Below, one piece after another: positions 1 to 64,000 of a DNA stretch of 64,000 nt. The notes below the pieces were generated by a model that was given only the letters and a program-made list of their open reading frames with translations, was not told the origin of the DNA and searched no databases. The stretch is taken from positions 1-64,000 of the IMG/VR virus record IMGVR_UViG_3300044858_003476. One strand, written 5' to 3'. Within the stretch, counting starts at the first letter, position 1, and each line of letters opens with the position of its first letter. Both the position numbers and the translations under genes were made by a program. This DNA comes from a virus.

Positions 1-1
1 G

Positions 2-115
2 GCCGCAGGACTTGCGGTGTCAGTCTGTAGAGCGACCATAAGACCAGAACAGATTTACTCTGTTAAGGCAGGTGCGGAACCCCGCAAGGGAAAGAAGCAG
101 AAACCTAAATCGTGA
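2..115 (+). CDS. tnpB: TnpB-type RNA-guided nuclease, C-terminal fragment cut by window edge
   Basis: Open from the window edge in frame 2, ending at TGA 113-115. The 37 visible residues contain AVSVCRATIRPEQ and end in SVKAGAEPRKGKKQKPKS, the kind of poorly conserved basic tail found at the end of cyanobacterial IS605-family TnpB proteins. The catalytic RuvC motifs would lie upstream, outside the window. Support comes from what follows: a hairpin-bearing end (121-158) ending in GGATGTCAAG, as at the right end of such elements, where the 3' part of the omega RNA is encoded. TnpB is an RNA-guided DNA nuclease that helps its transposon persist. Whether this copy is intact cannot be seen. Confidence 0.6.
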   Translation, partial: AAGLAVSVCRATIRPEQIYSVKAGAEPRKGKKQKPKS

Positions 116-120
116 GGTTT

Positions 121-158
121 GGGAATCGCCGTCCGTTTACGGCGGTGAGGATGTCAAG
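121..158 (+). repeat. Right end of TnpB element (omega-RNA 3' hairpin), copy 1
   Basis: 38-bp segment beginning GGGAATCGCCGTCCG and ending GAGGATGTCAAG. CCGTTTACGG and the flanking CGCCG/CGGCG form a compact hairpin. In IS605-type elements this end carries the 3' part of the omega RNA, and the bases just downstream serve as the guide; here they would start at about 158-159 (GAAGAATTAAAGGC). A copy differing at one position lies at 683-720. Confidence 0.65.
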
Positions 159-683
159 GAAGAATTAAAGGCAATTTATAATGACAGGGTTGTATACGGA
201 CTAGCTGATAACAGTAATGTGTATATAGACGCTGTGTCCTTAGGGGAGGTGCTCAGTTGTAGTATTTACTCAAAGCTCATGGAGTCAGATAGACTATGGG
301 TATCAGTAGATGATCTAGCTGTAATTCTAGAGGATAATAATTGCCCTACGGATGATTTCGAGAAGTGGTTGATATCTATCCGCAACATGGATAATAAAAC
401 CCACGCATTAACTTACAACAATGGTAAAAAGGTATACTACAGATACGAGGGGCAGGAGCTAGTATTCTCGTTAAACAGTATCATAGCCACTCATTATAAT
501 AGTAATATTACTTTTACTAACTGGCGAAATGGGAATAGGTATGAGTATAAGCCTGATGATAGTCGTGTGTGGTGGGTCTCTGCAGATGAAGCTCTTGAGT
601 TGGCCCGTACTATCTCTTCTACGCTGGGCACCTGGCTGGAAGGATGGATCGACCTTATGGGTAAAACCCCGTTTGATCTGTAG
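159..683 (+). pseudogene. Unknown ORF fragment lying between two TnpB right-end copies
   Basis: A 174-codon open stretch, in frame straight through the upstream transposon end, so its own start was probably lost or displaced by the insertion. The first internal ATG is at about 279. I do not recognise the protein: it is mildly acidic, with a Trp-rich stretch VWWVSADEALELA near the end and no clear catalytic motif. Its stop TAG (681-683) touches the second copy of the transposon end, so the 3' end may be truncated as well. Base composition resembles the phage backbone. The next gene is BRO-like, so a former KilA/BRO-type regulator is possible but unsupported. Confidence 0.45.
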
Positions 684-720
684 GGAATCGCCGTCCGTTT
701 ACGGCGGCGAGGATGTCAAG
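683..720 (+). repeat. Right end of TnpB element, solitary copy 2
   Basis: 37 of 38 bases match 121-158; the single change lies in the stem (GGCGGC for GGCGGT). No tnpB frame precedes it. It is an isolated element end directly after the stop of the fragment at 159-683, and is followed by TGGTTTAATAAAGTC, which would be its guide if it were transcribed as an omega RNA. Confidence 0.65.
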
Positions 721-807
721 TGGTTTAATAAAGTCTTGACTCTATCCACATAAAGAATAATGGTTAATGGTAGGCTCTTCACTCTATAGCCTGTAATCTA
801 ATAAACC

Positions 808-1311
808 ATGCCTAACATAAGAACTTACATCTTTAATAGTACCGTAATACGGGTGATCATCAAATGTAAGCACCCCTGGTTTGTAAAGGACGACATACTC
901 AATGTATTAGGCCTCCGTAGCACAGAGGCGTTAAATCCTAAGGAATGCGCTATCTTTACTATTATTGATATTAATGGTGCAAGGGATATAACAGGTATAT
1001 CCCTGCCTGCTGTATATAGGCTCATCTCTGTGCAGGAGGACGTAAGTAAGACAAATAACCTTGCCCTGTTTCTGCGCCGCGTAGAAAACATGGTGGTAGG
1101 GGACATGGTATTATCTGACATCGTGCCTATTTATAAGACCATTAGCTTATCTAGGTATCGGCGTCGCCATTGTCCTTATCTTGAGACTATTTTAATCCTT
1201 CTGATTACTATAGTTATATCGAGTTTACTCACGCCGCATAAACATACAATGATACGTGCACTTGATGCTATATTGTTTGGAGATACGGTAGAGGCCCACA
1301 ATTACAAATAG
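808..1311 (+). CDS. BRO-N domain protein (antirepressor-like) with C-terminal membrane segment
   Basis: 167 residues. Residues about 10-95 read like a BRO-N domain: VIRVIIKCKHPWFVKDDI, then NVLGLRS, then an acidic and aromatic stretch leading to ISLPAVYRLI. BRO-N is a DNA-binding domain common in phage antirepressors and viral BRO proteins. The usual second domain (KilA-C, ANT) is missing. Instead there is a hydrophobic stretch at about 125-143 (TILILLITIVISSLL), suggesting membrane attachment or a replaced C-terminus. It stands alone between the transposon remnants and recA. A regulator of early or lysogenic functions is the family expectation; the real target is unknown. Confidence 0.5.
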   Translation: MPNIRTYIFNSTVIRVIIKCKHPWFVKDDILNVLGLRSTEALNPKECAIFTIIDINGARDITGISLPAVYRLISVQEDVSKTNNLALFLRRVENMVVGDMVLSDIVPIYKTISLSRYRRRHCPYLETILILLITIVISSLLTPHKHTMIRALDAILFGDTVEAHNYK

Positions 1312-1316
1312 AGCCC

Positions 1317-1356
1317 CGCGCGTTGCAAGACTAATTGTATAGCCAGACAACGCGCG
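1317..1356 (+). promoter_or_regulatory. Inverted repeat upstream of recA
   Basis: CGCGCGTTG (1317-1325) pairs perfectly with CAACGCGCG (1348-1356) around a 22-nt loop. There is no T-tract, so a classical terminator is unlikely. It lies between the BRO-like stop and the recA start at 1386 and may be a regulator site or a leader hairpin. Confidence 0.5.
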
Positions 1357-1385
1357 TGAGTGTGTTAACTTATTGAGATATAAAT

Positions 1386-2450
1386 ATGGCTAAGAATGAA
1401 ATCTCAGAGCAACTTAAGCTTGCTCGAAAGCTGGATAATGAGCTTAGAGCAAAGTGCCCTAATTATATGGGGGGCCTCGGCTCTACTAGTTCTATCGAGC
1501 CTACTACTTTTATACCCAGTGGTATATTCTCATTGGACTATGTATTAGGAGGTGGGTGGCCCGCAGGTAAGATAGTAGAGATTGCAGGTGAGACTAGTGT
1601 AGGTAAGACCACACTTATGAAACAGTGCGTTAGTCTATTACAGGCTAAGGGATACATGGCAGCGTGGTTAGATCACGAGAAGTCATTCGAGGTTGGTTAT
1701 GCTCGGATGATGGGTATGAAGATGGACCAGATAGCCATGTTCCGCCCCGATACAGGAGAGGAGGGTATGGATAGTCTTATTACTCTATTAGACAGTGGTA
1801 TAGTCAAGATAGTCGTTATTGATTCAGTAGCGAATATGATAGGGGCTGTTGAGATGGAGAAGGGCTCTGCTGATGCTACTGTTGCTCAATTGGCCCGTCT
1901 GCTTAGTAAGAAGTTACCTCAAGTAGTCAATGCTGCTAGTAAGACTGGCGCTACCGTAGTGTTGATTAATCAGTATCGCACTAAGGTAGGTAGTTATGGG
2001 GCCCCCGTCGGCTCCACTGGTGGTAAGGCTCTGGCCTATAATGCTGCTATACAATTGCGGCTAGGACGAGGAGATCTCCTTAAACAGCGGGGCGTTATAA
2101 CTGGCATGACTATTACAGTCAAGAACACTAAGAATAGAGTAGCTATCCCCTTTCGTGAGGCAGAGTTAGATTTACTATTACCCTATACAGGCCCCAATGG
2201 GGATCTACTGGCGGGCGTGGATCTAGTAGGCGACATTGTACGTCAGGCTGTTAAAACTGGTATAGTTACTCGTAATGGGGCCTTCTATACCTTACCTGAT
2301 GGTTCTAAGTTCCAGGGCCTAGCAGCAGTTCGTGCTGGTATTAACCAGAGTATGCTAGATTCTATTTACAGTCAGTTGTCAGAGTATGATAAACAAGACA
2401 ACGCAGCAGGTGATGACACCGAAGAAACAACTAACGACGAGCATGTATGA
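1386..2450 (+). CDS. recA: RecA/UvsX-type recombinase
   Basis: 354 residues, the usual RecA length. Walker A is GETSVGKTT (68-76), Walker B is IVKIVVIDS (D146), and the later IVVLINQ-like strand is seen as VVLINQYRTK. SAGGKALAY-like text appears as GSTGGKALAY near 211-220, as in the L2/DNA-binding region of RecA. The protein forms ATP-dependent filaments on single-stranded DNA and drives strand exchange, here for phage recombination-dependent replication and repair. The C-terminal tail is acidic (GDDTEETTNDEHV), as in many RecA proteins. The stop overlaps the next gene by 4 bases (ATGA), so the two are translationally coupled. Confidence 0.93.
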   Translation: MAKNEISEQLKLARKLDNELRAKCPNYMGGLGSTSSIEPTTFIPSGIFSLDYVLGGGWPAGKIVEIAGETSVGKTTLMKQCVSLLQAKGYMAAWLDHEKSFEVGYARMMGMKMDQIAMFRPDTGEEGMDSLITLLDSGIVKIVVIDSVANMIGAVEMEKGSADATVAQLARLLSKKLPQVVNAASKTGATVVLINQYRTKVGSYGAPVGSTGGKALAYNAAIQLRLGRGDLLKQRGVITGMTITVKNTKNRVAIPFREAELDLLLPYTGPNGDLLAGVDLVGDIVRQAVKTGIVTRNGAFYTLPDGSKFQGLAAVRAGINQSMLDSIYSQLSEYDKQDNAAGDDTEETTNDEHV

Positions 2451-2884
2451 CAAACAAGACAACACAACCTCAGTATAAGGTGACACCACCGAATCAGAAA
2501 CAATTAGCGAATATGACGCTATCGGAGTTGACAAGCAGTATAGCTAGTCTCAAGCAGGCCCTGCAAGTTATCAGTGAGTATATGAATAAGCATCTTAAGG
2601 ATGCGGGCTATACGCCCCAGCAATCTAGGAATGACATTTTCTATAGTGCCCCGCGCCATTATACTGATGGGCACGGCGATGTAGGCAGTGATATTGATGC
2701 AGGGATTAACAATAATTATACTCCTACTAGTGCTCCATCTTTATTTGAAGGACGACTAGCTATCGTAGATAGCACACTAGAAGACGAGTTCAGTAGAGGG
2801 GGAGACCTGTCTACTGAGGAGTTTGTAGAAGAGCAAGAACGGCTCAATCTATTAAATAACATAAGAAGAAACCAGCAACAATAA
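2447..2884 (+). CDS. Unknown 145-residue protein coupled to recA
   Basis: Not recognised. It starts within the recA stop (ATGA overlap) and ends one base before nrdA, so it sits in a recA-nrdA operon. Residues about 20-50 look helical (LANMTLSELTSSIASLKQAL), the middle is rich in Gly/Asn/Asp, and the C-terminal 30 residues are charged and helical with Gln/Asn at the end. No signal peptide or membrane segment. A recombination accessory role is suggested only by position. Confidence 0.75.
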   Translation: MTNKTTQPQYKVTPPNQKQLANMTLSELTSSIASLKQALQVISEYMNKHLKDAGYTPQQSRNDIFYSAPRHYTDGHGDVGSDIDAGINNNYTPTSAPSLFEGRLAIVDSTLEDEFSRGGDLSTEEFVEEQERLNLLNNIRRNQQQ

Positions 2885-2885
2885 T

Positions 2886-5882
2886 ATGCAAATCAACGTT
2901 ATACACACAGATGGTACTCGTACCCCCTATGATGCCAATCGCGCTATCGAGGTAATTAACTGGGCCTGCGAGGGCCTAGAGGTAGACCCCGATAAGTTAT
3001 CTCGGCGACTTAGTCGTCGCTTCAATGAAGATACCACTACAGAAGCTATACAGAATGGTCTGATTAGATCAGCAGCTGAATTAGCCGATTTGCATTACCC
3101 TGATTGGCTGAAGGTCAGTGGTCGTCTTCGTATGTGGGATTGGCGGCGTAAGGTTAAGGCCCGCCGCGGCTATCTCTATGGTAATTATCCAGTGGCCTTC
3201 GAGTACCTGAGGTCTGAGGGCCTCTATGAAGGATACCTAATAAAGAAGTTCTTAGACACGTATAGTACTGATGACATTGCTGAAGCCGGCACCTGGATAG
3301 ACCCAGAGCGCGATATGCGCTTTGATATAAGCGGTGCTGATCTACTCACAGCGCGCTATCTACTAGAGGGAGAGTTACTACAGGAGATGTGGCTAACACA
3401 GGCACTACTCCTCAGTATGCTGGAGCCCGCCCACGAGCGTATGGCCTTTGCTCATAAGACCTATGACCTACTCAGCCTCGGTAAGATCAGCCTGGCCACT
3501 CCTCTTATGAGTAATCTGCGTCAGGCCGATGGTAGCCTCAGTAGCTGTCATATTATCGATATCGATGATAGTCGCGAGAGTATCTTCGATAATATCTCTC
3601 AGTTAGCAGCTATGAGTGCTAATGGAGGTGGGGTAGGCGTACGCATTAGTAAGGTGCGGGCCCGCGGTAGTCGCATTCGTAAGAAGAAGGGCGCCAGTGG
3701 TGGTGTATGCCCTTGGATTAAGATTATCAATGCTACCATCGTCGCTACTAACCAACGTGGCGTACGCGCAGGGGCCTGTACCGTAGGTATAGACGTATGG
3801 CATGCTGATCTCCTTGAGTACATGGATCTGCGGGGTGATGCTGGTAGTGAGCATACGAAGGCTCGTGATATCCTGCTGCAATTCATTATCTCTGATGAGT
3901 TCATGCGTCGTGTAATTCTAGATAAGGACTGGTACCTAGTGTGCCCTACTGAAATCGAGAATGTATTTGGATATCAATTAGCCGATATGTACGGCGATGA
4001 ATTTACCAATGCCTATCACGCCATCGAAGCATATATCAACTCCTCTGCCCCTCCGCTCGACGTAGTTAAGAGGGTCAGCGCTAAGGCTATATGGAAGAAG
4101 ATGCTGATGCTCCTACTTGAGACAGGCACTCCTTACGTGGCTTTTAAAGACCGCATTAATGCTCTTAATCCTAATAAGCATGAGGGTATTATCGGTGGAG
4201 TAAATCTATGCGTAGCCCCTGAGACACTTCTTATGACTGACAGAGGCCACCTACCTATCGCTACCCTAGCGGGGCAGGTAGTCAACGCTTGGAACGGTAC
4301 TGAGTGGAGTGAGGTAACGGTACGCCAGACAGGGGAGAATCAGCCCCTTCTACAAGTTCACTTCAGTAATGGAGAGACGCTCGACTGTACCTACTACCAT
4401 AAGTTTCACGTACAGCGTCGTAATGGGGTAGATATTGTCGAGGCCCGCGATCTCGAGATAGGTGATAAGCTTATTAATTTCGATTTGCCAGTTCTATCCT
4501 CTGATAACGATGTTGACCTCCTTATTAAGGTAGCGTATTGCCCTGTTCCCATTAATGGTTATACTATTCAGACCCGATTAGAGTGGTTGGCTAGGCTGCT
4601 TGATTCTAATGGTACTTATAATAGCTTCCAAACCTTCAAAATAACGCATACCAGTAAGCCCTTCCTATTACAAGTGCGGCTCATGCTACAGACGCTTGGA
4701 GTGGACTCTAAGGTTTTCCCCCGGTATAAAGCAGGGCTTCGGGCGTATCGTCAGGAGAAGTTCTGCCTATTAATTGATAAGTATGGAGTATATCAGTTAT
4801 CCCAACTAGGCCTACGAACTAATCGCCTTCAGTGGATGGCTAAAAAACCTAAGTATGACAATACTGATCACATTACTATCAAGAAGGTAGAACTCACTGG
4901 TCGTCGTGATAATACGTACTGCGCTCACGAACCTAAGCGTAACCTGCTCATGTTCAATGGAGTGCTTACAGGCAATTGCGTCGAGTCATATAGTTTATTC
5001 AATAGCAGCTACTCACATTGCTGTATGCTTCTGTCGTTAGTACTACCTCGTATTGCTGACGATGAGATGGCTGATGTTAGCCGTATGGCTGTTCGTCTAT
5101 TAGATGCCGCGTGTGATCTTACTACTAGCCCTACTCCTGAGGCTCGCGCTCATGTGAGCCGCTATCGTACCATAGGCGTAGGTGTCATGGGGCTGGCTGA
5201 CTGGTTAGCCATTAGGCACCTTAAGTATCAGGATCTCGATGTCATAGAGAAACTATTCGAAGACATCTGCTTCTATACTACCCAGGCTAGTGTAGAACTA
5301 GCAGAGGAGCGGGGGGCCTACCCTGCATTCCCTGGTAGTGAGTGGAGTAAGGGCCTTATCCTGGGTGGTCGTGATAAGGAGTGGGTGAGAGATAATAGCA
5401 CCGACCCCGAGAGATGGTATGCCCTCATGGAGCGTTTAGTCGTATCGGGTATTCGTAATTCTCACATCCTGGCTACTGCTCCTAACTCCAGCACCTCGTT
5501 GGTACAGGGCACCACAGCCTCCTTCTTACCTGTCTTCTCTCGTCTTACCATTGATAAGAATGGGGCCGGTATTAATACCATAGTCCCACTCTATATCAAG
5601 GAAGCATTTCACTTTTATCAAGAGAGCCGCTATACTCATCCCAGTGTCGTAGTCTCTGCTGCAGCAACTATTCAGAAATGGGTAGATACTGGTCTTAGCA
5701 CTGAGTTGTTATTCAATTTCAATGAACATGCCTATGGCCTCGACTGCGTAATCACTGCTAAAGATCTAAATGATGTCTATATGCAGGCGTGGCGTGAGGG
5801 TCTCAAGACGGTATATTACGTGCGGAGTATGTGGCAGGATAAGGTAACTGAGAAGAGTGAGTGCCATTCCTGCGCTAGTTAA
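2886..5882 (+). CDS. nrdA: Class I ribonucleotide reductase large subunit, interrupted by an intein
   Basis: 998 codons, of which 256 (442-697) are an intein, leaving a 742-residue enzyme of normal size. An ATP-cone-like N-terminus (1-90) is followed by the barrel. LSSCHIIDIDDS carries the first redox cysteine. The split motif NL|C rejoins after splicing to NLCVESYSL, where that Cys is the thiyl-radical cysteine of the family. PNSSTSLVQGTTASF is the phosphate-binding loop region, and the C-terminal KSECHSCAS holds the swinging CxxC pair. It reduces NDPs to dNDPs together with the subunit encoded at 7510-8556. The coding frame is uninterrupted, so activity depends on protein splicing. Confidence 0.93.
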   Translation: MQINVIHTDGTRTPYDANRAIEVINWACEGLEVDPDKLSRRLSRRFNEDTTTEAIQNGLIRSAAELADLHYPDWLKVSGRLRMWDWRRKVKARRGYLYGNYPVAFEYLRSEGLYEGYLIKKFLDTYSTDDIAEAGTWIDPERDMRFDISGADLLTARYLLEGELLQEMWLTQALLLSMLEPAHERMAFAHKTYDLLSLGKISLATPLMSNLRQADGSLSSCHIIDIDDSRESIFDNISQLAAMSANGGGVGVRISKVRARGSRIRKKKGASGGVCPWIKIINATIVATNQRGVRAGACTVGIDVWHADLLEYMDLRGDAGSEHTKARDILLQFIISDEFMRRVILDKDWYLVCPTEIENVFGYQLADMYGDEFTNAYHAIEAYINSSAPPLDVVKRVSAKAIWKKMLMLLLETGTPYVAFKDRINALNPNKHEGIIGGVNLCVAPETLLMTDRGHLPIATLAGQVVNAWNGTEWSEVTVRQTGENQPLLQVHFSNGETLDCTYYHKFHVQRRNGVDIVEARDLEIGDKLINFDLPVLSSDNDVDLLIKVAYCPVPINGYTIQTRLEWLARLLDSNGTYNSFQTFKITHTSKPFLLQVRLMLQTLGVDSKVFPRYKAGLRAYRQEKFCLLIDKYGVYQLSQLGLRTNRLQWMAKKPKYDNTDHITIKKVELTGRRDNTYCAHEPKRNLLMFNGVLTGNCVESYSLFNSSYSHCCMLLSLVLPRIADDEMADVSRMAVRLLDAACDLTTSPTPEARAHVSRYRTIGVGVMGLADWLAIRHLKYQDLDVIEKLFEDICFYTTQASVELAEERGAYPAFPGSEWSKGLILGGRDKEWVRDNSTDPERWYALMERLVVSGIRNSHILATAPNSSTSLVQGTTASFLPVFSRLTIDKNGAGINTIVPLYIKEAFHFYQESRYTHPSVVVSAAATIQKWVDTGLSTELLFNFNEHAYGLDCVITAKDLNDVYMQAWREGLKTVYYVRSMWQDKVTEKSECHSCAS
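4209..4976 (+). other. Intein in NrdA, inserted before the active-site cysteine
   Basis: The 256-residue insert starts at Cys442 (CVAPETLLMTDRGHLP, block A) and ends at Asn697 (FNGVLTGN, block G), with +1 residue Cys698. Block B is seen as LDCTYYHKF, and block F as TYCAHEPKRN. The penultimate residue is Gly, not His. Between the splicing blocks lies a reduced region with one LAGLIDADG-like helix (LEWLARLLDSNGTY) and no clear second one, so the homing endonuclease is probably degenerate. RNR genes are a common intein site in phages and cyanobacteria. Confidence 0.88.
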
Positions 5883-5898
5883 ACTAGGAGAAGAATCG

Positions 5899-6105
5899 AT
5901 GGATACAAAGGATACAAATTTACTAACACTTGAGCAAGAATTACGGCTGCGCGCTACGTCAGATACTATTGATAAGATGTCGCTAGAGCAGGCCCGTCAT
6001 ATGCTCAAGGATGTGGTGAAGCAAGCAATGCTTAGAGATAATCTATACGCGGCTATCATCAAGAAGAATTGGGGTCTAGAGCCAACGACCCCGCCTAATC
6101 ACTAA
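5899..6105 (+). CDS. nblA: NblA-type phycobilisome degradation protein
   Basis: 68 residues. ATG 5899 is chosen because TAGGAG lies just upstream; the frame is open further 5' but overlaps nrdA. LTLEQELRLRATSDTI, MSLEQARHML and RDNLY...KNWGLEP match, from memory, the NblA pattern LSLEQEF..R....MS.EQA...L and the final WGLEP. NblA is a small helical adaptor that binds phycobiliproteins and brings in Clp protease to dismantle the antenna during nutrient stress. In cyanophages it is a known auxiliary metabolic gene, thought to free amino acids or limit photodamage during infection. It follows nrdA by 16 bases and is closed by a strong terminator. Confidence 0.85.
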   Translation: MDTKDTNLLTLEQELRLRATSDTIDKMSLEQARHMLKDVVKQAMLRDNLYAAIIKKNWGLEPTTPPNH

Positions 6106-6114
6106 CACCTACTT

Positions 6115-6136
6115 GGGGGCCCCGCCCCCTTTTTTA
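6115..6136 (+). terminator. Rho-independent terminator after nblA
   Basis: GGGGGC (6115-6120), loop CCC, GCCCCC (6124-6129), then a T6 tract. It closes the recA-nrdA-nblA operon. Confidence 0.85.
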
Positions 6137-6147
6137 TTTGGAGATAT

Positions 6148-6711
6148 ATGGATAATCAACTCGTACGTAACGTCTTTAATATGGTCGCCGGTAAGGTAGT
6201 CACTACTGATGTCGCTATCGGCCTACTCGGTGCAGAGGCTAATTGTTATGTCACTACTCTCATTAACTCAGTAGCAGCCGGAAATAAGACACCTGAACTA
6301 GCTACTACAGCCTTCTATGACAGACTAGAGCATAAGACTCTACTAGATGTTGTACGTGGTACCCGTCGTAATGTGCCCCTTCAGTTAGCTCTATTGCGTG
6401 ATATTCTACTAACTATCGAGTTACCAGAGCCCCCCGAATTCGAGTTTAATATCCTCAGTCTAGATGACTTTCAGGCTCTCCGTACCCTAGTTTATAAGGC
6501 CCTCCCTCGTACAGTAGGTGACCCGGATGGGCAGAAGGCCTATGCTAAGTTTACTAAGTTAATGGGCCTTGCTACTACTGAGGTACTCGAGTTACCTGAT
6601 TATGACGATGAGGAGGAGGAGCTCGATGATGAGCTTCAAGAACTAGCCGCTGAGTTCGTGGAGGAGTTGGGCTTAATCACGAATGTAGAATCTAAGGCAC
6701 CCCAAGACTAA
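6148..6711 (+). CDS. Unknown 187-residue protein with strongly acidic C-terminus
   Basis: Not recognised. Starts at ATG 6148 with GGAG nearby (TTTGGAGATATATG). The first 150 residues look globular and helical. Residues about 150-178 are almost all Asp/Glu (YDDEEEELDDELQELA), a tail type seen in proteins that mimic DNA or bind basic partners. The stop shares one base with the start of the next gene (TAATG), so translation is coupled. Confidence 0.75.
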   Translation: MDNQLVRNVFNMVAGKVVTTDVAIGLLGAEANCYVTTLINSVAAGNKTPELATTAFYDRLEHKTLLDVVRGTRRNVPLQLALLRDILLTIELPEPPEFEFNILSLDDFQALRTLVYKALPRTVGDPDGQKAYAKFTKLMGLATTEVLELPDYDDEEEELDDELQELAAEFVEELGLITNVESKAPQD

Positions 6712-7505
6712 TGCACGCTTATATTGATGAGATACGCGCCCTCCGCCCTCTCGGCAATACAATAGAGCTGGCTATAATTAAGCATCGCCAGGTGATAGTA
6801 CAACGCGGACTGTTTGCAGTCGGTAGTCTATGTGTTTATGTGGCCCCTGGCTCTATTCTACGGAATGGGCTAGGGCCCTATAAACCCGGCTATAGAGTTA
6901 AGATACGTAGTTACAATGGCTATACTAGCCAGGGGTTAATATTACAGACCCCTCTTAATTTCACTAATTATCAATTAGGACACGATGTCAGTCAGGAACT
7001 AGCTATTGATTATCCTACTACGACTCTGCCTGCTATTATACCTGCCCCGCGTCTTACCGAGTGCAGTGATTATAGTAAGGCGCGGGCCCTGGGTATGTAT
7101 AGTTGGTATGAGTTACCCCCCGGGCAAGACTGCGCTCTATACGTCATAGATGGTGTATTTGGTTCTGGCCCCATAAGTGTTGATTATGATACCACGACTA
7201 TATCAGCGTGTATGCGCGCATGGGGCGGAGATCTAGTAGTATGGGGTAGATACAGTGGTATATTCTTAATATATGATCTATATTTTATAGATCAGCAGCG
7301 TTATGCCACTCTAGAAGAGATAGAAGATTTCCTACTAGAAGTGCCCCTCCAGAGTTTATTAATTGAGAGACATGCCTCGTTACCTCTAACTGCTGATACT
7401 CTTCGTATACTGTGCTCTACTGCCAATACTACCGTACCTAGCAGTCACGTATTGTTGAAAGCAGAGGGGCCCGAGCCATATCAATTTGTGGTTAAGCCAC
7501 GTTAA
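6711..7505 (+). CDS. Unknown 264-residue protein between acidic protein and nrdB
   Basis: Not recognised. Start ATG overlaps the previous stop by one base, and the end lies 4 bases before nrdB. The text is rich in beta-type residues and prolines (SLCVYVAPGSILRNGLGPY, PATIIPAPR-like region), with no membrane segment or known catalytic motif. Expression with nrdB is likely from the spacing; no function is assigned. Confidence 0.75.
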   Translation: MHAYIDEIRALRPLGNTIELAIIKHRQVIVQRGLFAVGSLCVYVAPGSILRNGLGPYKPGYRVKIRSYNGYTSQGLILQTPLNFTNYQLGHDVSQELAIDYPTTTLPAIIPAPRLTECSDYSKARALGMYSWYELPPGQDCALYVIDGVFGSGPISVDYDTTTISACMRAWGGDLVVWGRYSGIFLIYDLYFIDQQRYATLEEIEDFLLEVPLQSLLIERHASLPLTADTLRILCSTANTTVPSSHVLLKAEGPEPYQFVVKPR

Positions 7506-7509
7506 ATTA

Positions 7510-8556
7510 ATGCAAGTACATCTCCCCCCTATCTTTAATCCCAATGGTGACGATAGCCCCCAGAAGCGTAGATTATTTGGTGGTAATCCTACTAATATCA
7601 TTAATCTAAAGGATGTCAGATACAAATGGGCCAGTCATCTCTTTACAGAGATGAGAGCCAATATATGGATTCCTCAAGCCACTGATCTCACGCCTGATAT
7701 TAATAACTATGTCACGATGCCCCCCAATATGAGGCGGGCCTTCGATGGTATGTTATCCTATCTCACTTTCTTGGATAGTCTACAGACCTGCGTATTACCG
7801 CTACTTATGCCTGTTATTACTGCACCTGAGGTTAGAATATGTATGGGCGAGCAGTTATCACAGGAACAGGTACATTCTCAGTCATACGCGTATATTATCG
7901 AGACTGTAATCCCCACGGATAAGCGAGATTATATCTACGAGTTATGGCGGGAGGATCCTGTGTTACTGAGGCGCTGTGAGTATATCCAGAATCTCTATGA
8001 TAGGTATATTCATGAGATGACTATGGAGAATTATACTATCAGTATGGTAAGTGACTTCTTACTCGAGGGTATATACTTCTTTCCTGGCTTCCGCTTATTC
8101 TACGCTATAGCTAATGAGCGTTATATGTCCGCTACAGCTGATATCATTAAGCTCATCGAGCGTGATGAACAGACCCACCTTAAATTAATCGCTAATATAA
8201 TTCGTACCGGCCTAGCTGAGGGTACACTCATGTGGGATACGGATGAGATTATGGATTTATTCCATAAGGCCGCCGAGTATGAGATTGAATGGGGCCTCCA
8301 TATCGGACTTGGTGTGAATGGTATTAGTGCTACTACTATCGAACAATATGCTAAGTATCTATGTAATATTAGAGCCCGCGCAATAGGCTTACCTACTGTA
8401 TTCGAGGGGCGCCAGTATAGCCGCAATCCCTACGCCCACCTCGATAGATTCGCTGCTACTACTGGTGAAGACTCTATCACTCGAGATAACTTCTTTGAGA
8501 GTGGTGTTATGTACCGTAACCCCGCTAAGGTAGTAGACGGTTGGGATTCTATCTAA
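7510..8556 (+). CDS. nrdB: Ribonucleotide reductase small (radical-bearing) subunit
   Basis: 348 residues from ATG 7510 (an upstream in-frame codon at 7486 lies inside the previous gene). All six metal ligands of class I NrdB can be placed: D89 (FLDSLQ), E119 and H122 (QEQVHSQSY), E186 (FLLEGIYFF), E220 and H223 (ERDEQTHLKL), with spacing 34 and 3 as in the E. coli enzyme. Y126 sits where the stable tyrosyl radical forms, so it is a Tyr-radical type. It generates the radical passed to NrdA and is separated from nrdA by about 1.6 kb. Confidence 0.93.
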   Translation: MQVHLPPIFNPNGDDSPQKRRLFGGNPTNIINLKDVRYKWASHLFTEMRANIWIPQATDLTPDINNYVTMPPNMRRAFDGMLSYLTFLDSLQTCVLPLLMPVITAPEVRICMGEQLSQEQVHSQSYAYIIETVIPTDKRDYIYELWREDPVLLRRCEYIQNLYDRYIHEMTMENYTISMVSDFLLEGIYFFPGFRLFYAIANERYMSATADIIKLIERDEQTHLKLIANIIRTGLAEGTLMWDTDEIMDLFHKAAEYEIEWGLHIGLGVNGISATTIEQYAKYLCNIRARAIGLPTVFEGRQYSRNPYAHLDRFAATTGEDSITRDNFFESGVMYRNPAKVVDGWDSI

Positions 8557-8579
8557 ACAACAGTTAATCAATTACACCG

Positions 8580-8601
8580 CCCCTCTAACGGAGGGGCTTT
8601 A
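8580..8601 (+). terminator. Terminator between nrdB and rIIA
   Basis: CCCCTC (8580-8585), loop TAACG, GAGGGG (8591-8596), followed by CTTTATTG. Weak T-tract but stable stem. Confidence 0.65.
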
Positions 8602-8605
8602 TTGT

Positions 8606-10987
8606 ATGGAATTATGTAAGGATCTATACACTGTTAACACTAATGTGAGTCTAGTTAATTATCAGCTCCCTACCGATGAGGTAGGTGCGCGCCTCCTAAT
8701 GGAGGTATTGACCTCCCGCATGTATACTAATAAGCTAACGGCTGTCATACGTGAGATATTCACTAATGCTGTCGATGCTAATGTAGAGGCGGGGCGCCCT
8801 AACCATCCCGTTGACATTACATTACCAGTTATAATTCCCCTAGAGCCGCAGTCTAACCAGCTCATCATTCGTGATTACGGCATCGGTATTAGTCCTGAAC
8901 GTGCGCCGGGCTTCTTTACATTCATGACTAGCACTAAGCGAGATGATAATATTCAGTGCGGTGGATACGGCCTGGGTAGTAAGAGCCCCTATGCTATCGC
9001 TAGTCAATTTACAGTCACGACTATCCATGATGGTATAGAGTATATCTATGCCTGTTCTCTCAATAATGGCATGCCTACTGCTGCTTTATTAAATAGTCGG
9101 CCCTCCAGTGACAGCAGTGGCACGCGTGTGGCCATTCCTATCGTAGAACAACATCACCGTCGTCGGTGTTATAATGAGGTTATGAATATAGTGATGTGGT
9201 CCCGCGCCCTTACTAATATCTATAATCCTGAGGATACGGGAGGTGAGACTACTCGTCGCTTATTGGATTATCGTAATGATTATGACTACGAATATGGCGC
9301 GCCCGGCCCCTTTATTAGTGAGGACTTTTCTAAACGTAGATACACACTGCTGTGCTTTACTATCGGCGGTATACCTTACACTATTTCAGATAGTAAGGTA
9401 TTTGATACTATTACTACCTATCTAAAAGAACAGGGGTACTCCATAAGAAATCTCTACAATATAGATCCTAATTGGGAGCAGGCAAACAGTGTTGTTGATT
9501 CTATCGTCATTCCAGTACCCATAGGTTATCTAGAGCTGCCCCCACAACGCGAGACCCTCGCGTGGTCAGAGTCTAATATTGAGAAGCTGAAAGAGTTATC
9601 TCTTAATGCTATCAAAAGTCTAGTTGACAGAAGACAGGCAGAAATAGAAGCGTGTGATTCGTTAACCAAAGCAACTGGTGTCATAGACAAGTGGTGTCTG
9701 GGTGATAAGTACTTTAAATGGAGGGGTACACGCTACTGTAATGTTATAACTAACGTTATGGATGAACCAGCAGGGCCAGTTGATAATAATATACTACCTA
9801 TTAACCTTATAGTAAAGAGTAGTAGAAATCTGCGGTTAATAGGTTGTTCTGAAGACATGAACACAAAGAAATGGTATAGTACGTATCGTGTGCTGCGTAA
9901 TATAAACCGCTATAATTCGCGAGTGCCAAGTAGCCTAAATGCTAATACTTGTGTTGTCTGTAAAACAGCTAATGTTGTAGAAGCTTATGCGTATAGCATT
10001 ACTCTGGAAGATATAGAGAAGGTGGCACTAGTTGTTACTCGAGGGCACTATAATGCTAGAAGTATTCGCACTACTACTGGTATACCAAATTATACACCTA
10101 TCTTATGGATAGACGTAACTGAGTGTGAGGATTGGGCTGATATATTATCTAATACAGACTTAGAAGAGCGGGCCCACACCACGTGGCCCTATATCCGCTT
10201 CTTCCGGAGTGTAACAGGCCTAATTAAACCTATTAAATCTTTAAAACTAAAAGAGCAGGAACAAGAACAGGAACAGGAGAAACAGGAAAGCGATCCTTTA
10301 CGACTAAGCGGCCTGCGTGGTATTCGCATAGTTAATAAAACGTATACCTATCGTTATGGTAAGGATATATACGATCACTTGTCTGTAGTCAACTATCATG
10401 ATCTACCAACTAAGGCAGTGTATTGTGTTAGCCATCGACATTGTGGTGTATATCCTTACTGGAATTATGCTGATGGTAGTAGTGATCTATATTATCTGAC
10501 ACCTAGACAGGCTGAGATTATTGCCGTTCATTATCCCGAGTGGCGCGATATACACACGTGGGCTAAGGATAAACACGACGAACTAGCTGCAAAATATGGG
10601 GCTGATAACCTATATCTAGCGCGCACTACTAACTGGCCACTATCTGATATCCAGACATTTATAAGAACTTATCCCTATCCTGAACACTTCAATAAGAATG
10701 TCCGGGCTCTAATAGATGATGGCTACTGGATGTTTATGCATGAATCAATAGGCAATGGCTTAATAGCTGCAGATAGTGATGCAATAAAGAGACTTTATGA
10801 ATTTACTGGCAATAGATGTATAGTATGGCTTAAATGTCTACTAGGTGATTATTACGATGCCTGCGCATTCCTAGAGTACGCTAAAAGCCAAGTAGTAGAT
10901 ACTATAATGCCCTTAATTAGTGCTTACTACAAGGTGCAGGGCAATAGCTTGGGAGGGCCTAGTCCGTTGGACCAAGTTGTTGCCTAA
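8606..10987 (+). CDS. rIIA: RIIA-like GHKL ATPase (lysis/exclusion protector)
   Basis: 793 residues. The N-terminal 230 residues are a GHKL (HSP90/MutL-type) ATPase: N-box REIFTNAVDAN (49-59), G1 IRDYGIGIS (88-96), G2 GGYGLGSKSPYA (119-130), all motifs diagnostic of phage RIIA. The large C-terminal part is less conserved and has a Gln/Glu run (QEQEQEQEQEKQE) around 550-562. In T4, RIIA and RIIB associate with the membrane, delay lysis and protect against the RexAB exclusion system. The next gene resembles RIIB, which strongly supports the call. Confidence 0.85.
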   Translation: MELCKDLYTVNTNVSLVNYQLPTDEVGARLLMEVLTSRMYTNKLTAVIREIFTNAVDANVEAGRPNHPVDITLPVIIPLEPQSNQLIIRDYGIGISPERAPGFFTFMTSTKRDDNIQCGGYGLGSKSPYAIASQFTVTTIHDGIEYIYACSLNNGMPTAALLNSRPSSDSSGTRVAIPIVEQHHRRRCYNEVMNIVMWSRALTNIYNPEDTGGETTRRLLDYRNDYDYEYGAPGPFISEDFSKRRYTLLCFTIGGIPYTISDSKVFDTITTYLKEQGYSIRNLYNIDPNWEQANSVVDSIVIPVPIGYLELPPQRETLAWSESNIEKLKELSLNAIKSLVDRRQAEIEACDSLTKATGVIDKWCLGDKYFKWRGTRYCNVITNVMDEPAGPVDNNILPINLIVKSSRNLRLIGCSEDMNTKKWYSTYRVLRNINRYNSRVPSSLNANTCVVCKTANVVEAYAYSITLEDIEKVALVVTRGHYNARSIRTTTGIPNYTPILWIDVTECEDWADILSNTDLEERAHTTWPYIRFFRSVTGLIKPIKSLKLKEQEQEQEQEKQESDPLRLSGLRGIRIVNKTYTYRYGKDIYDHLSVVNYHDLPTKAVYCVSHRHCGVYPYWNYADGSSDLYYLTPRQAEIIAVHYPEWRDIHTWAKDKHDELAAKYGADNLYLARTTNWPLSDIQTFIRTYPYPEHFNKNVRALIDDGYWMFMHESIGNGLIAADSDAIKRLYEFTGNRCIVWLKCLLGDYYDACAFLEYAKSQVVDTIMPLISAYYKVQGNSLGGPSPLDQVVA

Positions 10988-11015
10988 CTCAATATAAACT
11001 AAGTGGAGATTCCTA

Positions 11016-11831
11016 ATGTTTAAATATGTACAGTTGAGTGATAGTCTATCCTTTTTTGATGGGGATAGCGTTATTACTATCGACAAACCTAACTATCCGA
11101 CACTCTTTAACCAGTTATCTGATGCACTAGCGCGCAATACTGCCTTTGAATTTGATAGCCACCCACTACAAAGCGCTACTGACCATAGTGTTGTGTGGCG
11201 AGATAACGCGTATTACTTCAAGGGTATGCGCCTAACAGCAAGTATGAGTCAACGCCTTAGTCAGCTCATTGACCAAGGGTACGACTATACCCCTATCCTT
11301 AATTTTCTGACTAAGTTGCAATCAGTCAACCAGAAGATTACCGCAGATCTACAACATCTAGTGGCTAGTAAGGAGGTAGCCCTTACCTACGACGGTAACA
11401 TCGTGCTTTATAAGCGCGCGTCCTGGAATAATAATGGCCAGTGGCATAGTGTAGTGACGCCTGGTACTGTGGTTACACAGAATGACGAACCTCTACGTCT
11501 AGGTAGTCTGGACTGGATTATTTCGCTGTGCCCAGATCAGGGTGTTATGTCCGACGTGGAAGTACAGCCTCAGCACGTACTGTCGATTGACTACGGTACA
11601 GTGAAGGTGTCAGAATATCGCTTCCTCAGTTATGTCGAAGAGGGATACCGTGAAGTGGATAAGATCCACTTAGTTCATACTCTAACTAACTCACTGGGCA
11701 ATGAAATCCTGGTACGCTTACCCTACACAGAGGATAACTTACAGCACTACCTGATGCAAATGATTCACAATCGTGTCTCTGTCGCAGAACCTGTAGTGCG
11801 TGAGTTCCAGAGCGTAGGCGTGAGTTGTTAG
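11016..11831 (+). CDS. rIIB: RIIB-like protector protein
   Basis: 271 residues, starting at ATG 11016 with GTGGAG upstream. Matches to T4-type RIIB are recalled in the middle (YYFKGMRLTASMSQRLSQLI, an IEL-R-..R-I-L..G block) and C-terminus (GNIVLYKRASW, then QPQHVLSIDYGTVKVSEY, the V-S-I-DY...R...Y block). The T4 N-terminal helix-turn-helix is not obvious here. Adjacent to and codirectional with rIIA, as in T4-like phages. It acts with RIIA in lysis timing and anti-exclusion; biochemical activity is unknown. Confidence 0.75.
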   Translation: MFKYVQLSDSLSFFDGDSVITIDKPNYPTLFNQLSDALARNTAFEFDSHPLQSATDHSVVWRDNAYYFKGMRLTASMSQRLSQLIDQGYDYTPILNFLTKLQSVNQKITADLQHLVASKEVALTYDGNIVLYKRASWNNNGQWHSVVTPGTVVTQNDEPLRLGSLDWIISLCPDQGVMSDVEVQPQHVLSIDYGTVKVSEYRFLSYVEEGYREVDKIHLVHTLTNSLGNEILVRLPYTEDNLQHYLMQMIHNRVSVAEPVVREFQSVGVSC

Positions 11832-11842
11832 TCCTACACTTA

Positions 11843-11912
11843 GGGGCCTGCTGCATGACTTGATAGTGGTTGTCTTGAAACCATTATCATGCGAAGAAAC
11901 AACGCAGGCCCC
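11843..11912 (+). promoter_or_regulatory. Nested hairpins enclosing the phoH start codon
   Basis: Outer arms GGGGCCTGC (11843-11851) and GCAGGCCCC (11904-11912) are perfectly complementary. Inside, GATAGTGGTT (11862-11871) pairs with AACCATTATC (11879-11888; one G-U pair), and the phoH ATG follows at 11889. The start codon is thus held between two stems, and there is no clear ribosome binding site. It could control translation or act as a processing site. Confidence 0.55.
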
Positions 11913-12560
11913 GTCTTCCGTACGCATACTCTCATTCGCCCAGCTACAGAAAACCAGCGCGCATTTGTTAAGAACATCAAGCGCAATACAATAACCATAG
12001 CCGATGGGGTGCCAGGATGCGGTAAGACGCTACTTGCACTTCATACTGCTATTACTATGATTAATGCGCCTGAGAATGGGCTAGAGAGAATTATATACGT
12101 ACGTCCTAATGTTGGTGTTAAGGATGAGCGTGATGTCGGTTATCTCAAGGGCTCTCTACTAGAGAAGATATGGCCCCTCGCAGCGCCTGTGCTGGATAAT
12201 CTAATAACCTTCATGAGTGAAGGGGATGCTAAGGCCGCTATCGAGAATGAGCATATTATTCCTACAGTAGTTAGCCTCATTCGGGGCCGCTCCTTTCGGA
12301 ACTCGCTAATCATAGTAGATGAGGCCCAGAACATATCTATCAATGGGCTCAAGGCAGTATTAACTCGTGTTGCTGAGAACAGTAAGGTAGTAGTAATAGG
12401 CGATTTGGGACAGGCTGATTTAGGAGAGCTTAGCGCACCTAATGGTCTAGCTGATGCGCTACGTAGATTTGTGGGTCTTGATGACGTAGCTATAACACGC
12501 TTCGAACCAGAGGATATTCAACGTCATCGTATCATTCAGCACGTCCTATCGCGTTATTAA
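11889..12560 (+). CDS. phoH: PhoH-like ATPase
   Basis: 223 residues. ATENQRAFVKNIKRNTIT leads into Walker A GVPGCGKT (40-47), then IIYVRPNVGVKDERDVGYLK, the PhoH hallmark after Walker A, Walker B SLIIVDEAQNI (D144, E145) and sensor VVVIGDLGQADL. PhoH family ATPases are linked to RNA metabolism and phosphate stress and are very common in cyanophages; the exact role is unsettled. The N-terminus lacks the KH or PIN domains of longer relatives. The start sits in an unusual RNA fold (11843-11912). Confidence 0.88.
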   Translation: MRRNNAGPVFRTHTLIRPATENQRAFVKNIKRNTITIADGVPGCGKTLLALHTAITMINAPENGLERIIYVRPNVGVKDERDVGYLKGSLLEKIWPLAAPVLDNLITFMSEGDAKAAIENEHIIPTVVSLIRGRSFRNSLIIVDEAQNISINGLKAVLTRVAENSKVVVIGDLGQADLGELSAPNGLADALRRFVGLDDVAITRFEPEDIQRHRIIQHVLSRY

Positions 12561-12562
12561 CT

Positions 12563-12772
12563 ATGCCTCGCATTTCTGATACTGCTCTTGCATTCTACCT
12601 AGCATTAATTTGTGCTTCATGCTCTTTATTTCTTGCTGTTTTTAGTACTTATCGCCCTATTAGCCCAGAGCAGGCACAGAGTATCGAGATGGCGATGAAC
12701 ATATTTCGTGATCTCGCCGCAGCCTCCATGGGAGCCTTCGGTATGGGTAAACACCGAGATAGTTCACACTAG
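12563..12772 (+). CDS. Small membrane protein after phoH
   Basis: 69 residues, start 2 bases after the phoH stop. One strong hydrophobic segment at about 9-27 (FYLALICASCSLFLAVFS) and a second weaker one near 50-60 (LAAASMGAFGMG), with a charged His/Arg end. The size would fit a small phage membrane protein, including a holin, but no lysin lies nearby, so no function is assigned. Confidence 0.65.
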   Translation: MPRISDTALAFYLALICASCSLFLAVFSTYRPISPEQAQSIEMAMNIFRDLAAASMGAFGMGKHRDSSH

Positions 12773-12800
12773 ATATAATCCTTATTCTTACTTATTACCT

Positions 12801-12823
12801 GACCTGTCTAGACAGGTCTTTTT
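12801..12823 (+). terminator. Terminator upstream of dUTPase
   Basis: The palindrome GACCTGTCTAGACAGGTC (12801-12818) is followed by TTTTTT. The dut start at 12825 lies right behind it, so dut may be expressed by read-through or from a promoter not seen. Confidence 0.8.
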
Positions 12824-12824
12824 T

Positions 12825-13472
12825 ATGAAAACATTCGTTACCGCAGACCGTTATCTCCCTACTAAGAATAATAGTCGGGATGGTGGGTATGATCTTAAGG
12901 CCCGCGTCACAGAAGAGCATAAGTTCGTAGCTGAGAGTCTCCTGAAGAACCTATCATTACAGAAAGTATTGTTAGAGTCTGAGTGTAATCTATTCGTTAA
13001 TGGGAGTCTCGTAGAGCATGACCATATAAAAGATACACTAGAGACATGCATACTCGATGAGAAGGGCTTCTATGTCCTGCTGCCAGGTCAATCTGTCCCT
13101 GTCCATACAGGCTTCTATGTGACCTCGCCTGGTTTACCTGAAGAAACTCAGGATAAGTTAGTGGAGATGGGTATAGGTCGCCTAGTGCGTATTGGTCGTA
13201 TCCAGCCCCGCTCAGGATTAGCTAAGCATGGTATTAGTGTAGCTAATACGCCGGGCCTCGATGATATGGAGACATACGTAGGGGAGATCCTAGTGCTACT
13301 AGAGAATAGAGGTTACGATGTGCACCTATTCGGTGATGGGGCCCGTATTGCCCAATTCACATTCGAACTGGTAGCCGATATGGGGGACTTATCTAATTAT
13401 CTCGTACGAGATGAAGTTGACTTAGGTGCTACTGCGCGGGGCCCCCGCGGCTTCGGCTCGAGTGGTGTATGA
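12825..13472 (+). CDS. dut: dUTP diphosphatase
   Basis: 215 residues from ATG 12825; the frame is open further upstream only across the terminator. Trimeric dUTPase motifs: 1 RDGGYDLKA (18-26), 2-3 RIQPRSGLAKHGISVANTPG with the catalytic-site Tyr/Asp region METYVGEI, 4 GDGARIAQFTF, 5 RGPRGFGSSG. An insert of about 60 residues after motif 1 makes it longer than the usual 150. It hydrolyses dUTP to dUMP, keeping uracil out of DNA and feeding dTMP synthesis. The stop overlaps the polymerase start (ATGA). Confidence 0.9.
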   Translation: MKTFVTADRYLPTKNNSRDGGYDLKARVTEEHKFVAESLLKNLSLQKVLLESECNLFVNGSLVEHDHIKDTLETCILDEKGFYVLLPGQSVPVHTGFYVTSPGLPEETQDKLVEMGIGRLVRIGRIQPRSGLAKHGISVANTPGLDDMETYVGEILVLLENRGYDVHLFGDGARIAQFTFELVADMGDLSNYLVRDEVDLGATARGPRGFGSSGV

Positions 13473-14743
13473 GAGTTAATACTGATCTAATTGACCTAGA
13501 GTATATCACTACTCGAGAGGAGCTAGATGCACTACTACTAGAACTAGAGGGCCGCCCTCTACTCGCTATGGATTATGAAACCTATGCAGATGTAGAAACG
13601 TGGGGGCCCCAAGCTAGTGCACTGGATCCCCATACGTTAGTAGCCCGCCTGCTACAAATTAACTGGCCTGGTAATGCAATACCGTATGTGGTTGATCTCC
13701 GCGCCCTAGACTGGCCCACTGAGATACGGGACATATGGCTTGATAGTAGTGTCAGGAAGGTCTGCTTCAACGCACGCTTCGAAGCCTTAGTAACGCAAGC
13801 TACGTGGGGCGTATGGCCTGATAATATATACTGCGCTATGGTGCTATTTCAGCAAATAGGCGCTGCTACTGGATTCAAAGCGGGTCGTACTAGAGGCTAT
13901 TCTTATGGTAGTCTAGTACGCGATATACTAGATACTCCTCTGAATAAGGAGCTCGCTAGTAGTGATTGGTCAGGTGAGTTAACACCCGCTCAATTACAGT
14001 ACGCCGCTCTAGATGTGGGGGCCCCTCGTAATTCTAATTACACTAGCCTCCTGCTAGAGGCCTATGCTCTACTACGCAATGAACTACTCTATACCTATGA
14101 GATGCCCCAAGTAGAAGAGATAGACCAGGCTGCCTTTATGGAGATAGCGCGCATGGAATGGAATGGATTGCCCATTAACATGAATGTCATGCGCAGCTTT
14201 CTGAGTACAGCTCAATCAGAGCTAGATAATTATAAGCTGCGTATGAGTGCTCACTTCGACTTCAGCGTAGATCAAGTAGTCGATTGGAACTCGGGGGCCC
14301 CTCAGGTGACTCTAGTAGTACCTGATAAGATAACGGCCCTATTGAACAACCCCACTGCCCTAGTGAGTCGTATCCAGAAACTCCTACCCGTTGAGCTAGA
14401 TAACCTGCAGCAGAAGACACTAGAAACAGTGCTGCGAGAACTAGATAGTGAGGATGACGAGGATGGCGCTACTAGTGAAGAGGGGATACGCGACCTGGGT
14501 ATTCAGGTTATATCAGATCTACTGCGATATAAGAAGCTGACTAAGATGGTTAGTACTAACTGGGCGGCCCTGATTAACCCGCGTACAGGTAATGTCCACG
14601 CCCGTTACCAGACCATCGGCACTAGTACAGGCCGTATGAGTAGTTCTAGTAGTGGAGATACTAATAAATTCAATGCACAACAGATTAGTAATGTTGAGCT
14701 GATGGTAAATATAGAGGAGGATAGATTGTTTGAGGACAATTAG
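13469..14743 (+). CDS. polA: Family A DNA polymerase, N-terminal part (3'-5' exonuclease and thumb)
   Basis: 424 residues. Exo I LLAMDYETYA (D35, E37), Exo II VCFNARFEAL, and Exo III near LQYAALDVGAP, so proofreading is intact. The polymerase part begins with thumb helices and reaches ARYQTIGTSTGRMSSSS then FNAQQI, the block normally followed by IP.R and motif A. Instead, after QQI comes the short unrelated tail SNVELMVNIEEDRLFEDN and a stop. The rest of the polymerase starts 120 bases later. The first gene overlaps dut by 4 bases. Split gene, intervening sequence or bypass are the options. Confidence 0.88.
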   Translation: MRVNTDLIDLEYITTREELDALLLELEGRPLLAMDYETYADVETWGPQASALDPHTLVARLLQINWPGNAIPYVVDLRALDWPTEIRDIWLDSSVRKVCFNARFEALVTQATWGVWPDNIYCAMVLFQQIGAATGFKAGRTRGYSYGSLVRDILDTPLNKELASSDWSGELTPAQLQYAALDVGAPRNSNYTSLLLEAYALLRNELLYTYEMPQVEEIDQAAFMEIARMEWNGLPINMNVMRSFLSTAQSELDNYKLRMSAHFDFSVDQVVDWNSGAPQVTLVVPDKITALLNNPTALVSRIQKLLPVELDNLQQKTLETVLRELDSEDDEDGATSEEGIRDLGIQVISDLLRYKKLTKMVSTNWAALINPRTGNVHARYQTIGTSTGRMSSSSSGDTNKFNAQQISNVELMVNIEEDRLFEDN

Positions 14744-14862
14744 TAGTAAACGATTACGGCGTATACTAACCAACCGGTATCCCTCTGAGAGGGATACGGC
14801 ATTATTATATGATGTTAATACTGGTAAGGTTAGAGTAATAGACCTCAGTCAATATAGACAAC
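14744..14862 (+). other. Intervening sequence between the two polymerase halves
   Basis: Non-homologous stretch that may begin as early as 14690 (after codon QQI). It holds a perfect 9-bp hairpin, GTATCCCTC TGA GAGGGATAC (14777-14797). In another frame a short reading frame from TTG at about 14729, behind AGGAGG, gives some 47 residues ending HDENKDE just before the downstream start. I find no group I or group II intron core and no intein motifs. Confidence 0.5.
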
Positions 14863-15825
14863 ATGACGAAAATAAAGATGAATAGTCGCTTTGCTCTACA
14901 GGCCCCACCAGGCTATGCATGGGTAAGCGTAGACTTCTCGAGTCAAGAGTTAAGATTGGCGGGGGCCTTCAGTAAGGATTCTGCTATTACAGAGATTTAC
15001 GTACTCGAAGATGAGTACCATAGAGGTATACGACCCCTCCCCCTATCGCCTGAGGGTCTAGCCTATACTGACCCCAAGGTAGATCAGCACCTAGTCGCCA
15101 GTACGTTCCTGAATAAGGATATAGAGCGGCGCATGGTAAACGAGCCCTGGACTGTGAGTGCAGATGATCCTGTCATCTCACCCTGGCGAAAGAAGGGTAA
15201 GATTATGAACTTCAAGGTGATATATGGTGGTAGCGCTAGTAGTTTAGCAGCAGACCTCAATTGTGATGACAAGGAGGCAGGGCGTCTACTCAAGCAATAC
15301 TTCACAGGTTTCCATGGCCTCTATACCTGGATTGAGGTTACGGGGAGCCTATGTTCTCGTACTCGATGGGTTCGTAGCGCTATGGGCCGCTTCATCAATG
15401 TCAATGAGGATAATGCTAAGGGTATAGCTGGTAAGAGTACTACGCGGCGAAAGGCAGTTAATTCTGTTATCCAGAGCTCAGGTAGTGAGATGCTGAAGAT
15501 CTCGCTACCGCGAGTAAGACATGCCATAGAAACTATAGATGCAGGAGAACGGCGGGCTAGTATTATCAACGCTACTCACGATGAAATCAATCTACTAGTG
15601 CCGGGCTATGTGGCATGGCAAGTAGTTAACTCTCGAGTAGTACCTATCTTGGATCAGGACTACTATACTGGTCGGCAGCTCGATGAGTTTATGCTGGCAC
15701 AACGTTATGCCGCTGCTGCATTATATGAGATGGAGAGCGCAGGTAACTATATACTTAAGGATGTGCTGGGCTCCGATATACCATGCCGGGCTAAGCCAAA
15801 TATACACCGCTATTGGTCACATTAA
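14863..15825 (+). CDS. polA: Family A DNA polymerase, C-terminal part (palm and fingers)
   Basis: 320 residues beginning MTKIKMNSRFALQAPPGYAW, which in a normal protein would follow NAQQIP. Motif A is VSVDFSSQELRLAG (metal-binding Asp), motif B KIMNFKVIYGGSAS (fingers O-helix), and motif C NATHDEINLL (HDE). All catalytic residues are present, so this half has the active site but lacks the template-grip and exonuclease regions on the first cistron. Either two polypeptides assemble, or the message is joined. TTTAAG-type RBS is weak. The stop overlaps the next start (TAATG). Confidence 0.9.
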   Translation: MTKIKMNSRFALQAPPGYAWVSVDFSSQELRLAGAFSKDSAITEIYVLEDEYHRGIRPLPLSPEGLAYTDPKVDQHLVASTFLNKDIERRMVNEPWTVSADDPVISPWRKKGKIMNFKVIYGGSASSLAADLNCDDKEAGRLLKQYFTGFHGLYTWIEVTGSLCSRTRWVRSAMGRFINVNEDNAKGIAGKSTTRRKAVNSVIQSSGSEMLKISLPRVRHAIETIDAGERRASIINATHDEINLLVPGYVAWQVVNSRVVPILDQDYYTGRQLDEFMLAQRYAAAALYEMESAGNYILKDVLGSDIPCRAKPNIHRYWSH

Positions 15826-16379
15826 TGGATAAACTATTACGATTACTGAGGCTATATAACCCCATGAAGGCCATCGAGGCTTCATTAAGTAACTTCCCAC
15901 TAACAGACGATTTTGCTCAGCAGGTAGCTATTAATGATAGGACTTATCTGGATATCGTAGGTGATACCGGTATCGGTGAGTTTCGTTACGAATGGGTACA
16001 GTTTAACTTAATGAGTCATGCGGATATGTTGGTTATGTCTGACCATATGGCCCTAGAGTTAGACTTTGGCTATCTCTATGCCTATATAAAACATGACCTA
16101 AATGATGTAGCTATAGTCTTAGAGTACAGGGCCGCCTTTAACTACGCTACGTTAAGTAAGGAGAAGATGGATAAGTTCCTAGGTCGAGTAGGGCGTGTTG
16201 TGCGTGCACTCAATAGCTATACTGAAAGCTACGCAAAGGATAAGAGAAGAGAGGCCATAGAAGATCTAGTCAATCAGGGCATTACCCTCGACGGTGATAA
16301 TATGGATATCCTAGACTTCTCTTCACTCAATATAGGTTCTGATGAAGACGGCGATGACGGTATCGGTAGCCCAATTTAA
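15825..16379 (+). CDS. Unknown 184-residue protein between polymerase and clamp
   Basis: Start ATG 15825 overlaps the polymerase stop by one base. Not recognised. Helix-rich sequence with many Leu/Tyr, a basic helix near 143-150 (AKDKRREAIEDL) and an acidic C-terminus (GSDEDGDDGIGSPI). No membrane segment. Its place between polymerase and clamp suggests a replisome accessory factor. Confidence 0.72.
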   Translation: MDKLLRLLRLYNPMKAIEASLSNFPLTDDFAQQVAINDRTYLDIVGDTGIGEFRYEWVQFNLMSHADMLVMSDHMALELDFGYLYAYIKHDLNDVAIVLEYRAAFNYATLSKEKMDKFLGRVGRVVRALNSYTESYAKDKRREAIEDLVNQGITLDGDNMDILDFSSLNIGSDEDGDDGIGSPI

Positions 16380-17439
16380 TATATCTCAGTACGTAGCCGC
16401 ATTAAAGGCAGTAGTGTCCTGTCTAGATAAAGACAGCCCGCGAGCTGACGCATCTTGTGTGCGTATGACTATAGGTAAAGGACAAATGCAGCTGAGTGGT
16501 AATCACCTGGGCTCCCATAGCCTAGTACTCAAACTACCAGTGCAGGCAGATGATGCAGATATCCTAGTACCTGGCGGGCCCCTCCTTAATCTAACTTGTC
16601 GTATGGGTACACCTACCTCGCTTGTTATCGATATAGAAGAGGATAAGATAGTCTATAGACTAGGTACGTATGGTACTAACTCTATTCCTATCTATAGTGG
16701 CTCTCCTGCTACTCCTGTGGTACTAGAGAGCGAGGGTATACTAGAGAGTAATCTGATAGCCGTGGCCATGCGACTCATAACTGACTATAAGAGTAAAGAG
16801 AATCACATACGTCTGGATATCACGCCTGATGGCTGTTCTCTTACTCGCCGCGTAGCAGCCAGTGCTTATGTACAGGTATCGTGGGCCGATAACCCAACTG
16901 CTCGTTGGTCTGCTAACCTAACTTCCCGTCAGCTTCAGTTAGTATCTTATCTAGAGAGTCCCCTCACCTTATCAGTGGGCCGCGCTCCTCGTCGATTAAT
17001 ATTAGATAGCGCGCGGGGCTCCCTCACTATACTCACCGGTAAGGAAGCAGATAAGATACCTCACTTCGATAGAGCACCTGATGCTGAGTTCCGTGCATCA
17101 ACTACAATCGATACTCGATTACTACTGGGTGCTATCAATTGGCAGAGTACAGGAGCTAGTGTGGGGCAGGCTATACAACTCCACTTCACTAATAATAATC
17201 TATTAGTGCAGGGTGCAGGGGAGCCCGCCTCTATACCGTGCACTGTTACTGGTGAGGCCTCTATTAATCTGCGGGCCTGTGATCTTACAACAGTCCTACG
17301 AGGGGAGGGACCTATCCAACTTACTGTTAGAGCCTTTATAATAGGAGATAAGACTATATCTATACTTCTCCTAGAGAAGGAGGTTAATAGTTTATCTACT
17401 AGGGCTCTACTCACTGAGAATGTTACCGTAGTAAGGTAA
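16342..17439 (+). CDS. dnaN: Beta sliding clamp (DnaN-like)
   Basis: 365 residues, the length of a bacterial three-domain beta clamp rather than a 220-residue T4-type clamp. N-terminal domain: VAQFNISQYVAALKAVVSCL, then MTIGKGQMQLSGNH and ADILVPGGPLLNLTCR; LGTYGTNSIPI corresponds to the strand before the first linker. Later domains follow the same pattern (TIDTRLLLGAINW). The usual C-terminal MPMRL-like end is absent (ends LLTENVTVVR). It tethers polymerase to DNA. Two ATGs (16342, 16354) lie inside the previous gene; either gives a strong overlap. Confidence 0.75.
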   Translation: MKTAMTVSVAQFNISQYVAALKAVVSCLDKDSPRADASCVRMTIGKGQMQLSGNHLGSHSLVLKLPVQADDADILVPGGPLLNLTCRMGTPTSLVIDIEEDKIVYRLGTYGTNSIPIYSGSPATPVVLESEGILESNLIAVAMRLITDYKSKENHIRLDITPDGCSLTRRVAASAYVQVSWADNPTARWSANLTSRQLQLVSYLESPLTLSVGRAPRRLILDSARGSLTILTGKEADKIPHFDRAPDAEFRASTTIDTRLLLGAINWQSTGASVGQAIQLHFTNNNLLVQGAGEPASIPCTVTGEASINLRACDLTTVLRGEGPIQLTVRAFIIGDKTISILLLEKEVNSLSTRALLTENVTVVR

Positions 17440-17443
17440 CAGC

Positions 17444-17469
17444 CCGGGTTCCTAGTCAACCCGGTTTAA
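17444..17469 (+). terminator. Terminator after clamp gene
   Basis: CCGGGTT (17444-17450) pairs with AACCCGG (17458-17464), followed by TTTAATAAAAA. A second small hairpin CCCC-AGTCCGT-GGGG lies just downstream. Confidence 0.7.
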
Positions 17470-17534
17470 TAAAAACTAGGTTAATGTCAATATCCCCAGT
17501 CCGTGGGGTCAGTAAATTCTCGGAGTTATAATCA

Positions 17535-17909
17535 ATGTCTACTATTCCTACTTTCAATAAATTCGCTCGTCAAGGTGACGTACTTATCAGACGTATTTCA
17601 GAAGACAGCATCGACTTATCGAAAGCTACTCGTATTGATAATACTGTCTTAGCATACGGTGAAGTCACTGGCCATAAACATCAGGTTGTTCCTATTGAAA
17701 CAGACACTAACAATGCAATCATTGGTGAACATAAGGCTGCTGAACTCTTCCGTATTGATGACAGTGGTACTCTGTACCTCCGCGTAAATGCTAGTACGGC
17801 CCGTCTTCAGCACGAAGAACACGGTCCCATTATCTTTAAGCGGGGGCTCTACGAAATCGGCATTCAGCAAGAGTATACTCCTTCTGGTTTTCGCTCTGTA
17901 GCTGACTAG
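17535..17909 (+). CDS. Conserved-looking small protein, His-rich beta fold
   Basis: 124 residues, RBS CGGAG 8 bases before ATG. Reads like a compact beta protein: RQGDVLIRRI, LAYGEVTGHKHQVV, LYLRVNASTARLQHEEHG, ending in RGLYEIGIQQEYTPSG. The paired His motifs (GHKH and HEEHG) could bind a metal, as in cupin-like folds. I recall similar short proteins in phages and cyanobacteria without a known function. It has its own leader and terminator. Confidence 0.7.
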   Translation: MSTIPTFNKFARQGDVLIRRISEDSIDLSKATRIDNTVLAYGEVTGHKHQVVPIETDTNNAIIGEHKAAELFRIDDSGTLYLRVNASTARLQHEEHGPIIFKRGLYEIGIQQEYTPSGFRSVAD

Positions 17910-17934
17910 TATTAATTTCTGCAACCTCTACCGT

Positions 17935-17960
17935 GGCCAGCCTAGTGCTGGCCTTCTATT
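17935..17960 (+). terminator. Terminator after the 124-residue gene
   Basis: GGCCAGC (17935-17941), loop CTAGT, GCTGGCC (17947-17953), then TTCTATTGTTT. Confidence 0.7.
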
Positions 17961-17993
17961 GTTTATAGACCATTAACTACAGAGCATAAGAAA

Positions 17994-19079
17994 ATGTCTA
18001 CCTATCTTGAATTAACTCCAGAACATGAAAAGCTAATCCCTACCTACAAGGAGCGTTGGATCCGTATGGTGGATCGCCCCTTTGATAAGGCCCTAGCCCG
18101 CCAGGCGGTTACTGAACTATATGCCCTACTCAAGAAACACTGTGACTTAGGAGATCTCAGCTGTCCGCGTACTATCTTCACTAGCTCGCCCATCATGGCG
18201 GCCAGTATTATTGCTCTTCTCAATAAAGCAGAGGAGGAAGAGCAGAGTATCGTTAAGGGTAAGAAGACTAAAACTAAGTTTACTAAGACTGAACTCACAT
18301 TAATCAAGGAGTTCTTTAAACGTAAGCCCGCTACTCCTAAGAACGAGGCTGTACTCCAGGAACTCGTCGATGCTTATGTTGCAGAGCGGGGCCCCATTGA
18401 TCCTATTAAGGATAAGGAGTGTGGCAATTATATTGCTAATGGTCACTTCTCCTACGAGTGCCGTATGAGCTTCGCTGCATTCGCTAACTTCAGCGTCGAG
18501 GTACTCGGCGTGACTATGGAGGATTACGATAAGTATATGCTCATTGCTGAGAACTTATCGTGGGTATACACCTATGAGGAGTTATGTATTGTATGTGAGC
18601 GGCCCAAGGTACATTATACTCTGGACGGCGATATTCATTGCGATGGTGAGCCCGCGATTAAGTTCTCTGATGGCGTTGAATTGTGGTTATGGCACGGTAC
18701 CCCGTTACCGTCCTTCATGCAGTGTCATAGCTCCACCTGGGATCCCAAGTGGTTACTCGATGATGAGAAGGGCATGAACTCTGAGCACCGCCGTATCCTC
18801 ATTGAGGCGCTGGGTTATGAGAATATTCTATCGCGCTTGGATAGTGAGATCATCAGCACCTATAATACTACTAGCTACGTAGGTGACGGTAATGAGTATG
18901 AATTACACATCATCCGCGGTGACTTCGGTGGCGAGGACGCGCATATTCTAACCATGCGTTGCCCTAGCACTAATCACTACCATGCAGTACGTGTTGATCC
19001 CGCGCACACTTCAGCCCGCGAAGCTGTAATCGAATTCAATAAAGGCATAGATCCCGAAAGCTTCGAAATTCAGACTTAG
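17994..19079 (+). CDS. DUF6745-like protein
   Basis: 361 residues. The middle (about 210-285) has the pattern I recall for DUF6745: GEPAIKFSDGVELWLWHGTP, a conserved block with Pro, and MNSEHRRILIEALGYENIL (an N.E.RR..IE..G block). The N-terminal part is helical and basic (GKKTKTKFTKTELTLIKEFF); the C-terminal part is beta-rich with HILTMRCPSTNHYHAVRV. Function unknown. It precedes the IsrB element, whose leader repeats begin right after its stop, and lies outside any obvious operon. Confidence 0.6.
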   Translation: MSTYLELTPEHEKLIPTYKERWIRMVDRPFDKALARQAVTELYALLKKHCDLGDLSCPRTIFTSSPIMAASIIALLNKAEEEEQSIVKGKKTKTKFTKTELTLIKEFFKRKPATPKNEAVLQELVDAYVAERGPIDPIKDKECGNYIANGHFSYECRMSFAAFANFSVEVLGVTMEDYDKYMLIAENLSWVYTYEELCIVCERPKVHYTLDGDIHCDGEPAIKFSDGVELWLWHGTPLPSFMQCHSSTWDPKWLLDDEKGMNSEHRRILIEALGYENILSRLDSEIISTYNTTSYVGDGNEYELHIIRGDFGGEDAHILTMRCPSTNHYHAVRVDPAHTSAREAVIEFNKGIDPESFEIQT

Positions 19080-19080
19080 T

Positions 19081-19340
19081 CACTAACTCTGCCCTAAGGC
19101 GACAGGAGTAAATGTCACTAATCCTACCCTAAAAAGACAGTACGTAAGATATCCCTTAACCCCACCCTAAAAGAACAGGGCTTGCCTTACGAGCTTAGAT
19201 TGGGTTAACTGGTTACTAACCCCGCCCTAAAGCGACAGGAGCAAAATCTGTCACTAACCCTACTCTATCTCTGGGAGTCACTAACCCTACCCTATATCTG
19301 GAGTGTCACTAACCCCGTCCTTTTTAGGGTAGGGCTTGCC
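19081..19340 (+). repeat. Seven degenerate left-end motifs upstream of IsrB
   Basis: The motif ACTAACCCYRCCCTA recurs at about 19082, 19117, 19158, 19217, 19256, 19280 and 19305, several times followed by AGCGACAGGAG or AGAACAGGGCTTGCC. Spacing is irregular (about 24-60 nt). The CCCTA...AGGG parts can fold into small hairpins. This looks like repeated copies of the left end of the IsrB element. Confidence 0.6.
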
Positions 19341-19520
19341 TAGACCAATTTAGGCGACGCAAGTAGAGACTACCGCATCGAGACACAATCTGGCACAGAC
19401 TTCCGAATACTTCCCTAGTTCGGATTACCTCTCAGCTTTATTGGTAAAGCGTTGTTAGACAAGACATCTTGATTGTGTTGCGGGAAGGGACTTTAACTTT
19501 ACTCTTAAGGATTATCTCCT
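19341..19520 (+). ncRNA. Putative IsrB omega-RNA scaffold
   Basis: 180-nt gene-free leader directly before isrB with several complementary blocks (for example ACTTCCGAATACTTCCC with later GCGGGAAGGGAC, and TTAGACAAG with CTTGATTG). IscB/IsrB elements encode the omega RNA 5' of the ORF with the guide at its 5' end. The true 5' end may lie within the repeats at 19081-19340. Boundaries are inferred. Confidence 0.6.
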
Positions 19521-20618
19521 ATGCCAAGAGTTCCTGTTATTTCAAAAGACGGAAAGCCGTTGATGCCCACTAAATCCAGTCGGGCCAGACGGTGGATTAA
19601 AGAAGGAAAAGCTATCGGTAAATTCAATGACTTAGATATTTTCTATGTCCAGCTAACCGATGAACCTTCCGATAACAAAACCCAACCGATTGCCATTGGG
19701 ATTGACCCGGGTAAATTATTCTCAGGAATCGGTGTTCAATCTTCTCTTTTCACTCTCTGGAAAGCTCACTTAGAACTTCCCTTTAAACGAGTAAGAGAAC
19801 GAATGGATAATCGGCGATTAATGCGACGGGGCAGAAGGGGACGACGGATCAATCGTCACATTCCTTTTAATCTAAGAGCGCATCGTCAAAAACGATTCTC
19901 CAACAGAAGAAAAGCTAAGTTGGCCCCTTCAATCAGAGCTAATCGTCAACTCGAATTAAGAGTTGTTTCTGAATTAGCCAGAATCTATCCTATTTCTGAT
20001 ATTTACTTTGAGTACGTTAAAGCCGATGTTGATTTAACTTCTGGTAGAAAAGGGGCTAAGTCTGGAAAAGGTTTCTCGCCAGTTATGGTTGGACAGAAAC
20101 AAGCAATTGAGCAACTGTCTCAGTTTGCAACAGTCCATACTCGTTTTGGTTGGCAAACCTCTAATCTCAGAAAACATTTGCGACTAGAAAAGTCTAAAAA
20201 TAAAGCAGAACAATCACCAGAAAGTCATGCTAACGATGGAATTGCTCTTGCCTGTTTTCACTTTTTAGATTATTTGCCATTCCATACTTCTAATAGTCAT
20301 GGACATGGTTGGAAGGGTTCTGTTAAAGTAACAAACGCTCCCTTTGCTGTCATCAAACGTCCTCCTATTAGTCGTCGTCAACTTCACCTGATGGTTTTTT
20401 CTAAGGGCGGTAAACGACGTAAATATGGTGGCTCTACCACAAGACATGGGTTCCGTAAAGGAGATTTAGTTTCTTCTCCCAAAGGAATTGGTTATGTTAG
20501 TGGAGATACCGAAAAACAGTTATCTGTAAGCGATACCAGTTGGAAACGATTGGGACAGATAGTTGTTAGTAAGATTCAATTAATTCGTCGTTCTAATGGT
20601 TTAATTGTTTCTCACTAA
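19521..20618 (+). CDS. isrB: IsrB RNA-guided nickase (PLMP-RuvC, no HNH)
   Basis: 365 residues. The PLMP domain opens the protein: MPRVPVISKDGKPLMPTKSS. RuvC-I is IAIGIDPGKLFSG (D62); an Arg-rich bridge helix runs from 86 to 132 (MRRGRRGRRINRH); RuvC-II is DIYFEYVKAD (E164); RuvC-III is SHANDGIALA (H236, D239). The gap between RuvC-II and III is only about 70 residues, so the HNH domain of IscB is absent, matching the roughly 350-residue IsrB group. IsrB nicks DNA under omega-RNA guidance and is the presumed ancestor of the Cas9 RuvC half. No tnpA is nearby. Composition and codon use differ from the flanking phage genes, indicating a transferred element. Confidence 0.85.
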   Translation: MPRVPVISKDGKPLMPTKSSRARRWIKEGKAIGKFNDLDIFYVQLTDEPSDNKTQPIAIGIDPGKLFSGIGVQSSLFTLWKAHLELPFKRVRERMDNRRLMRRGRRGRRINRHIPFNLRAHRQKRFSNRRKAKLAPSIRANRQLELRVVSELARIYPISDIYFEYVKADVDLTSGRKGAKSGKGFSPVMVGQKQAIEQLSQFATVHTRFGWQTSNLRKHLRLEKSKNKAEQSPESHANDGIALACFHFLDYLPFHTSNSHGHGWKGSVKVTNAPFAVIKRPPISRRQLHLMVFSKGGKRRKYGGSTTRHGFRKGDLVSSPKGIGYVSGDTEKQLSVSDTSWKRLGQIVVSKIQLIRRSNGLIVSH

Positions 20619-20629
20619 CTTGTATAAAG

Positions 20630-20660
20630 CCGCCCTCCGTTATCACTAAAGGGCGGGGTT
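20630..20660 (+). terminator. Hairpin at the right end of the IsrB element
   Basis: CCGCCCT (20630-20636) pairs with AGGGCGG (20650-20656), followed by GGTTTCAG. It closes isrB and probably marks the element's right end just before the next phage gene. Confidence 0.65.
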
Positions 20661-20677
20661 TCAGACCTAGTTTTTCA

Positions 20678-21433
20678 ATGACAGCGTTATACCGAGCCGT
20701 ACAATTCAACCCGCAGTGTACCGTATGTAGTCTATCTACTAGGCAGGCAGTGAGTGGTCAGTCTGAGAGACCTATTAAGGATGTAATACTAGTAGCTATC
20801 TCAGCCTATCCTGGTAAACGGGAGGAGGCCACTAAGATGAGCCTCGCTCCCGGCACTAACAATGAGGATACTAGTGGTGCCGGGGCCTTCCTCCGGCGTT
20901 GCTTATATTGGGCTATAGAATGTGACCCCACGTGGGATGGGCCCCCCATTAATGAGCTAGTGTATTTCACTAATGCTATAAAGTGCTCCCCTCGAGACAA
21001 GACCGTTAAAGATATTCATCGCTCCCGCTGTCGGGATACCTGGCTACTCCCTGAGCTCACAGCACTACCGACTGGCGTACCTCTATTACTAGCAGGTAGC
21101 GAGGCAGTTAAGGCCATACACGGTCTCGACGCCACTATAGCCAATTACAGGGGGGCTGTCTATAACTGGCGGGGCCATCCTACTGTAACTACGTTTAATC
21201 CAATAGAGGTAGAGAGAGGTGTCTTCTATAAGACTACTATAGATGAAGAGGATGTTAAACGTGACCTCAAGGCCCTACTTCACAGTAAGAAAACCCTGCG
21301 AGATAGTGACATCGATAAGATAGTTAAGACTCGTATGTGGAATCCCGTCCCTGTAGGTAGTATGATGTGGTACTTCAGGAAGGATATAAATATCATCAAG
21401 CGAGAGATACTGAACTATGCAAACACAAAATAA
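20678..21433 (+). CDS. Uracil-DNA glycosylase-like protein with Fe-S cysteines
   Basis: 251 residues. CTVCSLSTRQAVSGQ opens like family 4/5 UDGs (C14, C17), followed by DVILVAISAYPGKREE in place of the usual GE.PG..ED, then FTNAIKCSPRD (C103) and HRSRCRDTWLLPEL (C118). Four cysteines at these positions suit the 4Fe-4S cluster. VPLLLAGSEAVKAIHG and the later HPTVTTFNP (usual HPS or HPA) complete the fold. The changed GEAPG motif raises the chance of altered activity. UDGs remove uracil; next to dUTPase this suggests control of uracil in phage DNA. Begins right behind the IsrB element. Confidence 0.72.
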   Translation: MTALYRAVQFNPQCTVCSLSTRQAVSGQSERPIKDVILVAISAYPGKREEATKMSLAPGTNNEDTSGAGAFLRRCLYWAIECDPTWDGPPINELVYFTNAIKCSPRDKTVKDIHRSRCRDTWLLPELTALPTGVPLLLAGSEAVKAIHGLDATIANYRGAVYNWRGHPTVTTFNPIEVERGVFYKTTIDEEDVKRDLKALLHSKKTLRDSDIDKIVKTRMWNPVPVGSMMWYFRKDINIIKREILNYANTK

Positions 21434-21680
21434 ACATGTCACAGAGCGGGCCGCCTTATTCAATAAGTTGCGCCTTCTGGGTATCAAGAGTATCGTCGTC
21501 TACTATTGGCACCATAATAAGCAACGCTGTCTCCTAGCGCCCCTCTATAACTCTGACGTTACTGACACGTACATGATATCCGCTAACTTTAATATCGAGG
21601 AGACTAAATTGATTTGGAGTATTGCGCGCAATCTACTGCCCCATGATAATCAAGAAGGACACATCACTATTATTGTTTAA
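21417..21680 (+). CDS. Unknown 87-residue protein
   Basis: Starts inside the UDG-like gene (17-base overlap) and ends just before the next small gene. Not recognised. Mixed alpha/beta text (LRLLGIKSIVVYYWHH, ISANFNIEETKLIWSIARNL) with no membrane segment. Confidence 0.6.
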   Translation: MQTQNKHVTERAALFNKLRLLGIKSIVVYYWHHNKQRCLLAPLYNSDVTDTYMISANFNIEETKLIWSIARNLLPHDNQEGHITIIV

Positions 21681-21686
21681 CTAAGC

Positions 21687-21857
21687 ATGAATACTAAGAA
21701 TCTAGCGTACTGGTACCTATTATTTGGGGCCATCTATGGTCTTACTGAACGTACTATTGACATTGCTAAACAGGGGTTCACTCTTCTGGAGATAGGTACA
21801 ATTGCCGTCATAGTCTTCACCCTAGTATGTATTATCTGTGTGCGTCCCCATGACTAA
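21687..21857 (+). CDS. Small two-helix membrane protein
   Basis: 56 residues. Two hydrophobic segments: AYWYLLFGAIYGL (about 7-19) and IGTIAVIVFTLVCIICV (about 36-52), ending RPHD. The stop overlaps the clamp-loader start by 8 bases (ATGACTAA), so it is probably a real, coupled gene. Function unknown. Confidence 0.6.
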   Translation: MNTKNLAYWYLLFGAIYGLTERTIDIAKQGFTLLEIGTIAVIVFTLVCIICVRPHD

Positions 21858-22941
21858 TAGCCTATCTAATGAACATAGGCCCCGCCGACTAACTGACTAT
21901 GTAGGTGGCGGATTGGCCATCTCGCTAGTTAAGGCTCTTATCAGTAGAAATCTACATAGCTCGGCAGGTAATAATGTTTACTCGGCGGGGAATATGTTAA
22001 TGTGGGGCCCGCCTGGTTGCGGTAAGACTACACTAGCCCTACTATATGCTCGTAGCACTCTCTGCCCTAACCGTGAGCCCGGTAGCTGGGAGGGCTGCGG
22101 TGAGTGCCCCGTATGTCTGGGTACTGATACCACTAATATTTATCACTATACTATCAGTAGCCCTACTGAGGCCCGGCCTCATATAGAGCGCTTCCTGGAT
22201 ATGGCCCGTGCTAGTCCTATAATAGTAGGGGATAGAGAAGATCAGTATCGCCAGTTCATCATCCTCGATGAATTTCAGCGTATCAGCCCTGAGCTGGCAT
22301 CTCTATTACTAGAGGCCATTGAGTTCGGACCCAATCATACCAGTTGGATACTCTGCACTATGGATAAGCAGAAGCTAATGGCTAATAAGGTGACGAGCCA
22401 GGCTATAGAGCGCCGCTGCTTAGAGGTACCGCTATCTAATCCCCCCATTGATGACATGGCAGGGCGTATTTGTGATATAATGAACATAGAGCTGGAGGCA
22501 GCTCAGGCCCTCGTTAAACTGGCTGGTAGCGCTGGTAGAGCATGGTCTCTTCTAGAACGACTACTACTAGTTAATACAGTAGAGGATATCACCTATGACC
22601 TAGTTTATGATGAACTAGCAGGTGGCGCTACTGTAGAGGGCCGAGCTGCATTCTGGAGCGCCCTGGCCCTCAGTGATGTGAGAGCCGTCCGCGCTTATAT
22701 CAAGATGTGGCAACTCGACGTTAATGGGGAGGTAATCGCAGGCCTTCTAGTGGAGGATATCATTAATAGAATTACTGGGCCTAATCCCTCTATAGAACGA
22801 CTACTTGCTGACCTGGCTCGCTGGTGGGGTAATAAGTCATACCCATTGGAGGCTATTCTACTAGCCCATCTGGGTACTAGTGTGGTGCCTCCCGTACCCC
22901 TGCTATTAACTCAAGGTACGGGACTGAGGTGGCTGCAGTGA
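21850..22941 (+). CDS. dnaX: Clamp loader subunit (DnaX-like AAA+ ATPase)
   Basis: 363 residues from ATG 21850 (a GTG upstream in frame is less likely). Walker A GPPGCGKT (53-60); zinc cysteines C72, C83, C86, C89 inserted after it, as in DnaX; Walker B and DExx box FIILDEFQRI (D140, E141; F where DnaX has A); and a region QAIERRCLEVPL resembling the SRC motif with RRC. The C-terminal half is the helical collar. It opens and loads the beta clamp at primer junctions. The stop overlaps the next start (GTGA). Confidence 0.85.
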   Translation: MTNSLSNEHRPRRLTDYVGGGLAISLVKALISRNLHSSAGNNVYSAGNMLMWGPPGCGKTTLALLYARSTLCPNREPGSWEGCGECPVCLGTDTTNIYHYTISSPTEARPHIERFLDMARASPIIVGDREDQYRQFIILDEFQRISPELASLLLEAIEFGPNHTSWILCTMDKQKLMANKVTSQAIERRCLEVPLSNPPIDDMAGRICDIMNIELEAAQALVKLAGSAGRAWSLLERLLLVNTVEDITYDLVYDELAGGATVEGRAAFWSALALSDVRAVRAYIKMWQLDVNGEVIAGLLVEDIINRITGPNPSIERLLADLARWWGNKSYPLEAILLAHLGTSVVPPVPLLLTQGTGLRWLQ

Positions 22942-23615
22942 TATACCTGACTACTACACCTGTCACTCTACTCAACTACCACTTACGGCAGCAGGGTATT
23001 ACTCCTCTAGTAGGACACGATGCGTCCTGTCTCGAGTGGGGTAACTTCCTAGAGCCAGTGGTGGTTATATGGGAGGGGCCCCCTGCTATCGATCATGTGA
23101 CACAGGTAGAGGGTAACACCGCCTATCTCGTCTTCGATAAGATACCAGCTGCATGGGCCGCTCGCGGTACAAATTATGAGGTAGACCCCAATCAGTATCA
23201 GGCTATCCTGAATAAGGTAGGGGGCGTACTCACACAGCAGGGGCGCCTTAATCTATGGCGAGCCTATCATATGGCCCCTCGTCGTCTGGGAGCAGAGCTA
23301 TTAATACTCAGCCTGCTCTATAAGGAGACTGGTAAGCCAGCAGATTGGGTCGAGCCTAGTACTCGGTTACTCCGAGTACGCCTGGGCCGTGGGGCCCGCC
23401 ACATACTTAACCTAGATAGTGAGGTATATGTAGCATTGATGTCTAATAGCCGCACTGATAGTATAGGCGTTGCTATAGAGAGAGTAGCTGCCTGTGTTAG
23501 AGCAGGGGGCCCTCGCTCTACCTGGCTGGCACTAGCGTTAGAGGAGTGGATAGCTAGAGTGGGGCCCACCCCATCAGAAGACGACCTCGCCTTTCTCGAC
23601 ACACTACTGAACTAG
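22938..23615 (+). CDS. Unknown 225-residue protein coupled to the clamp loader
   Basis: Start GTG 22938 is chosen for the 4-base overlap with the clamp-loader stop. Not recognised. Rossmann-like N-terminus (VIYLTTTPVTLLNYHLRQQG) and an Arg-rich C-terminal half (RLLRVRLGRGARHIL). Size and place would fit a small clamp-loader subunit (delta-like), but no signature is visible. Confidence 0.7.
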   Translation: MIYLTTTPVTLLNYHLRQQGITPLVGHDASCLEWGNFLEPVVVIWEGPPAIDHVTQVEGNTAYLVFDKIPAAWAARGTNYEVDPNQYQAILNKVGGVLTQQGRLNLWRAYHMAPRRLGAELLILSLLYKETGKPADWVEPSTRLLRVRLGRGARHILNLDSEVYVALMSNSRTDSIGVAIERVAACVRAGGPRSTWLALALEEWIARVGPTPSEDDLAFLDTLLN

Positions 23616-23635
23616 GGTACCGAGTGCTGGCTCCT

Positions 23636-23651
23636 GCCGCATAACTGCGGC
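23636..23651 (+). terminator. Small hairpin after the clamp-loader operon
   Basis: GCCGCA-TAAC-TGCGGC without a clear T-tract; possible weak terminator in the 113-base gap before the next gene. Confidence 0.35.
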
Positions 23652-23728
23652 TATCGCATTGATTAGTCGCGTCTATAAGGTTACTGGTTCACCTAAACCA
23701 GATATACACCACATACAACTACACGAAT

Positions 23729-24895
23729 ATGTCTGATTTATTACTTAATGTCGATAACGATTATCTTGATTTAGCTACTGAACTGAACATTGATATCAAT
23801 ACCATCACTGATACTATTGATATCAATACATCGAAGAGTAGTCCCAATACATTCTTTACCTCGCTGCCTAAGGATGTTGTCGTCCGCCGTCTTAATAGCG
23901 CTAGTTATCAAGATAGTCAAGAGATGCGCTGGCCCTACCCAGGCCAGGATAACCAGAAGTTATTCGAACAATTCGAGGGCGTTAATGGTGTGATTGTGCA
24001 GTTACAGGGCGTGGTACTACAGCATCAGGCGCAGTTAGACCATAGCTATTGGGATGAAGCCAACAGTAAATATGTGCGCTTCTGTAATAGTGTAGGATAT
24101 AAGCGTACCTATCCTGATGGTAGTGTTAAACTAATCCAGGCCCTTCCTGAAAACGTATGTCTCAAGGGCGTAACTGAATATGGAGATCCACCTAATCGTC
24201 CTCTACCTATTATCGATAAACTAGGTCTAGTTGGTAAGAAGGGCATGACCTGCAGTGATTGTATTCGCGCAGGCCTGCATAGTCAAGAGGTAGAAGGTAA
24301 GGACCGCCCCGTTACCTGTAGCCCGACGGGCCAGCTTATCTTCTATGTTACGGGCTTCACCACTCGTGTATTGTCTAATAAGGCAGGTAAGGTCACATCT
24401 ACCTTTATTGATTATACAGTGAAGGAACTCATGGATGATACTGGCTTCATCCTAATCATTCCCCTCAAGGCAAAGTCTACTCGCCGTGGTATCTGGGATG
24501 CCCCAAATAAACAGTGGACTAGTATTGGTTATGAGGCTATGGTCAATAATCTCATCTACAAACACAGCAAGGACTTCGATAATGCCCCTGTTGGCAAACG
24601 CGATACTATTGCAATGAAGATGAGTCCTTATTTTCAGACTATTATCATTAGTATCGTGCCGCCTAATCCAGAAGATAAGAACCCCAAGGCATCACTAAAC
24701 TTCGCAGTTAAGGAGATTCCTGACTTAAGGGCTATTAAGGCAGCACGCAAGTACTGGCAGCAGATTAATCCTGTTGGTGAGATTAATGTTCTTAATGAGG
24801 GTGACTTTAGCAACACAAAGAGTGTTGGCCCGTGTACTGCGGAAGTCGTAGAAGAAGAAACAATTGAGATTAATGGGAACCCCTGGGCCGAATGA
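23729..24895 (+). CDS. Possible single-stranded DNA binding protein
   Basis: 388 residues. A central cysteine set (NVCLKGV, GMTCSDCIRAG, PVTCSPTGQ; about 145-190) may bind zinc, followed by beta-rich text (LIFYVTGFTTRVL). The C-terminus is acidic and ends in EINGNPWAE, like the protein-recruiting tails of phage SSBs. It overlaps the helicase start by 4 bases. Replisome neighbours, a zinc cluster and an acidic tail suggest a gp32-like SSB, but no defining motif is visible. Confidence 0.5.
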   Translation: MSDLLLNVDNDYLDLATELNIDINTITDTIDINTSKSSPNTFFTSLPKDVVVRRLNSASYQDSQEMRWPYPGQDNQKLFEQFEGVNGVIVQLQGVVLQHQAQLDHSYWDEANSKYVRFCNSVGYKRTYPDGSVKLIQALPENVCLKGVTEYGDPPNRPLPIIDKLGLVGKKGMTCSDCIRAGLHSQEVEGKDRPVTCSPTGQLIFYVTGFTTRVLSNKAGKVTSTFIDYTVKELMDDTGFILIIPLKAKSTRRGIWDAPNKQWTSIGYEAMVNNLIYKHSKDFDNAPVGKRDTIAMKMSPYFQTIIISIVPPNPEDKNPKASLNFAVKEIPDLRAIKAARKYWQQINPVGEINVLNEGDFSNTKSVGPCTAEVVEEETIEINGNPWAE

Positions 24896-26334
24896 TAATA
24901 CGAGTAGATGGTAACTGGGCCTATATACCAGAACTACTGCCAGGCTGTCATAGACATCTCTGTGCAGTGCTAGACGTAGAAGAAGCCCGCTCTATAGCGG
25001 GTATTCTTCCTATTGAACCTCTAGCTATACCCGCTCATTACCCTCTCTATTATCCAGATGGGCGAGGGGGCTATCGCTTATTGGCGGGCCTCCTCCCTCT
25101 TTATATGGAGTTATTACAGCGGGCTGGCCACACTGCTACTCTAGAGCTACTCCCCCGACCAACTCTACTCGATCCTGTTATAGACGCCAGACTACGCCTC
25201 GACCAACGAGAGGCAGTAGCTAGCGTATTACGGGGCTACCGGGGCTACGTGCGGGCTGCTACTGGTTATGGAAAGAGCCCTGTCATTGCCACGCTGATGA
25301 AATACTTCGAGGCCCGCCGACTCATAGTAGTACCTACCGTACGTCTACTCTACCAGATGGCGGAGGATGTGCAGGAGTGGGCGGGCCTCTCTCCTGGGCT
25401 AGTAGGAGATGGTAATGATGATATTGGAGCTATGACTATCGCTACCGTAGATACTCTCTATGAGCGTATTAAACGGGGCGATAGGCGCTATATAGAGTGG
25501 CTCTCTGGTATTGAGGTCGCTGTGTTCGATGAGGCGCATACCTATATGAATGCAAGTGGTATCACTACTGCTCTATCATTAGTCAACGCGTGTTATAAGA
25601 TTGGCATGACTGCTACACCTACTCGCCCTAAGATGATGGAGGCTATATTCGGCCCCCTTCTCGCAGAGTATCAAGAGACTACTCTCATCGAGAGCGGCGT
25701 CATTATGCAACCTAAGTTCGAGTTCTATCCAGCTCCTCCCGGTGCAGTAACGCACGGCTCATTCAATAAGCCCTTTACACCATGGCTCTATAATCAGCTA
25801 TACGATAGCGTCATAGTTAATAATAGAGCCCGCAATGCCCTTATAGCAAGGCACGCATGCCGACTGATAAATGAAGGCTATGGGCCTGTGCTCATCCTAG
25901 TGCGTAAGGTAGGTACTACTAGTAAGAAGAAGAATCCTGCCAGTCAGGCCCTTAACATACTGAGTGAGCTAGAGGCGCTGGGCACATCTCTACCCATTAT
26001 TCATGGTAAGAGTACTAACATAACCGACGTACTAGACCAGCTGTCAGCGGGCTCTATATCTGGCGCTATAGCCAGTGAGGGTATCTTGAGCCTAGGTGTA
26101 AGCATACGCTCTATTGGTAGTATTATAATGGCCGCCGGTGGTAAGGGAGGAGTAGACGGTGTATCTATGATTCAAAAGGTGGGCCGGGCCTTACGCGTTA
26201 AAGAGGGTAAGCGTAACCCACCTATAATTGACTTCGTGGATCCACAGGGCTGGTTCCACTCTCAGAGTGAGGCGCGTATTAGAATAGCCACTGATACATA
26301 CGGCGGTGATCACGTCACTGTATTCACTACTTGA
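24892..26334 (+). CDS. SF2 helicase (UvsW/DEAD-box type)
   Basis: 480 residues. RLDQREAVASVLRGYRG (Q-like motif), motif I ATGYGKSPV, Ia LIVVPTVRLL, motif II VAVFDEAHTY (DEAH), motif III GMTATPTRP, motif VI QKVGRALRV. This order, with the motif II and III spacing, matches UvsW-like or ComF/XPB-type repair helicases. It remodels branched DNA during recombination-dependent replication. Overlaps the putative SSB gene by 4 bases. Confidence 0.85.
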   Translation: MIIRVDGNWAYIPELLPGCHRHLCAVLDVEEARSIAGILPIEPLAIPAHYPLYYPDGRGGYRLLAGLLPLYMELLQRAGHTATLELLPRPTLLDPVIDARLRLDQREAVASVLRGYRGYVRAATGYGKSPVIATLMKYFEARRLIVVPTVRLLYQMAEDVQEWAGLSPGLVGDGNDDIGAMTIATVDTLYERIKRGDRRYIEWLSGIEVAVFDEAHTYMNASGITTALSLVNACYKIGMTATPTRPKMMEAIFGPLLAEYQETTLIESGVIMQPKFEFYPAPPGAVTHGSFNKPFTPWLYNQLYDSVIVNNRARNALIARHACRLINEGYGPVLILVRKVGTTSKKKNPASQALNILSELEALGTSLPIIHGKSTNITDVLDQLSAGSISGAIASEGILSLGVSIRSIGSIIMAAGGKGGVDGVSMIQKVGRALRVKEGKRNPPIIDFVDPQGWFHSQSEARIRIATDTYGGDHVTVFTT

Positions 26335-26347
26335 CACTAGCGCTGTC

Positions 26348-26611
26348 CTAGCATGCCCATGCCTTGCGGGCCTTGCATAAGCGCTTGTTAGGTGTCTTGC
26401 GACAGTCTATATCGTGCATATCCGCCTGGCCTGCGCTACGCGCACAGAAGCTCTTACGGCGGGCCGCATCTACCTTATTCTTGGGATTAGGAGCAGGGGG
26501 CTTCAGGTTAGAGCCAGTAGCGCGATTGTAATCAGCGCGGCCCTTAGCTGTTAGCCCTCCGTCCGGATCCTTGTGCTCTTTCTTAAAAGTGAAGCTCTTC
26601 TTCTTAGCCAT
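26348..26611 (-). CDS. Small basic phage protein of the GGLTAKGRADYN type
   Basis: 87 residues on the minus strand, against all neighbours. Very basic, with DPDGGLTAKGRADYN and ATGSNLKPPAP near 15-40, and AARRKSFCARSAGQ and RKAWAC at the end. I recall many phages coding such a protein (possibly DUF6321), with unknown function; the basic nature suggests nucleic acid binding. The minus-strand CRISPR-like unit at 26647-26675 lies just upstream of its start, in the same orientation. Confidence 0.75.
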   Translation of the reverse strand: MAKKKSFTFKKEHKDPDGGLTAKGRADYNRATGSNLKPPAPNPKNKVDAARRKSFCARSAGQADMHDIDCRKTPNKRLCKARKAWAC

Positions 26612-26646
26612 AGTTATTAACAGACATTAGAAATTGTGTTAGAATT

Positions 26647-26675
26647 AATCTCAATCCCTAGTAGGGTTTGAGATT
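26647..26675 (-). repeat. CRISPR-repeat-like unit A (reverse orientation, near-palindromic)
   Basis: Read on the minus strand it starts AATCTCAAACCCTACTAGGG and continues ATTGAGATT, resembling the common cyanobacterial repeat half CTTAAACCCTATTAGGG + ATTGAAAC. The two 14-base arms are self-complementary with one mismatch. Confidence 0.6.
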
Positions 26676-26718
26676 CACCATTATCATACTCAACGTAATT
26701 GGTTAATAGTAGGTGTTA

Positions 26719-26755
26719 TTGTGTATTAGTTTTAAACCCTACTAGAGATTGAAAC
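26719..26755 (+). repeat. CRISPR-repeat-like unit B
   Basis: 37-base span ending TTTTAAACCCTACTAGAG + ATTGAAAC. About 30 of 37 bases agree with the cyanobacterial repeat I remember, which ends CTTAAACCCTATTAGGG + ATTGAAAC. Followed by a 44-base unique segment and unit C. Confidence 0.65.
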
Positions 26756-26799
26756 TAATTGAATCATGATAGGTTTCCAATCCGATAGAATGTAATCAA

Positions 26800-26836
26800 G
26801 GAATAATTAACCTTAAGCCTTATTAGGGGTTGAAAC
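26800..26836 (+). repeat. CRISPR-repeat-like unit C
   Basis: 37-base span ending CCTTAAGCCTTATTAGGGG + TTGAAAC. From base 6 on it differs from the remembered cyanobacterial repeat at only three or four positions. With unit B it brackets a 44-base segment (26756-26799), a normal spacer length, so B-C may be a one-spacer mini-array. Confidence 0.65.
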
Positions 26837-26885
26837 AAACAGTGATGCCATCACCAGGAATCCTAAATTATATGGCAGGGATAAT

Positions 26886-27152
26886 ATGACTGATGGCACT
26901 AGCTATTATGCTAGAACTGATAGTGACGGCACTAGCTATACCAACGTTGAAGTCTTGCCTACGGTATTTAAAAAATTTATTATTACTGAAACAGGATCAA
27001 ATTATATAGCTCAGATTGTTGATGTGTCGAGACTATTAAAATGTTGGGAAGCGTTAGGGTTTCCTCTTTGTATTGATACTACTAAATTTAACTTTTATGA
27101 GGGTTGGGCTATAGGTTCTGGTGTAGAGACTGGTATCCCCAAAAACCTTTAG
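26886..27152 (+). CDS. Unknown protein, short paralogue of the gene at 27235
   Basis: 88 residues. FKKFIITETGSNYIAQIVDV and WEALGF match the C-terminal half of the protein at 27235-27663 (FQKFLITNTGSNYTVQTVDV, WEALGF). It has its own C-terminal extension and a short N-terminus with a repeated DGTSY motif. Not recognised. AT-rich, unlike the phage backbone. Begins 49 bases after CRISPR-like unit C. Confidence 0.65.
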   Translation: MTDGTSYYARTDSDGTSYTNVEVLPTVFKKFIITETGSNYIAQIVDVSRLLKCWEALGFPLCIDTTKFNFYEGWAIGSGVETGIPKNL

Positions 27153-27161
27153 ACTTCTTAC

Positions 27162-27191
27162 TTGACATTTTTATTACGCTTATGGTAGACT
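27162..27191 (+). promoter_or_regulatory. Sigma70-type promoter candidate for 27235
   Basis: TTGACA (27162-27167), 18-base spacer, TAGACT (27186-27191), 44 bases before the ATG. Confidence 0.45.
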
Positions 27192-27234
27192 TAAGTAAGT
27201 CAAATATAGTTTAGCATCTTTTTTACTACAAGTT

Positions 27235-27663
27235 ATGTCTAATTTTCCAAAAGTGCAACAAAATTTTAATGCTCCTGTTTATGGAGTAACTGAAAAAATT
27301 GTCAAAGATCAAGTTACAGAATTAAAACCTGATTATATTGTTAGATTTATTGCGTGGGTCTTTCCTGGTGAGAGCGATTTAGTTTATAAAGAATTGCTTG
27401 TAACCAATATTTCACTTGGGGTTACCACTGAATTAGCCAAAAAAATTAAATTTGACGATGCTGATATGATTACTCCTGAATTACAGGGCAAAACTGGCAA
27501 GGTTGGTGGCACTAGCTATCTTTCAGTTTATATCGCCCCAGAAATTTTTCAAAAATTTCTTATTACTAATACAGGATCAAATTATACGGTTCAAACTGTT
27601 GACGTACCAAGACTATTAGAATATTGGGAAGCATTAGGGTTTACTGGTTATATTAAAAGTTAG
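27235..27663 (+). CDS. Unknown 142-residue protein, paralogue of 26886
   Basis: N-terminal half: PVYGVTEKIVKDQVTELKPDY, then beta-type text; C-terminal half shares FxKFxITxTGSNYxxQxVDV and WEALGF with the shorter neighbour. No membrane segment. The two genes arose by duplication. Located in the island with CRISPR-like units, so an anti-CRISPR or other host-interaction role can be proposed but not shown. Confidence 0.65.
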   Translation: MSNFPKVQQNFNAPVYGVTEKIVKDQVTELKPDYIVRFIAWVFPGESDLVYKELLVTNISLGVTTELAKKIKFDDADMITPELQGKTGKVGGTSYLSVYIAPEIFQKFLITNTGSNYTVQTVDVPRLLEYWEALGFTGYIKS

Positions 27664-27686
27664 TTTTTTTATTTAGGAGACACAAA

Positions 27687-27785
27687 GTGATTACCGCAAA
27701 ATAATTAAAAGAGTTTTTGGCGACTGTTGAAGACAATGCCCTTATTTTTATAGGGAAAAGCGGAGGGATGTCTTATGGTTGCTAA
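27687..27785 (+). pseudogene. Small ORF with in-frame stop
   Basis: GTG 27687 behind AGGAGA starts MITAK, then TAA, then continues in frame LKEFLATVEDNALIFIGKSG to TAA 27783. A single CAA-to-TAA change would explain it (MITAKQLKEFL...). Confidence 0.45.
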
Positions 27786-27791
27786 GATTTT

Positions 27792-27953
27792 ATGGTTAAG
27801 AAGGAATTGTTTATAGAGAAAGAAGACCGGTTTCTTGATTCTCTAATTTGGGATCATGACTTCGATGACGAAGAAGTTGAAAAGCTTGAAAAGGAAGCTA
27901 TCGAGCGACAAGCTATCTATTTGCAATACTACCCAGACTGGGGGGATGATTAA
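27792..27953 (+). CDS. Unknown 53-residue acidic protein
   Basis: MVKKELFIEKEDRFLDSLIW followed by an acidic helix (DDEEVEKLEKEAIERQAIY). The stop overlaps the next ATG by 8 bases. Not recognised. Confidence 0.5.
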   Translation: MVKKELFIEKEDRFLDSLIWDHDFDDEEVEKLEKEAIERQAIYLQYYPDWGDD

Positions 27954-28071
27954 ATATCAAGGAAACCTTGTTATTTTTAGCGATAGGACTGTTAAAGCGT
28001 ATTTTCTAGATAAAACCTTTAGACTTTTTATAGTAACTCCAAAAAACAATGAATCAAACACAACTAGATAA
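27946..28071 (+). CDS. Unknown 41-residue protein
   Basis: ATG 27946 follows GGGGGG and overlaps the preceding stop (ATGATTAA). MIKYQGNLVIFSDRTVKAYF suggests a small beta hairpin protein. It overlaps the next gene by 23 bases. Small and uncertain. Confidence 0.4.
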   Translation: MIKYQGNLVIFSDRTVKAYFLDKTFRLFIVTPKNNESNTTR

Positions 28072-28336
28072 AGAGATTGATAAATTTCTAAAAAAGAAAT
28101 TAACCAAAGCGGAACTAAAAGAGGTGGGAATAAAACCACGCTCTTTAATATTAACAATACGCAATCTTATCGAAAGGTATTTACTTATCATTTTAGATAG
28201 TATTTTTATTGATGTCCCTCGTGGATGGAATAACTTTTTTGAAAGCTTCTACTGTTGGCAGAAGCTAATACTTAAAAACAATAAATCAATAACAGAGATT
28301 TATTTTTGGGAAAATATCAATAACTATAAAAAATAA
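28049..28336 (+). CDS. Unknown 95-residue protein, paralogue of 29142
   Basis: The centre shares YLLII...VP.GW..FFE.F..WQ.L with the protein at 29142-29477. It has a charged helical N-terminus (DKEIDKFLKKKLTKAELKE), then LIERYLLIILDSIFIDVP, possibly membrane-associated. Not recognised. Confidence 0.55.
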   Translation: MNQTQLDKEIDKFLKKKLTKAELKEVGIKPRSLILTIRNLIERYLLIILDSIFIDVPRGWNNFFESFYCWQKLILKNNKSITEIYFWENINNYKK

Positions 28337-28352
28337 ACAAAACTTTAAAACC

Positions 28353-28808
28353 ATGCTACAAATCATCTCAGGATATAAACTGGAGGGGTTATCAGTTGCT
28401 TCTATCGGAATGTGTCAGTCTCTAGAGGCAATTGATGTCCTAGTATCTGACTTTATAAGTAGAAGCGACTACCCAGTAATATCTAATGTTTTGGATTTTT
28501 TTACCTATTGGCAACTAGAGAAAACAAAACTATGTCAATTACTAAAACACTGGCGACTTAGCAGTACATCGATTAAAATAGCATTCTGGGTAATTAAAAA
28601 AGACTTGCTTAGTGGACTATTCCTTTTTTACCGATTATTAGAGGGGTATAGCAAAGAAGCCAGAATACACACAACTTCTATTGAGGTTGTCGATTTTCTA
28701 CTAGAATACTGGACAAGTAATCAAATTACTTTAATTAAAGAATCAAGAGTATTAAACAAAGACCTCGCTCAAAGAATTAGAAATCAAGGGCTAGATATAT
28801 TAAGATGA
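28353..28808 (+). CDS. Unknown 151-residue helical protein
   Basis: Helix-rich, Leu/Ile-rich text (WQLEKTKLCQLLKHWRL, LLSGLFLFYRLLEGYSKEA). No clear motif. AT-rich island gene. Followed by an 11-bp tandem repeat and CRISPR-like unit D. Confidence 0.55.
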   Translation: MLQIISGYKLEGLSVASIGMCQSLEAIDVLVSDFISRSDYPVISNVLDFFTYWQLEKTKLCQLLKHWRLSSTSIKIAFWVIKKDLLSGLFLFYRLLEGYSKEARIHTTSIEVVDFLLEYWTSNQITLIKESRVLNKDLAQRIRNQGLDILR

Positions 28809-28814
28809 ACCTCC

Positions 28815-28857
28815 AGCTCATAACTAGCTCATAACTAGCTCATAACTGACTCATAAC
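28815..28857 (+). repeat. 11-bp tandem repeat
   Basis: AGCTCATAACT occurs three times head to tail (28815-28847), then a fourth imperfect copy GACTCATAAC. Placed right before CRISPR-like unit D. Confidence 0.85.
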
Positions 28858-28858
28858 G

Positions 28859-28895
28859 AAAAGGATTGACTTTAAACCTTATTAGGAATTGAAAC
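28859..28895 (+). repeat. CRISPR-repeat-like unit D
   Basis: 37-base span ending CTTTAAACCTTATTAGGA + ATTGAAAC, the same family as units B and C, 2 kb away. It runs up to 5 bases before the ATG at 28901. Confidence 0.6.
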
Positions 28896-28900
28896 AAAAT

Positions 28901-29089
28901 ATGGAAAAATACACTTTGATTAAAATAAAACAGGATGGAAGTGCTAAAACTTTCATCTATAAACCAATTGACACAGAACCCACTAAAAAACTTAAGGATA
29001 AATTAATAGAAATCTTAATGATACTTAAAACACTGACAGCAGAAAGGGTAAATTTAATTTATTTTCTTATTAAAACTATCGACAAATAA
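28901..29089 (+). CDS. Unknown 62-residue basic protein
   Basis: ATG 28901; the frame is open a little upstream into CRISPR-like unit D. MEKYTLIKIKQDGSAKTF, then a helical, Leu/Ile-rich end (LIEILMILKTLTAERVNL). Not recognised. Confidence 0.5.
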   Translation: MEKYTLIKIKQDGSAKTFIYKPIDTEPTKKLKDKLIEILMILKTLTAERVNLIYFLIKTIDK

Positions 29090-29141
29090 CTTTAATTGTG
29101 GTAAAGTAATATAGAACACCTAGAAAAGTTAAAGTAAAATT

Positions 29142-29477
29142 ATGAAAATAAAACCGATGACTCTGATCTTGAATTTACTCTTAATCTCTGCGTGGGGATT
29201 TATGTTAATCACTAAAGGGTTGTTTTACACCTTGTCTCTTAGTTTTTATGTTTATGTTTGCAATAAGCTTTTTGAAAAGTATTTACTTATTATTTGGACT
29301 ACTCTTAGAGAGGATGTTCCTTATGGATGGAAGCAATTTTTTGAGTGTTTTCGTTTATGGCAAAGCTTAACAGTTGAAAGAAAACACATAAATTTTTACA
29401 AGGGAATGTTTTTTTGGTTTCTTAGTGACAAGCAATGGTATCTTGGCGATGAACAAACATTAGAACTTTATATGTAA
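29142..29477 (+). CDS. Membrane protein paralogous to 28049
   Basis: 111 residues. N-terminal hydrophobic segments at about 5-22 and 26-40 (LILNLLLISAWGFMLITKGL, YTLSLSFYVYVC), then KYLLIIWTTLREDVPYGWKQ and FFECFRLWQSL, shared with the shorter protein at 28049. Duplicated gene family within the AT-rich island. Confidence 0.55.
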   Translation: MKIKPMTLILNLLLISAWGFMLITKGLFYTLSLSFYVYVCNKLFEKYLLIIWTTLREDVPYGWKQFFECFRLWQSLTVERKHINFYKGMFFWFLSDKQWYLGDEQTLELYM

Positions 29478-29496
29478 AATTAATCGGAGTCACAAT

Positions 29497-30021
29497 ATGT
29501 TTTATGTAGAATTGTTAAATCCTTGCTATTCTTACTCTTCTATTGAGGATAGTCAGTCAGAAGAACCTGTTGAAAACTTTCCTCAACAAAATCAAGGGCT
29601 TTTCAGTGATATTAATAACAACCGTCAAACTCAAAAAGGATTAGAAGGTTATTTACAGACCTTTCTAAATATTTGGAATCGAGAATTAGAACCTGATGGT
29701 GAATTTAGTTGGCAGATTATTCGGTTTCAGTTTAAAGAAACAAAAAGTTTTATGTTAGCTATTGTTTTCTCTACACAAGAATACGGAGAAAAACCTCAAC
29801 CCGTTTCTGAATTAGAACAAAAGCAACGAATAGAATCTTTTAATCAACTAATAAAACAGAAAAATGATTTAGTTTGTTCAGTTTCTGATACAAAAATTAT
29901 TATTATCAAGCGCAATGAACAAAAACTCTGGACTTGTAGTATGGCGCGTAAAGACGCAGGAGAAGCAATGCTTCAACTTCTTAATTTGCAAGAATCTCAA
30001 AAGAATCAAAAACCAATATGA
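29497..30021 (+). CDS. Unknown 174-residue protein
   Basis: RBS CGGAG before ATG. Low-complexity, Gln/Asn/Ser-rich first 60 residues, then a globular part (WNRELEPDGEFSWQIIRFQF, SFMLAIVFSTQEYG) with a helical Lys/Gln-rich end. Not recognised. It precedes the tRNA promoter. Confidence 0.6.
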   Translation: MFYVELLNPCYSYSSIEDSQSEEPVENFPQQNQGLFSDINNNRQTQKGLEGYLQTFLNIWNRELEPDGEFSWQIIRFQFKETKSFMLAIVFSTQEYGEKPQPVSELEQKQRIESFNQLIKQKNDLVCSVSDTKIIIIKRNEQKLWTCSMARKDAGEAMLQLLNLQESQKNQKPI

Positions 30022-30050
30022 TTGACAAGCATTAAAAATTGTAGTAAGAT
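30022..30050 (+). promoter_or_regulatory. Promoter of tRNA-Tyr
   Basis: TTGACA (30022-30027), 17-base spacer, TAAGAT (30045-30050), 12 bases before the mature tRNA 5' end. Good sigma70 consensus. Confidence 0.65.
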
Positions 30051-30062
30051 AAGTTTAGGTAA

Positions 30063-30144
30063 GGGTTAGTGGCCGAGTAGTCGAAGGCAACAGACTGTAA
30101 ATCTGTAGAGTAATTCCACGCTGGTGCAAATCCAGCCTAACCCA
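30063..30144 (+). tRNA. trnY: tRNA-Tyr (GTA)
   Basis: Acceptor GGGTTAG/CTAACCC fully paired; anticodon arm ACAGA-CTGTAAA-TCTGT gives anticodon GTA; variable region around TAATTCCA; T arm GCTGG-TGCAAAT-CCAGC (TGC instead of the usual TTC). Discriminator A, CCA not encoded (ACTA follows). The class II-like variable arm suits bacterial tRNA-Tyr. Confidence 0.88.
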
Positions 30145-30173
30145 CTAAAAATAATAACCATAGGAGTAAATCA

Positions 30174-30446
30174 ATGGACGAAACAATCACAGTTTATGTC
30201 ACAAAATACGCTTTGACAAGTGGCATTATAAAGTGCAATGGAAAAATCTGCCATGGGGTATTTTCCCCAGATAATCCCCGTAAATTTAATATGTTAATGC
30301 TAGACGGATTTACCTCAAAAGAGTATGTGCTAACGGAAACAGAAGCTCAAAAAGCCTTTGAAGAAAAGAGGCTTAAAGCAATTAAACAAACTGAAAGAAA
30401 ACTTGAAAAACTGAAGAATCTAAAAATGCAACTCAATGAGTATTAA
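30174..30446 (+). CDS. Unknown 90-residue protein
   Basis: RBS TAGGAG 9 bases before ATG. Beta-rich N-terminal half (ITVYVTKYALTSGIIKC, two Cys) and a basic coiled-coil-like end (RKLEKLKNLKMQLNEY). Resembles small cyanobacterial genes of unknown function. Last gene of the AT-rich island. Confidence 0.6.
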   Translation: MDETITVYVTKYALTSGIIKCNGKICHGVFSPDNPRKFNMLMLDGFTSKEYVLTETEAQKAFEEKRLKAIKQTERKLEKLKNLKMQLNEY

Positions 30447-30470
30447 ATGAATTTATTAACTCGTGACTGG

Positions 30471-30479
30471 TGGTACAAT
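30471..30479 (+). promoter_or_regulatory. Extended -10 promoter element before the kinase gene
   Basis: TGG followed by TACAAT (30474-30479), 8 bases before the start at 30487; no good -35 element. Likely gives a near-leaderless message. Confidence 0.35.
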
Positions 30480-30486
30480 TTAACCT

Positions 30487-31074
30487 ATGTTCTTTATTAT
30501 TATTCATGGTCTAAGTGGCTCAGGTAAGACTGAAGCCTCTAAGTGTTTATCTAAGTTACTGGGGGTAGAGGAGATTCATCCTATAGCCCCGTGGAAGCGC
30601 TTCACAGAGAAATATTATGAATTGCCAGAGGGGGCCCTCGATACAACAGAATACAAGGAGTATACGCCCAATGGTATGAACATAACCATGAATCAGTTCA
30701 TGGTTAATCTTTATCACTTCATGAGAGAGAATGATCCCTACTTCTCTAGTCGTATGATGCGGACTGAGATACGGCGCCATATCAGCAAGGGTATACCTAC
30801 TGTTCTATTATCCCTACGCAACCTGGAGGAGGTAGAGGTAATAGAGAGTATGCTATCTACATTGATTAATAGATGCTGTATAGTAATCAATATAAGCCGC
30901 TCGTCTGAGCAGGTACTGAGTAGTGATGTTAACTATCAGGCTATTAAGGACCGTCTGGCTCGCCTTAATGGAGCAGGCGTTCATTATATAGACATAGTTA
31001 ATAACTACCGCAGAGTATCAGACTTGAAGAAGGCACTAGAGAGATTGCTTAAAATCTATGTCAATACTAGATAA
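30487..31074 (+). CDS. P-loop nucleotide kinase, possibly deoxynucleoside monophosphate kinase
   Basis: 195 residues. N-terminal FFIIIHGLSGSGKTEAS (Walker A GLSGSGKT), then IAPWKRFTEKYYELPEGAL, reminiscent of the T4 gene 1 dNMP kinase arrangement of LKF.....FG.P, and RRHISKGIPTVLLSLRNLEE in the place of the Walker B strand. The C-terminal sequence is helical. It would make dNDPs from dNMPs for the phage polymerase. Substrate is inferred only. Overlaps the next gene by 17 bases. Confidence 0.65.
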   Translation: MFFIIIHGLSGSGKTEASKCLSKLLGVEEIHPIAPWKRFTEKYYELPEGALDTTEYKEYTPNGMNITMNQFMVNLYHFMRENDPYFSSRMMRTEIRRHISKGIPTVLLSLRNLEEVEVIESMLSTLINRCCIVINISRSSEQVLSSDVNYQAIKDRLARLNGAGVHYIDIVNNYRRVSDLKKALERLLKIYVNTR

Positions 31075-31513
31075 TAGACCGTGGTACTACGTTATATATA
31101 AGGGCCCCGATTCTTATATAGGTGTGACTGATTATCTCGCAGCCGTGGCGCATGATAGGCAGTCTAGTCTAAGCTTTATGACGCAGCAGAGTAGATTACT
31201 TAATTACCTGAAGAAGGGGCGCGCAGATTATAAGGCTAGTATCCGCGTAGCCCGCGCCATTAGGCCCGCCAGTGTAATAGGTTATGGTAACTATCTAGTA
31301 AGACAGAAGGGACACCTATCAGTTATTGAGCGGTGTGATGTTAGTACTCCTCATAGTCATAAGCATTTGAAATCCGCGCGGGCCGAGTTGATTATCTATC
31401 TCGAATGCGAGATGGACCGATGGAGTAAAACAATTAGGACTATACGGAGATTAGATGCAGATAACGTTCAACGGCCCCTATCAGATGCTGCTGGGTCCGG
31501 CAGGGAGTGGTAA
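31058..31513 (+). CDS. Unknown 151-residue protein
   Basis: Overlaps the kinase gene at its start and the helicase at its end (59 bases). Basic (RAARAIRPAS-like region, HSHKHLKSARAEL). The first 40 residues (WYYVIYKGPDSYIGVTDYL) look beta-type. Not recognised; the long overlap leaves the exact end of the functional protein open. Confidence 0.55.
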   Translation: MSILDNRPWYYVIYKGPDSYIGVTDYLAAVAHDRQSSLSFMTQQSRLLNYLKKGRADYKASIRVARAIRPASVIGYGNYLVRQKGHLSVIERCDVSTPHSHKHLKSARAELIIYLECEMDRWSKTIRTIRRLDADNVQRPLSDAAGSGREW

Positions 31514-32633
31514 AACAACATACATACAGAGTTTGAGTAAGGCCCTCATCACTAGTAGTACTGGCGTGAGCGCTATTAATGCAGGCGGTACTACTATTCA
31601 CGCGGCCCTCCAGTTCTTTGATACTACTAGTCTATTACGCGCTGCTTCCAGTGGAGCGCTGGCCACTAAGCTACGGGCTATATCTAATCTATTTGATACT
31701 CTAGTCATAGATGAGATCAGTATGCTACATGGCCCGCAACTAGCTATTATCCATCACGTAATGGAGAAGAGTAACATAAATATGAATCTCCTACTCGTGG
31801 GGGACTTCTGTCAGTTACCACTAGTACCAGATAAAAAGGTCACTAGCACGCCAGTCTATCAAACAGACTGCCTGCAGAACTTCGATATACATTACTTACG
31901 AGAGGTCAGGCGCCAGAGTGACCCCGGTTTTATACAAGCGCTGACTAGCGTAAGAGAAGGGCGACCTCACGAAGCAGTAGATTGGTTCATAGATAATGTA
32001 GAGTTTGTCAATCAGCTCGAAGATAACTACGCGGGTACTACTATCCTGCCTACTAATGATAGTGTAGATAGATATAACGCCCTGCACCTAGCGCGACTAG
32101 AAGGGCCTAGTCGTCTCTACACTAAGAACTACGTTATACCGAAGGAGGGTAGGGCCGCTCCTGAGTGGGGCCAAATACCTAAATCAGTAGAGCTAAGGAA
32201 AGGCGCGCGTGTTATTCTACTTCGTAATAAACTTCCTTGCTACGCTAATGGCGATATCGCTATAGTCAAGGAGCTCATGACTAACACTATACTGGTGACA
32301 GTAGAACGTACCGGTCAGGAGACTATCATTGAGTACGTGACACGAGATAATAAAGAGCTCGGCACTAACAAGCTACTGGGCCGCTGCCACTACTTACCTG
32401 TTAGACTAGGCTATGCCCTCACTGTTCATCGTAGTCAGGGGCTCACGCTTAATAACGTACAGGCTCGTCTCAGTAATTTACGTTGGCTCAGCGGGGGCCT
32501 CTATACTATTCTTAGTCGTGTACGTCACTATAGCGGCCTCCGTCTGATAGGTACACGGTCCGCTTTCTGTGATAGTTGCTATATAGAGCCCTCTATCCTT
32601 AAATTCTATAATCAGTTAGGTACTAAATCATAA
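31455..32633 (+). CDS. Pif1/Dda-type SF1B helicase
   Basis: 392 residues. Motif I GPAGSGKTTYIQSL (14-27), Ia TGVSAINAGGTTIHAAL, motif II LVIDEISML, motif III LLVGDFCQLPLV, V/VI YALTVHRSQGLTL and YTILSRVR. These mark the Pif1/RecD/Dda group of 5'-3' DNA helicases. Likely roles: replication start, displacement of proteins at forks, recombination. Its start lies within the preceding gene; the stop overlaps the next (TAATG). Confidence 0.88.
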   Translation: MQITFNGPYQMLLGPAGSGKTTYIQSLSKALITSSTGVSAINAGGTTIHAALQFFDTTSLLRAASSGALATKLRAISNLFDTLVIDEISMLHGPQLAIIHHVMEKSNINMNLLLVGDFCQLPLVPDKKVTSTPVYQTDCLQNFDIHYLREVRRQSDPGFIQALTSVREGRPHEAVDWFIDNVEFVNQLEDNYAGTTILPTNDSVDRYNALHLARLEGPSRLYTKNYVIPKEGRAAPEWGQIPKSVELRKGARVILLRNKLPCYANGDIAIVKELMTNTILVTVERTGQETIIEYVTRDNKELGTNKLLGRCHYLPVRLGYALTVHRSQGLTLNNVQARLSNLRWLSGGLYTILSRVRHYSGLRLIGTRSAFCDSCYIEPSILKFYNQLGTKS

Positions 32634-32914
32634 TGTTCGATTTACTTAAATACTTGCGGGGGCGTATATCTGACTTCCGCGAACCATATCAATCTCGTAC
32701 GGCTCTTGGCGACGAGATCTTCTGCTGGTTTCATGGCACCCGCCGTCTCGCGTGTGTTAAATGGATTAAGGGTGGTTATTGTATTATCCCTAACTACCAC
32801 CCTAACTTGCTTAGCATCTTATCTACATTCAAGTCGGCTCAACAATACAGTGACGAGGAAGCGCCTGATGCCGTATACGAGGCCTATAGAAACCTATTTG
32901 ATAACAATGGATGA
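32633..32914 (+). CDS. Unknown 93-residue protein
   Basis: Start overlaps the helicase stop by one base. MFDLLKYLRGRISDFREPYQ, then RRLACVKWIKGGYCIIPN. Small alpha/beta protein with no known motif. Followed by a gene-poor 159-base leader holding a weak hairpin (CCCCTCTG...AGTGTAGGGG near 32953-32974). Confidence 0.65.
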   Translation: MFDLLKYLRGRISDFREPYQSRTALGDEIFCWFHGTRRLACVKWIKGGYCIIPNYHPNLLSILSTFKSAQQYSDEEAPDAVYEAYRNLFDNNG

Positions 32915-33073
32915 ACTATTGTGAGGTAGAACCTTTCATCAATTATTAGTGGCCCCTCTGCCAAAGTGTAGGGGGGTTCTATTGTCTGTAGCCCCAGTCC
33001 ATTGCATGGCACTAACCAAAGAATCTGAGTTATAAACATTTAAACCTAATTGTTAATCTAAGGGAAAGATAAA

Positions 33074-33400
33074 ATGCACCAAAATATAAGCACCGATGAA
33101 GCAATCAAGCTACTCAAAGAGGATGATAATGCTGATTGGTCATGGTCGGGCGCTGAGGCTTTAGTTGAGTATCTAGAAGATTTAGAGAATAGCCTTGGTG
33201 AATCTATCGCGTTTAATAGAGTCGCTATCCGGTGCGAGTATTCAGAATACTCTAGCGCTCTAGAAGCGGCTGAACATTACGACTTTATACCAGAAGATGA
33301 TGAGGATGAGGATGATATAGAGTCATCTGCTATTACTTATCTAGAAGACAGAACAACAGTAATTAAATTTGAGGGGGGCGTTATTATTCAACAATTTTAA
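33074..33400 (+). CDS. Conserved small acidic phage protein
   Basis: 108 residues, GGGAAAG before ATG. ALVEYLEDLENSLGESIAF, VAIRCEYSEYSSALEAAEH, then an Asp/Glu run (PEDDEDEDDIES), then LEDRTTVIKFEGGVIIQQF. I recall this arrangement (EYLE..E, VAIRC.FSEY, TTVI...GGVIIQ.F) from many phages and plasmids with no known function. Acidic nature and spread suggest an anti-host or DNA-mimic role. Confidence 0.7.
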   Translation: MHQNISTDEAIKLLKEDDNADWSWSGAEALVEYLEDLENSLGESIAFNRVAIRCEYSEYSSALEAAEHYDFIPEDDEDEDDIESSAITYLEDRTTVIKFEGGVIIQQF

Positions 33401-33479
33401 TTAATTAGTTAGATATAAAGTATCTTAACGAGTATTCTTTTGCTTAGTCTATTCTTATTGATGGTAAGAATAATTAGTT

Positions 33480-33514
33480 ATACTGTTATTCCAGTTGTCT
33501 TGAAATAACAGTAT
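33480..33514 (+). promoter_or_regulatory. Hairpin sharing its loop with the phoH leader
   Basis: ATACTGTTATT (33480-33490) pairs perfectly with AATAACAGTAT (33504-33514). Loop and edge contain TTGTCTTGAAA, also present in the phoH leader hairpin (11870-11880), while the stems differ. Lies 38 bases before the start at 33552. Confidence 0.6.
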
Positions 33515-33551
33515 GTGGTACAACATATTGTCGCCTATACGGAGGGTATAA

Positions 33552-33938
33552 ATGCTTACTGAATTTTTGCATGATTGGGTCAAGTCTGAGCCTCAGATTT
33601 GTGGGTATGGGTTGGGTACTTTTCGGAATACCTTTTTTATCGAATTATCTTGGGGTGATTGGATTTCTATCTCTACCTCTGGTCCTAATCCCTTTTTGTT
33701 AGATCGGGGGTCGCTTGCTAAGTTGATCTATTTTTTCCAAATGCGTCTGGATAGCTTTGGCTATGGTTGGGTTATTCAACGATTACCTAATAGTTATACT
33801 GTGACAGTTAGTGTGAATCCTGATCCTTACGAGACTTTACGTTGTTTTGTCTCTCGGCAAGAGTCTCTCATTGAGGCTTTGCTAGAGGTGTATTTAAAGG
33901 TGGTTGCTTATCGAAAAAAGTCGCTTTACGTTCAGTAA
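33552..33938 (+). CDS. Unknown 128-residue protein heading the tandem array
   Basis: RBS CGGAGGG before ATG. MLTEFLHDWVKSEPQICGYG, WGDWISISTSGPNPF, FFQMRLDSFGYGWVIQRLPN, ending VAYRKKSLYVQ. Rich in aromatic residues. Not recognised. It ends 12 bases before the array and is probably cotranscribed with it, so it may be functionally linked. Confidence 0.65.
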   Translation: MLTEFLHDWVKSEPQICGYGLGTFRNTFFIELSWGDWISISTSGPNPFLLDRGSLAKLIYFFQMRLDSFGYGWVIQRLPNSYTVTVSVNPDPYETLRCFVSRQESLIEALLEVYLKVVAYRKKSLYVQ

Positions 33939-33950
33939 AAAGGGAGGTAT

Positions 33951-34187
33951 TTGTTGAAAGAGATTAATCCAAACTATTGGGCACCCCATAATGAGGAATG
34001 GGCGCCGTATCGTGAATGGGCCGCACCTATACCTGTCACTAACCTACCAATTTTAGCAAACGGTGATACTTTATACTATAGCTTCTACGTTTATAATGCT
34101 GGGGGGCCCGCCAAGTTTTACTATAGACTGGCAGGAAATGTATATAACATTCTATATGAGGGTGACTATTTCTATGAAGGTTATTAA
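33951..34187 (+). CDS. Array unit 1
   Basis: About 77 residues, TTG start (33951 or 33954) behind GGGAGG, the only good ribosome binding site at the array head. Carries WAPHNEEWAPYREWAAPIPV, DTLYYSFYVYNAGGPAKFYY and ends GDYFYEGY. It would launch translation of the coupled series. Confidence 0.65.
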   Translation: MLKEINPNYWAPHNEEWAPYREWAAPIPVTNLPILANGDTLYYSFYVYNAGGPAKFYYRLAGNVYNILYEGDYFYEGY

Positions 34188-34458
34188 TTGTAACGGTTGG
34201 CTTAGTAGTAATTGGGGTCCACGTATGTCTATATCTAGATCTATTACTGACCCAGTGATTCTAGCAAACGACGATAATTTATATTATACATGGTTCTATG
34301 AAAGTATAATTGGCGCCTATACTCTTGAATTAGGCAGGTTATATTTTTCTATCGACTGGTTTTATTATAAACTGCGTTTTTATCAGCACGCTTTATTTAA
34401 CATAAACTGGTATATTGATATTTTAGGTGAGGATGATTATTTCGATGAAAACAATTAA
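34174..34458 (+). CDS. Array unit 2
   Basis: 94 residues, 14-base overlap with unit 1. MKVINCNGWLSSNWGPRM, then NLYYTWFYESIIGAYTLELG, WFYYKLRFY, an extra block NINWYIDILG, end EDDYFDENN. Confidence 0.6.
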   Translation: MKVINCNGWLSSNWGPRMSISRSITDPVILANDDNLYYTWFYESIIGAYTLELGRLYFSIDWFYYKLRFYQHALFNINWYIDILGEDDYFDENN

Positions 34459-34633
34459 TCCAAATTGCTGGGCTCTGTATGATGAATGGGGTGCACCTGT
34501 ACCTATCACTGCCCCGCCAGTAGTAAATATCAATAATTTATACTATAGCTTCTATATTTATAATTCTGGAGGATTTGCTGTATTTTACTATAGTCTGTCG
34601 TGGGGTAGTATTTTTTGTTATATGACTTTCTAG
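34445..34633 (+). CDS. Array unit 3 (early stop)
   Basis: 62 residues. MKTINPNCWALYDEWGAPVP, NNLYYSFYIYNSGGFAVFYY. Stops at TTCTAG where unit 20 reads FLGEGDYFDEDD, so the acidic tail is lost. Confidence 0.55.
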   Translation: MKTINPNCWALYDEWGAPVPITAPPVVNINNLYYSFYIYNSGGFAVFYYSLSWGSIFCYMTF

Positions 34634-34651
34634 GGGAGGGGGATTATTTCA

Positions 34652-34888
34652 ATGAAGATTATTAACGATTGGCCTTCACGTAATGAGTTGAATATATCTG
34701 CTGCTGACCCGCCGGTTTTAGCAAACGGGGATAGTTTCTACTATAACTTCTATGATTACTACTATGAAAGTGTGAGCGTGGGTCTCTCGATCTATCTACC
34801 TGAATTAGACAAGTTTTATATTTCTATCGTGTTGTTTTATTATAGACTGACACTGTTAGCTGAGGACAATTTCTATGAAGATGGTTGA
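34652..34888 (+). CDS. Array unit 4
   Basis: 78 residues. MKIINDWPSRNELNISAADP, DSFYYNFYDYYYESVSVGLS, IVLFYYRLT, end DNFYEDG. Closest to unit 14. Confidence 0.6.
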   Translation: MKIINDWPSRNELNISAADPPVLANGDSFYYNFYDYYYESVSVGLSIYLPELDKFYISIVLFYYRLTLLAEDNFYEDG

Positions 34889-35078
34889 TAGTGACAAATG
34901 GGCCCCACGTTATAAGTTAAATCTACCTATGCCTGCTGACCTACAGGTGTATTTTGCTTATAGTCGAGAAGTCGCCTCGTTTTATTATAGACTGGGACAC
35001 ATAGTAGATAAGTATATCTTCTATGAAGATATATACAACATTCTATATGAGGATGGTTATTTCGATGAAGATAATTAA
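34875..35078 (+). CDS. Array unit 5
   Basis: 67 residues, 14-base overlap. MKMVDSDKWAPRYKLNLPMP, ASFYYRLGHIVDKYIFYEDI, end DGYFDEDN. Confidence 0.6.
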   Translation: MKMVDSDKWAPRYKLNLPMPADLQVYFAYSREVASFYYRLGHIVDKYIFYEDIYNILYEDGYFDEDN

Positions 35079-35190
35079 TTGTAATCGTTGGGCCCAACGT
35101 AATAAGTTGTTGACCTACGGGTATTCTGAGAGACTCGCCTGGTTTTATTATAAACTGGTAGTTGTGATATATTATGAAGCCTTAAGATAG
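35065..35190 (+). CDS. Array unit 6 (short)
   Basis: 41 residues. MKIINCNRWAQRNKLLTYGY, RLAWFYYKLVVVIYYEALR. Lacks PITDP and the acidic tail. Confidence 0.5.
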   Translation: MKIINCNRWAQRNKLLTYGYSERLAWFYYKLVVVIYYEALR

Positions 35191-35206
35191 GGAGGCAATT
35201 AGTTCA

Positions 35207-35434
35207 ATGAAGATAATTAATTGTAACAATTGGGCCCCACGTAATCCGTTGAATATACCTATACCTATTACTGATCCGCCTGTTGACCTACACGGATTAT
35301 TAAACAAATTGTATTTTGCTTATAGTCCTGGGAGACTCGCCTGGTTTTATTATAGGCTGGGAGAATTTGTGATATATGGCTTTCTGAATGAGACCTTAAG
35401 CTTGGGGGGTGATTACTTCAATGAGAGCGATTAG
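35207..35434 (+). CDS. Array unit 7
   Basis: 75 residues, starts after GGGAGGCAATT, a second internal ribosome binding site. MKIINCNNWAPRNPLNIPIP, YSPGRLAWFYYRLGEFVIYG, end GDYFNESD. Confidence 0.6.
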   Translation: MKIINCNNWAPRNPLNIPIPITDPPVDLHGLLNKLYFAYSPGRLAWFYYRLGEFVIYGFLNETLSLGGDYFNESD

Positions 35435-35579
35435 ATGTAACAGGCTTAATTACTTTTTTTATTTTGTTGAGGGTCTCGATACCTATACTCCTGAATTAAG
35501 GTTTTATGCTGTCGACCGATTTTACTATAGACTGTATATACACATAGTAGATAAATATATATTCTATGAAGATGATTAA
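35421..35579 (+). CDS. Array unit 8
   Basis: 52 residues. MRAIRCNRLNYFFYFVEGLD, TPELRFYAVDRFYYRLYIH, end FYEDD. Confidence 0.5.
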   Translation: MRAIRCNRLNYFFYFVEGLDTYTPELRFYAVDRFYYRLYIHIVDKYIFYEDD

Positions 35580-35739
35580 TTGTAGAGTTTTCAAACTTGC
35601 TTTGTTTTACGACTGGACTCTCAACAATAAGCTAAAGGCCCGTACACTTATTATCTCTACCGGCGGGTTTTACTATAGACTAAGAGCTACGATATACGAC
35701 ATTCTATATGAGAATGATTATTTCGATGAGAGCGATTAG
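35566..35739 (+). CDS. Array unit 9
   Basis: 57 residues. MKMINCRVFKLALFYDWTLN, LIISTGGFYYRLRATIYDIL, end NDYFDESD. Confidence 0.5.
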   Translation: MKMINCRVFKLALFYDWTLNNKLKARTLIISTGGFYYRLRATIYDILYENDYFDESD

Positions 35740-35941
35740 TTGTAACAATTGGATTTCAAATAATGATAAAGAGCTGGGTCTCAAGATTTATACTTCCGAA
35801 TTAAGCAAGTGCTGTGGTTCTATCTTCCGATTTTACTATAGACTGGCCTATAAACTGCGTTTTTATCAGCGCGCTTTATTTAACATAGACTGGTATATTG
35901 ATATTTTAGGTGAGGATAACTATCTCTATGAAAACAATTGA
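35726..35941 (+). CDS. Array unit 10
   Basis: 71 residues. MRAISCNNWISNNDKELGLK, FRFYYRLAYKLRFYQRALFN, shared with unit 2, end EDNYLYENN. Confidence 0.55.
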   Translation: MRAISCNNWISNNDKELGLKIYTSELSKCCGSIFRFYYRLAYKLRFYQRALFNIDWYIDILGEDNYLYENN

Positions 35942-36083
35942 TCTAAATTGCTGGGCTCTGTGTAAGTATGATAAATGGGGGTACCCTGTACCTATCACTG
36001 CCCCGCCAGTAGCAAATATCAATAATTTATTATTTTACTATAGACTGTCGGTTTCGGTTCTCGCATCTGTGCGGCACACTTAA
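35928..36083 (+). CDS. Array unit 11 (tail replaced by foreign sequence)
   Basis: 51 residues. MKTIDLNCWALCKYDKWGYP, NNLLFYYRLSV, then SVLASVRHT, derived from an unrelated insert of about 100 bases. Confidence 0.45.
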   Translation: MKTIDLNCWALCKYDKWGYPVPITAPPVANINNLLFYYRLSVSVLASVRHT

Positions 36084-36155
36084 ACCTTTGCTGATTAAGC
36101 TGTTCAGGATCGGGAATGTACCTCTTGTGAATCAGAAACGCTATATATAAGGACA
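36050..36155. other. Foreign fragment inside the array
   Basis: About 100 bases unlike any array unit. On the minus strand it is open and reads FLIHKRYIPDPEQLNQQRFK, looking like a fragment of another gene. Exact edges unclear; origin unknown. Confidence 0.4.
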
Positions 36156-36164
36156 ATTATTTCT

Positions 36165-36377
36165 ATGAAGAAGATTAATTCTAACAATTGGGCTCCTATT
36201 AATAGAAGAGCCCCGCATGCGTGGACTTCATACCTACCTATCACTAATCCGCTTCTAGCGAGCGTTGATAATTTATACTATAGCCTTTATGATGAGGTGC
36301 TGTTTTATTATATACTGGAAAGAGTAACATCATATAACATTTTGGATGAGGATAATTACTTTTATGAAGATGATTAA
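36165..36377 (+). CDS. Array unit 12
   Basis: 70 residues. MKKINSNNWAPINRRAPHAW, DNLYYSLYDEVLFYYILERV, end DNYFYEDD. Closely similar to unit 16. Confidence 0.6.
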   Translation: MKKINSNNWAPINRRAPHAWTSYLPITNPLLASVDNLYYSLYDEVLFYYILERVTSYNILDEDNYFYEDD

Positions 36378-36588
36378 TTGTAATGGTTGGGCTCCTCGTA
36401 ATAAGGTTCCGTATGAGTGGATCGCACCCATACCTATTACTAATTCGTATGCATGGAGTGCACCTGTACCCATTACTAACCCTCTGATAACAGATAATAA
36501 GTTATTCTATAACTTCTATCTTGATGATTCTAGAGGAGGGACTGCTTGGTTTTACTATAGATTGTTATATTTCGATGAAGATTATTAA
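36364..36588 (+). CDS. Array unit 13
   Basis: 74 residues. MKMINCNGWAPRNKVPYEWI, two PITN blocks, KLFYNFYLDDSRGGTAWFYY, end YFDEDY. Confidence 0.6.
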   Translation: MKMINCNGWAPRNKVPYEWIAPIPITNSYAWSAPVPITNPLITDNKLFYNFYLDDSRGGTAWFYYRLLYFDEDY

Positions 36589-36760
36589 CAATTGGCCTTT
36601 ACGTAATGAGTTGAATATACTTGCTGCTGACCCGTCGGTTTTAGCAAACAGTGATAGTTTATACTATAGCTTTTATCGTTACCACTACAAAACTTCTATC
36701 ATGTTGTTTTATTATAGACTGACACTGTTCGCTAAGGACGATTTCTATGAAGATAGTTGA
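36575..36760 (+). CDS. Array unit 14
   Basis: 61 residues. MKIINNWPLRNELNILAADP, DSLYYSFYRYHYKTSIMLFY, end DFYEDS. Near-duplicate of unit 4. Confidence 0.55.
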   Translation: MKIINNWPLRNELNILAADPSVLANSDSLYYSFYRYHYKTSIMLFYYRLTLFAKDDFYEDS

Positions 36761-36905
36761 TAGTAACAAATGGGTCCCACGTCATAAGTTAAATCTATCT
36801 ATGCCTATTAAAGTTTATTGGGGGCTCGCTATGTTTTATTATATACTGGCATCAGTGATATATCACTTTCTAGATAAGGACAATTATTTCGATGAAGATG
36901 ATTAA
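36747..36905 (+). CDS. Array unit 15
   Basis: 52 residues. MKIVDSNKWVPRHKLNLSMP, LAMFYYILASVIYHFLDKDN, end YFDEDD. Start resembles unit 5. Confidence 0.55.
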   Translation: MKIVDSNKWVPRHKLNLSMPIKVYWGLAMFYYILASVIYHFLDKDNYFDEDD

Positions 36906-37110
36906 TTGTAACGATTGGGCTCCTTGTAGTAATAGCGATTGTTGGACTTCACATAATAAGTTGAGTATACCGATACCTATTACTGATCCGCTTCTAGCGA
37001 GCGTTGATAATTTATACTATAGCCTTTATGATGAGGTGCTGTTTTATTATATACTGGAAAGAGTAGTATCATATAACATTTTGGATGAGGACCTCTATGA
37101 AGATGATTAA
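36892..37110 (+). CDS. Array unit 16
   Basis: 72 residues. MKMINCNDWAPCSNSDCWTS, DNLYYSLYDEVLFYYILERV, end DEDLYEDD. Confidence 0.6.
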   Translation: MKMINCNDWAPCSNSDCWTSHNKLSIPIPITDPLLASVDNLYYSLYDEVLFYYILERVVSYNILDEDLYEDD

Positions 37111-37297
37111 TTGTAATGGTTGGGCTCCTCGTATTAGTCGGTATGAGTGGGGCGCCACACCTATACCTATTACTAACCCGTTGATAGCAAACCATATTAG
37201 TTTATACGATAACTTTTATGTCAGAGGAGTCGCTTGGGTTTACTATAACCTATCTGAGCCTACTATAACCTACCATTATTTCTATGAAGAAGATTAA
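37097..37297 (+). CDS. Array unit 17
   Basis: 66 residues. MKMINCNGWAPRISRYEWGA, LYDNFYVRGVAWVYYNLSEP, end YFYEED. Confidence 0.55.
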   Translation: MKMINCNGWAPRISRYEWGATPIPITNPLIANHISLYDNFYVRGVAWVYYNLSEPTITYHYFYEED

Positions 37298-37496
37298 TTG
37301 TAATGGTTGGGCTCCGCGTAATATTAAATGGGCTCCGTCTGGATGGGGGGCATCTGTACCTACTGCTGTCCCTCTAATAGCAGATAATAATAAGTTATTC
37401 TATAACTTCTATTTTTATCATAGTGGAGGGCCCGCCAGGTTTTACAATAGACTAGTGGGAGTAGTGTTGTATAGCTTTCTAGATGAAGATAATTGA
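37284..37496 (+). CDS. Array unit 18
   Basis: 70 residues. MKKINCNGWAPRNIKWAPSG, KLFYNFYFYHSGGPARFYNR, end LDEDN. Confidence 0.6.
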   Translation: MKKINCNGWAPRNIKWAPSGWGASVPTAVPLIADNNKLFYNFYFYHSGGPARFYNRLVGVVLYSFLDEDN

Positions 37497-37662
37497 TTGT
37501 AATAATTGGGTCCCGCATAATAAGTCAAATATACCTATTACTGACCCGCTTATTAATGCAAAAGGCTTATTCGTATTTTCTAATGCCGGAGGAGTCGCTT
37601 GGGCTTACTATAACCTATCATGGTTTACTAAAAACTATCATTACTTTTATGAAGATGATTAA
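37483..37662 (+). CDS. Array unit 19
   Basis: 59 residues. MKIIDCNNWVPHNKSNIPIT, NAGGVAWAYYNLSWFTKNY, end YFYEDD. Confidence 0.5.
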   Translation: MKIIDCNNWVPHNKSNIPITDPLINAKGLFVFSNAGGVAWAYYNLSWFTKNYHYFYEDD

Positions 37663-37939
37663 TTGTAACGATTGGGCGCCTCATAGTAATAACGATTGTT
37701 GGACTCCACGTAATAAGTTGAGTATACCGATACCTATTACTGACCCGCCGATTTTACCAAATGGTGATAATCTATACTATCTATGGTTCTATCGTTACTA
37801 CCATGAAAGCATGGGTCTCGGGGTCTATATTCCTGAATTGGACAAGTTACATGTTCCTATCGACTTGTTTTATTATAAACTAGCATATTTGTTATATGAC
37901 TTTTTAGGGGAGGGGGATTATTTCGATGAAGATGATTGA
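37649..37939 (+). CDS. Array unit 20 (longest)
   Basis: 96 residues. MKMINCNDWAPHSNNDCWTP, PIPITDPPILPNGDNLYYLW, LGVYIPELDKLHVPIDLFYY, end GEGDYFDEDD. Shows the complete domain plan. Confidence 0.65.
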   Translation: MKMINCNDWAPHSNNDCWTPRNKLSIPIPITDPPILPNGDNLYYLWFYRYYHESMGLGVYIPELDKLHVPIDLFYYKLAYLLYDFLGEGDYFDEDD

Positions 37940-38135
37940 TTGTAATGACTGGACTCCGCGTAATAACTTGAATATGCCTATACCTATTACTGATCTGCCC
38001 GCTGACCTACGCAGATTATTAATCAAAGTGTTTTTTGCTTATAGTCCTGGGAGACTTGTTTATTATAGATTAATAGAACTTGTAATATATAGCTTTCTTA
38101 ATAGAGAGGACGATTACTTCAATGAGAATAATTGA
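37926..38135 (+). CDS. Array unit 21
   Basis: 69 residues. MKMIDCNDWTPRNNLNMPIP, AYSPGRLVYYRLIELVIYSF, end DDYFNENN. Confidence 0.6.
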   Translation: MKMIDCNDWTPRNNLNMPIPITDLPADLRRLLIKVFFAYSPGRLVYYRLIELVIYSFLNREDDYFNENN

Positions 38136-38313
38136 TGACTGGGCTCCGCGTATGCCTATATCTATTACTGATCTGCCCGTTGACCTAGACAGATCATTAA
38201 CCAAATTGTATTTTGCTTATAGTCCTAGAAACCTTGTTTATTATAGATTAGGAGAACTTGTAATATATAGCTTTCTTAATAGAGAGGACGATTACTTCAA
38301 TGAGAATGATTAA
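38122..38313 (+). CDS. Array unit 22
   Basis: 63 residues. MRIIDDWAPRMPISITDLPV, AYSPRNLVYYRLGELVIYSF, end DDYFNEND. Confidence 0.55.
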   Translation: MRIIDDWAPRMPISITDLPVDLDRSLTKLYFAYSPRNLVYYRLGELVIYSFLNREDDYFNEND

Positions 38314-38531
38314 CTGTGACGAGCACATTCAGATAAGTGACTTATTAGTTAAGCTCAATGATTCTTTAGAATTGTATTTTGCTTATAGTTCTGGGAGACT
38401 TGCTTGGTTTTATTATAGATTAGGAGAACTTGTAATATATAGCTTTCTTAATAGAGAGGACGATTACTTCAATGAGAATGATTAACTGTGACGAGCACAT
38501 TCAGATAAGTGACTTATTAGTTAAGCTCAAT
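38237..38531 (+). repeat. 123-bp exact direct repeat within the array
   Basis: 38237-38359 and 38409-38531 are identical by eye (offset 172), spanning the end of one unit and the start of the next in each case. A recent duplication. Confidence 0.85.
38300..38485 (+). CDS. Array unit 23
   Basis: 61 residues. MRMINCDEHIQISDLLVKLN, SGRLAWFYYRLGELVIYSFL, end DDYFNEND. Its start and end lie in a 123-bp exact duplication. Confidence 0.55.
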   Translation: MRMINCDEHIQISDLLVKLNDSLELYFAYSSGRLAWFYYRLGELVIYSFLNREDDYFNEND

Positions 38532-38687
38532 TATTATATTGCCTTGTTTTATTATGAGAACATGGGTCTCGATACCTATACTTTTGAATTAAGTAAGTTA
38601 TTTGGCTCTATCAACCTGTTTTATCATAGATTAGAACATTTATATAGCATTCTAGATGAGGGCGGTTATTTCGATGAAGATGATTGA
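38472..38687 (+). CDS. Array unit 24
   Basis: 71 residues. Same first 20 residues as unit 23, then YYIALFYYENMGLDTYTFEL, NLFYHRLEHLYSI, end GGYFDEDD. Confidence 0.55.
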   Translation: MRMINCDEHIQISDLLVKLNYYIALFYYENMGLDTYTFELSKLFGSINLFYHRLEHLYSILDEGGYFDEDD

Positions 38688-38835
38688 TTGTAACGCCCTG
38701 TTTTATTGTATGAGGGTATGTGTCTTTACAACTCCTGTATCTGAATTAGTCAGGTTCTATGGTTCTATCAACCTGTTTTATCATAGATTATATAGCATTC
38801 TAGATGAGGACGATTACTTGAATGAAGATGGTTAG
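38674..38835 (+). CDS. Array unit 25
   Basis: 53 residues. MKMIDCNALFYCMRVCVFTT, SINLFYHRLYSI, end DDYLNEDG. Confidence 0.5.
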   Translation: MKMIDCNALFYCMRVCVFTTPVSELVRFYGSINLFYHRLYSILDEDDYLNEDG

Positions 38836-39025
38836 TTGTAACAACTTATTTTATCACTATGTTCATGGCAAAAGGTATGTATCTATACCTATTACTGACA
38901 AGCTAAAATTAGCAAATGGTGATAGTTTATACTATAGCTTCATCTTTACTATATATGGAGGGCCCGCCAGGTTTTATTATATGCTGGTATATATGTTTTC
39001 GACTGGTTTTATTATAGACTGGTAG
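38822..39025 (+). CDS. Array unit 26
   Basis: 67 residues. MKMVSCNNLFYHYVHGKRYV, DSLYYSFIFTIYGGPARFYY; the tail ends in another frame (MFSTGFIIDW), so the acidic end is missing. Confidence 0.5.
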   Translation: MKMVSCNNLFYHYVHGKRYVSIPITDKLKLANGDSLYYSFIFTIYGGPARFYYMLVYMFSTGFIIDW

Positions 39026-39061
39026 CTGTAATACACAACATACTATATAGGTATGCACTCT

Positions 39062-39250
39062 ATGAAGATGATTGATAATGATCTCAGCCTTGCTTTGTTT
39101 TACAACTTGATTCTACACAATTGGAATGTGTATAATAAGCTGAAGGCCTCTATACCTATTAACGCTGTCAACCTGTTTTACTATAGACTAGTGGCTTTTA
39201 TATATAACGCTCTAGATGAGAGTGATTACTTCAATGAAGAATATTTCTAA
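39062..39250 (+). CDS. Array unit 27
   Basis: 62 residues. MKMIDNDLSLALFYNLILHN, VNLFYYRLVAFIYNALDESD, end YFNEEYF. Overlaps the next unit by 17 bases, not 14. Confidence 0.55.
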   Translation: MKMIDNDLSLALFYNLILHNWNVYNKLKASIPINAVNLFYYRLVAFIYNALDESDYFNEEYF

Positions 39251-39428
39251 CGATTGTCTGTATGACATTACCTTATTTTACTACTGGAATGTGTGTGATA
39301 AGCTGAAGGGCCATACACATATTAACCCTACCGGCGAGTTTTACTATAGACTAGTGACTTTTATATATAACGCTCTAGATAATAATGATATTCTAAATGA
39401 GGATGACTACTTCAATGAAGATGGTTAA
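39234..39428 (+). CDS. Array unit 28
   Basis: 64 residues. MKNISNDCLYDITLFYYWNV, GEFYYRLVTFIYNALD, end DDYFNEDG. Confidence 0.55.
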   Translation: MKNISNDCLYDITLFYYWNVCDKLKGHTHINPTGEFYYRLVTFIYNALDNNDILNEDDYFNEDG

Positions 39429-39570
39429 TTGTAACAACCTGTTTTGTCATTATATTCATAGCAATAAAGGTGGTGTACTTACTATTACTGACAAGCTAAA
39501 ATTAGCAAATGGTGAAAGTTTATACTATAGCTTCATCTTTATTGTATATGGAGGGCCCGCCAGGTTTTAA
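39415..39570 (+). pseudogene. Array unit 29 (frameshifted)
   Basis: 51 residues, MKMVNCNNLFCHYIHSNKGG to IVYGGPARF, then stop where unit 26 continues FYY. The remaining unit sequence (AGACTGGCAGGAAATG to GAAGGTTATTAA) is present but out of frame, matching the end of unit 1. Confidence 0.55.
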
Positions 39571-39622
39571 GATAGACTGGCAGGAAATGTATATAACATT
39601 CTATATGAGGGTGACTATTTCT

Positions 39623-39847
39623 ATGAAGGTTATTAATTGTAACGGTTGGCTTAATAATAAGCTTATGGCATCTATATCTAGTAGAGAATCTTCCACTGAT
39701 ATAAATGTAGGAAAGTATTATAATCATAATTATTTCAACCTTGCTATGCATTACAGTATTTTTTGGGTGTCTGCTTCGACATCTTTGTTTTACTTCAGAC
39801 TGGGTAACTGGCTAGGAGTATGTTTTTATGAAGACTATTATATGTGA
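39623..39847 (+). CDS. Array unit 30
   Basis: 74 residues. MKVINCNGWLNNKLMASISS, ASTSLFYFRLGNWLGVCFYE, end DYYM. Confidence 0.5.
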   Translation: MKVINCNGWLNNKLMASISSRESSTDINVGKYYNHNYFNLAMHYSIFWVSASTSLFYFRLGNWLGVCFYEDYYM

Positions 39848-40005
39848 CGAGTAGACTCTACACAATAAACTTAGAGCCTCTATGCTTATTGAGCCTTCCA
39901 TTAGGGCAACCGGCTTAGTGCCTAGGTTTTATTTAATAAGCAGGTACTACATCGGTTTGTTTTACTCTAGATTATATAACGCTCTAGATGAGAGCGATTA
40001 CTTCA
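39828..40005 (+). pseudogene. Degenerate array unit 31
   Basis: MKTIICDE then TAG. Downstream remnants keep unit-like text (AGAGCCTCTATGCTTATTGA, TTTACTCTAGATTATATAAC) without an open frame. Confidence 0.5.
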
Positions 40006-40290
40006 ATGAAGAATATTTCTAACGATTGTCTGTTACCTTGGATTTTGAATAATGATTATCTCAATGCCTTGCGCTTGTTTCATTATTATGAAGAGCAGGG
40101 TTTCGAGATTTATACTCCTAAACTAAGCAAGTGTTGCGGCTCTATCTTCCGGTTTTATTATAGACTGGTAAATATGTTAGAAAACATCCTATATAAAGAT
40201 GACACTCTAGATGAGGGCGATTATTATCTTGAGGATGGGCAATTCGATGAATATGAGGATGATTATTTCGATGAAGATGATTATGATTAA
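40006..40290 (+). CDS. Array unit 32
   Basis: 94 residues. MKNISNDCLLPWILNNDYLN, FRFYYRLVNMLENILYKDDT, very long acidic end (EGDYYLEDGQFDEYEDDYFD). Confidence 0.55.
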   Translation: MKNISNDCLLPWILNNDYLNALRLFHYYEEQGFEIYTPKLSKCCGSIFRFYYRLVNMLENILYKDDTLDEGDYYLEDGQFDEYEDDYFDEDDYD

Positions 40291-40417
40291 TGATTGGCTT
40301 CGGCACAATAATATGAAGCCCTCTATCGACTTGATTCTGTACAGTAAACTAAAGGCCCATACATTTATTATTACCTATAGACTGCTAATCAATTATTTCG
40401 ATGAAGACTATTTGTAA
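40271..40417 (+). CDS. Array unit 33 (short)
   Basis: 48 residues. MKMIMINDWLRHNNMKPSID, TYRLLINYFDEDYL. 17-base overlap to the next unit. Confidence 0.45.
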   Translation: MKMIMINDWLRHNNMKPSIDLILYSKLKAHTFIITYRLLINYFDEDYL

Positions 40418-40535
40418 TATTTGGATTCTGCACAATAAACTGAAAGCCTCTATGCTTATTGAGCCTTCCGTTGGGGCGAATTACTTAGTAACCCGATCTT
40501 ATTTAATAAGGTCGGTTCGTTTTACTCTAGATTGA
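40401..40535 (+). CDS. Array unit 34 (short)
   Basis: 44 residues. MKTICNIWILHNKLKASMLI, ends RSVRFTLD without acidic tail. Confidence 0.4.
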   Translation: MKTICNIWILHNKLKASMLIEPSVGANYLVTRSYLIRSVRFTLD

Positions 40536-40554
40536 ATCATAAGGGTTTGTTTTG

Positions 40555-40737
40555 ATGAAGAGAATTTCTAACTATTGGATTTTATATCATAATTGGGTTC
40601 TGTGTAATAATGATTATTTCAAATTGGGTGAGCTTTACGACTGGACTCTCAACAATAAGCTCAAGGCCTCTATACTTATTACTTTTATAAATCAATTTTA
40701 CTATATAATGTTATACAATTATTTCGATGAAGACTAA
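40555..40737 (+). CDS. Array unit 35
   Basis: 60 residues. MKRISNYWILYHNWVLCNND, LINKLKASILIT-like block, end YNYFDED. Confidence 0.45.
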   Translation: MKRISNYWILYHNWVLCNNDYFKLGELYDWTLNNKLKASILITFINQFYYIMLYNYFDED

Positions 40738-40892
40738 TAATTGTGAGATTTGAACTCTACACAATAACCTGAAGGCCTCTATACTTATTACCTCTGTCGA
40801 CCAGTTTTACTATAGACTGGTAAGTGAATTATCTAACACATTCTAGATAAGAATAAGTAAGGATAACATTATACATAAGGGCGGTTATTTCA
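40727..40892 (+). pseudogene. Degenerate array unit 36
   Basis: MKTNNCEI then TGA. Following bases keep AAGGCCTCTATACTTATTAC and TTTTACTATAGACTGG but in no single frame. Confidence 0.5.
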
Positions 40893-41078
40893 ATGAAGAT
40901 GATTTCAATGAAGATGATTATGGTTAATGATTGGTCTCTACACAATAAGCTTAAGGCCTCTACGCTTATTGAACCTTTCGTTGAGGCAAATTATTTAGTA
41001 ACCCGGTCTTATTTAATGAGCAGGAATCATGTCGGTTCGTTTTACTCTAGATTGAATCATAAGGGTTTGTTTGAATGA
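40893..41078 (+). CDS. Array unit 37
   Basis: 61 residues. Doubled start MKMISMKMIMVNDWSLHNKL, ASTLIEPFVEANYLVTRSYL, no acidic tail. Overlaps the next by 4 bases. Confidence 0.45.
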   Translation: MKMISMKMIMVNDWSLHNKLKASTLIEPFVEANYLVTRSYLMSRNHVGSFYSRLNHKGLFE

Positions 41079-41206
41079 AGACTATTTCTAACTATTGGAT
41101 TTTCGACTGGACTCTCAACAATAAGGTCAAGGCCTTTATACTTATTACTCTTATAGATCAATTTTACTATAGAATGCTATACAATTATTTCGATGAAGAC
41201 TATTAA
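41075..41206 (+). CDS. Array unit 38 (short)
   Basis: 43 residues. MKTISNYWIFDWTLNNKVKA, DQFYYRMLYNYFDEDY. 14-base overlap restored. Confidence 0.45.
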   Translation: MKTISNYWIFDWTLNNKVKAFILITLIDQFYYRMLYNYFDEDY

Positions 41207-41363
41207 TCATAACGATTGGACTCTACACAGTAAGCTGAGGGCCTCTATGTTTATGCCTGAACCCCCCATTGAGACATATCACTTAATGCGTAAGTTTTAT
41301 GATTGTAATTCTTTCGAACTTGCCTTGTTTTATTACAGACTGGAAGTATGCAATTTATATTAG
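41193..41363 (+). CDS. Array unit 39 (last)
   Basis: 56 residues. MKTINHNDWTLHSKLRASMF, ALFYYRLEVCNLY; no acidic tail. Overlaps the next small gene by 16 bases. Confidence 0.45.
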   Translation: MKTINHNDWTLHSKLRASMFMPEPPIETYHLMRKFYDCNSFELALFYYRLEVCNLY

Positions 41364-41506
41364 AGGGCGATATGTGGCGCGATAGACGAGATATAAATAT
41401 ATGGCCTGAACCATGTCGAAGGTATCCCTTAAGAACGGAAGTATGGATGACGTGGGTGAGGTATGTTGACCGAGATATTCTTATGGAATGGGCCACGGGT
41501 AAGTGA
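41348..41506 (+). CDS. Unknown 52-residue protein after the array
   Basis: MQFILEGDMWRDRRDINIWP, CRRYPLRTEVWMTWVRYVDR, ending EWATGK. Arg/Trp-rich, unlike the acidic array proteins. Start overlaps the last unit. The 98 bases after it up to the primase hold no clear feature. Confidence 0.5.
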   Translation: MQFILEGDMWRDRRDINIWPEPCRRYPLRTEVWMTWVRYVDRDILMEWATGK

Positions 41507-41604
41507 CATCACTTATCTCGAGCATCTTGCCATTAACAGGCAATATGTATTAATGTTTAAGTTCAAGCTTAGTTATTATAGGGCATTCATACAATATACG
41601 GAGA

Positions 41605-42801
41605 GTGGTGACAAGAGAGAATGAACAACTGATAATGGAGCGGCTAACTATACCAGAGCTACTAAATCTGCGGCATGGTACTAATGATTGCCCTGCTTGT
41701 GGAGGCCGCGGTAAGCTGAGTGTGTATCCACACTATATGAAGTGCTGGAGGACTAGTTGTGAGTTGAATGCAGGTATGGGTCTGGTTAATGCCTGGCGTT
41801 GGCATACTAAGCTTGATTATGCTGGGGCTATGCAGCAGTTAGAGGCCCGCGCTGGTATACGTCAGGCCCGCGAGGTTATGGATGCTCGCAGTATAGTACT
41901 AGAGAGCGCGCTAGAGGCCTATCATTATTATCTTGATACTACGCCTGCTGCTCAGGATTATATACTACGGCGGGGCTGGTCTCTCGATCTAGCTCGTAGT
42001 ATTGGTATAGGGTATGCTCCTCCTGGTGGTCTACGTCAATTCGATATAGATCATGAGGCATTAGCCCGCGAGGGTCTGATTAAGGAGGACGGCGAGGATT
42101 ACTATAGGGAACGCATTATATTCCCTATACGAGATACACGAGGCCATCTAGTCCATATGGTTGGTCGCTATATAGGTAGTAGTGAGAGGGCCCCCCGTTA
42201 TAAGGATACGCGGGCCGCTATTAATAGTAAGCGCTATCTCTATCTAGAACATTGTCTTAAGGAGTATAGTAAGCACCCAGCTCGCGAGCTATATATAGTT
42301 GAGGGCCCGCCCGATGCCACATCACTAATAGGTCGTGGTTTACCTGTAGTGGGGTTATTGGGTCTGGAGTATCTATTATGTCACACCAGTAAGTTCAAGC
42401 CCTTCCGTCGTATCACATTTATATTCGACTCAGATAAGTATAGCGATGATCATCCTACTCATGCCGGTGTATATAAGAGCTGGGTGCGTATTATACCTCA
42501 ACTAGTTCAGCTGCAGGTTAACTTACCATTAGCTGAGCTTATGACGTATATGGTTGCTGATTATAAGGATATTAATGAGTGGTTGGTAGCAGAGCCTCGT
42601 GTTAATGCTGCTGATACTATCAATGCTAACCGCATACTATTCGTAGATGATTTACTAGCTCAATGGGGGCCCGACATTAGTCATCACGTAGATATATTGC
42701 GGGTATTGACCGCCACTCATTCTCCCTTAGGGCTATTGGCTCCTTATGTAGATAATCAATTAGGGCCCCTTGAATATGCCTCTCTACTATTTGGATCGTG
42801 A
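41605..42801 (+). CDS. dnaG: DnaG-type primase (zinc finger and Toprim)
   Basis: 398 residues. Zinc finger DCPACGGRGKL...KCWRTSCEL near 29-52, then a linker, then the Toprim parts LYIVEGPPDATSL (Glu) and RITFIFDSDKYSDD (DxD). No helicase domain follows. It makes RNA primers for the phage polymerase. Start uncertain: GTG 41605 or 41608 directly behind CGGAGA, or ATG 41635. Stop overlaps the next start (TGATG). Confidence 0.85.
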   Translation: MVTRENEQLIMERLTIPELLNLRHGTNDCPACGGRGKLSVYPHYMKCWRTSCELNAGMGLVNAWRWHTKLDYAGAMQQLEARAGIRQAREVMDARSIVLESALEAYHYYLDTTPAAQDYILRRGWSLDLARSIGIGYAPPGGLRQFDIDHEALAREGLIKEDGEDYYRERIIFPIRDTRGHLVHMVGRYIGSSERAPRYKDTRAAINSKRYLYLEHCLKEYSKHPARELYIVEGPPDATSLIGRGLPVVGLLGLEYLLCHTSKFKPFRRITFIFDSDKYSDDHPTHAGVYKSWVRIIPQLVQLQVNLPLAELMTYMVADYKDINEWLVAEPRVNAADTINANRILFVDDLLAQWGPDISHHVDILRVLTATHSPLGLLAPYVDNQLGPLEYASLLFGS

Positions 42802-43298
42802 TGACTAATTATCACGTGAGTATACCCGCTCGCGATTGTATGATATACCCCTATTATGTAGGGCGTTACGCTGATGGCCGCTATAGTGCTGTTACTATAA
42901 CACTACAGTCTGGCTGGGCTCAGGAGTGGCGTATGTACCGGCGTGCCATAGAGTATCTATGTGAGGATAATGAGAGCCCGCCGACTATAACAGGCTACCT
43001 ACCTGATATGGGACGGCCCCGCTCTGGCGCCGCCTGGTACTGTCTAGATACTACTGAGTATCTGCATGACTATAATCTAAATATATATCACGAGCGCTAC
43101 CCTACCCTGGGTATACTAGATCATAGGGGTATAGCTACGCCTCAGCATATAGAGACACTAGCTCAGCTAGAGTTCTTACCCTACTTCTATCATCCTCTTA
43201 TCGCAGCGCGGGCCTGTTATCTTATAGAGCCCCGCCCTGTCTGGTTAGAGGCCTTCCTATCATCTGATATTAACAGGAGATTATTTAATGTCTGCTAA
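42801..43298 (+). CDS. Unknown 165-residue protein after primase
   Basis: Coupled to the primase stop. Not recognised; Tyr/Trp/Arg-rich (DCMIYPYYVGRYADGRYSAV, WAQEWRMYRRAIEYL). Overlaps the next gene by 11 bases. Confidence 0.65.
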   Translation: MTNYHVSIPARDCMIYPYYVGRYADGRYSAVTITLQSGWAQEWRMYRRAIEYLCEDNESPPTITGYLPDMGRPRSGAAWYCLDTTEYLHDYNLNIYHERYPTLGILDHRGIATPQHIETLAQLEFLPYFYHPLIAARACYLIEPRPVWLEAFLSSDINRRLFNVC

Positions 43299-43629
43299 CC
43301 TATCTATGCTTATTAGTCTTAATCTAGAGTATCTAATGAAAGAGTACCCTGATAAGCCATTCCATGTGTATCTCTGTCAGATGGATGCAGCTCTATGTGA
43401 GAGAGTAATCGAGGAAGAGCCGCCCGCCTCTTTACTTGAATTGCTTCCGCGTATCTTCATAGAGATCAACGACCTATTATCTCCTAACTTTATAAATAAG
43501 GATGTGCGCTTCTTTGACAATGCCAAGGTAGAAAAGGTGCTCGGAGCACAACCTAACTCTGTAATTCAATTTTGCGAGGGTCGCCTAGCGTATTATCAAG
43601 AAAGAAACGTTCTATTAATTAAGGACTAA
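43288..43629 (+). CDS. Unknown 113-residue protein
   Basis: Overlaps the preceding gene. LSMLISLNLEYLMKEYPDKP, IEEEPPASLLELLPRIFIEI: helical, acidic. No known motif. Followed by the higA-like gene after 14 bases. Confidence 0.6.
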   Translation: MSANLSMLISLNLEYLMKEYPDKPFHVYLCQMDAALCERVIEEEPPASLLELLPRIFIEINDLLSPNFINKDVRFFDNAKVEKVLGAQPNSVIQFCEGRLAYYQERNVLLIKD

Positions 43630-43643
43630 ATTAGCTAAATGCG

Positions 43644-43952
43644 ATGAACAGCAACCATTTGCCAAATATCCATCCCGGTGAAATCCTCAAGTTAGATTTT
43701 CTGGAACCGTTCAATATTACCCCCTACAGACTGAGCAAAGATTTAAGCGTAGCTCAAACTCGTATCGGTGAGATTTTAGCGGGTAAGCGTAGTATCACTG
43801 CGGACACAGCTTTGCGTCTGTCACGATATTTTGGTAACAGTCCTCAGTTTTGGCTGAATCTTCAAACAGACTACGATCTCCGTCAAGCTCAGGCAAAGAA
43901 TGCCGAAGTTTATAAGCACATTCCCGTCACTCCATTTATAGATGTAGCTTAG
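43644..43952 (+). CDS. higA: Orphan HigA-type antitoxin
   Basis: 102 residues. HPGEILKLDFLEPFNITPYR (HigA start), helix-turn-helix RLSKDLSVAQTRIGEILAGK, then RSITADTALRLSRYFG, SPQFWLNLQTDYDLRQA and the C-terminal helix. This matches the HigA/VapI group of XRE antitoxins over full length. No higB toxin lies on either side. In a phage, a lone antitoxin could neutralise a host HigB-type toxin that would abort infection. Composition and the G-rich flank (43969-44040) suggest recent capture from a host. Confidence 0.85.
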   Translation: MNSNHLPNIHPGEILKLDFLEPFNITPYRLSKDLSVAQTRIGEILAGKRSITADTALRLSRYFGNSPQFWLNLQTDYDLRQAQAKNAEVYKHIPVTPFIDVA

Positions 43953-43968
43953 GGGACTAATTTTATCT

Positions 43969-44040
43969 GGGAGGGGGGACAGGATTAGTGGGGACGGTGG
44001 GACTGGGGGGATTTTCGGGTTTACGGACTTGGGGGACGGG
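43969..44040 (+). other. G-rich, quadruplex-capable tract
   Basis: Eight or more runs of three to six G in 72 bases on the plus strand (GGGAGGGGGG, GGGG, GGG, GGGGGG, GGG, GGGGG, GGG). Several intramolecular G-quadruplexes are possible. Located right after higA. Confidence 0.8.
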
Positions 44041-44114
44041 TAACAGATAGAAAAGTAGGGCCTAGTATGTATTAACTACGCAGAACCTAACGTATATTGT
44101 AGAGTAGAGGACAA

Positions 44115-44915
44115 ATGTTTACTATTAATTATCGCTATCTAGTAGAAGCACAGGAGTATTATAAACAGAAGGGCTATAGAGTAGTCGACCTAAAATGGGT
44201 CGTGCCCCGCCATATTGGCTCTGTAACATCACCAGAGCCTAATAGTCAGGCTTCTTATAATTGTTCCGACACTCTTGTACTGGTAGGTAGCGCAGAACAG
44301 ACCTTCATCTATAATGCGATAAATGGACATTATCAGGCAGGTGACGCACTGCAAGCTATTACGCCGTGTTTTCGTCCACTGGATAATGATGATTATAGCT
44401 ATCCTTACTTCATGAAGCTGGAGTTATTTGTGTACAAGGGTATGCCTGGTATGACTGAAGATACTATCTGTACTGATGCATACCAGTGGATGCTACATTA
44501 TATTAATCCACATAATCTCAAGTTCGTGCATTGTGCCGATGAGACAGATATAGTCTATACCCCATTGAATCTAGAGCTGGGTTCTTATGGTAAGCGCTCC
44601 TATGAGGACCACTGGTGGTATTATGGCACTGGTATAGCTGAGCCCCGCTTCAGTGTAGCAGTTAATGACTCCTTCCGGCCCGGCTATCACTCTAGTCCTA
44701 TCCCTAAATATTTTCCTAATACGCTGGATAAGATATACGAGGAGCTGCTCGAGTGTCGCGACGTCACTAATTCATTATTGAGGCAGTGCGAGTTAGCTGA
44801 TATACTACTCGCTGTTGAGCAATATGCTGTATCTCAATACGGTGAGGCAGGATGGGATGCTATTAGGGATATGGCTAAGTTAACACAACGCGCCTTCGCC
44901 GCAGATAAACGATAG
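44115..44915 (+). CDS. Unknown 266-residue protein
   Basis: TAGAGGAC before ATG. First block YLVEAQEYYKQKGYRVVDLK and PSYNCSDTLVLVGSAEQTFI-like text with VGSAEQ; later DHWWYYGTGIAEPRFSVAVN. tRNA-ligase-like or class II synthetase resemblance (SAEQ) is only superficial. C-terminal helical, basic. Function unknown. Confidence 0.6.
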   Translation: MFTINYRYLVEAQEYYKQKGYRVVDLKWVVPRHIGSVTSPEPNSQASYNCSDTLVLVGSAEQTFIYNAINGHYQAGDALQAITPCFRPLDNDDYSYPYFMKLELFVYKGMPGMTEDTICTDAYQWMLHYINPHNLKFVHCADETDIVYTPLNLELGSYGKRSYEDHWWYYGTGIAEPRFSVAVNDSFRPGYHSSPIPKYFPNTLDKIYEELLECRDVTNSLLRQCELADILLAVEQYAVSQYGEAGWDAIRDMAKLTQRAFAADKR

Positions 44916-44976
44916 CGCTCCCCGTTCCACTAGAGTCAATGTCAAATCATTATTATTGATATACTGGGAGGTTAAG

Positions 44977-45057
44977 ATGGATGATGCACCGTTAGTTATA
45001 GGGTTGGCTCTCGCTCTTGTTACAATAATTGGCTTGTTGTTTAATGACTTAACTTGA
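44977..45057 (+). CDS. 26-residue single-pass membrane peptide
   Basis: Strong RBS GGGAGG 6 bases before ATG. MDDAPLVIGLALALVTIIGL then LFNDLT: acidic N-terminus, one membrane helix. Its stop runs into an inverted repeat. Confidence 0.55.
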   Translation: MDDAPLVIGLALALVTIIGLLFNDLT

Positions 45058-45095
45058 CACTCCTCACGTTGTTGTCGAGGGTAGTCTAGTGTCAA
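45054..45095 (+). terminator. Inverted repeat after the membrane peptide
   Basis: TTGACACT (45054-45061) pairs with AGTGTCAA (45088-45095); inner CCTC/GAGG extends it. No T-tract, so terminator function is uncertain. Confidence 0.4.
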
Positions 45096-45134
45096 CCCGT
45101 CGTAAGTAGATCTACAATTTCTTAAGGAGTCTCT

Positions 45135-45629
45135 ATGCTTAGTATTCAAGTTCGTCAGGGTGTATTTGAAACTAATAGTTCGAGCACCCATAGTATATCT
45201 ATTCCCTGTCAGACTAGTCTTACTATCCCTGAATTAATACATTTCGAGATTGGCGAATTTGGTTCTGATACTAGTGTCCTGAGTTCTATAGCAGCCAAGG
45301 CCAGTTATTTATACACGGGCTTCGCTGCTAACGATAGGATGAAAGACGCCTATAACATGATACTCTACCTGCTATCAGAGGGTATTGCTGTAACTGCCGA
45401 GGATGTAGTATATGACGAATACGAAAGTCTTAATGATGGCTACATGGACCACGCCAACGAGTTGAATGGGTTCCTCGATGCTATTGTAGCTAATAAGGAT
45501 ATGATGATGCGTTATCTATTCTCGCCCTATAGCTTTATCCTAACCGGTAGTGATAATGACTACAGTTATGTGATTGATAATAAAGCAGTTATGGAGTATG
45601 CTAGCGACTTCTTTTACAAGGGCAATTAG
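45135..45629 (+). CDS. Unknown protein with FETNSSSTHS start
   Basis: 164 residues, RBS AAGGAG. MLSIQVRQGVFETNSSSTHS is a start I recall from many phage and bacterial proteins of unknown role (R.GVFETNSSS.HS). The rest is helical and acidic (SDNDYSYVIDNKAVMEYA). No membrane segment. Confidence 0.65.
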   Translation: MLSIQVRQGVFETNSSSTHSISIPCQTSLTIPELIHFEIGEFGSDTSVLSSIAAKASYLYTGFAANDRMKDAYNMILYLLSEGIAVTAEDVVYDEYESLNDGYMDHANELNGFLDAIVANKDMMMRYLFSPYSFILTGSDNDYSYVIDNKAVMEYASDFFYKGN

Positions 45630-45678
45630 ATATCACTAGCTAAAGCTCGTCTAAACTAATTTACCAGAGGAAAATCAA

Positions 45679-46014
45679 ATGTTGCCAAAAGACTTTATTA
45701 AAAAGGGGGCCAGGGTATGGGCAGTAATTCCCCACGAGGATGGTACATGGGGAACTATTAAATCAGTCGGGCGAAAGTATATAGTGGTTGATAACAAGAA
45801 GTTTGATATTGATACTCACCGTCAAGTAGGAGATTGGGAATGCGAATTATATCCTTCTCCAGAAGCCTACACAGAAGAGCGTAGAGGTGAATGCCTCATC
45901 GAAAAGCTCCGATGCACGTTGAGCCATTCTAATGTTACCGCTGGATGGTTCGGGGGGATAGATAAATTAATCGAAGCCTGCGAGATCATGGGGATTAATA
46001 CTGATTATCCGTAA
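45679..46014 (+). CDS. Unknown 111-residue protein
   Basis: AGAGGAA before ATG. The first 50 residues look like a small beta barrel (GARVWAVIPHEDGTWGTIKS, GRKYIVVDNKKF), the end is helical with Cys residues. Host-like text; function unknown. Confidence 0.6.
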   Translation: MLPKDFIKKGARVWAVIPHEDGTWGTIKSVGRKYIVVDNKKFDIDTHRQVGDWECELYPSPEAYTEERRGECLIEKLRCTLSHSNVTAGWFGGIDKLIEACEIMGINTDYP

Positions 46015-46018
46015 TTCT

Positions 46019-46936
46019 ATGAATAAGTTTAATGAAACGACAACTTTAGCGCATTATACCAATGGTGACTATGAGTGTACTCTATATGCTGATGGTACCC
46101 TGGTTCGTACTACAAGTGTGGTTGGGGCCCGCCCCGCCTATCCCTGCTCTATAGATATTAAGATCACTGACTACTGTGATATGGGATGTAAATATTGTCA
46201 TGAGAGTTCTACTCGTAATGGTAGACACGCTGACCTAACACGGTTACTCGATGTCCTTAGTGATATACCTGCTGGGGTCGAATTAGCAAACGGAGGGGGT
46301 AACCCACTATCTCATCCTGATATAGTGGATTACCTAGTAGAACTTAAGGCCCGCGGGCTTATAGCTAACATTACTGTTAACCAAGGTCATCTACATCGCT
46401 ACGTTACTATAATAAAGGATATCATAAGCCAGGAGTTAGTGCGGGGCCTCGGTATCTCAATCACTAGTAGTAACTATAGCAGTCTGATACCAGTACTGAG
46501 TCTCTCAGATAACATCGTGTATCACATCATCGCTGGTATCCATCCCGTTAGTATAATCGATGAGTTGGTTAGTCTTAGCGCTGCAACCAGTAAGGTACTC
46601 GTACTAGGCTATAAGAACTTCGGCTTCGGTATAGATTATCATAGCCCTGAGGTAGATGCAGGCATAGCGCAGTGGCGGCGTCTCCTACCCTCTCTTATAG
46701 GCAGGTGTAATCTCTCCTTTGATAACCTGGCTATCGAACAGTTAGAGCTCAGACGTTTATTCACTGATGAGGGGTGGGCCCGCTTCTATATGGGCGATGA
46801 CTTCCAGTTCACTATGTATATTGATGCGGTTAAGCAGCAGTATGCTCCTACTAGTCGTAGTTATAACCGCACGTCATTCGACTCTACTTCACTAATCGAT
46901 TACTTCCAGGCAGGCTTCTCATGCACATCAAGCTAG
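46019..46936 (+). CDS. Radical SAM enzyme
   Basis: 305 residues. The cluster motif CxxxCxxC is C53-DMG-C57-KY-C60 in ITDYCDMGCKYCHE, then the GGE-like ELANGGGNPLSHP (S-adenosylmethionine contacts) and a TIM-barrel continuation (IANITVNQGHLHRYV, GLGISITSS). No SPASM cysteine cluster at the end, so a minimal radical SAM. The N-terminal 45 residues form an extra beta segment. Substrate unknown; a peptide, tRNA or nucleotide modification are all possible. Starts 4 bases after the preceding stop. Confidence 0.8.
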   Translation: MNKFNETTTLAHYTNGDYECTLYADGTLVRTTSVVGARPAYPCSIDIKITDYCDMGCKYCHESSTRNGRHADLTRLLDVLSDIPAGVELANGGGNPLSHPDIVDYLVELKARGLIANITVNQGHLHRYVTIIKDIISQELVRGLGISITSSNYSSLIPVLSLSDNIVYHIIAGIHPVSIIDELVSLSAATSKVLVLGYKNFGFGIDYHSPEVDAGIAQWRRLLPSLIGRCNLSFDNLAIEQLELRRLFTDEGWARFYMGDDFQFTMYIDAVKQQYAPTSRSYNRTSFDSTSLIDYFQAGFSCTSS

Positions 46937-47118
46937 GTGATGAGATTAATAATAAAGTAGTTACTAATATAGCATATCAATCAACGTATCCTAAGTCAGC
47001 GGGTTATAGTTATAACACGAAGGGTAACCCCTACGTTAATCATAAGAACAAAGTGGTTGTCACGTTAGATGATAATACTGAACTAACTTGGAATCCCTGG
47101 TTGTTTCAATTCAATTAA
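46921..47118 (+). CDS. Unknown 65-residue protein coupled to the radical SAM gene
   Basis: Starts inside the radical SAM stop region (16-base overlap). MHIKLGDEINNKVVTNIAYQ, VVTLDDNTELTWNPWLFQ: small beta protein. It may be a partner or a substrate peptide of the radical SAM enzyme, from position and size only. Confidence 0.55.
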   Translation: MHIKLGDEINNKVVTNIAYQSTYPKSAGYSYNTKGNPYVNHKNKVVVTLDDNTELTWNPWLFQFN

Positions 47119-47144
47119 TTATTCTCAGTGTAGCAGGCGTTATG

Positions 47145-47153
47145 TGCTATAAT
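47145..47153 (+). promoter_or_regulatory. Extended -10 promoter before ruvC-like gene
   Basis: TGC-TATAAT (47145-47153), perfect -10 with the TGn extension, 17 bases before the start at 47170. No good -35. Confidence 0.5.
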
Positions 47154-47169
47154 GATAATATACTAGTTG

Positions 47170-47721
47170 GTGATTATCTTGATTAAATTTATATGTGGGA
47201 TAGACCCAGGTTTAGCTGGGGGGCTTTGTATACTACAAAAGGGTGATACCCATAATGTAGTTGATGTTAGAATCATGCCAATTACCAGCACCTCTGATAA
47301 GGATATAAACATGGGGGTAATTAAGAATTACCTGTCTTATCATAAACCTCATCTTACTATTATTGAACGCCAGATAGTAGTCCGGCCCAAGATGGTTGAG
47401 GGAAAGGAACAGCACCAGGGTCTGGGTTCTGCTGCTAAGACTATGCTTAACTATGGGAAACTAATTGGCCTATTGGTGGGTATAGGTCTGAGTTATGTAG
47501 TAGTAGATTCCCGTGAGTGGCAAGCGCACTATGCCGATATGGCCCCGCCTATTAAATGGACCTATAATAAACCTACTAAGACACGCAGCGTATCTATTGC
47601 TGTGGATCTCTATCCTGCTGTTAATTTATTCAGGACTCCTCTCTGCCACAAGCCCCATGATGGTATGGCTGAGGCACTATTATTAGCTCATTATGGCGCA
47701 GAGGTTATCGATGACCTCTAA
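47170..47721 (+). CDS. ruvC: RuvC-like Holliday junction resolvase
   Basis: 183 residues. FICGIDPGLAGGLCIL carries the first catalytic Asp, HLTIIERQIVVRP the Glu, and the last acidic pair is seen in HKPHDGMAEALLLAHY. This is the RuvC resolvase layout. It cuts four-way junctions before packaging. Start TTG 47167 or GTG 47170; overlaps the nuclease gene by 11 bases. Confidence 0.78.
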   Translation: MIILIKFICGIDPGLAGGLCILQKGDTHNVVDVRIMPITSTSDKDINMGVIKNYLSYHKPHLTIIERQIVVRPKMVEGKEQHQGLGSAAKTMLNYGKLIGLLVGIGLSYVVVDSREWQAHYADMAPPIKWTYNKPTKTRSVSIAVDLYPAVNLFRTPLCHKPHDGMAEALLLAHYGAEVIDDL

Positions 47722-48856
47722 TATTATTACTAGTCGATCTGTAGCAGAACGCCCGCCCTACTACTCTGTTAGTGCACTGCGCGTATATCGCCGCTGTGGG
47801 ATGGAGTTCTATCATAAATATGTTGATCTCAATAGGAAGAGTGGGGCTACGCGCTCTACTCTATTGGGTAACCTAGTGCATGAGGCCCTCGAGTTATACT
47901 ATGATCCTGAAGTAGAACATGACTATAATCTAGAGCAGTGTCTCGAGGAGACCTACATAAGCGCGCTTATGGCCGCTGGTGTCATTGTATCTAATACGCC
48001 TGCGTCGGACCAGACCACTATCTCCAGTTACTTAATGGGCCTAGTAGATGGTTATGCAGTGTTGCATAACAGAGCCCGCGCTGACTATAAGGGTCCCGAT
48101 GCCATACGCACCGCTGCCGGTAAGGTGAGTAGCGCCTATCAGTCTACTACTGCATGGAAGCAGGCAGAGGAGCCCCTCCTTGCTCTACGGCATGCAGCTA
48201 ATGAATATATGCTTATGCTTAATCCTGAATTGGATACTGAGCTTGATGTTATTGGCGCACTGACTGATGCGTTTAACCTATGTCGGGCCTTTATTCCTCC
48301 TAAGGAGTTTAAGCGCACTATCTATGTTGAGTTACCTATTAGTGAGTATAACGACGGCACTATAATCAATGAAGTGCCTATGCCACCTGACTGCGGCGGT
48401 GATGCCGGTATCAACCTCCTGGGCTTCATTGACTGGGTGGGAATTACCTCTCATGGCCTAACTATAGTTGATTATAAGACCAGTAAGTCTGCCTATACTA
48501 CAGATAAGCTGGCGTATAATCCTCAGCTCTGTGCCTATGCCTATGCCTATGAGAAGTTGACAGGCACTCGCGTTGATGCTATGGGTATCTATAACGTCAG
48601 GGAGGGTAATCTGGTACTAACGCCTATTGACCGCAGCATCATGGATCGTGTATTAACTTCATTCTTTGGCACGCACAAATTAATCACGGCGGGCTTCTAT
48701 CCTCACCACTACCCTGAGGATAATTATAGTCCCTGTCTCGATTCCTTTGGTAAGCCTTGTCCCTATCTCCATGATTGCTACCCTGAGCTCGCAGAGGAAC
48801 AGAGTCTACTCGATCTCTATATTAATGAATTGACATACTGTAATTCAGTACGATAA
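47711..48856 (+). CDS. PD-(D/E)XK nuclease (RecB/Cas4-like)
   Basis: 381 residues from ATG 47711. YYSVSALRVYRRCGMEFYHK (first Cys and QhxxxY-like start), GNLVHEALELYY (His), NLLGFIDWVGITSHGLTIVD then YKTSKS (D..DYK core), AYNPQLCAYAYAYE (motif QL..Y), and C-terminal cysteines CLDSFGKPCPYLHDC, which with an N-terminal Cys (RRCGMEF) could hold an Fe-S cluster. This is the AddB/Cas4-type nuclease group. Likely role: end resection or processing of phage DNA. Confidence 0.82.
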   Translation: MTSNIITSRSVAERPPYYSVSALRVYRRCGMEFYHKYVDLNRKSGATRSTLLGNLVHEALELYYDPEVEHDYNLEQCLEETYISALMAAGVIVSNTPASDQTTISSYLMGLVDGYAVLHNRARADYKGPDAIRTAAGKVSSAYQSTTAWKQAEEPLLALRHAANEYMLMLNPELDTELDVIGALTDAFNLCRAFIPPKEFKRTIYVELPISEYNDGTIINEVPMPPDCGGDAGINLLGFIDWVGITSHGLTIVDYKTSKSAYTTDKLAYNPQLCAYAYAYEKLTGTRVDAMGIYNVREGNLVLTPIDRSIMDRVLTSFFGTHKLITAGFYPHHYPEDNYSPCLDSFGKPCPYLHDCYPELAEEQSLLDLYINELTYCNSVR

Positions 48857-48882
48857 GATTAATGGGTATATAGAGGATACGT

Positions 48883-49329
48883 ATGCCCAAACCTAACCCC
48901 TGGCTTGATGAAGTAAAGTATTACCTGCGTAAGAAGTTCTATCAGCAGATTGATTTCGAGTCTGCTTGCTACAATCGAACATTCTCATATGATACAGTGC
49001 GTAAGTGCATGTATTTAATTATGAGAACTAGCCCCGATATATACAGGCATGCTGCCTGGCTCTGGGCTACGCAACGCAGTCGCAATGACATCGCGGGCGG
49101 TCTTAATGTAGATAGTAGTACCATTAAGCGTAAGTTTGATGCTTTTGCTATCCAATTACTTAATTATCTGATTCATCCTGATATCATGCCTGCATTAGGC
49201 CCCATCGATATTCGTATGCAGATGGAGGAAGAGGATAAGCACATCAGAATACCTGAGATCGTCGAGGGTAATGTGTATACGGCCGCTGATTATTTGAATA
49301 GCGTGGTAGATGATGGCAGACTACACTAA
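48883..49329 (+). CDS. Helix-turn-helix protein, possible small terminase or regulator
   Basis: 148 residues. RSRNDIAGGLNVDSSTIKRK looks like a helix-turn-helix, preceded by an aromatic helical N-terminus and followed by FAIQLLNYLIHPDIM. Overlaps the next gene by 17 bases. Might sense DNA for packaging or late gene control; no direct signature. Confidence 0.55.
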   Translation: MPKPNPWLDEVKYYLRKKFYQQIDFESACYNRTFSYDTVRKCMYLIMRTSPDIYRHAAWLWATQRSRNDIAGGLNVDSSTIKRKFDAFAIQLLNYLIHPDIMPALGPIDIRMQMEEEDKHIRIPEIVEGNVYTAADYLNSVVDDGRLH

Positions 49330-50020
49330 TATACTGCAGGAACTACGAGACTGGAAGAATGACTTTGGTAGTCTACTTGATAGTAAGCAGCTTATAGGAA
49401 CTATTGATTGGCAGCCCCTCTGGGAACGGTTAGTAGCTCTAGAGAGATTATTCAATGATCCTGTAATATCTGAACCACTGGATAACTATAAGGTGGCTCT
49501 CCGCCACCCTATTGATGCCTGTGGGATGACAGAATTTGTTGTGCAGATGGTAGAGAAGGGCTCCAGTGAGAATGATATATCCCGCGCCTTATCTATGCAC
49601 GGTGTTGATCTTACAGCGCGCCAGGTAGGTGAATGGGTAACCGCCTATAGAAGCGCGCCTATAATGGAGAGAGTAGAGTATCCTTATGGCTCTGTATTTG
49701 ATACTCAGACACAGCTACAGACTATATTCAATGATCTTAAAGCAGGTATTATAGCTCTCGAGTCGGCTGATAATGAACCATTTTTTAAGGCTAGGAAAGT
49801 CAAGGAGGAAATATGGGTATCTATGTTGCAGGAGCAGCGTCAACTACTGAAGGATGCGCGCTCACTGATGGAGACTGTCAAGCAATTCGAGGCCATAGAC
49901 CGATTCAAGCAAATTGTAATAGAGGAGGTGAACAAGGAGAATCCAGCTATAGCGAGTCGTATCTACCGGCGTATACAGTCGGCCAAGACACTCCTCAATA
50001 CGTTGGAGCCCCTCGCATAG
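49313..50020 (+). CDS. Helical protein with HTH, possible small terminase subunit
   Basis: 235 residues from ATG 49313. ENDISRALSMHGVDLTARQV looks like a helix-turn-helix; the C-terminal 100 residues are a coiled-coil (LQEQRQLLKDARSLMETVKQ). An N-terminal DNA-binding helix pair with a coiled-coil oligomerisation part suits small terminases. The large subunit is on the other strand 10 kb away, so the link is weak. Confidence 0.5.
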   Translation: MADYTNILQELRDWKNDFGSLLDSKQLIGTIDWQPLWERLVALERLFNDPVISEPLDNYKVALRHPIDACGMTEFVVQMVEKGSSENDISRALSMHGVDLTARQVGEWVTAYRSAPIMERVEYPYGSVFDTQTQLQTIFNDLKAGIIALESADNEPFFKARKVKEEIWVSMLQEQRQLLKDARSLMETVKQFEAIDRFKQIVIEEVNKENPAIASRIYRRIQSAKTLLNTLEPLA

Positions 50021-50283
50021 TGACATCACAGTATAGCACGCATATACTAGATGAATACTTTCTTTATAATAGCCTCAATGTATTCATCGGTACATTTATA
50101 TTTAGCCTAGGTGGTAGTATTAATTATGATAGATGTGGTTATACTTTCTATCAGGACATTCGAATAGGCTTTATCTATTGTGCTATTATCTGGTCTAGTC
50201 AACGCCCATTTCATCTGAAAATTAGAGGTAGGCTCATTGAAAACAAACTATCACGGCGGGAAGTATCTCAGATGGAACAATAG
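50020..50283 (+). CDS. Unknown 87-residue protein at the end of the plus-strand block
   Basis: GTG 50020 overlaps the previous stop by one base; the longer in-frame extension upstream lies inside the previous gene and is ignored. YFLYNSLNVFIGTFIFSLGG is hydrophobic, possibly a membrane helix; the end is basic (LKIRGRLIENKLSRREV). Confidence 0.5.
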   Translation: MTSQYSTHILDEYFLYNSLNVFIGTFIFSLGGSINYDRCGYTFYQDIRIGFIYCAIIWSSQRPFHLKIRGRLIENKLSRREVSQMEQ

Positions 50284-50617
50284 GGCGATAGTAAAAACAG
50301 TACAAAAAGCTAGTCGAGTGTTGTCGCACTGCCCAGCTTGAATTCAGTAAACGTTCTACCTATCGCTTCCCGCCTTGATTATCTCCACCGTAGAGTTTTA
50401 CCAGTTCTGTTACGGTACGGAGAAAAACGAACTCGTAGGGCTTGATCTCGCCCAGAGCTATGCCGTAAGCAAGGGGCTAATCTCAATAATGCAAAGTTAG
50501 GAAAGAGCCAGTACCCCTGCGGATACTGGCTCTTTATTCGTCCATGTCCTCCTCATCTTAGCTTATTAGAGTAGATTGAGTCAAGCTAATAATGTTAGGG
50601 ATTCCTGACACGAGGGC
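50284..50617. other. Convergent junction without genes, with structured-RNA signs
   Basis: 334 bases between the last plus-strand gene and the giant minus-strand gene. CTTCCCGCC at about 50366 is the exact complement of GGCGGGAAG at about 50255 (inside the upstream gene end), and CTATCG/CGATAG lie nearby. Several other blocks could pair (CTCGTAGGGCTTGATC, GCCCAGAGC). Ends with the terminator at 50505. A non-coding RNA is possible. Confidence 0.5.
50505..50536 (+). terminator. Terminator at the convergent junction
   Basis: GAGCCAGTA (50505-50513), 10-base loop, TACTGGCTC (50524-50532), then TTTATTC. Ends plus-strand transcription. In the other direction it precedes no A/T-rich tract of note. 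Confidence 0.85.
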
Positions 50618-53600
50618 CTAACCCATACGTAACATTACCTCTCTATCAAGTTTACCATCTAATCTATTGACCCAGAGACTATTATCGTCACTGGGTCTTG
50701 TTGTGACTGTTACTGTATTACCATTCTGCTCGGCGCTGGTCTCCTGAGATATTAGGGCTATATGGCCCCGTCGTGTTGCCTCCTCTGCTATCTCCTTCAG
50801 CTCGGGGCTGAAGTTACCATTATTGTTTATAATGGCTCGAGATTGAGTAGCGGGTGCAGGCCCACCTACTGTCTTACTAACGGCTATGGCTAGACGGGCC
50901 ACCTCTGTATTATAAGGAGTAGCTGACTGGGCTAGCTTATTCATAGTGTCTGATACAATAGCGCGAATAGCCGCCATGTTGTTCTTATACTGGCCTAGCA
51001 TCTGCTGCCTAGCGTATACTTTTATGGAGCCCCAATCACTACTGGCCCGCGCTGACTTGATCCAGCTGGTCTGTCCGAATATCTCTACGTTGAAGAGACG
51101 GGCCCGTCGTGCTATCTCTCTCTCTGTGAATGGATCTAGTAGTTGTATGTTACTATCTCCTCCATCAGGTGTCGGTAACAGCATAGCTGCCGTCCTATTA
51201 CCGGTAGAGTCCTTGCTAGCTTCGGCCCATCTATCCGCGTTGTATTGAAAAGCGCGCCCTGGCATAGCTAGTGTCATGCCACCTGGCCCTTGTTTATAAC
51301 GCGCTAGTAGATAATCTGTTGGCGTGACGAACATATTCAACCCTGTTATCTTACCCATACCCTCTACTGCGGCGCTACTACCACGAGCCAGTGTCTCGTG
51401 TACACCTGGGACAGCAGATATGGCCGTCCCTCCTAGGAAGCCCCCCAGGCCTGATTTAGCTATTAGACCCCAGCCCGCGCCCTTGAACCAACTTGCAGCC
51501 GCCCCGACTAGTGACATTACACCTAGTGCCATACCTATACCTGATGTAATGACGCCCTTGATCTCATCATTACCCAGTGATAGGACGCTGGGTATCTTAT
51601 CTCCTATTATGTCACCTATAGCTCTATCTACGCCGGCCCAGAATCTCTCACTAGCCTCACTGAAGTCCTGCCAGGCATTGCCCTTGGTGGCTGCCTCTAG
51701 GTGTTTATAGCCCCACGCAAATAGTCCTGTTGCTATACCTACACCTATTGCTACCACCCCTATTGCTGCTACTAGAGGGGCGGCTACGACTGCCGCGCCT
51801 ATAGCTCCTATTGCTTTAGCAGCCATTAGACCTGTGACTATACCAGTTATGGAGTTACGCACTGTCATACCAGCATGCTCCTCAAGTAGCTGTCTCTCTG
51901 CCTCAGTGTATAACTCATCTCGTTGAGATCGGCCGAGTCTTATGAATGCACTACCCACATCTAGACTCTCTATGCCCCCCCAGGCTGTCATAATGCCGCC
52001 GCCTAATGCCTGAAGCGATCCCCGTGCGCTGAGCCGCGCCTTAAAGAATGGGTAGACCTTTATCTCTGAAGGGTCAGCTATGGGGGCCTTACCGCTATCC
52101 CAGTGGAATATACGCTTCCATTGAGGTGCCTTCTTCCGCTCTATATCTATAATGCCGCCCTGCTTATTGGCCCAGTCCTCTACTCTCTGATTGCGACTAC
52201 GCAATACTTCTATATCAGTAGTGGCCCCCGCCATTATCAGCGCCCTCTCCTTTATCTCCTTGAATAGGAAGCCTAGTTCATTTAGTACGCTAGCGCTTAT
52301 GATGCGTATCTGTTCGTCTGATGTCAGACCACGGAAGCGCGATGATATCATGAAGGCATCACCAGGGCGGGGGTTAAGGGATATCTTACGTATAACCTCG
52401 CGCTCTATCGTCTCCTCGATGACCTGGCGTATACGACGTCTTAGGAATGAGTCAGCATCTCCATACTGTATCTTGAATGTCTCCTCGCTTAATCCTAGTA
52501 GTGAGTAGGCCTTCTGTGAGAAGGGGGCGGGCCCGTTATTAATTGATATATCGCTATCTAGTAGGTTTAGTATCTTAGTTAGGAAGCTATCGGGCCCGTT
52601 GCTTATAGCGTCATCTAGACTATCTACTAATTTACGTATTAGATCGTCCCTATCAGTTATACTGCGTACAGTGCTCTCGTTTATAATAGGGGCATCGTAT
52701 ACGCGCGCCATTAGAGTATCCATCCCGTCATTTGCAGTCATGCTCATGGAAGTATTGAGGAAATAACCTATTCTCCTCCCTACCTCTCCGCCCATGCCAT
52801 CAGGTGGACTGGCGTGTAGCGTATAGGTGAAGCGGCCCCGCTTTACCTCATACTTCATGCGGTTCTCTCCTAGGGGGCTCTTAGCCTGAGGTGCCGTTAT
52901 AATAAAGTGTTCTGCCCCCTCACTGGCCCACAGAACACGCAGCTCAGTCATAACGTTATCTATAGCTCGTGCCTGCTTACCTCCCTCTAGTACGCCAAAT
53001 AAACTCATCATCGCGCCTATAGCGCCCGCAATCATAGTGGCTGCAACGCCCCCAGCTAGACTCGTCATAATGGGTGTGTTGATTAGTGGTATCTTACCCC
53101 AGAAATTAACTAAGAAGGACCCTATCGTCCCCAGGATATTGCTCTCCTCTGTCCTCATTGATGTAGGCGCGCCCATCTCTAGCCAGTCTCCATCTGCAGC
53201 ATATATATCTACCCGTCTACCCCCTGTACGCCGTTCCGACGAGTACTTAATGAAGTTCTCGTACTGTACGAAGTTGAGGGGGTTAGCCACTCTGGATGTT
53301 AGACCAGGGAATGCAGTTTCTGCTAATAGTCGCATGTCTCCCTTACTCAACGATGCAATTAGCGTGTCTAGATATGACTTGGGTTTCTTACTATCCCGGG
53401 GATTCATACCATCAGGATTACCTAGATTAGTCATCTCAGATACTAGTGACTCGGGCCGCTGATATGCGAAGTTGCGTATTACCTGCAGGCGACTACTCAA
53501 CGCTATATTCATCAACGGATCCGCTCTATAGAGGGCCAGGCTGGCTCTATTAAGTGGGCTAGTTACGCGCCGGCGGTTCTTATCAGTCAGTGGGTCTAAT

Positions 53601-56600
53601 CGTGCTGTTAGACTAACTACGCTGATGGCCATAAACTTGCGCTGATCCTCTGATAAGTTATTCATCGAGGCATCAGTTATATTAGCCTTACGGTAGTCGC
53701 GCGCGTATAGCTGGCCCATGGCCCCTGCCTTGACCATCTTGAACATATAGGCTGGCGCTGTAGAATATACTGCCGTACTGATGTCCTGGTTAGTAGACTG
53801 TAGCTGCATGTAGAAGGTCTGCCGCGAGCCTAGCTCTCCCTCTCGCACACTAGTACCGAATACTAGGACACTCATAAATGGGTTACTGGCATTTAATACA
53901 AAGCTGCTGCGTAGGTTATCTATTGCAATACTCATACGCCCTACGCTGCTCTCTATGGGGTTGATTAAGCGCACGCCGCGCTTACGCTTATAGGCGCCAT
54001 CTGCCATTACAATCAGAGGCTCCAGGGGATCCGGTGCCACAGCTATATCCCGTCGTGTGACTAGGCGGAATGCATTAGACACGAACTCCAGCGGCGTGCC
54101 ATCCATAGCGTTATAGAAGCCCGCTGTTGCTTCCTCCTGACTACCTGAGCCAGATAATATAGCACCTACACCTAATAGAAGAGCAGTAGCGGCTATGTTC
54201 ACGGTGCCTAGCGCCGCTGCAGAACGCAATAGTCTATTACCGCCGGGCCCCAGTATTCTGGCGTTTCTATACTTGAGGTAGTCTCGGTTATCTACTAGGG
54301 TGCGTAGGTTCTCACCGTAATCTGTTAGTCTATAGTTATTTGCCTCGTCTATAATGTCCCGTACCTGGAAGTTAGATGGCCGTCGGCCGTGTTCATTCAT
54401 AGCATTATGGTATGCTGTGCCATGAGTTGTCTTCAGGTGTTCATCTAGTAAATCAAAGCTATGATAGCCCCGTCGATTATTACGGTAGTCTGATAGGTAG
54501 GTCTCTACAGTATTAAAGTCAGATCGTATGTCCCTCTCAAGAGAGGCTAGACGTAGCTTGCGTAGCACACCTAGTGGGTTCAGTGGGTGCATCTTACCTA
54601 CCTTGGCCCTCATTCTACGATACCGCTCTATAGTAGCGCCTGGGTCTAGCCCGAGGTCTGCTAGTTCTACTACTGCCATAGCGTTCACGCCAGCATAGAG
54701 CCCTACTGTAGCTAGTCGAGTTATGACATTGTCGTCCATGCCCTCACTTATATTCCACCCAGTCTTAGTCTGGAATAGGGCCGCTGTAGTGCCAAGAAGT
54801 AGTGGCATGCGATAGGCCCGCCATCTGCGTAGACCCGTATGCATACCGCGGGCTATCTTAATATCATCCATACCTGTTATTCGCGCTACACGAGATTGTA
54901 GCGCCGCTACCTTCTTACGCCATGGATCGTGCTTCATAGCGAAGGAATATGCGAAGGCCAGAGAAGTACCTACAAGTAGAGAACTTGTTAGTGGACTCGT
55001 GCCCGTTAGTCCAAATAGTACGCCTAGCACAGGCGGTACAATAAAGTTACTCAGAGCTATGACCTTAGCTAGTCTTCTATCTAGCTTGTCGAATCCCTGT
55101 AGTGCTCCGTAACTAAACCCCGCCATTGTGTCTATTACCTTACCTGAGTAATGCCAGAAGGAGCCCGCCGCAGTTCGTGCACCTGCTATGGGTATATTCA
55201 TAGCCCGGCCGCCCCAGTCATCTACTAGTACTGCTAAGTTAGTCATCTTATTGCTGAGATCCTTCGCACCCGCACCTATCGTGGGATCGCGTAGTATCTT
55301 AGAGCGCGCATACTCTGGTAACAGAGCAGACAGACTAACTAGACCCGCCGTTAACGATACTGCTAATGATACATTACCAGCGCTCTGTATGTAATTAATA
55401 ACGTTATCCTTCTCCTGGTTATATATGAAGGCCTCAGCATAAGGCTTATTAGCGTCGAAGGCCAGGGGGGCTGACACGCTCATAGAGATACCCAGTACAG
55501 GTGCTGATTGTACCCCCATACTATAACTGTATACGCCCTTATCTATCTCAGAATCACGGCGCCGTGACTCCGCTATGAAGAACTGTATGTAGGACGTGGG
55601 GGCCTGACTCGCGTAGACCTCTATAGTTTTGGCCCGTCGACTTATAGCTGCTACTGGTGTGTGAGCGCTAATACGTCCTGCTACGAATGCAGACCATGCC
55701 TCTAGAGTCCTCTCAGTTCTATTGCCAACTAGCCCGCCTGCATCGACCCTATTGAGTACTGATTGTTTCCATGCCTGGAGACTACCTACTGTTGCGTAAT
55801 TCTCGTCTAGTACCTGTCCCTCTTGTCCTGTCATGCGGTTGAAGGTATTCATTATAAAGTTACCTACACCAGTGATGACGCGGGGGGCCCATAGTAGCGC
55901 TGCTGTAGTTAGACCCCACGTCATGAATCTATTACCCTTCTTGACTAGAGTGCCTCGCTTCAGTACCTCCTCCGCCTCTGCGGATATTAGACGACTGCCA
56001 CCACTGGCATACAACTCATCGCTGAGACTATACCGGTTAATAGCCATACTGCCGAATACCTCACTACCTACATAGCCCCCGGCTACTGCTAGCGCTGTAT
56101 AGGCGGCCCCCATGACGGGCCCCTCGAGTACTAGATTGCGGTTATTGTAGCGCACCTCCTCTACGTCGACAGCACCGAACTGTAGGTTAATAGAACGCAG
56201 GAAGCTAGGCCCACTGGCATCTAGTATATTAGCTAGGCCAGTCTGTACGTTCATAAGGGCTAATACAGAGGCACCTATAATACCCTTATTGCGGAAGAAC
56301 GATGAGGTCAGGAAGCGACTATTACGCCCTGATATTAACCTGAATAGATCCTCTTGAGCTGCCGTAGCCCCCGCTGCCCGTTGTACTGCTTGCTGATAGT
56401 GAGGACTATTCTGTATGGCCTGATTGTAGACTATCAGCTGATCTACAAACTTAGCAACTAACTGGCGCTGCTCCGGAGTTTGTGCATTACCTATCTGACG
56501 ACTACCTTGTCCGTTAATGCCTACCTCCCATGTTAGTAGGTTCTCTACTAACATCTGTCTCTCTAACTTCATGAGTTCTTTATACTCTACAGCTAGATTA

Positions 56601-59314
56601 GTAGTTGCTATGGGTCCTATACCCATAAATAAGTTATTGCCCTGGAGGCGCGCCTTAGTAGAACGCATTACTCCCCCCAGCATAGCACCTCCTCGCATGA
56701 GGAGACCCTTCATACCGCTAGTGTTATTCTCGCTACTACTGACTATGTAGTTGAGGCTCTGGCTTCCAGTACCTAAGATTCTATGGAAGGATTCTGCCAT
56801 CTCACTAAAGCTGAATACCTCTGCCATACTCACAAAGGAGCGGCTGTCTTCCTTACCCTGTCCCCATCCCCAGCGCCAGGGTGCAGCAGGTAGACTAGCC
56901 CCTACCTCGTCAATTAGTATTGCTAATTCTCGTTGTCTCTCAAATCCTATGTTAGTGGCCTTGAGCGACACTAGGAATGGCTCCATCTCACGCGAGACTG
57001 GGTTAGGCCTCTCTTCAAAAGTGGCCTCTAGACCAATAGGGCGCCGTAATGAATCGTGGAAGGCATCCGCAGAGCGCCTTAACTTAATGTCCTCTGCACT
57101 CCCCCTCTCATAGGGATTCATAACATCTAGTATGAAGGGCTTAGTTATATACTCGAAGAAGGTGGACCCCCTCTCTCTATAAAATAGGTTATTGAGAGCG
57201 GGCAATGTATTTATACGATTAGTGTAATAGTTGTCGAGGGTGCCTCCGCTAAGCCCCTGAACCTCTTGCATGTATTTAGCTAACTCGAAATTATCGACGG
57301 GGGAAAAGTCTAGTATAGGCGTGTGCTGAGGATATCTTTTTCCTCTTGTCTTCTGTACAGCGCTGTCGATAGTGCCCTGGACCATCGACTTATTTAGTTC
57401 TGCAGTTATATAGCCTAGGGGTATACCTACACTGAAGTATAGCCCCATACTGGCCGCTGTAGTCATTACAAAGCTACTAGCAAATGTAAGCGCATTCTCG
57501 TATACACCAGCCACCGGTACCATACTATCGCGCGTCTCATCGTAGTCGAAGAACGTGCCGTAGTATGTCAGTGTTCTATCTAGTACTGCACCGAAGGCCC
57601 CCGTTATACTAGGTAGGGCCCCCACCTCATCCTTATATAGCCTGCCGAAGCCGGCCATGATAGTGTATTCATTAATGAGAGAGCCTAGGCCTGGTGATAA
57701 TAGAGCTCTATCGTAATCGCGGACCTGGTCTGGCACAGCACTGGGGGCCCCACTTAGCGCAGCGCGCGCTAGGTAGTTCTGCGTAGCTATGCCCGGCCTA
57801 TTGGTATAAGACTCTAATGATTCTCTCCAGTCTAAGTGCCCGCTTACTCGAGCGCGGGCTGCGTTATTGATAGCCACCTCATAGAAATGAGAGGCCCCCA
57901 GGAAGCTGGGTAGTTGAGATATAGTAGTACCAGTAGTAGCACGTATAAATGACTTATTGGTATAACCCATCTGCGTCATCGCTATATCGGAGACGTTGAA
58001 CTCATTATCAGACAATAACATGCCCTTATAATACGAGAAGGCAGCGGGGTCATCCTCGCTAGTCAGCCGTATCATGATCTCCCTATTGTGCTGAGCACTG
58101 AAGCGTCGAGTGCCCATATAGAGTACATCGGTGCCATTCTCGTCTATATTCTCAAATAGGTGTTTATTATAATGAGTACCTACGTTAGAGCCCACTATAA
58201 CACCGGCCTGCTGCAGGCGATGGTGTACATTGGAATCTACCTGGCCACTAGTAGCCATTAATATTGGTATGTCGGAGGCCCGCTCTACTATAGTGTTCTC
58301 GAAGTTCTCTAGTCTGGCGTAGTGAGTCCTATCTAAATTATTATCTCGACTGATGATTTCTCCATCATCATCTCTTGCTTGAGCTAGGCTCCAGCTTGCT
58401 GGGCTCAGTACTATGCCATTGGCCCTCTGCGCGTCGCGGGTCATGGCTAATATAGCTTCTGACTCACCTAAGATGAATCTATTGCTAGAAGTATCTAGCT
58501 CCCTGCCCTCTGCTAGGGAACGCATATAAGTGCGGAGTTCAGTAACAAACTTAGGGTTAGTGGTTTCGTAGAATACATCCTTTTTATCAGACTTAAGGCC
58601 TATGTCAAGAAGACTACTATTAGTATTCCTGAGCATTACGCCAGCGCCCATGAGTAGAGGAGCGGCTATAGCTCCTACTATACCTAGTCGGGGGGCCCTG
58701 CCTGATATTATAGCGCCGGCTCCTGCGATACCTGATACTACCGCTCCTATCTCGAGGGCATTAGTTCCGTACTCTGTTATATAAGGGGCCGTGTGTATTC
58801 TACCTACATTGGTACCGTCTTCTCTGGTGATCAACTCGAGTTTAGAGTGCATCAGCGTAGTACCCTGATCATTATCAGCAGTATAGGGTATGACGTCTAG
58901 ATTATCAGATGCCGCCTTTAATGCCTCTGACTCTCTCTTAGATATAGTCATGTCAACTACGACAGTACCACCTACCTTATCATATAAATCCATCTCATTA
59001 GTAAATATACCCTCTGCCATCTTTATATATGGCTTCATGCTCTGATAGAATTTATCTTGCCTCTCTTGGCCTATTGTCCTGAAGCTCTCTTTATTAAAAG
59101 TATCGTGTAATAACTCTAGGGTAAAATCCGAGTGGAACCTATTGTGTGAAAACAAAGCTGCTTGTAGAGTACCTGGGCGCGCATCTCTTAGAAAGCGCTG
59201 AGTCTCACTAAGAGATGACACGCCGAATCGGCTAGAGTGGCCCTCTAGTGAACCAACACCAGCCGATGGGTATTTACCCGCCGCCTCTATTTGTTTTAGT
59301 AGATCCGATTCCAC
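50618..59314 (-). CDS. Giant 2898-residue virion-like protein with PLD-like N-terminus and many membrane segments
   Basis: Residues about 55-420 resemble a phospholipase D-type fold in two halves: TTLMHSKLELI (HSK 156-158) with YGTNALEIG, and THYNKHLFENID (H381, K384) with YMGTRRFSAQHNREIMIRL. The second His/Lys spacing is off-standard. After that come about a dozen hydrophobic stretches of 20-40 residues, for example SGIAGAGAIISG, AIGAAVVAAPLVAAIGVVAI, ALGTVNIAATALLLGVGAIL, mixed with polar helical text. Length and placement in the structural block suggest an internal or ejected virion protein, or tape measure. It overlaps the next gene by 19 bases. No homologue is recognised. Confidence 0.75.
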   Translation of the reverse strand: MESDLLKQIEAAGKYPSAGVGSLEGHSSRFGVSSLSETQRFLRDARPGTLQAALFSHNRFHSDFTLELLHDTFNKESFRTIGQERQDKFYQSMKPYIKMAEGIFTNEMDLYDKVGGTVVVDMTISKRESEALKAASDNLDVIPYTADNDQGTTLMHSKLELITREDGTNVGRIHTAPYITEYGTNALEIGAVVSGIAGAGAIISGRAPRLGIVGAIAAPLLMGAGVMLRNTNSSLLDIGLKSDKKDVFYETTNPKFVTELRTYMRSLAEGRELDTSSNRFILGESEAILAMTRDAQRANGIVLSPASWSLAQARDDDGEIISRDNNLDRTHYARLENFENTIVERASDIPILMATSGQVDSNVHHRLQQAGVIVGSNVGTHYNKHLFENIDENGTDVLYMGTRRFSAQHNREIMIRLTSEDDPAAFSYYKGMLLSDNEFNVSDIAMTQMGYTNKSFIRATTGTTISQLPSFLGASHFYEVAINNAARARVSGHLDWRESLESYTNRPGIATQNYLARAALSGAPSAVPDQVRDYDRALLSPGLGSLINEYTIMAGFGRLYKDEVGALPSITGAFGAVLDRTLTYYGTFFDYDETRDSMVPVAGVYENALTFASSFVMTTAASMGLYFSVGIPLGYITAELNKSMVQGTIDSAVQKTRGKRYPQHTPILDFSPVDNFELAKYMQEVQGLSGGTLDNYYTNRINTLPALNNLFYRERGSTFFEYITKPFILDVMNPYERGSAEDIKLRRSADAFHDSLRRPIGLEATFEERPNPVSREMEPFLVSLKATNIGFERQRELAILIDEVGASLPAAPWRWGWGQGKEDSRSFVSMAEVFSFSEMAESFHRILGTGSQSLNYIVSSSENNTSGMKGLLMRGGAMLGGVMRSTKARLQGNNLFMGIGPIATTNLAVEYKELMKLERQMLVENLLTWEVGINGQGSRQIGNAQTPEQRQLVAKFVDQLIVYNQAIQNSPHYQQAVQRAAGATAAQEDLFRLISGRNSRFLTSSFFRNKGIIGASVLALMNVQTGLANILDASGPSFLRSINLQFGAVDVEEVRYNNRNLVLEGPVMGAAYTALAVAGGYVGSEVFGSMAINRYSLSDELYASGGSRLISAEAEEVLKRGTLVKKGNRFMTWGLTTAALLWAPRVITGVGNFIMNTFNRMTGQEGQVLDENYATVGSLQAWKQSVLNRVDAGGLVGNRTERTLEAWSAFVAGRISAHTPVAAISRRAKTIEVYASQAPTSYIQFFIAESRRRDSEIDKGVYSYSMGVQSAPVLGISMSVSAPLAFDANKPYAEAFIYNQEKDNVINYIQSAGNVSLAVSLTAGLVSLSALLPEYARSKILRDPTIGAGAKDLSNKMTNLAVLVDDWGGRAMNIPIAGARTAAGSFWHYSGKVIDTMAGFSYGALQGFDKLDRRLAKVIALSNFIVPPVLGVLFGLTGTSPLTSSLLVGTSLAFAYSFAMKHDPWRKKVAALQSRVARITGMDDIKIARGMHTGLRRWRAYRMPLLLGTTAALFQTKTGWNISEGMDDNVITRLATVGLYAGVNAMAVVELADLGLDPGATIERYRRMRAKVGKMHPLNPLGVLRKLRLASLERDIRSDFNTVETYLSDYRNNRRGYHSFDLLDEHLKTTHGTAYHNAMNEHGRRPSNFQVRDIIDEANNYRLTDYGENLRTLVDNRDYLKYRNARILGPGGNRLLRSAAALGTVNIAATALLLGVGAILSGSGSQEEATAGFYNAMDGTPLEFVSNAFRLVTRRDIAVAPDPLEPLIVMADGAYKRKRGVRLINPIESSVGRMSIAIDNLRSSFVLNASNPFMSVLVFGTSVREGELGSRQTFYMQLQSTNQDISTAVYSTAPAYMFKMVKAGAMGQLYARDYRKANITDASMNNLSEDQRKFMAISVVSLTARLDPLTDKNRRRVTSPLNRASLALYRADPLMNIALSSRLQVIRNFAYQRPESLVSEMTNLGNPDGMNPRDSKKPKSYLDTLIASLSKGDMRLLAETAFPGLTSRVANPLNFVQYENFIKYSSERRTGGRRVDIYAADGDWLEMGAPTSMRTEESNILGTIGSFLVNFWGKIPLINTPIMTSLAGGVAATMIAGAIGAMMSLFGVLEGGKQARAIDNVMTELRVLWASEGAEHFIITAPQAKSPLGENRMKYEVKRGRFTYTLHASPPDGMGGEVGRRIGYFLNTSMSMTANDGMDTLMARVYDAPIINESTVRSITDRDDLIRKLVDSLDDAISNGPDSFLTKILNLLDSDISINNGPAPFSQKAYSLLGLSEETFKIQYGDADSFLRRRIRQVIEETIEREVIRKISLNPRPGDAFMISSRFRGLTSDEQIRIISASVLNELGFLFKEIKERALIMAGATTDIEVLRSRNQRVEDWANKQGGIIDIERKKAPQWKRIFHWDSGKAPIADPSEIKVYPFFKARLSARGSLQALGGGIMTAWGGIESLDVGSAFIRLGRSQRDELYTEAERQLLEEHAGMTVRNSITGIVTGLMAAKAIGAIGAAVVAAPLVAAIGVVAIGVGIATGLFAWGYKHLEAATKGNAWQDFSEASERFWAGVDRAIGDIIGDKIPSVLSLGNDEIKGVITSGIGMALGVMSLVGAAASWFKGAGWGLIAKSGLGGFLGGTAISAVPGVHETLARGSSAAVEGMGKITGLNMFVTPTDYLLARYKQGPGGMTLAMPGRAFQYNADRWAEASKDSTGNRTAAMLLPTPDGGDSNIQLLDPFTEREIARRARLFNVEIFGQTSWIKSARASSDWGSIKVYARQQMLGQYKNNMAAIRAIVSDTMNKLAQSATPYNTEVARLAIAVSKTVGGPAPATQSRAIINNNGNFSPELKEIAEEATRRGHIALISQETSAEQNGNTVTVTTRPSDDNSLWVNRLDGKLDREVMLRMG

Positions 59315-59931
59315 TGTTCATTGACCTCTATATTATCTGTATAGGAGACCTCTACCGGCACTACCGGTGTATCGTATTCTACTACTACGGGATCATTATT
59401 AGGTAATTGTATCTCTGCCTTGAAGCGCTCTGCTCGACTAGTGCTCTGGTCCTTGACGGTGTAATCTACACTAGCACCCAGTGCATCTTTAACAATGATG
59501 CCTGTCAGTATATCGGGGTAATCGAATAAACTAATTATATTGTCTACCGGTGTCACCTCTATACGCTCGCGGCCGGTAGACGTACCTATCCACCAGTATC
59601 GTGTGTCTACTAATGACTCTTGATAGTCCAGGACTACGCGCCCTGGTACCTTAGATTGTTGTCTCCATCTCCAGATCTCTATCTTATAGGCATTCTCTAG
59701 TCTGAATGCCTCGCTGGCTCGCGGCGTGCTGTACTGGGGGTAGGCTAGCGGTATATACTCTGGCTCGCAGGGGGCCAGCAATAAGCGTAGTGGTATAGTC
59801 GACTGGAGGTGTATTCTCTGACTGGTGCCAGGCGTGACCCCACGGAGAGAACGCGGCGGTGTGATATACAGGTAGTATCGCCACGAGCTGAATAATTCCT
59901 GGAACTTAAATACAACTGGAGATAATTTCAT
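59296..59931 (-). CDS. Unknown structural-block protein, 211 residues
   Basis: Minus strand, ending inside the start of the giant gene. Beta-rich text (YYLYITPPRSLRGVTPGTSQ, YWWIGTSTGRERIEVTPVDN, VVVEYDTPVVPVEVSYTD) typical of virion or tail-type proteins. No signature. Confidence 0.6.
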   Translation of the reverse strand: MKLSPVVFKFQELFSSWRYYLYITPPRSLRGVTPGTSQRIHLQSTIPLRLLLAPCEPEYIPLAYPQYSTPRASEAFRLENAYKIEIWRWRQQSKVPGRVVLDYQESLVDTRYWWIGTSTGRERIEVTPVDNIISLFDYPDILTGIIVKDALGASVDYTVKDQSTSRAERFKAEIQLPNNDPVVVEYDTPVVPVEVSYTDNIEVNEQWNRIY

Positions 59932-60004
59932 TATGGTTATGGCGCGCCTGGGGACAGCTTTTAATACATCATGGATTAGATGAGCTTATCTATTGTGGAC
60001 TTGA

Positions 60005-61783
60005 CTATATTGAGGGCCGCCGCTTACGCGCTGCTAGTAGTAAGCCCTTACCGCGAGCTGTAGTTAGTTCTCTATTCTTCTTGAGTGTCTTGCTACTGAT
60101 ACTCTTAATGCCACTAGAACTCATACTGAATCCCATGAGAGTGCTGTCCTCCTTAACACAGTTGAATACAGCGTTGACTACAGCATCTATTATGTCCTTA
60201 CCACTGGCCCGCTCGTTGTGAGTTATCTTACCACTAGCCAGTTGTAATATACCGCCCATCTCGGCCATCAGACTATGCGTCCAGGTACTATCGCGAGGTA
60301 GTATCAGTCGACCCTCATTGAGTAGTTGTCGCGTTAGGTTATAGTAACTCAGCTGCGCTGTATTAGTGGTACTCATCTCAGTAGAGCGTATGCCGTGAGC
60401 GTGTAGTCGTTGTATAGTGGACTGAGATTGGTATGAGTCAAATGAGCAGAGACTAATATGGCGGGCCTGACATATATGCACTAACTTCTCTTCTATATCT
60501 AGGTAGGAGACTATACGTTGTATGCCCCTCCCCCTATCATCTCTATCACTATAGGGCTTCCACACTAGTAGACCATCTACTATGACACCCCATCTACCAT
60601 CTTCTAGTTTAGTGCTCCTTACGAAGGCAATAGCGGCGCTATCCTTCTTGAGCCCATAGTCTACGTGTAGATAGGAGCGACCCTCACTGAGTCGTTCTAG
60701 TCTATTTATCTGCAGTGATACGTAATGGCGAGTATCATCACCATTGGCTATATCCAGTGGTATAGAACGCGCATCCAGACAAGAGAGACCCTTAACTGCC
60801 TCCTCTATATACTCCTTCTGGAAGAAGGAGCCGTGCCTACTAGAGCGTATGCCCTCATACTCCAGAGCTGCTGTCACAGGATCGCGTATGTAATCCTCAC
60901 TATTCTTGAGGTTATACTCACTGACCTCTGGTCGTAGATTGATGTCCCAGGTGCGTAGGCGGAATGCCACCATGCGAGCATCGCGTGTCGCTACCTTATA
61001 GAGATTCTGTATGTAGTCCCCCTCACCCCAAGCAGAACTAATGGCTATCTTCTTACCTTTATCACCGAAGGTACTCAGCCCCTTAGCTACGTTACTCCAT
61101 ATATCATCTGCCTTCGATTCCCCTAGCTCGTTATACTCGAAGCGGGCCGCCTCATCTAGAACTAACATCTTGAGAGAATAACCTACTAGGGACTGCGAGT
61201 TAGTGTGTTTAGCGTAGATGGCTATATTCTTAGTCGGGCAACGTATCTCCTGCGTGAGTATCTCTATCTGACCACTGTTCACTAGCCCCTTGAAGTACGC
61301 GCTCTGGCTAGCGTAGCCCCTGATTGCGCCGAATAGTGTCTCATTGACCTGGGCCCCGCTTCGCGCTATAACAAATATAGCTATAGGGGATCCACTCAGG
61401 AGACCATAGTGCTTAGCTGGGTTATCTAGGTTGATAAGGCAATAGAATTCATAGAGCACGCATATACTTGCTAGCACGCTCTTACCTCCTCGTCGCCCGC
61501 ACTCTAGTACCATGTTGACGTAGGGGCGGTCTGGTACCCAGGTGGTTACATCTTGCTCAGCCCATCGTTGTAATATAGCTAGCTCATCTTCTGGTAGGGG
61601 CTCATTATAGAGAGCGCGCAGTATAGCTCTCTGAGGCGGGAATAATGTATCGCCGGGGGCCAGTAGATACTGCTCTGCAAATTCAACTATACCTATAACG
61701 TGATTAGTCCTAACCTGAGCTAGGCCCTCATACACTAACTCATCGAATAGTTCTATTGGATCCAGCTTACGTTTACGCGCCAA
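60005..61783 (-). CDS. terL: Terminase large subunit
   Basis: 592 residues. Walker A CGRRGGKS (95-102), Walker B LKMLVLDEAARF (D210, E211), coupling motif AISSAWGEGDY, then the RNase H-like nuclease: YLHVDYGLKKDSAAIAFV (first Asp), LCSFDSYQS (second), and KDIIDAVVNAVF (last). It drives DNA into the prohead and cuts concatemers. Belongs to the general phage TerL class. The short gap to 59931 (73 bases) holds no gene. It marks the minus-strand block as the packaging module. Confidence 0.93.
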   Translation of the reverse strand: MARKRKLDPIELFDELVYEGLAQVRTNHVIGIVEFAEQYLLAPGDTLFPPQRAILRALYNEPLPEDELAILQRWAEQDVTTWVPDRPYVNMVLECGRRGGKSVLASICVLYEFYCLINLDNPAKHYGLLSGSPIAIFVIARSGAQVNETLFGAIRGYASQSAYFKGLVNSGQIEILTQEIRCPTKNIAIYAKHTNSQSLVGYSLKMLVLDEAARFEYNELGESKADDIWSNVAKGLSTFGDKGKKIAISSAWGEGDYIQNLYKVATRDARMVAFRLRTWDINLRPEVSEYNLKNSEDYIRDPVTAALEYEGIRSSRHGSFFQKEYIEEAVKGLSCLDARSIPLDIANGDDTRHYVSLQINRLERLSEGRSYLHVDYGLKKDSAAIAFVRSTKLEDGRWGVIVDGLLVWKPYSDRDDRGRGIQRIVSYLDIEEKLVHICQARHISLCSFDSYQSQSTIQRLHAHGIRSTEMSTTNTAQLSYYNLTRQLLNEGRLILPRDSTWTHSLMAEMGGILQLASGKITHNERASGKDIIDAVVNAVFNCVKEDSTLMGFSMSSSGIKSISSKTLKKNRELTTARGKGLLLAARKRRPSI

Positions 61784-62561
61784 GTGTCACCTCCATACAC
61801 ATATTCTTAGTCTCTGTGTATTCTGTTATGTCTATGTCAGGTTGTATGGCCTTGACTAAATTAGGATTCTCATTTATAGCAACATAGAATACGTCACCTT
61901 GGGGTATCATGTGTACTGCTGCAGGGCCCGATATTGTGTTTACTGGTAGTGATGGATTCAGATATATAGATGATACGGTACTCATAATATAGGGGCCCGC
62001 GTCTATCTCTAGCTCTATATACTCGTCTGGTATTGGTACCTCTAAGCGAGGGGGCGATTCTATATAGCGTAGTGTCCAGGGCACAGTTGAATTGAAGCGG
62101 ATAGTCGTTACAGTTGTATTCTGCGGAGTCTCTAGCTGTACCTCTTGGTCTAGACTATTGTCTCGAGAGAATGCAGTGTAGATTATAATAGTACTGGAGC
62201 TACCTGACCGTAGTATGTACGCGCTTATACTACTCTCCTCCTTAGTAGAGAGGATGGCTCTCTGCAGTGGTTCTAGACCCCAGCTATCTAATTCTGAGCG
62301 CATTATAAAATTACCCCTACTATCTATCATGTCGTAGGGAGCGGGCACTCTAACAGAATGTATATCCTTATTGAGAACTACGACGGGGTAATCAGTACTA
62401 CTGAGTAATTGTATTATCCACCAATCTAGTAGTGGCAGAGCGCCTAATAGTGCGGGGGCCCGTGTTCTAATTAATGACTCGAGGTTAATCACAGTGAATA
62501 ATGGGTTTAGACAGCGACGCTTTAGTAGTATGCCCCTCACTATGTGGTCAATAGCAGGCAC
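61773..62561 (-). CDS. Unknown 262-residue protein upstream of terL
   Basis: Overlaps the terL start by 11 bases. Helical N-terminus, then beta-rich text (YSLRSGSSSTIIIYTAFSRD-like, TTVTTIRFNSTVPWTLRYIE, MIPQGDVFYVAI). Likely virion component such as a head or tail completion or fibre protein. Not recognised. Confidence 0.6.
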   Translation of the reverse strand: MPAIDHIVRGILLKRRCLNPLFTVINLESLIRTRAPALLGALPLLDWWIIQLLSSTDYPVVVLNKDIHSVRVPAPYDMIDSRGNFIMRSELDSWGLEPLQRAILSTKEESSISAYILRSGSSSTIIIYTAFSRDNSLDQEVQLETPQNTTVTTIRFNSTVPWTLRYIESPPRLEVPIPDEYIELEIDAGPYIMSTVSSIYLNPSLPVNTISGPAAVHMIPQGDVFYVAINENPNLVKAIQPDIDITEYTETKNMCMEVTLGA

Positions 62562-62663
62562 CGCGCATGTACTTGACTGGTATGGGAATGAATGGCACTA
62601 ACAGTCGAGGAGGCCATAGAAATATACCCTGCTGGCCCCTCTACTAGGCCGCAGCTACAAGGG

Positions 62664-63134
62664 TCATGTCTGCTCGTTGAGCAGTAAATTGATAGTGTAA
62701 TTGTATACTGCAGGTGGTGCTACCGAGAGTGGTGCGCTAACTACGGTCTCTATGTGCACTACAGTGCCCACGTTACTGCCGCGGTTATTACCATTAGCTG
62801 GACTGGCACCAGTTAGGTTAGCCCCCCGTACTACCAGTGCATGAGTGAAGGGCCCTATCGTCCCCCCTGATGGCGTGAATGTGGCAGTACTAACCAGACT
62901 AGCAGTGGGTGCTGTACGCGTTGGGATAGTGATGATTGGGGTAGTGACAATAAATCTACTATAACTACTAATCTCCCAGAGGGCTGCTTCAGCCATAGTG
63001 ATATTCAGGCGGGCATCTATCTCATTGGGGGTTAATACATTACCGATACCTAATTGGGGTCGATTGATTAGAATGACTACTAGATTAGTGTTAATCTGAG
63101 ATAGTAGGAAGGAGTATAGTGCTCTTGTGTACAT
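62664..63134 (-). CDS. Unknown 156-residue protein, structural block
   Basis: Thr/Ala-rich beta text (IPTRTAPTASLVSTATFTPS, GTVVHIETVVSAPLSVAPPA). INTNLVVILINRPQLG at the start. Resembles a phage tail or fibre-associated protein by composition. A 102-base gap separates it from the next gene. Confidence 0.55.
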   Translation of the reverse strand: MYTRALYSFLLSQINTNLVVILINRPQLGIGNVLTPNEIDARLNITMAEAALWEISSYSRFIVTTPIITIPTRTAPTASLVSTATFTPSGGTIGPFTHALVVRGANLTGASPANGNNRGSNVGTVVHIETVVSAPLSVAPPAVYNYTINLLLNEQT

Positions 63135-63135
63135 G

Positions 63136-63504
63136 TTAAGGTAGTGTTATGTTAAGACGGCTTTCTACAGCGCCGTCGATGATTCTATACACTATATCAT
63201 CATCGAGGGGGTCATATAGCTCTATATCATAGAACCACGTCTGACGCGGTGCTGTAGTAGGTATCTGCCTAGTACGTGTGGCACCTAGATAGGGTTTAAT
63301 ACGTGTGTAGATCACTCCATCTCTATCTACTGTAATCAGGGGCTCAAACTCAAAGTTAGCGAATAACTCACCATCCTCCTCATCTCGTATCTGACCCCGG
63401 CACTGCATTGCTGTTAGATCTCCCTGACGTAGTATAGTCAGTAGATCCCAGAGGGCCCCCCGTATAATAGCTCTATCCTTAACTAGATCTAGCTTAGTTA
63501 CCAT
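63136..63504 (-). CDS. BppU-like/tail-associated beta protein
   Basis: 122 residues. RGALWDLLTILRQGDLTAMQ followed by RGQIRDEEDGELFANFEFEP resembles the N-terminal beta sandwich of many tail or baseplate proteins (W.L.....DLTG...R.QIR.....LA.F). The end, DIELYDPLDDDIVYRIIDGA, matches the same fold type. Overlaps the next gene by 7 bases. Confidence 0.55.
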   Translation of the reverse strand: MVTKLDLVKDRAIIRGALWDLLTILRQGDLTAMQCRGQIRDEEDGELFANFEFEPLITVDRDGVIYTRIKPYLGATRTRQIPTTAPRQTWFYDIELYDPLDDDIVYRIIDGAVESRLNITLP

Positions 63505-64000
63505 AATCTCAATATTGCTGTTACTGTCTGCTGTATAACTACGCCCTGTACAATTCTATGACTGAGGCGCACCCTATCAATTAACCACTGCTGTTTGTAT
63601 AAAATACTATCTAATAATGGGGGGCTATCTAGTAGGAATAATTCCTGAGTCTGGGCTCTATATTGATATAGCGTCGTCTCCTCACCATAATTAATAGTGG
63701 ACCAGCCCGTATACGTTCCTATCCAGGGTTTCTCTAATCTAGTGGGTAACTCACCTACTAGATTAGGTAGTGTACGCGTCATCTGCTCTACGCTTGGTGG
63801 ACCAAGGGGATCTAGTAGATTAGTAGGTCTTAACTTACTCCACTGGAGAGTATCAGGCGGGGCTATATCACCTGATACGTGCTGATATTCATAGTAAGGC
63901 CATATCACTCGCCCAGTCCATACCCAGCCGGGTAATAGGGGGTGTATGCCTTGACTACTTAACAACACCACCTTACCATTGAATATAGGTACCAGATCAT
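63498..64000 (-). CDS. Unknown protein cut by the window edge
   Basis: The frame is open to the last base, so its start is likely outside. Visible text: VPIFNGKVVLLSSQGIHPLL, RVIWPYYEYQHVSGD, YTGWSTINYGEETTLYQYRA, WLIDRVRLSHRIVQG. Beta-rich, aromatic; probably a virion protein of the same cluster. Confidence 0.6.
   Translation of the reverse strand, partial: DLVPIFNGKVVLLSSQGIHPLLPGWVWTGRVIWPYYEYQHVSGDIAPPDTLQWSKLRPTNLLDPLGPPSVEQMTRTLPNLVGELPTRLEKPWIGTYTGWSTINYGEETTLYQYRAQTQELFLLDSPPLLDSILYKQQWLIDRVRLSHRIVQGVVIQQTVTAILRLW

Follow-up and report, generated by a model that had tools for sequence, protein, structure and literature searches.

A short open reading frame directly behind the ribonucleotide reductase gene nrdA raises the question whether this virus carries a genuine nblA, where such a gene would have come from and what it would do during infection. 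The analysed stretch of 64,000 nucleotides, called the window here, comes from an IMG/VR virus record with a length of 80.6 kb (IMGVR_UViG_3300044858_003476). Very probably the gene is the nblA of a Ma-LMM01-type Microcystis myophage (Fukuivirus), situated at a group-conserved locus, encoding an antenna-degrading adaptor and probably co-transcribed with nrdA. Phage nblA at this locus is already known and the finding, while correct, is not new.

Identity and start site of nblA

The gene is located at 5899-6105 on the plus strand, starts with ATG and encodes a phycobilisome degradation protein of 68 aa. A Pfam-A search of this ORF resulted in a single match, NblA (PF04485, E=3.2e-14), which spans positions 2-49 of the 50 profile positions. 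The first-pass annotation had named the gene nblA and had set a profile search beforehand as the refuting test; the match scored 53.5 bits with a gathering cut-off of 25 bits, and the naming thus withstood this test. The three NblA landmarks it had listed (LTLEQELRLR, MSLEQA and WGLEP) are all found in the protein. Phage and Nostocales NblA have the same residue in twelve columns (L11, E12, Q13, R18, M27, Q31, L36, Q42, R46, K55, W58 and G59), and the residues kept throughout the family, an N-terminal LEQ and a C-terminal K..WG, are retained. The best matches in a PDB sequence search with phmmer are solved NblA proteins (1ojh, 2q8v and 2qdo, with 3cs5 matched weakly). The AlphaFold2 model consists of two helices (residues 11-25 and 29-57, mean pLDDT 79.8); this shape and the size of the protein fit the NblA norm of ~60-70 aa. 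Foldseek found no PDB counterpart of the model, a result that carries no weight for a two-helix protein of 68 residues. Judged by its sequence, the window gene is a real NblA.

Between the stop codon of nrdA (5880-5882) and the ATG of nblA there are 16 bases, in which a Shine-Dalgarno-like AGGAGAAG (5886-5893, plus strand) can be read that is kept in all relatives compared at this site. A mechanical ORF finder lengthens nblA to a GTG at 5857 such that it overlaps nrdA, and a longer, overlapping gene is likewise annotated in the Ma-LMM01 RefSeq record (NC_008562 4899-5138, locus L002). The ATG with its Shine-Dalgarno is the better start and corresponds to the annotated one in MaMV-DC and MaMV-DH01. 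Hence the reported overlap of nrdA and nblA is probably an annotation effect. Right behind the start, GATACAAA occurs twice, 9 bp apart (5902-5918), as a direct repeat that gives MDTKDT at the beginning of the protein. All environmental relatives examined show MDTKDT, cultured isolates only MDT.

Phage, locus and transcription

Aligned parts of the window share ~92-95% DNA identity with Ma-LMM01, MaMV-DC, MaMV-DH01 and MaMV-CH/DL (~94.5% for part of 1-25000, ~92% for part of 25001-50000 and 95.4% for 97% of 50001-64000). This high identity and the gp001-gp008 order in common with Ma-LMM01 place the window in Fukuivirus, whereby membership of the relatives refers to those with a taxonomy given in their records. 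Since the genomes nearest to the window belong to phages of Microcystis aeruginosa, the host is most likely Microcystis. The expectation of a phycobilisome-bearing, freshwater-type host is thereby borne out and sharpened.

The order recA, gp7, nrdA, nblA, gp4, RNA ligase, nrdB and rIIA equals Ma-LMM01 gp008 to gp001, with nblA between nrdA and gp4 as for gp005. Eleven IMG/VR contigs also carry nblA. The large subunit of class I ribonucleotide reductase, encoded by nrdA (2886-5882, plus strand), has 998 aa including an intein (PF02867, E=3e-116; PF00317; ATP-cone; PHROG 84, E=1.2e-207). Behind nblA, on the same strand, follows a hairpin with T-rich tail (6115-6139; GGGGGC-CCC-GCCCCC, then TTTTTTATTT), which is a likely intrinsic terminator or 3' end. 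It precedes a homologue of Ma-LMM01 gp004 of unknown function (6148-6711; PHROG 34617, E=6e-111), an RNA ligase-like gp003 homologue (6711-7505; PHROG 968, E=1e-29) and nrdB for the small subunit (7510-8556; PF00268, E=1.6e-56; 97% identity to LMM01 gp002), all on the plus strand. The start of nrdB was picked so that its length equals that of LMM01 nrdB.

The NrdA intein (256 aa, 4209-4976) starts with Cys, ends with Asn before Cys and sits in the insertion motif NL|CVES. It matches LAGLIDADG_3 (E=1.3e-5) and, weakly, an intein-splicing domain. The cysteine directly after it is by position presumably the radical-bearing one, as in E. coli NrdA. The intein is absent from Ma-LMM01, LMM02, LMM03, HPM05, MaMV-DC and MaMV-DH01 and present in three IMG/VR loci (L006-L008); its best isolate matches are ribonucleotide reductase genes of Vibrio, Curvibacter, Salicola and Rheinheimera phages with ~40% identity. 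Where L007 has LARLLDSDG as its LAGLIDADG-like motif, the window has LARLLDSNG, and thus the catalytic acid of the homing endonuclease may be missing from the window intein.

Elsewhere in the window, the DNA polymerase is split over two adjacent ORFs with the exonuclease and polymerase parts (13469-14743 and 14863-15825); the records of relatives likewise list 3'-5' exonuclease and DNA polymerase as separate entries. Two ORFs (34063-34458 and 37493-37939) encode clearly similar proteins (INCN.W, then DNLYY.WFY and FYYKL). These look like paralogues, of unknown function, and lie within a stretch of ~33-41 kb with few long ORFs. The main near-identity matches to isolates begin only at ~34.6 kb, and the region of ~26.4-34.6 kb contains a tRNA-Tyr (30063-30145). 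Based on both observations it looks like a variable cargo region.

The first-pass annotation had linked nblA transcriptionally to dNTP synthesis. Both genes lie on the same strand with a 16-bp gap, a Shine-Dalgarno in between and the T-tailed hairpin 3' of nblA. Promoter-like sites around nblA are not in excess, with 19 found versus 21 expected from shuffles. The hairpin is present in all relatives checked; the relative L011 has another stem sequence and still forms a stronger hairpin (-18.4 kcal/mol). The T run is shorter in cultured isolates, a point that speaks against our reading. In Ma-LMM01, qPCR showed nblA and nrdA following one and the same early course, with transcripts of both detected at 1 h and fully or almost at their peak by 3 h; during infection, phage nblA transcripts were twenty-fold above host nblA (PMC4103541). 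The proposed linkage is hence backed by gene order and by the qPCR of a relative, with one shared transcript being putative. Most likely the window nblA would be transcribed together with nrdA in the replication phase, forming the 3' end of a nucleotide-metabolism block directly behind nrdA and ahead of the hairpin. For Ma-LMM01 the 2018 transcriptome study confines the early class to gp054-gp063 (PMC5780444). Accordingly, Ma-LMM01 nblA (gp005), called early in 2012, probably belongs to the middle or replication class.

Divergence and origin of nblA

Compared with LMM01, nblA shows a dN of 0.10 and a dS of 0.116, resulting in a dN/dS of 0.89 with a wide bootstrap range (0.32-4.0). In contrast, nrdA has a dN of 0.016, a dS of 0.150 and a dN/dS of 0.11, and the ratio of amino-acid-changing to silent differences is distinct between the two genes (Fisher p=2.5e-4). 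In most other pairs the dN/dS of nblA is 0.4-0.9. Raised ratios are also seen in gp4 (0.61), gp7 (0.43) and rIIA (0.44), and hence nblA does not stand alone among accessory genes in this respect.

While the genes around it share ~95% DNA identity with isolates, the NblA protein shares 80%, which could suggest that nblA was recently swapped in from another phage lineage or a host. However, its dS resembles that of nrdA as well as of recA (0.115) and nrdB (0.111), which argues against a recent swap. Identity to host NblA reaches at most ~48%, and in a tree of 32 rows all phage NblA cluster separately from the 23 host sequences (100/100 support, long branch of 1.87); the tree was built from 66 columns and leaves most of the host branches unresolved. 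We regard such an exchange as extremely improbable, and replacement of the gene was rejected with silent divergence similar to that of the neighbours. The low protein identity stems from a higher number of amino-acid changes.

A conversion tract comprising nblA and the nrdA intein was considered because the closest nblA (97.6% DNA identity) occurs in L006-L008, the very relatives that bear the intein. It was rejected, as neither the intein (92.9%) nor the part of nrdA between intein and nblA (~95%) shows elevated identity to L006-L008.

An alignment scan of genome contigs for a host donor gave nothing above threshold. Among the best 80 matches listed for an Anabaena NblA query, nearly all are Nostocales. 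An order-wide search retrieved NblA in 278 of 291 cyanobacterial genomes, the best-scoring ones not being close to the phage gene. A DNA search for a donor in 60 of these genomes, run with no positive control, was empty.

The faster protein change relative to the neighbours, with the dN/dS values given above, would also fit relaxed constraint, and in its extreme form a decaying, neutral cargo gene, i.e. an NblA relic with open frame but without selection. Against this, every relative found has kept the reading frame open, and 43 alignment columns are invariant among eight phage NblA sequences. Moreover, all 13 amino-acid-changing codons versus LMM01 fall within residues 7-45 while the last 23 codons are without change. 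The Shine-Dalgarno and the downstream hairpin are retained, and LMM01 nblA is strongly expressed (PMC4103541). Decay is therefore very unlikely. The uneven distribution of changes could be read as diversifying selection on the N-terminal and middle parts with a fixed C-terminal antenna-binding part, an idea we consider doubtful. Such selection would perhaps follow changes in host ClpC or host counter-measures.

That the N-terminal and middle parts show raised amino-acid change, and that the protein is distant from host NblA, might also hint at an NblA-like protein redirected to another host target, with an adaptor role other than phycobilisome degradation. This is hardly credible given that the family-wide residues are kept, and according to PMC9602691 expression of a freshwater cyanophage NblA leads to phycobilin loss.

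Predicted function and relation to known nblA genes

Taken together, nblA as an antenna-degrading adaptor is the preferred reading. NblA has been proposed to act as an adaptor that contacts ClpC by an N-terminal and the phycobiliprotein by a C-terminal motif; structural mimicry is the alternative model (PMC4103541). As PMC9602691 reports, citing earlier work, phycobilins are lost upon expression of freshwater cyanophage nblA in Synechocystis and likewise of marine viral nblA in S. elongatus. For the window phage, the identity of the gene, its locus, its conservation and its predicted fold are established; everything functional we infer, based on the retained residues shared by phage and host and the two predicted helices. 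The protein would be a small two-helix adaptor whose conserved C-terminal part binds phycobilisome rod proteins and whose N-terminal part recruits the host ClpC-ClpP protease. Degradation of the antenna during infection would then free amino acids and/or reduce light damage in the infected cell. Antenna breakdown is published for relatives and would by analogy apply to the window phage.

The presence of nblA has been on record from the time the Ma-LMM01 genome appeared (Yoshida et al. 2008, cited in PMC5780444). It recurs in the records of MaMV-DC and MaMV-DH01 and is found in the Lake Erie phage Ma-LEF01 (PMC12542629). The window gene leaves the existing knowledge of phage nblA unchanged. It assigns the window to a Microcystis phage and contributes a further natural allele of a known auxiliary metabolic gene. 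The protein change of nblA relative to its neighbours gives a modest, testable starting point for asking how antenna breakdown is tuned by phages.

Ma-LMM01 nblA (gp005, NC_008562) has the same locus, gene order and orientation to nrdA, with 80% protein identity over residues 5-68. The window gene differs by the repeat of 9 bp that lies in frame close to its start (MDTKDT versus MDT) and by changes in residues 7-45, and the window nrdA differs by its intein. MaMV-DC and MaMV-DH01 likewise carry nblA at this locus (80-81% protein identity); they show the same differences in start repeat and residues, and their nrdA is without intein. Uncultured IMG/VR Fukuivirus contigs such as IMGVR_UViG_3300008107_000102 are closer (97% NblA identity, same locus, same nrdA intein), the latter with two amino-acid differences. 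The nblA of Planktothrix phage PaV-LD, likened here by description, belongs to the same family with the same role (PMC4103541, PMC9602691) but to a different phage type; neither NblA query recovered it from the phage collection. Cyanobacterial NblA (1ojh, 2q8v, 2qdo and 3cs5) share the family by profile and the predicted two-helix shape. The host NblA proteins compared are only ~29-48% identical to the window protein, which weighs against our reading, and a proline-rich C-terminal tail (EPTTPPNH) sets the phage protein apart from host NblA.

Follow-up and report, generated by a model that had tools for sequence, protein, structure and literature searches.

Introduction

Phage DNA polymerases encoded in two pieces are already known. 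A split family A polymerase with a small ORF of unknown function was reported for the OM43 phages MEP401 and MEP402 (PMC10580990); the split (ORF13/14/15) lies between the NLQN block and motif A, and the small ORF separates the exonuclease half from the catalytic half. In the T4-like phages 44RR and 25, the replicative polymerase, a family B enzyme, is fixed as two cistrons (i.e., genes 43A and 43B) separated either by an intercistronic stretch that is not translated or by a seg homing endonuclease, and the 43A and 43B products of phage 25 co-purify and have polymerase activity (PMC2988022). Similarly, the essential gene nrdA of phage Aeh1, which is interrupted by mobE, is fixed in two pieces and is functional in that form (PMC2988022). 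Group I introns have been found in phage DNA polymerase genes of the family considered here (e.g., Pf-WMP3 [PMC3428280] and SPO1-like phages), and in T4 gene 60 the ribosome bypasses 50 nt, a process whose processivity drops sharply above 56 nt (PMC11194080).

Here, we describe the polymerase locus of Fukuivirus (i.e., Ma-LMM01-like Microcystis phages), which is a real and well-conserved case of a split polymerase with an ordinary translation layout. It resembles that of MEP401 and MEP402 in its break and in the small ORF between the halves, but the MEP401 split is located ~14 residues further downstream and its middle ORF (gp14, 77 aa) is unrelated; MEP401 is a distant relative that is weakly placed in our tree. 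Like genes 43A/43B and nrdA, the Fukuivirus polymerase gene is fixed in two pieces, although it does not share the family or the type of separating sequence of 43A/43B, and its gap contains no counterpart of MobE, which is a full homing endonuclease. In relatives, group I introns occupy the same active-site neighborhood; compared with these intron-bearing genes, the Fukuivirus gap lacks a catalytic core and has translation signals instead.

Results

Layout of the polymerase locus

The window (i.e., the whole 64,000-nt stretch of DNA analyzed here) is part of an 80.6-kb virus record. Its polymerase region exhibited 96 to 97% DNA identity to Ma-LMM01-like Microcystis phages, and the virus is a member of the genus Fukuivirus. 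The region consists of three overlapping cistrons on the + strand (13469 to 14743, 14730 to 14885, and 14863 to 15825), with the following features.

13469..14743, + strand: N-terminal polymerase half, 424 aa (3'-5' exonuclease domain, thumb, and first palm strands; NAQQI and an 18-residue linker at its end)
14687..14740, + strand: diverged native linker closing the N half, SNVELMVNIEEDRLFEDN, defined by BLAST alignment with the N halves of L146 and L147
14714..14720, + strand: Shine-Dalgarno sequence GAGGAGG of the middle ORF, within the N-half linker
14730..14885, + strand: middle 51-codon ORF with a TTG start, equivalent to Ma-LMM01 gp179, overlapping the N-half stop and the C-half start
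14741..14749, + strand: three tandem in-frame stops ending the N half, TAG TAG TAA (TAG TAA TAA in some relatives)
14777..14797, + strand: 9-bp hairpin with a 3-nt loop, perfect in the window
14863..15825, + strand: C-terminal polymerase half, 320 aa (palm and fingers; alternative ATG at 14878)
14943..14944, + strand: insertion site in relatives L006/L008 and L007, between the motif A codons for DFSS and QELR; the insertion, which has group I intron features, is absent in the window

In Ma-LMM01, the same three cistrons correspond to gp180, annotated as a 3'-5' exonuclease, the hypothetical gp179, and gp178, annotated as a DNA polymerase. The layout is identical in MaMV-DC, MaMV-DH01, MaMV-CH01, and MaMV-DL01, in some of which the middle ORF was left unannotated. 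We compared 13 Fukuivirus loci, 12 of which span the junction (the L007 contig begins within the middle ORF). Since all 12 junction-spanning loci share the three-cistron arrangement, the split is a fixed feature of the genus. An earlier note on this DNA had described a family A polymerase divided just before motif A, and this division is real, being common to the whole genus and not an error of the window contig. As that note stated, the N cistron stops shortly after NAQQI (14672 to 14686), and the second cistron opens with the block normally found next; the latter cistron, running from the ATG at 14863 or 14878 to 15825, contains motifs A, B, and C. The intervening sequence, put at ~180 bp, needs revision: BLAST alignments of the halves indicate that the truly foreign stretch is closer to 120 to 145 bp (about 14722 to 14862). 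The note had also overlooked the 51-codon ORF that overlaps both cistrons.

In previous studies, gp180 was treated as an exonuclease and gp178 as a polymerase (PMC5780444; PMC9927357), and expression data place both genes in the middle phase of Ma-LMM01 (PMC5780444). Within the openly accessible literature, to which our search was limited, we found no remark on the Ma-LMM01 split.

Two halves of one family A polymerase

The N half matches Pfam DNA_pol_A_exo1 (E = 2.5e-10). When each half was scanned alone, the N half matched positions 55 to 125 of the DNA_pol_A profile and the C half positions 130 to 343 (in two stretches). The C half contains motif A (DFSSQELR), motif B (RKKGKIMNFKVIYGG), and motif C (HDE). 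Profiles built with relatives covered residues 4 to 372 (N half) and 367 to 604 (C half) of the Klenow chain. A structure model of the C half (pLDDT, 72) matched the Taq, Bst, and Klenow polymerases (best E = 8.6e-13); that of the N half, from AlphaFold, was of too low quality (pLDDT, 50.6) and was discarded. The two halves together thus tile the family A polymerase fold, with almost nothing missing between them, and the presence of an exonuclease domain together with a DNA_pol_A domain carrying motifs A, B, and C identifies the enzyme as a family A DNA polymerase. In the complete Ma-LMM01 genome, the two halves are the only DNA_pol_A matches.

Both halves can be aligned with relatives almost up to the break. 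The C half aligns from residues 1 to 5 onward with L146, L147, and the unsplit polymerase of Microcoleus phage My-WqHQDG. At the other side, BLAST alignments of the N half extend to residue 419 (L147) or 421 (L146) of 424, so that the tail following NAQQI, which had been called unrelated, is not clearly so. A codon alignment of 11 genomes revealed strong purifying selection on each half (dN/dS-like ratio, 0.11). No sequence in our scans had an identity to the Fukuivirus polymerase below 97% and above about 35%.

Middle ORF and translation signals

The middle ORF is present and open in all relatives spanning the junction, it continues to overlap the C-half start, and the sole indel seen is 3 nt long. 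Its Shine-Dalgarno sequence pairs with the anti-Shine-Dalgarno sequence at -11.8 kcal/mol (5% background, -8.0), and GAGGAGG is invariant in 11 of the 11 sequences of the codon alignment. No Shine-Dalgarno sequence was detected at either C-half ATG (14863 and 14878; binding energies of +0.1 and -0.6 kcal/mol for the two starts). The tandem triple stop is kept in all relatives spanning the N-half end. Across the 11 codon-aligned genomes, the Shine-Dalgarno sequence, the TTG codon, the triple stop, and 27 bases at the C-half start are without disruptive variation.

The encoded product exhibits a different pattern. In the same 11 genomes, the part unique to the middle ORF carries 3 synonymous and 10 nonsynonymous changes, giving a dN/dS-like ratio of 1.0 that is based on these 13 changes among close relatives (Fisher's test versus the two halves, P = 6e-4 and 1e-3). 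Nucleotide diversity in the gap (0.042) is near that of fourfold-degenerate sites (0.051 to 0.066). This combination of a neutral product and retained translation signals fits a spacer, i.e., an ORF for which translation matters and the product does not.

Searches of the middle ORF against Pfam, PHROGs, and PDB yielded no family match, and searches that also covered phages and plasmids returned only the Fukuivirus copies and chance-level matches; thus, the 51-aa product shows no match to a homing endonuclease in Pfam or PHROGs. With 11.3 bits (E = 0.011 among 810 window ORFs), the translation of 14730 to 14882 bears a weak resemblance to the C terminus of phage gp4-type helicases (RILTNRY...LLYDVNTGK). 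We did not accept a helicase origin, because this match was picked after the fact and is statistically unproven. A search for a DnaB helicase donor in Fukuivirus produced only subthreshold matches.

Hairpin, RNA fold, and searches for introns and inteins

The perfect 9-bp hairpin described in the earlier note exists in the window, but it is disrupted in the relatives (all 10 other sequences compared have T at position 14777, and 7 also have A at 14791). The window contains nine such hairpins, versus one to three in simulated sequence. The gap folds more stably than shuffled sequences in the window (z of about -3.5 to -3.67), while six of nine relatives have z values from -0.7 to 0; a strong fold is seen solely in the window and in two or three relatives. 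The alignment of the relatives revealed no covarying base pair in the gap.

The statement that the gap contains no intron core and no intein holds. An Rfam search over 14500 to 15100 at a permissive threshold (E ≤ 10) returned no match, while the same library recovered group I introns in related polymerase genes (L006/L008, L147, and PEF7b). Thus, the gap has no recognizable catalytic core of a group I or group II intron. Only 18 + 8 extra residues lie next to the split, whereas an intein or split intein needs ~100 or more, and the N half is closed by stop codons.

Because the N-half frame ends at 14741 and the C frame is open only from 14842, ribosomes would need to bypass 101 nt or more. Matched AAT codons for take-off and landing do exist (the last N-half codon at 14738, before TAG, and a C-frame AAT at 14881), although the gap length and the poor conservation of the stem-loop differ from T4 gene 60.

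Relatives with splits, introns, and inteins

In the maximum-likelihood tree, Fukuivirus is sister to the unsplit My-WqHQDG (support, 100/99), the split L146 and L147 together are sister to Fukuivirus plus My-WqHQDG (99/97), and the unsplit PA-SR01 lies outside all of these (99/97). The My-WqHQDG polymerase (about 31% identity) demonstrates that the enzyme also occurs as a single piece. On the basis of this topology, the split may have arisen either twice or once with subsequent healing in My-WqHQDG.

In L146, 3.6 kb separate the halves, and this interval holds a gene that, judging by its sequence, is nuclease-like, together with IS200/605-like genes; given this distance and the intervening genes, joining by RNA or by the ribosome is implausible there. 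The L146 C half is interrupted again near the NxxIQG block (5597 to 5863), with no Rfam match. In L147, ORFs of 55 and 70 aa lie between the halves, one with a weak winged-helix match. L147 is a 195-kb phage contig whose RecA also has an intein-like insertion and whose polymerase motif B contains a group I intron (48.1 bits, just below the Rfam cut-off); the coordinates of the RecA insertion and the motif B intron are 722 to 2794 and 5345 to 5589. The small ORFs of the separate split lineages show no likeness to one another.

BLAST breakpoints placed insertions within motif A, between DFSS and QELR, in L006/L008 (503 bp; 5494 to 5996) and L007 (333 bp; ~153 to 485); the insertion follows a T and ends in G. 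That of L006 matched Rfam Intron_gpI (37.4 bits; E = 5.8e-8; below the curated cut-off), and the L006/L008 group I intron is located 65 bp downstream of the gap. Enterococcus phage PEF7b has a group I intron just upstream of NLQQ (52.4 bits) with an HNH/NUMOD4 ORF. Microcystis phage Mvi-JY20 (L044; 538 to 3903) has a polymerase intein just after the TGR block (Intein_splicing, E = 6.4e-5), and the N terminus of its polymerase has a weak uracil-DNA glycosylase match. The polymerase of Enterococcus phage GiddyUp (L051; 963 to 3313), annotated as two overlapping ORFs, was not counted as a split, since it appears to reflect a 1-nt deletion relative to VD13 that is possibly a sequencing error. Given the splits (L146, L147, and MEP401), the group I introns, and the intein around the same loop, this loop is a recurrent break point. 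The recurrence of all three types of interruption around one polymerase loop is new here.

The longer motif A insertion (503 bp) also contains a match to HEARO (IscB omegaRNA-like), 69% identical to a HEARO-like RNA elsewhere in the window (19305 to 19497; 29.6 bits, below the cut-off). The latter is directly upstream of a gene for a 365-aa RRXRR protein (19521 to 20618) of IsrB-like size and without an HNH match, and a strong RNA fold (z = -5.1) is predicted at the end of this gene (20505 to 20696). The intron-bearing contigs behind L006, L007, and L008 had no RRXRR match.

Discussion

The Fukuivirus polymerase is very probably the product of a genus-wide gene split, in which two polypeptides are translated from one mRNA and reassemble noncovalently, with the middle ORF feeding the start of the C half. 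A single mRNA would carry the exonuclease/thumb half, the 51-codon ORF, and the palm/fingers half as three overlapping cistrons. Translation of the N half would end at the three tandem stops, and the strong Shine-Dalgarno sequence inside the N-half linker would load ribosomes on the middle ORF. Termination of the middle ORF at 14885, just past the C-half starts at 14863 and 14878, would then probably allow reinitiation on the C half, so that the middle ORF may act as a minicistron that brings ribosomes to a start lacking its own Shine-Dalgarno sequence. The break would fall after the NxQxI strand and before motif A, where the length of the chain varies among relatives, and the halves are predicted to associate without a covalent bond into one active family A polymerase.

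The earlier note had left open a two-subunit enzyme, splicing, and translational bypass, of which our results support the first; the sequence of the locus shows no sign of either of the other two, which are disfavored. Removal of the gap by a self-splicing RNA (a group I, group II, or other intron) to give a continuous polymerase is highly improbable. Related polymerase genes do contain group I introns (motif A in L006/L008, motif B in L147, and near NLQQ in PEF7b), and the window gap folds better than shuffled sequences, but the Rfam search that recovered those introns was empty here, the gap is drifting and shorter than 200 nt, its fold is weak in most relatives and shows no covariation, and the relatives keep strong translation signals inside it. 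One fused polymerase might alternatively arise by bypass of the T4 gene 60 type, for which the matched AAT codons are suggestive, or by two +1 frameshifts via the middle ORF, which are geometrically possible because the middle frame overlaps both neighbors. The probability of this reading is very low, given a skip twice as long as in T4 gene 60 (PMC11194080) or longer, three stops directly after the would-be take-off codon, and an unconserved hairpin and fold. Taken together, it is very unlikely that the halves are joined into a single chain by any such route, whether an unrecognized excision, an unprecedented bypass (e.g., from the AAT at 14738 to that at 14881), or a double +1 frameshift.

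Two further explanations concern what the gene pieces do. The middle ORF might encode a functional small protein, i.e., a third subunit or regulator that is the reason the split is maintained. Its openness in all relatives, excellent Shine-Dalgarno sequence, and lone 3-nt indel would agree with this, as would the inter-half ORFs of other split polymerases (MEP401 gp14 and the two in L147) and the weak, post hoc helicase likeness. However, the neutral substitution pattern, the empty Pfam, PHROGs, and PDB searches, and the differences in these ORFs between split lineages make such a role unlikely. The possibility that the polymerase is decaying while another enzyme replicates the phage draws on a TV-Pol gene reported in Ma-LMM01 (PMC2579912), but its likelihood is close to negligible in view of the strong purifying selection on both halves, the intact motifs A, B, and C, and the lack of any other DNA_pol_A match in the complete Ma-LMM01 genome.

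The genus-wide split shows that permanent division beside the first catalytic motif is possible in a replicative family A polymerase. As a recurrent break point, the loop is a natural guide to the design of split polymerases. Additionally, surveys of cyanophages that rely on the annotation "DNA polymerase" may be viewing half an enzyme.
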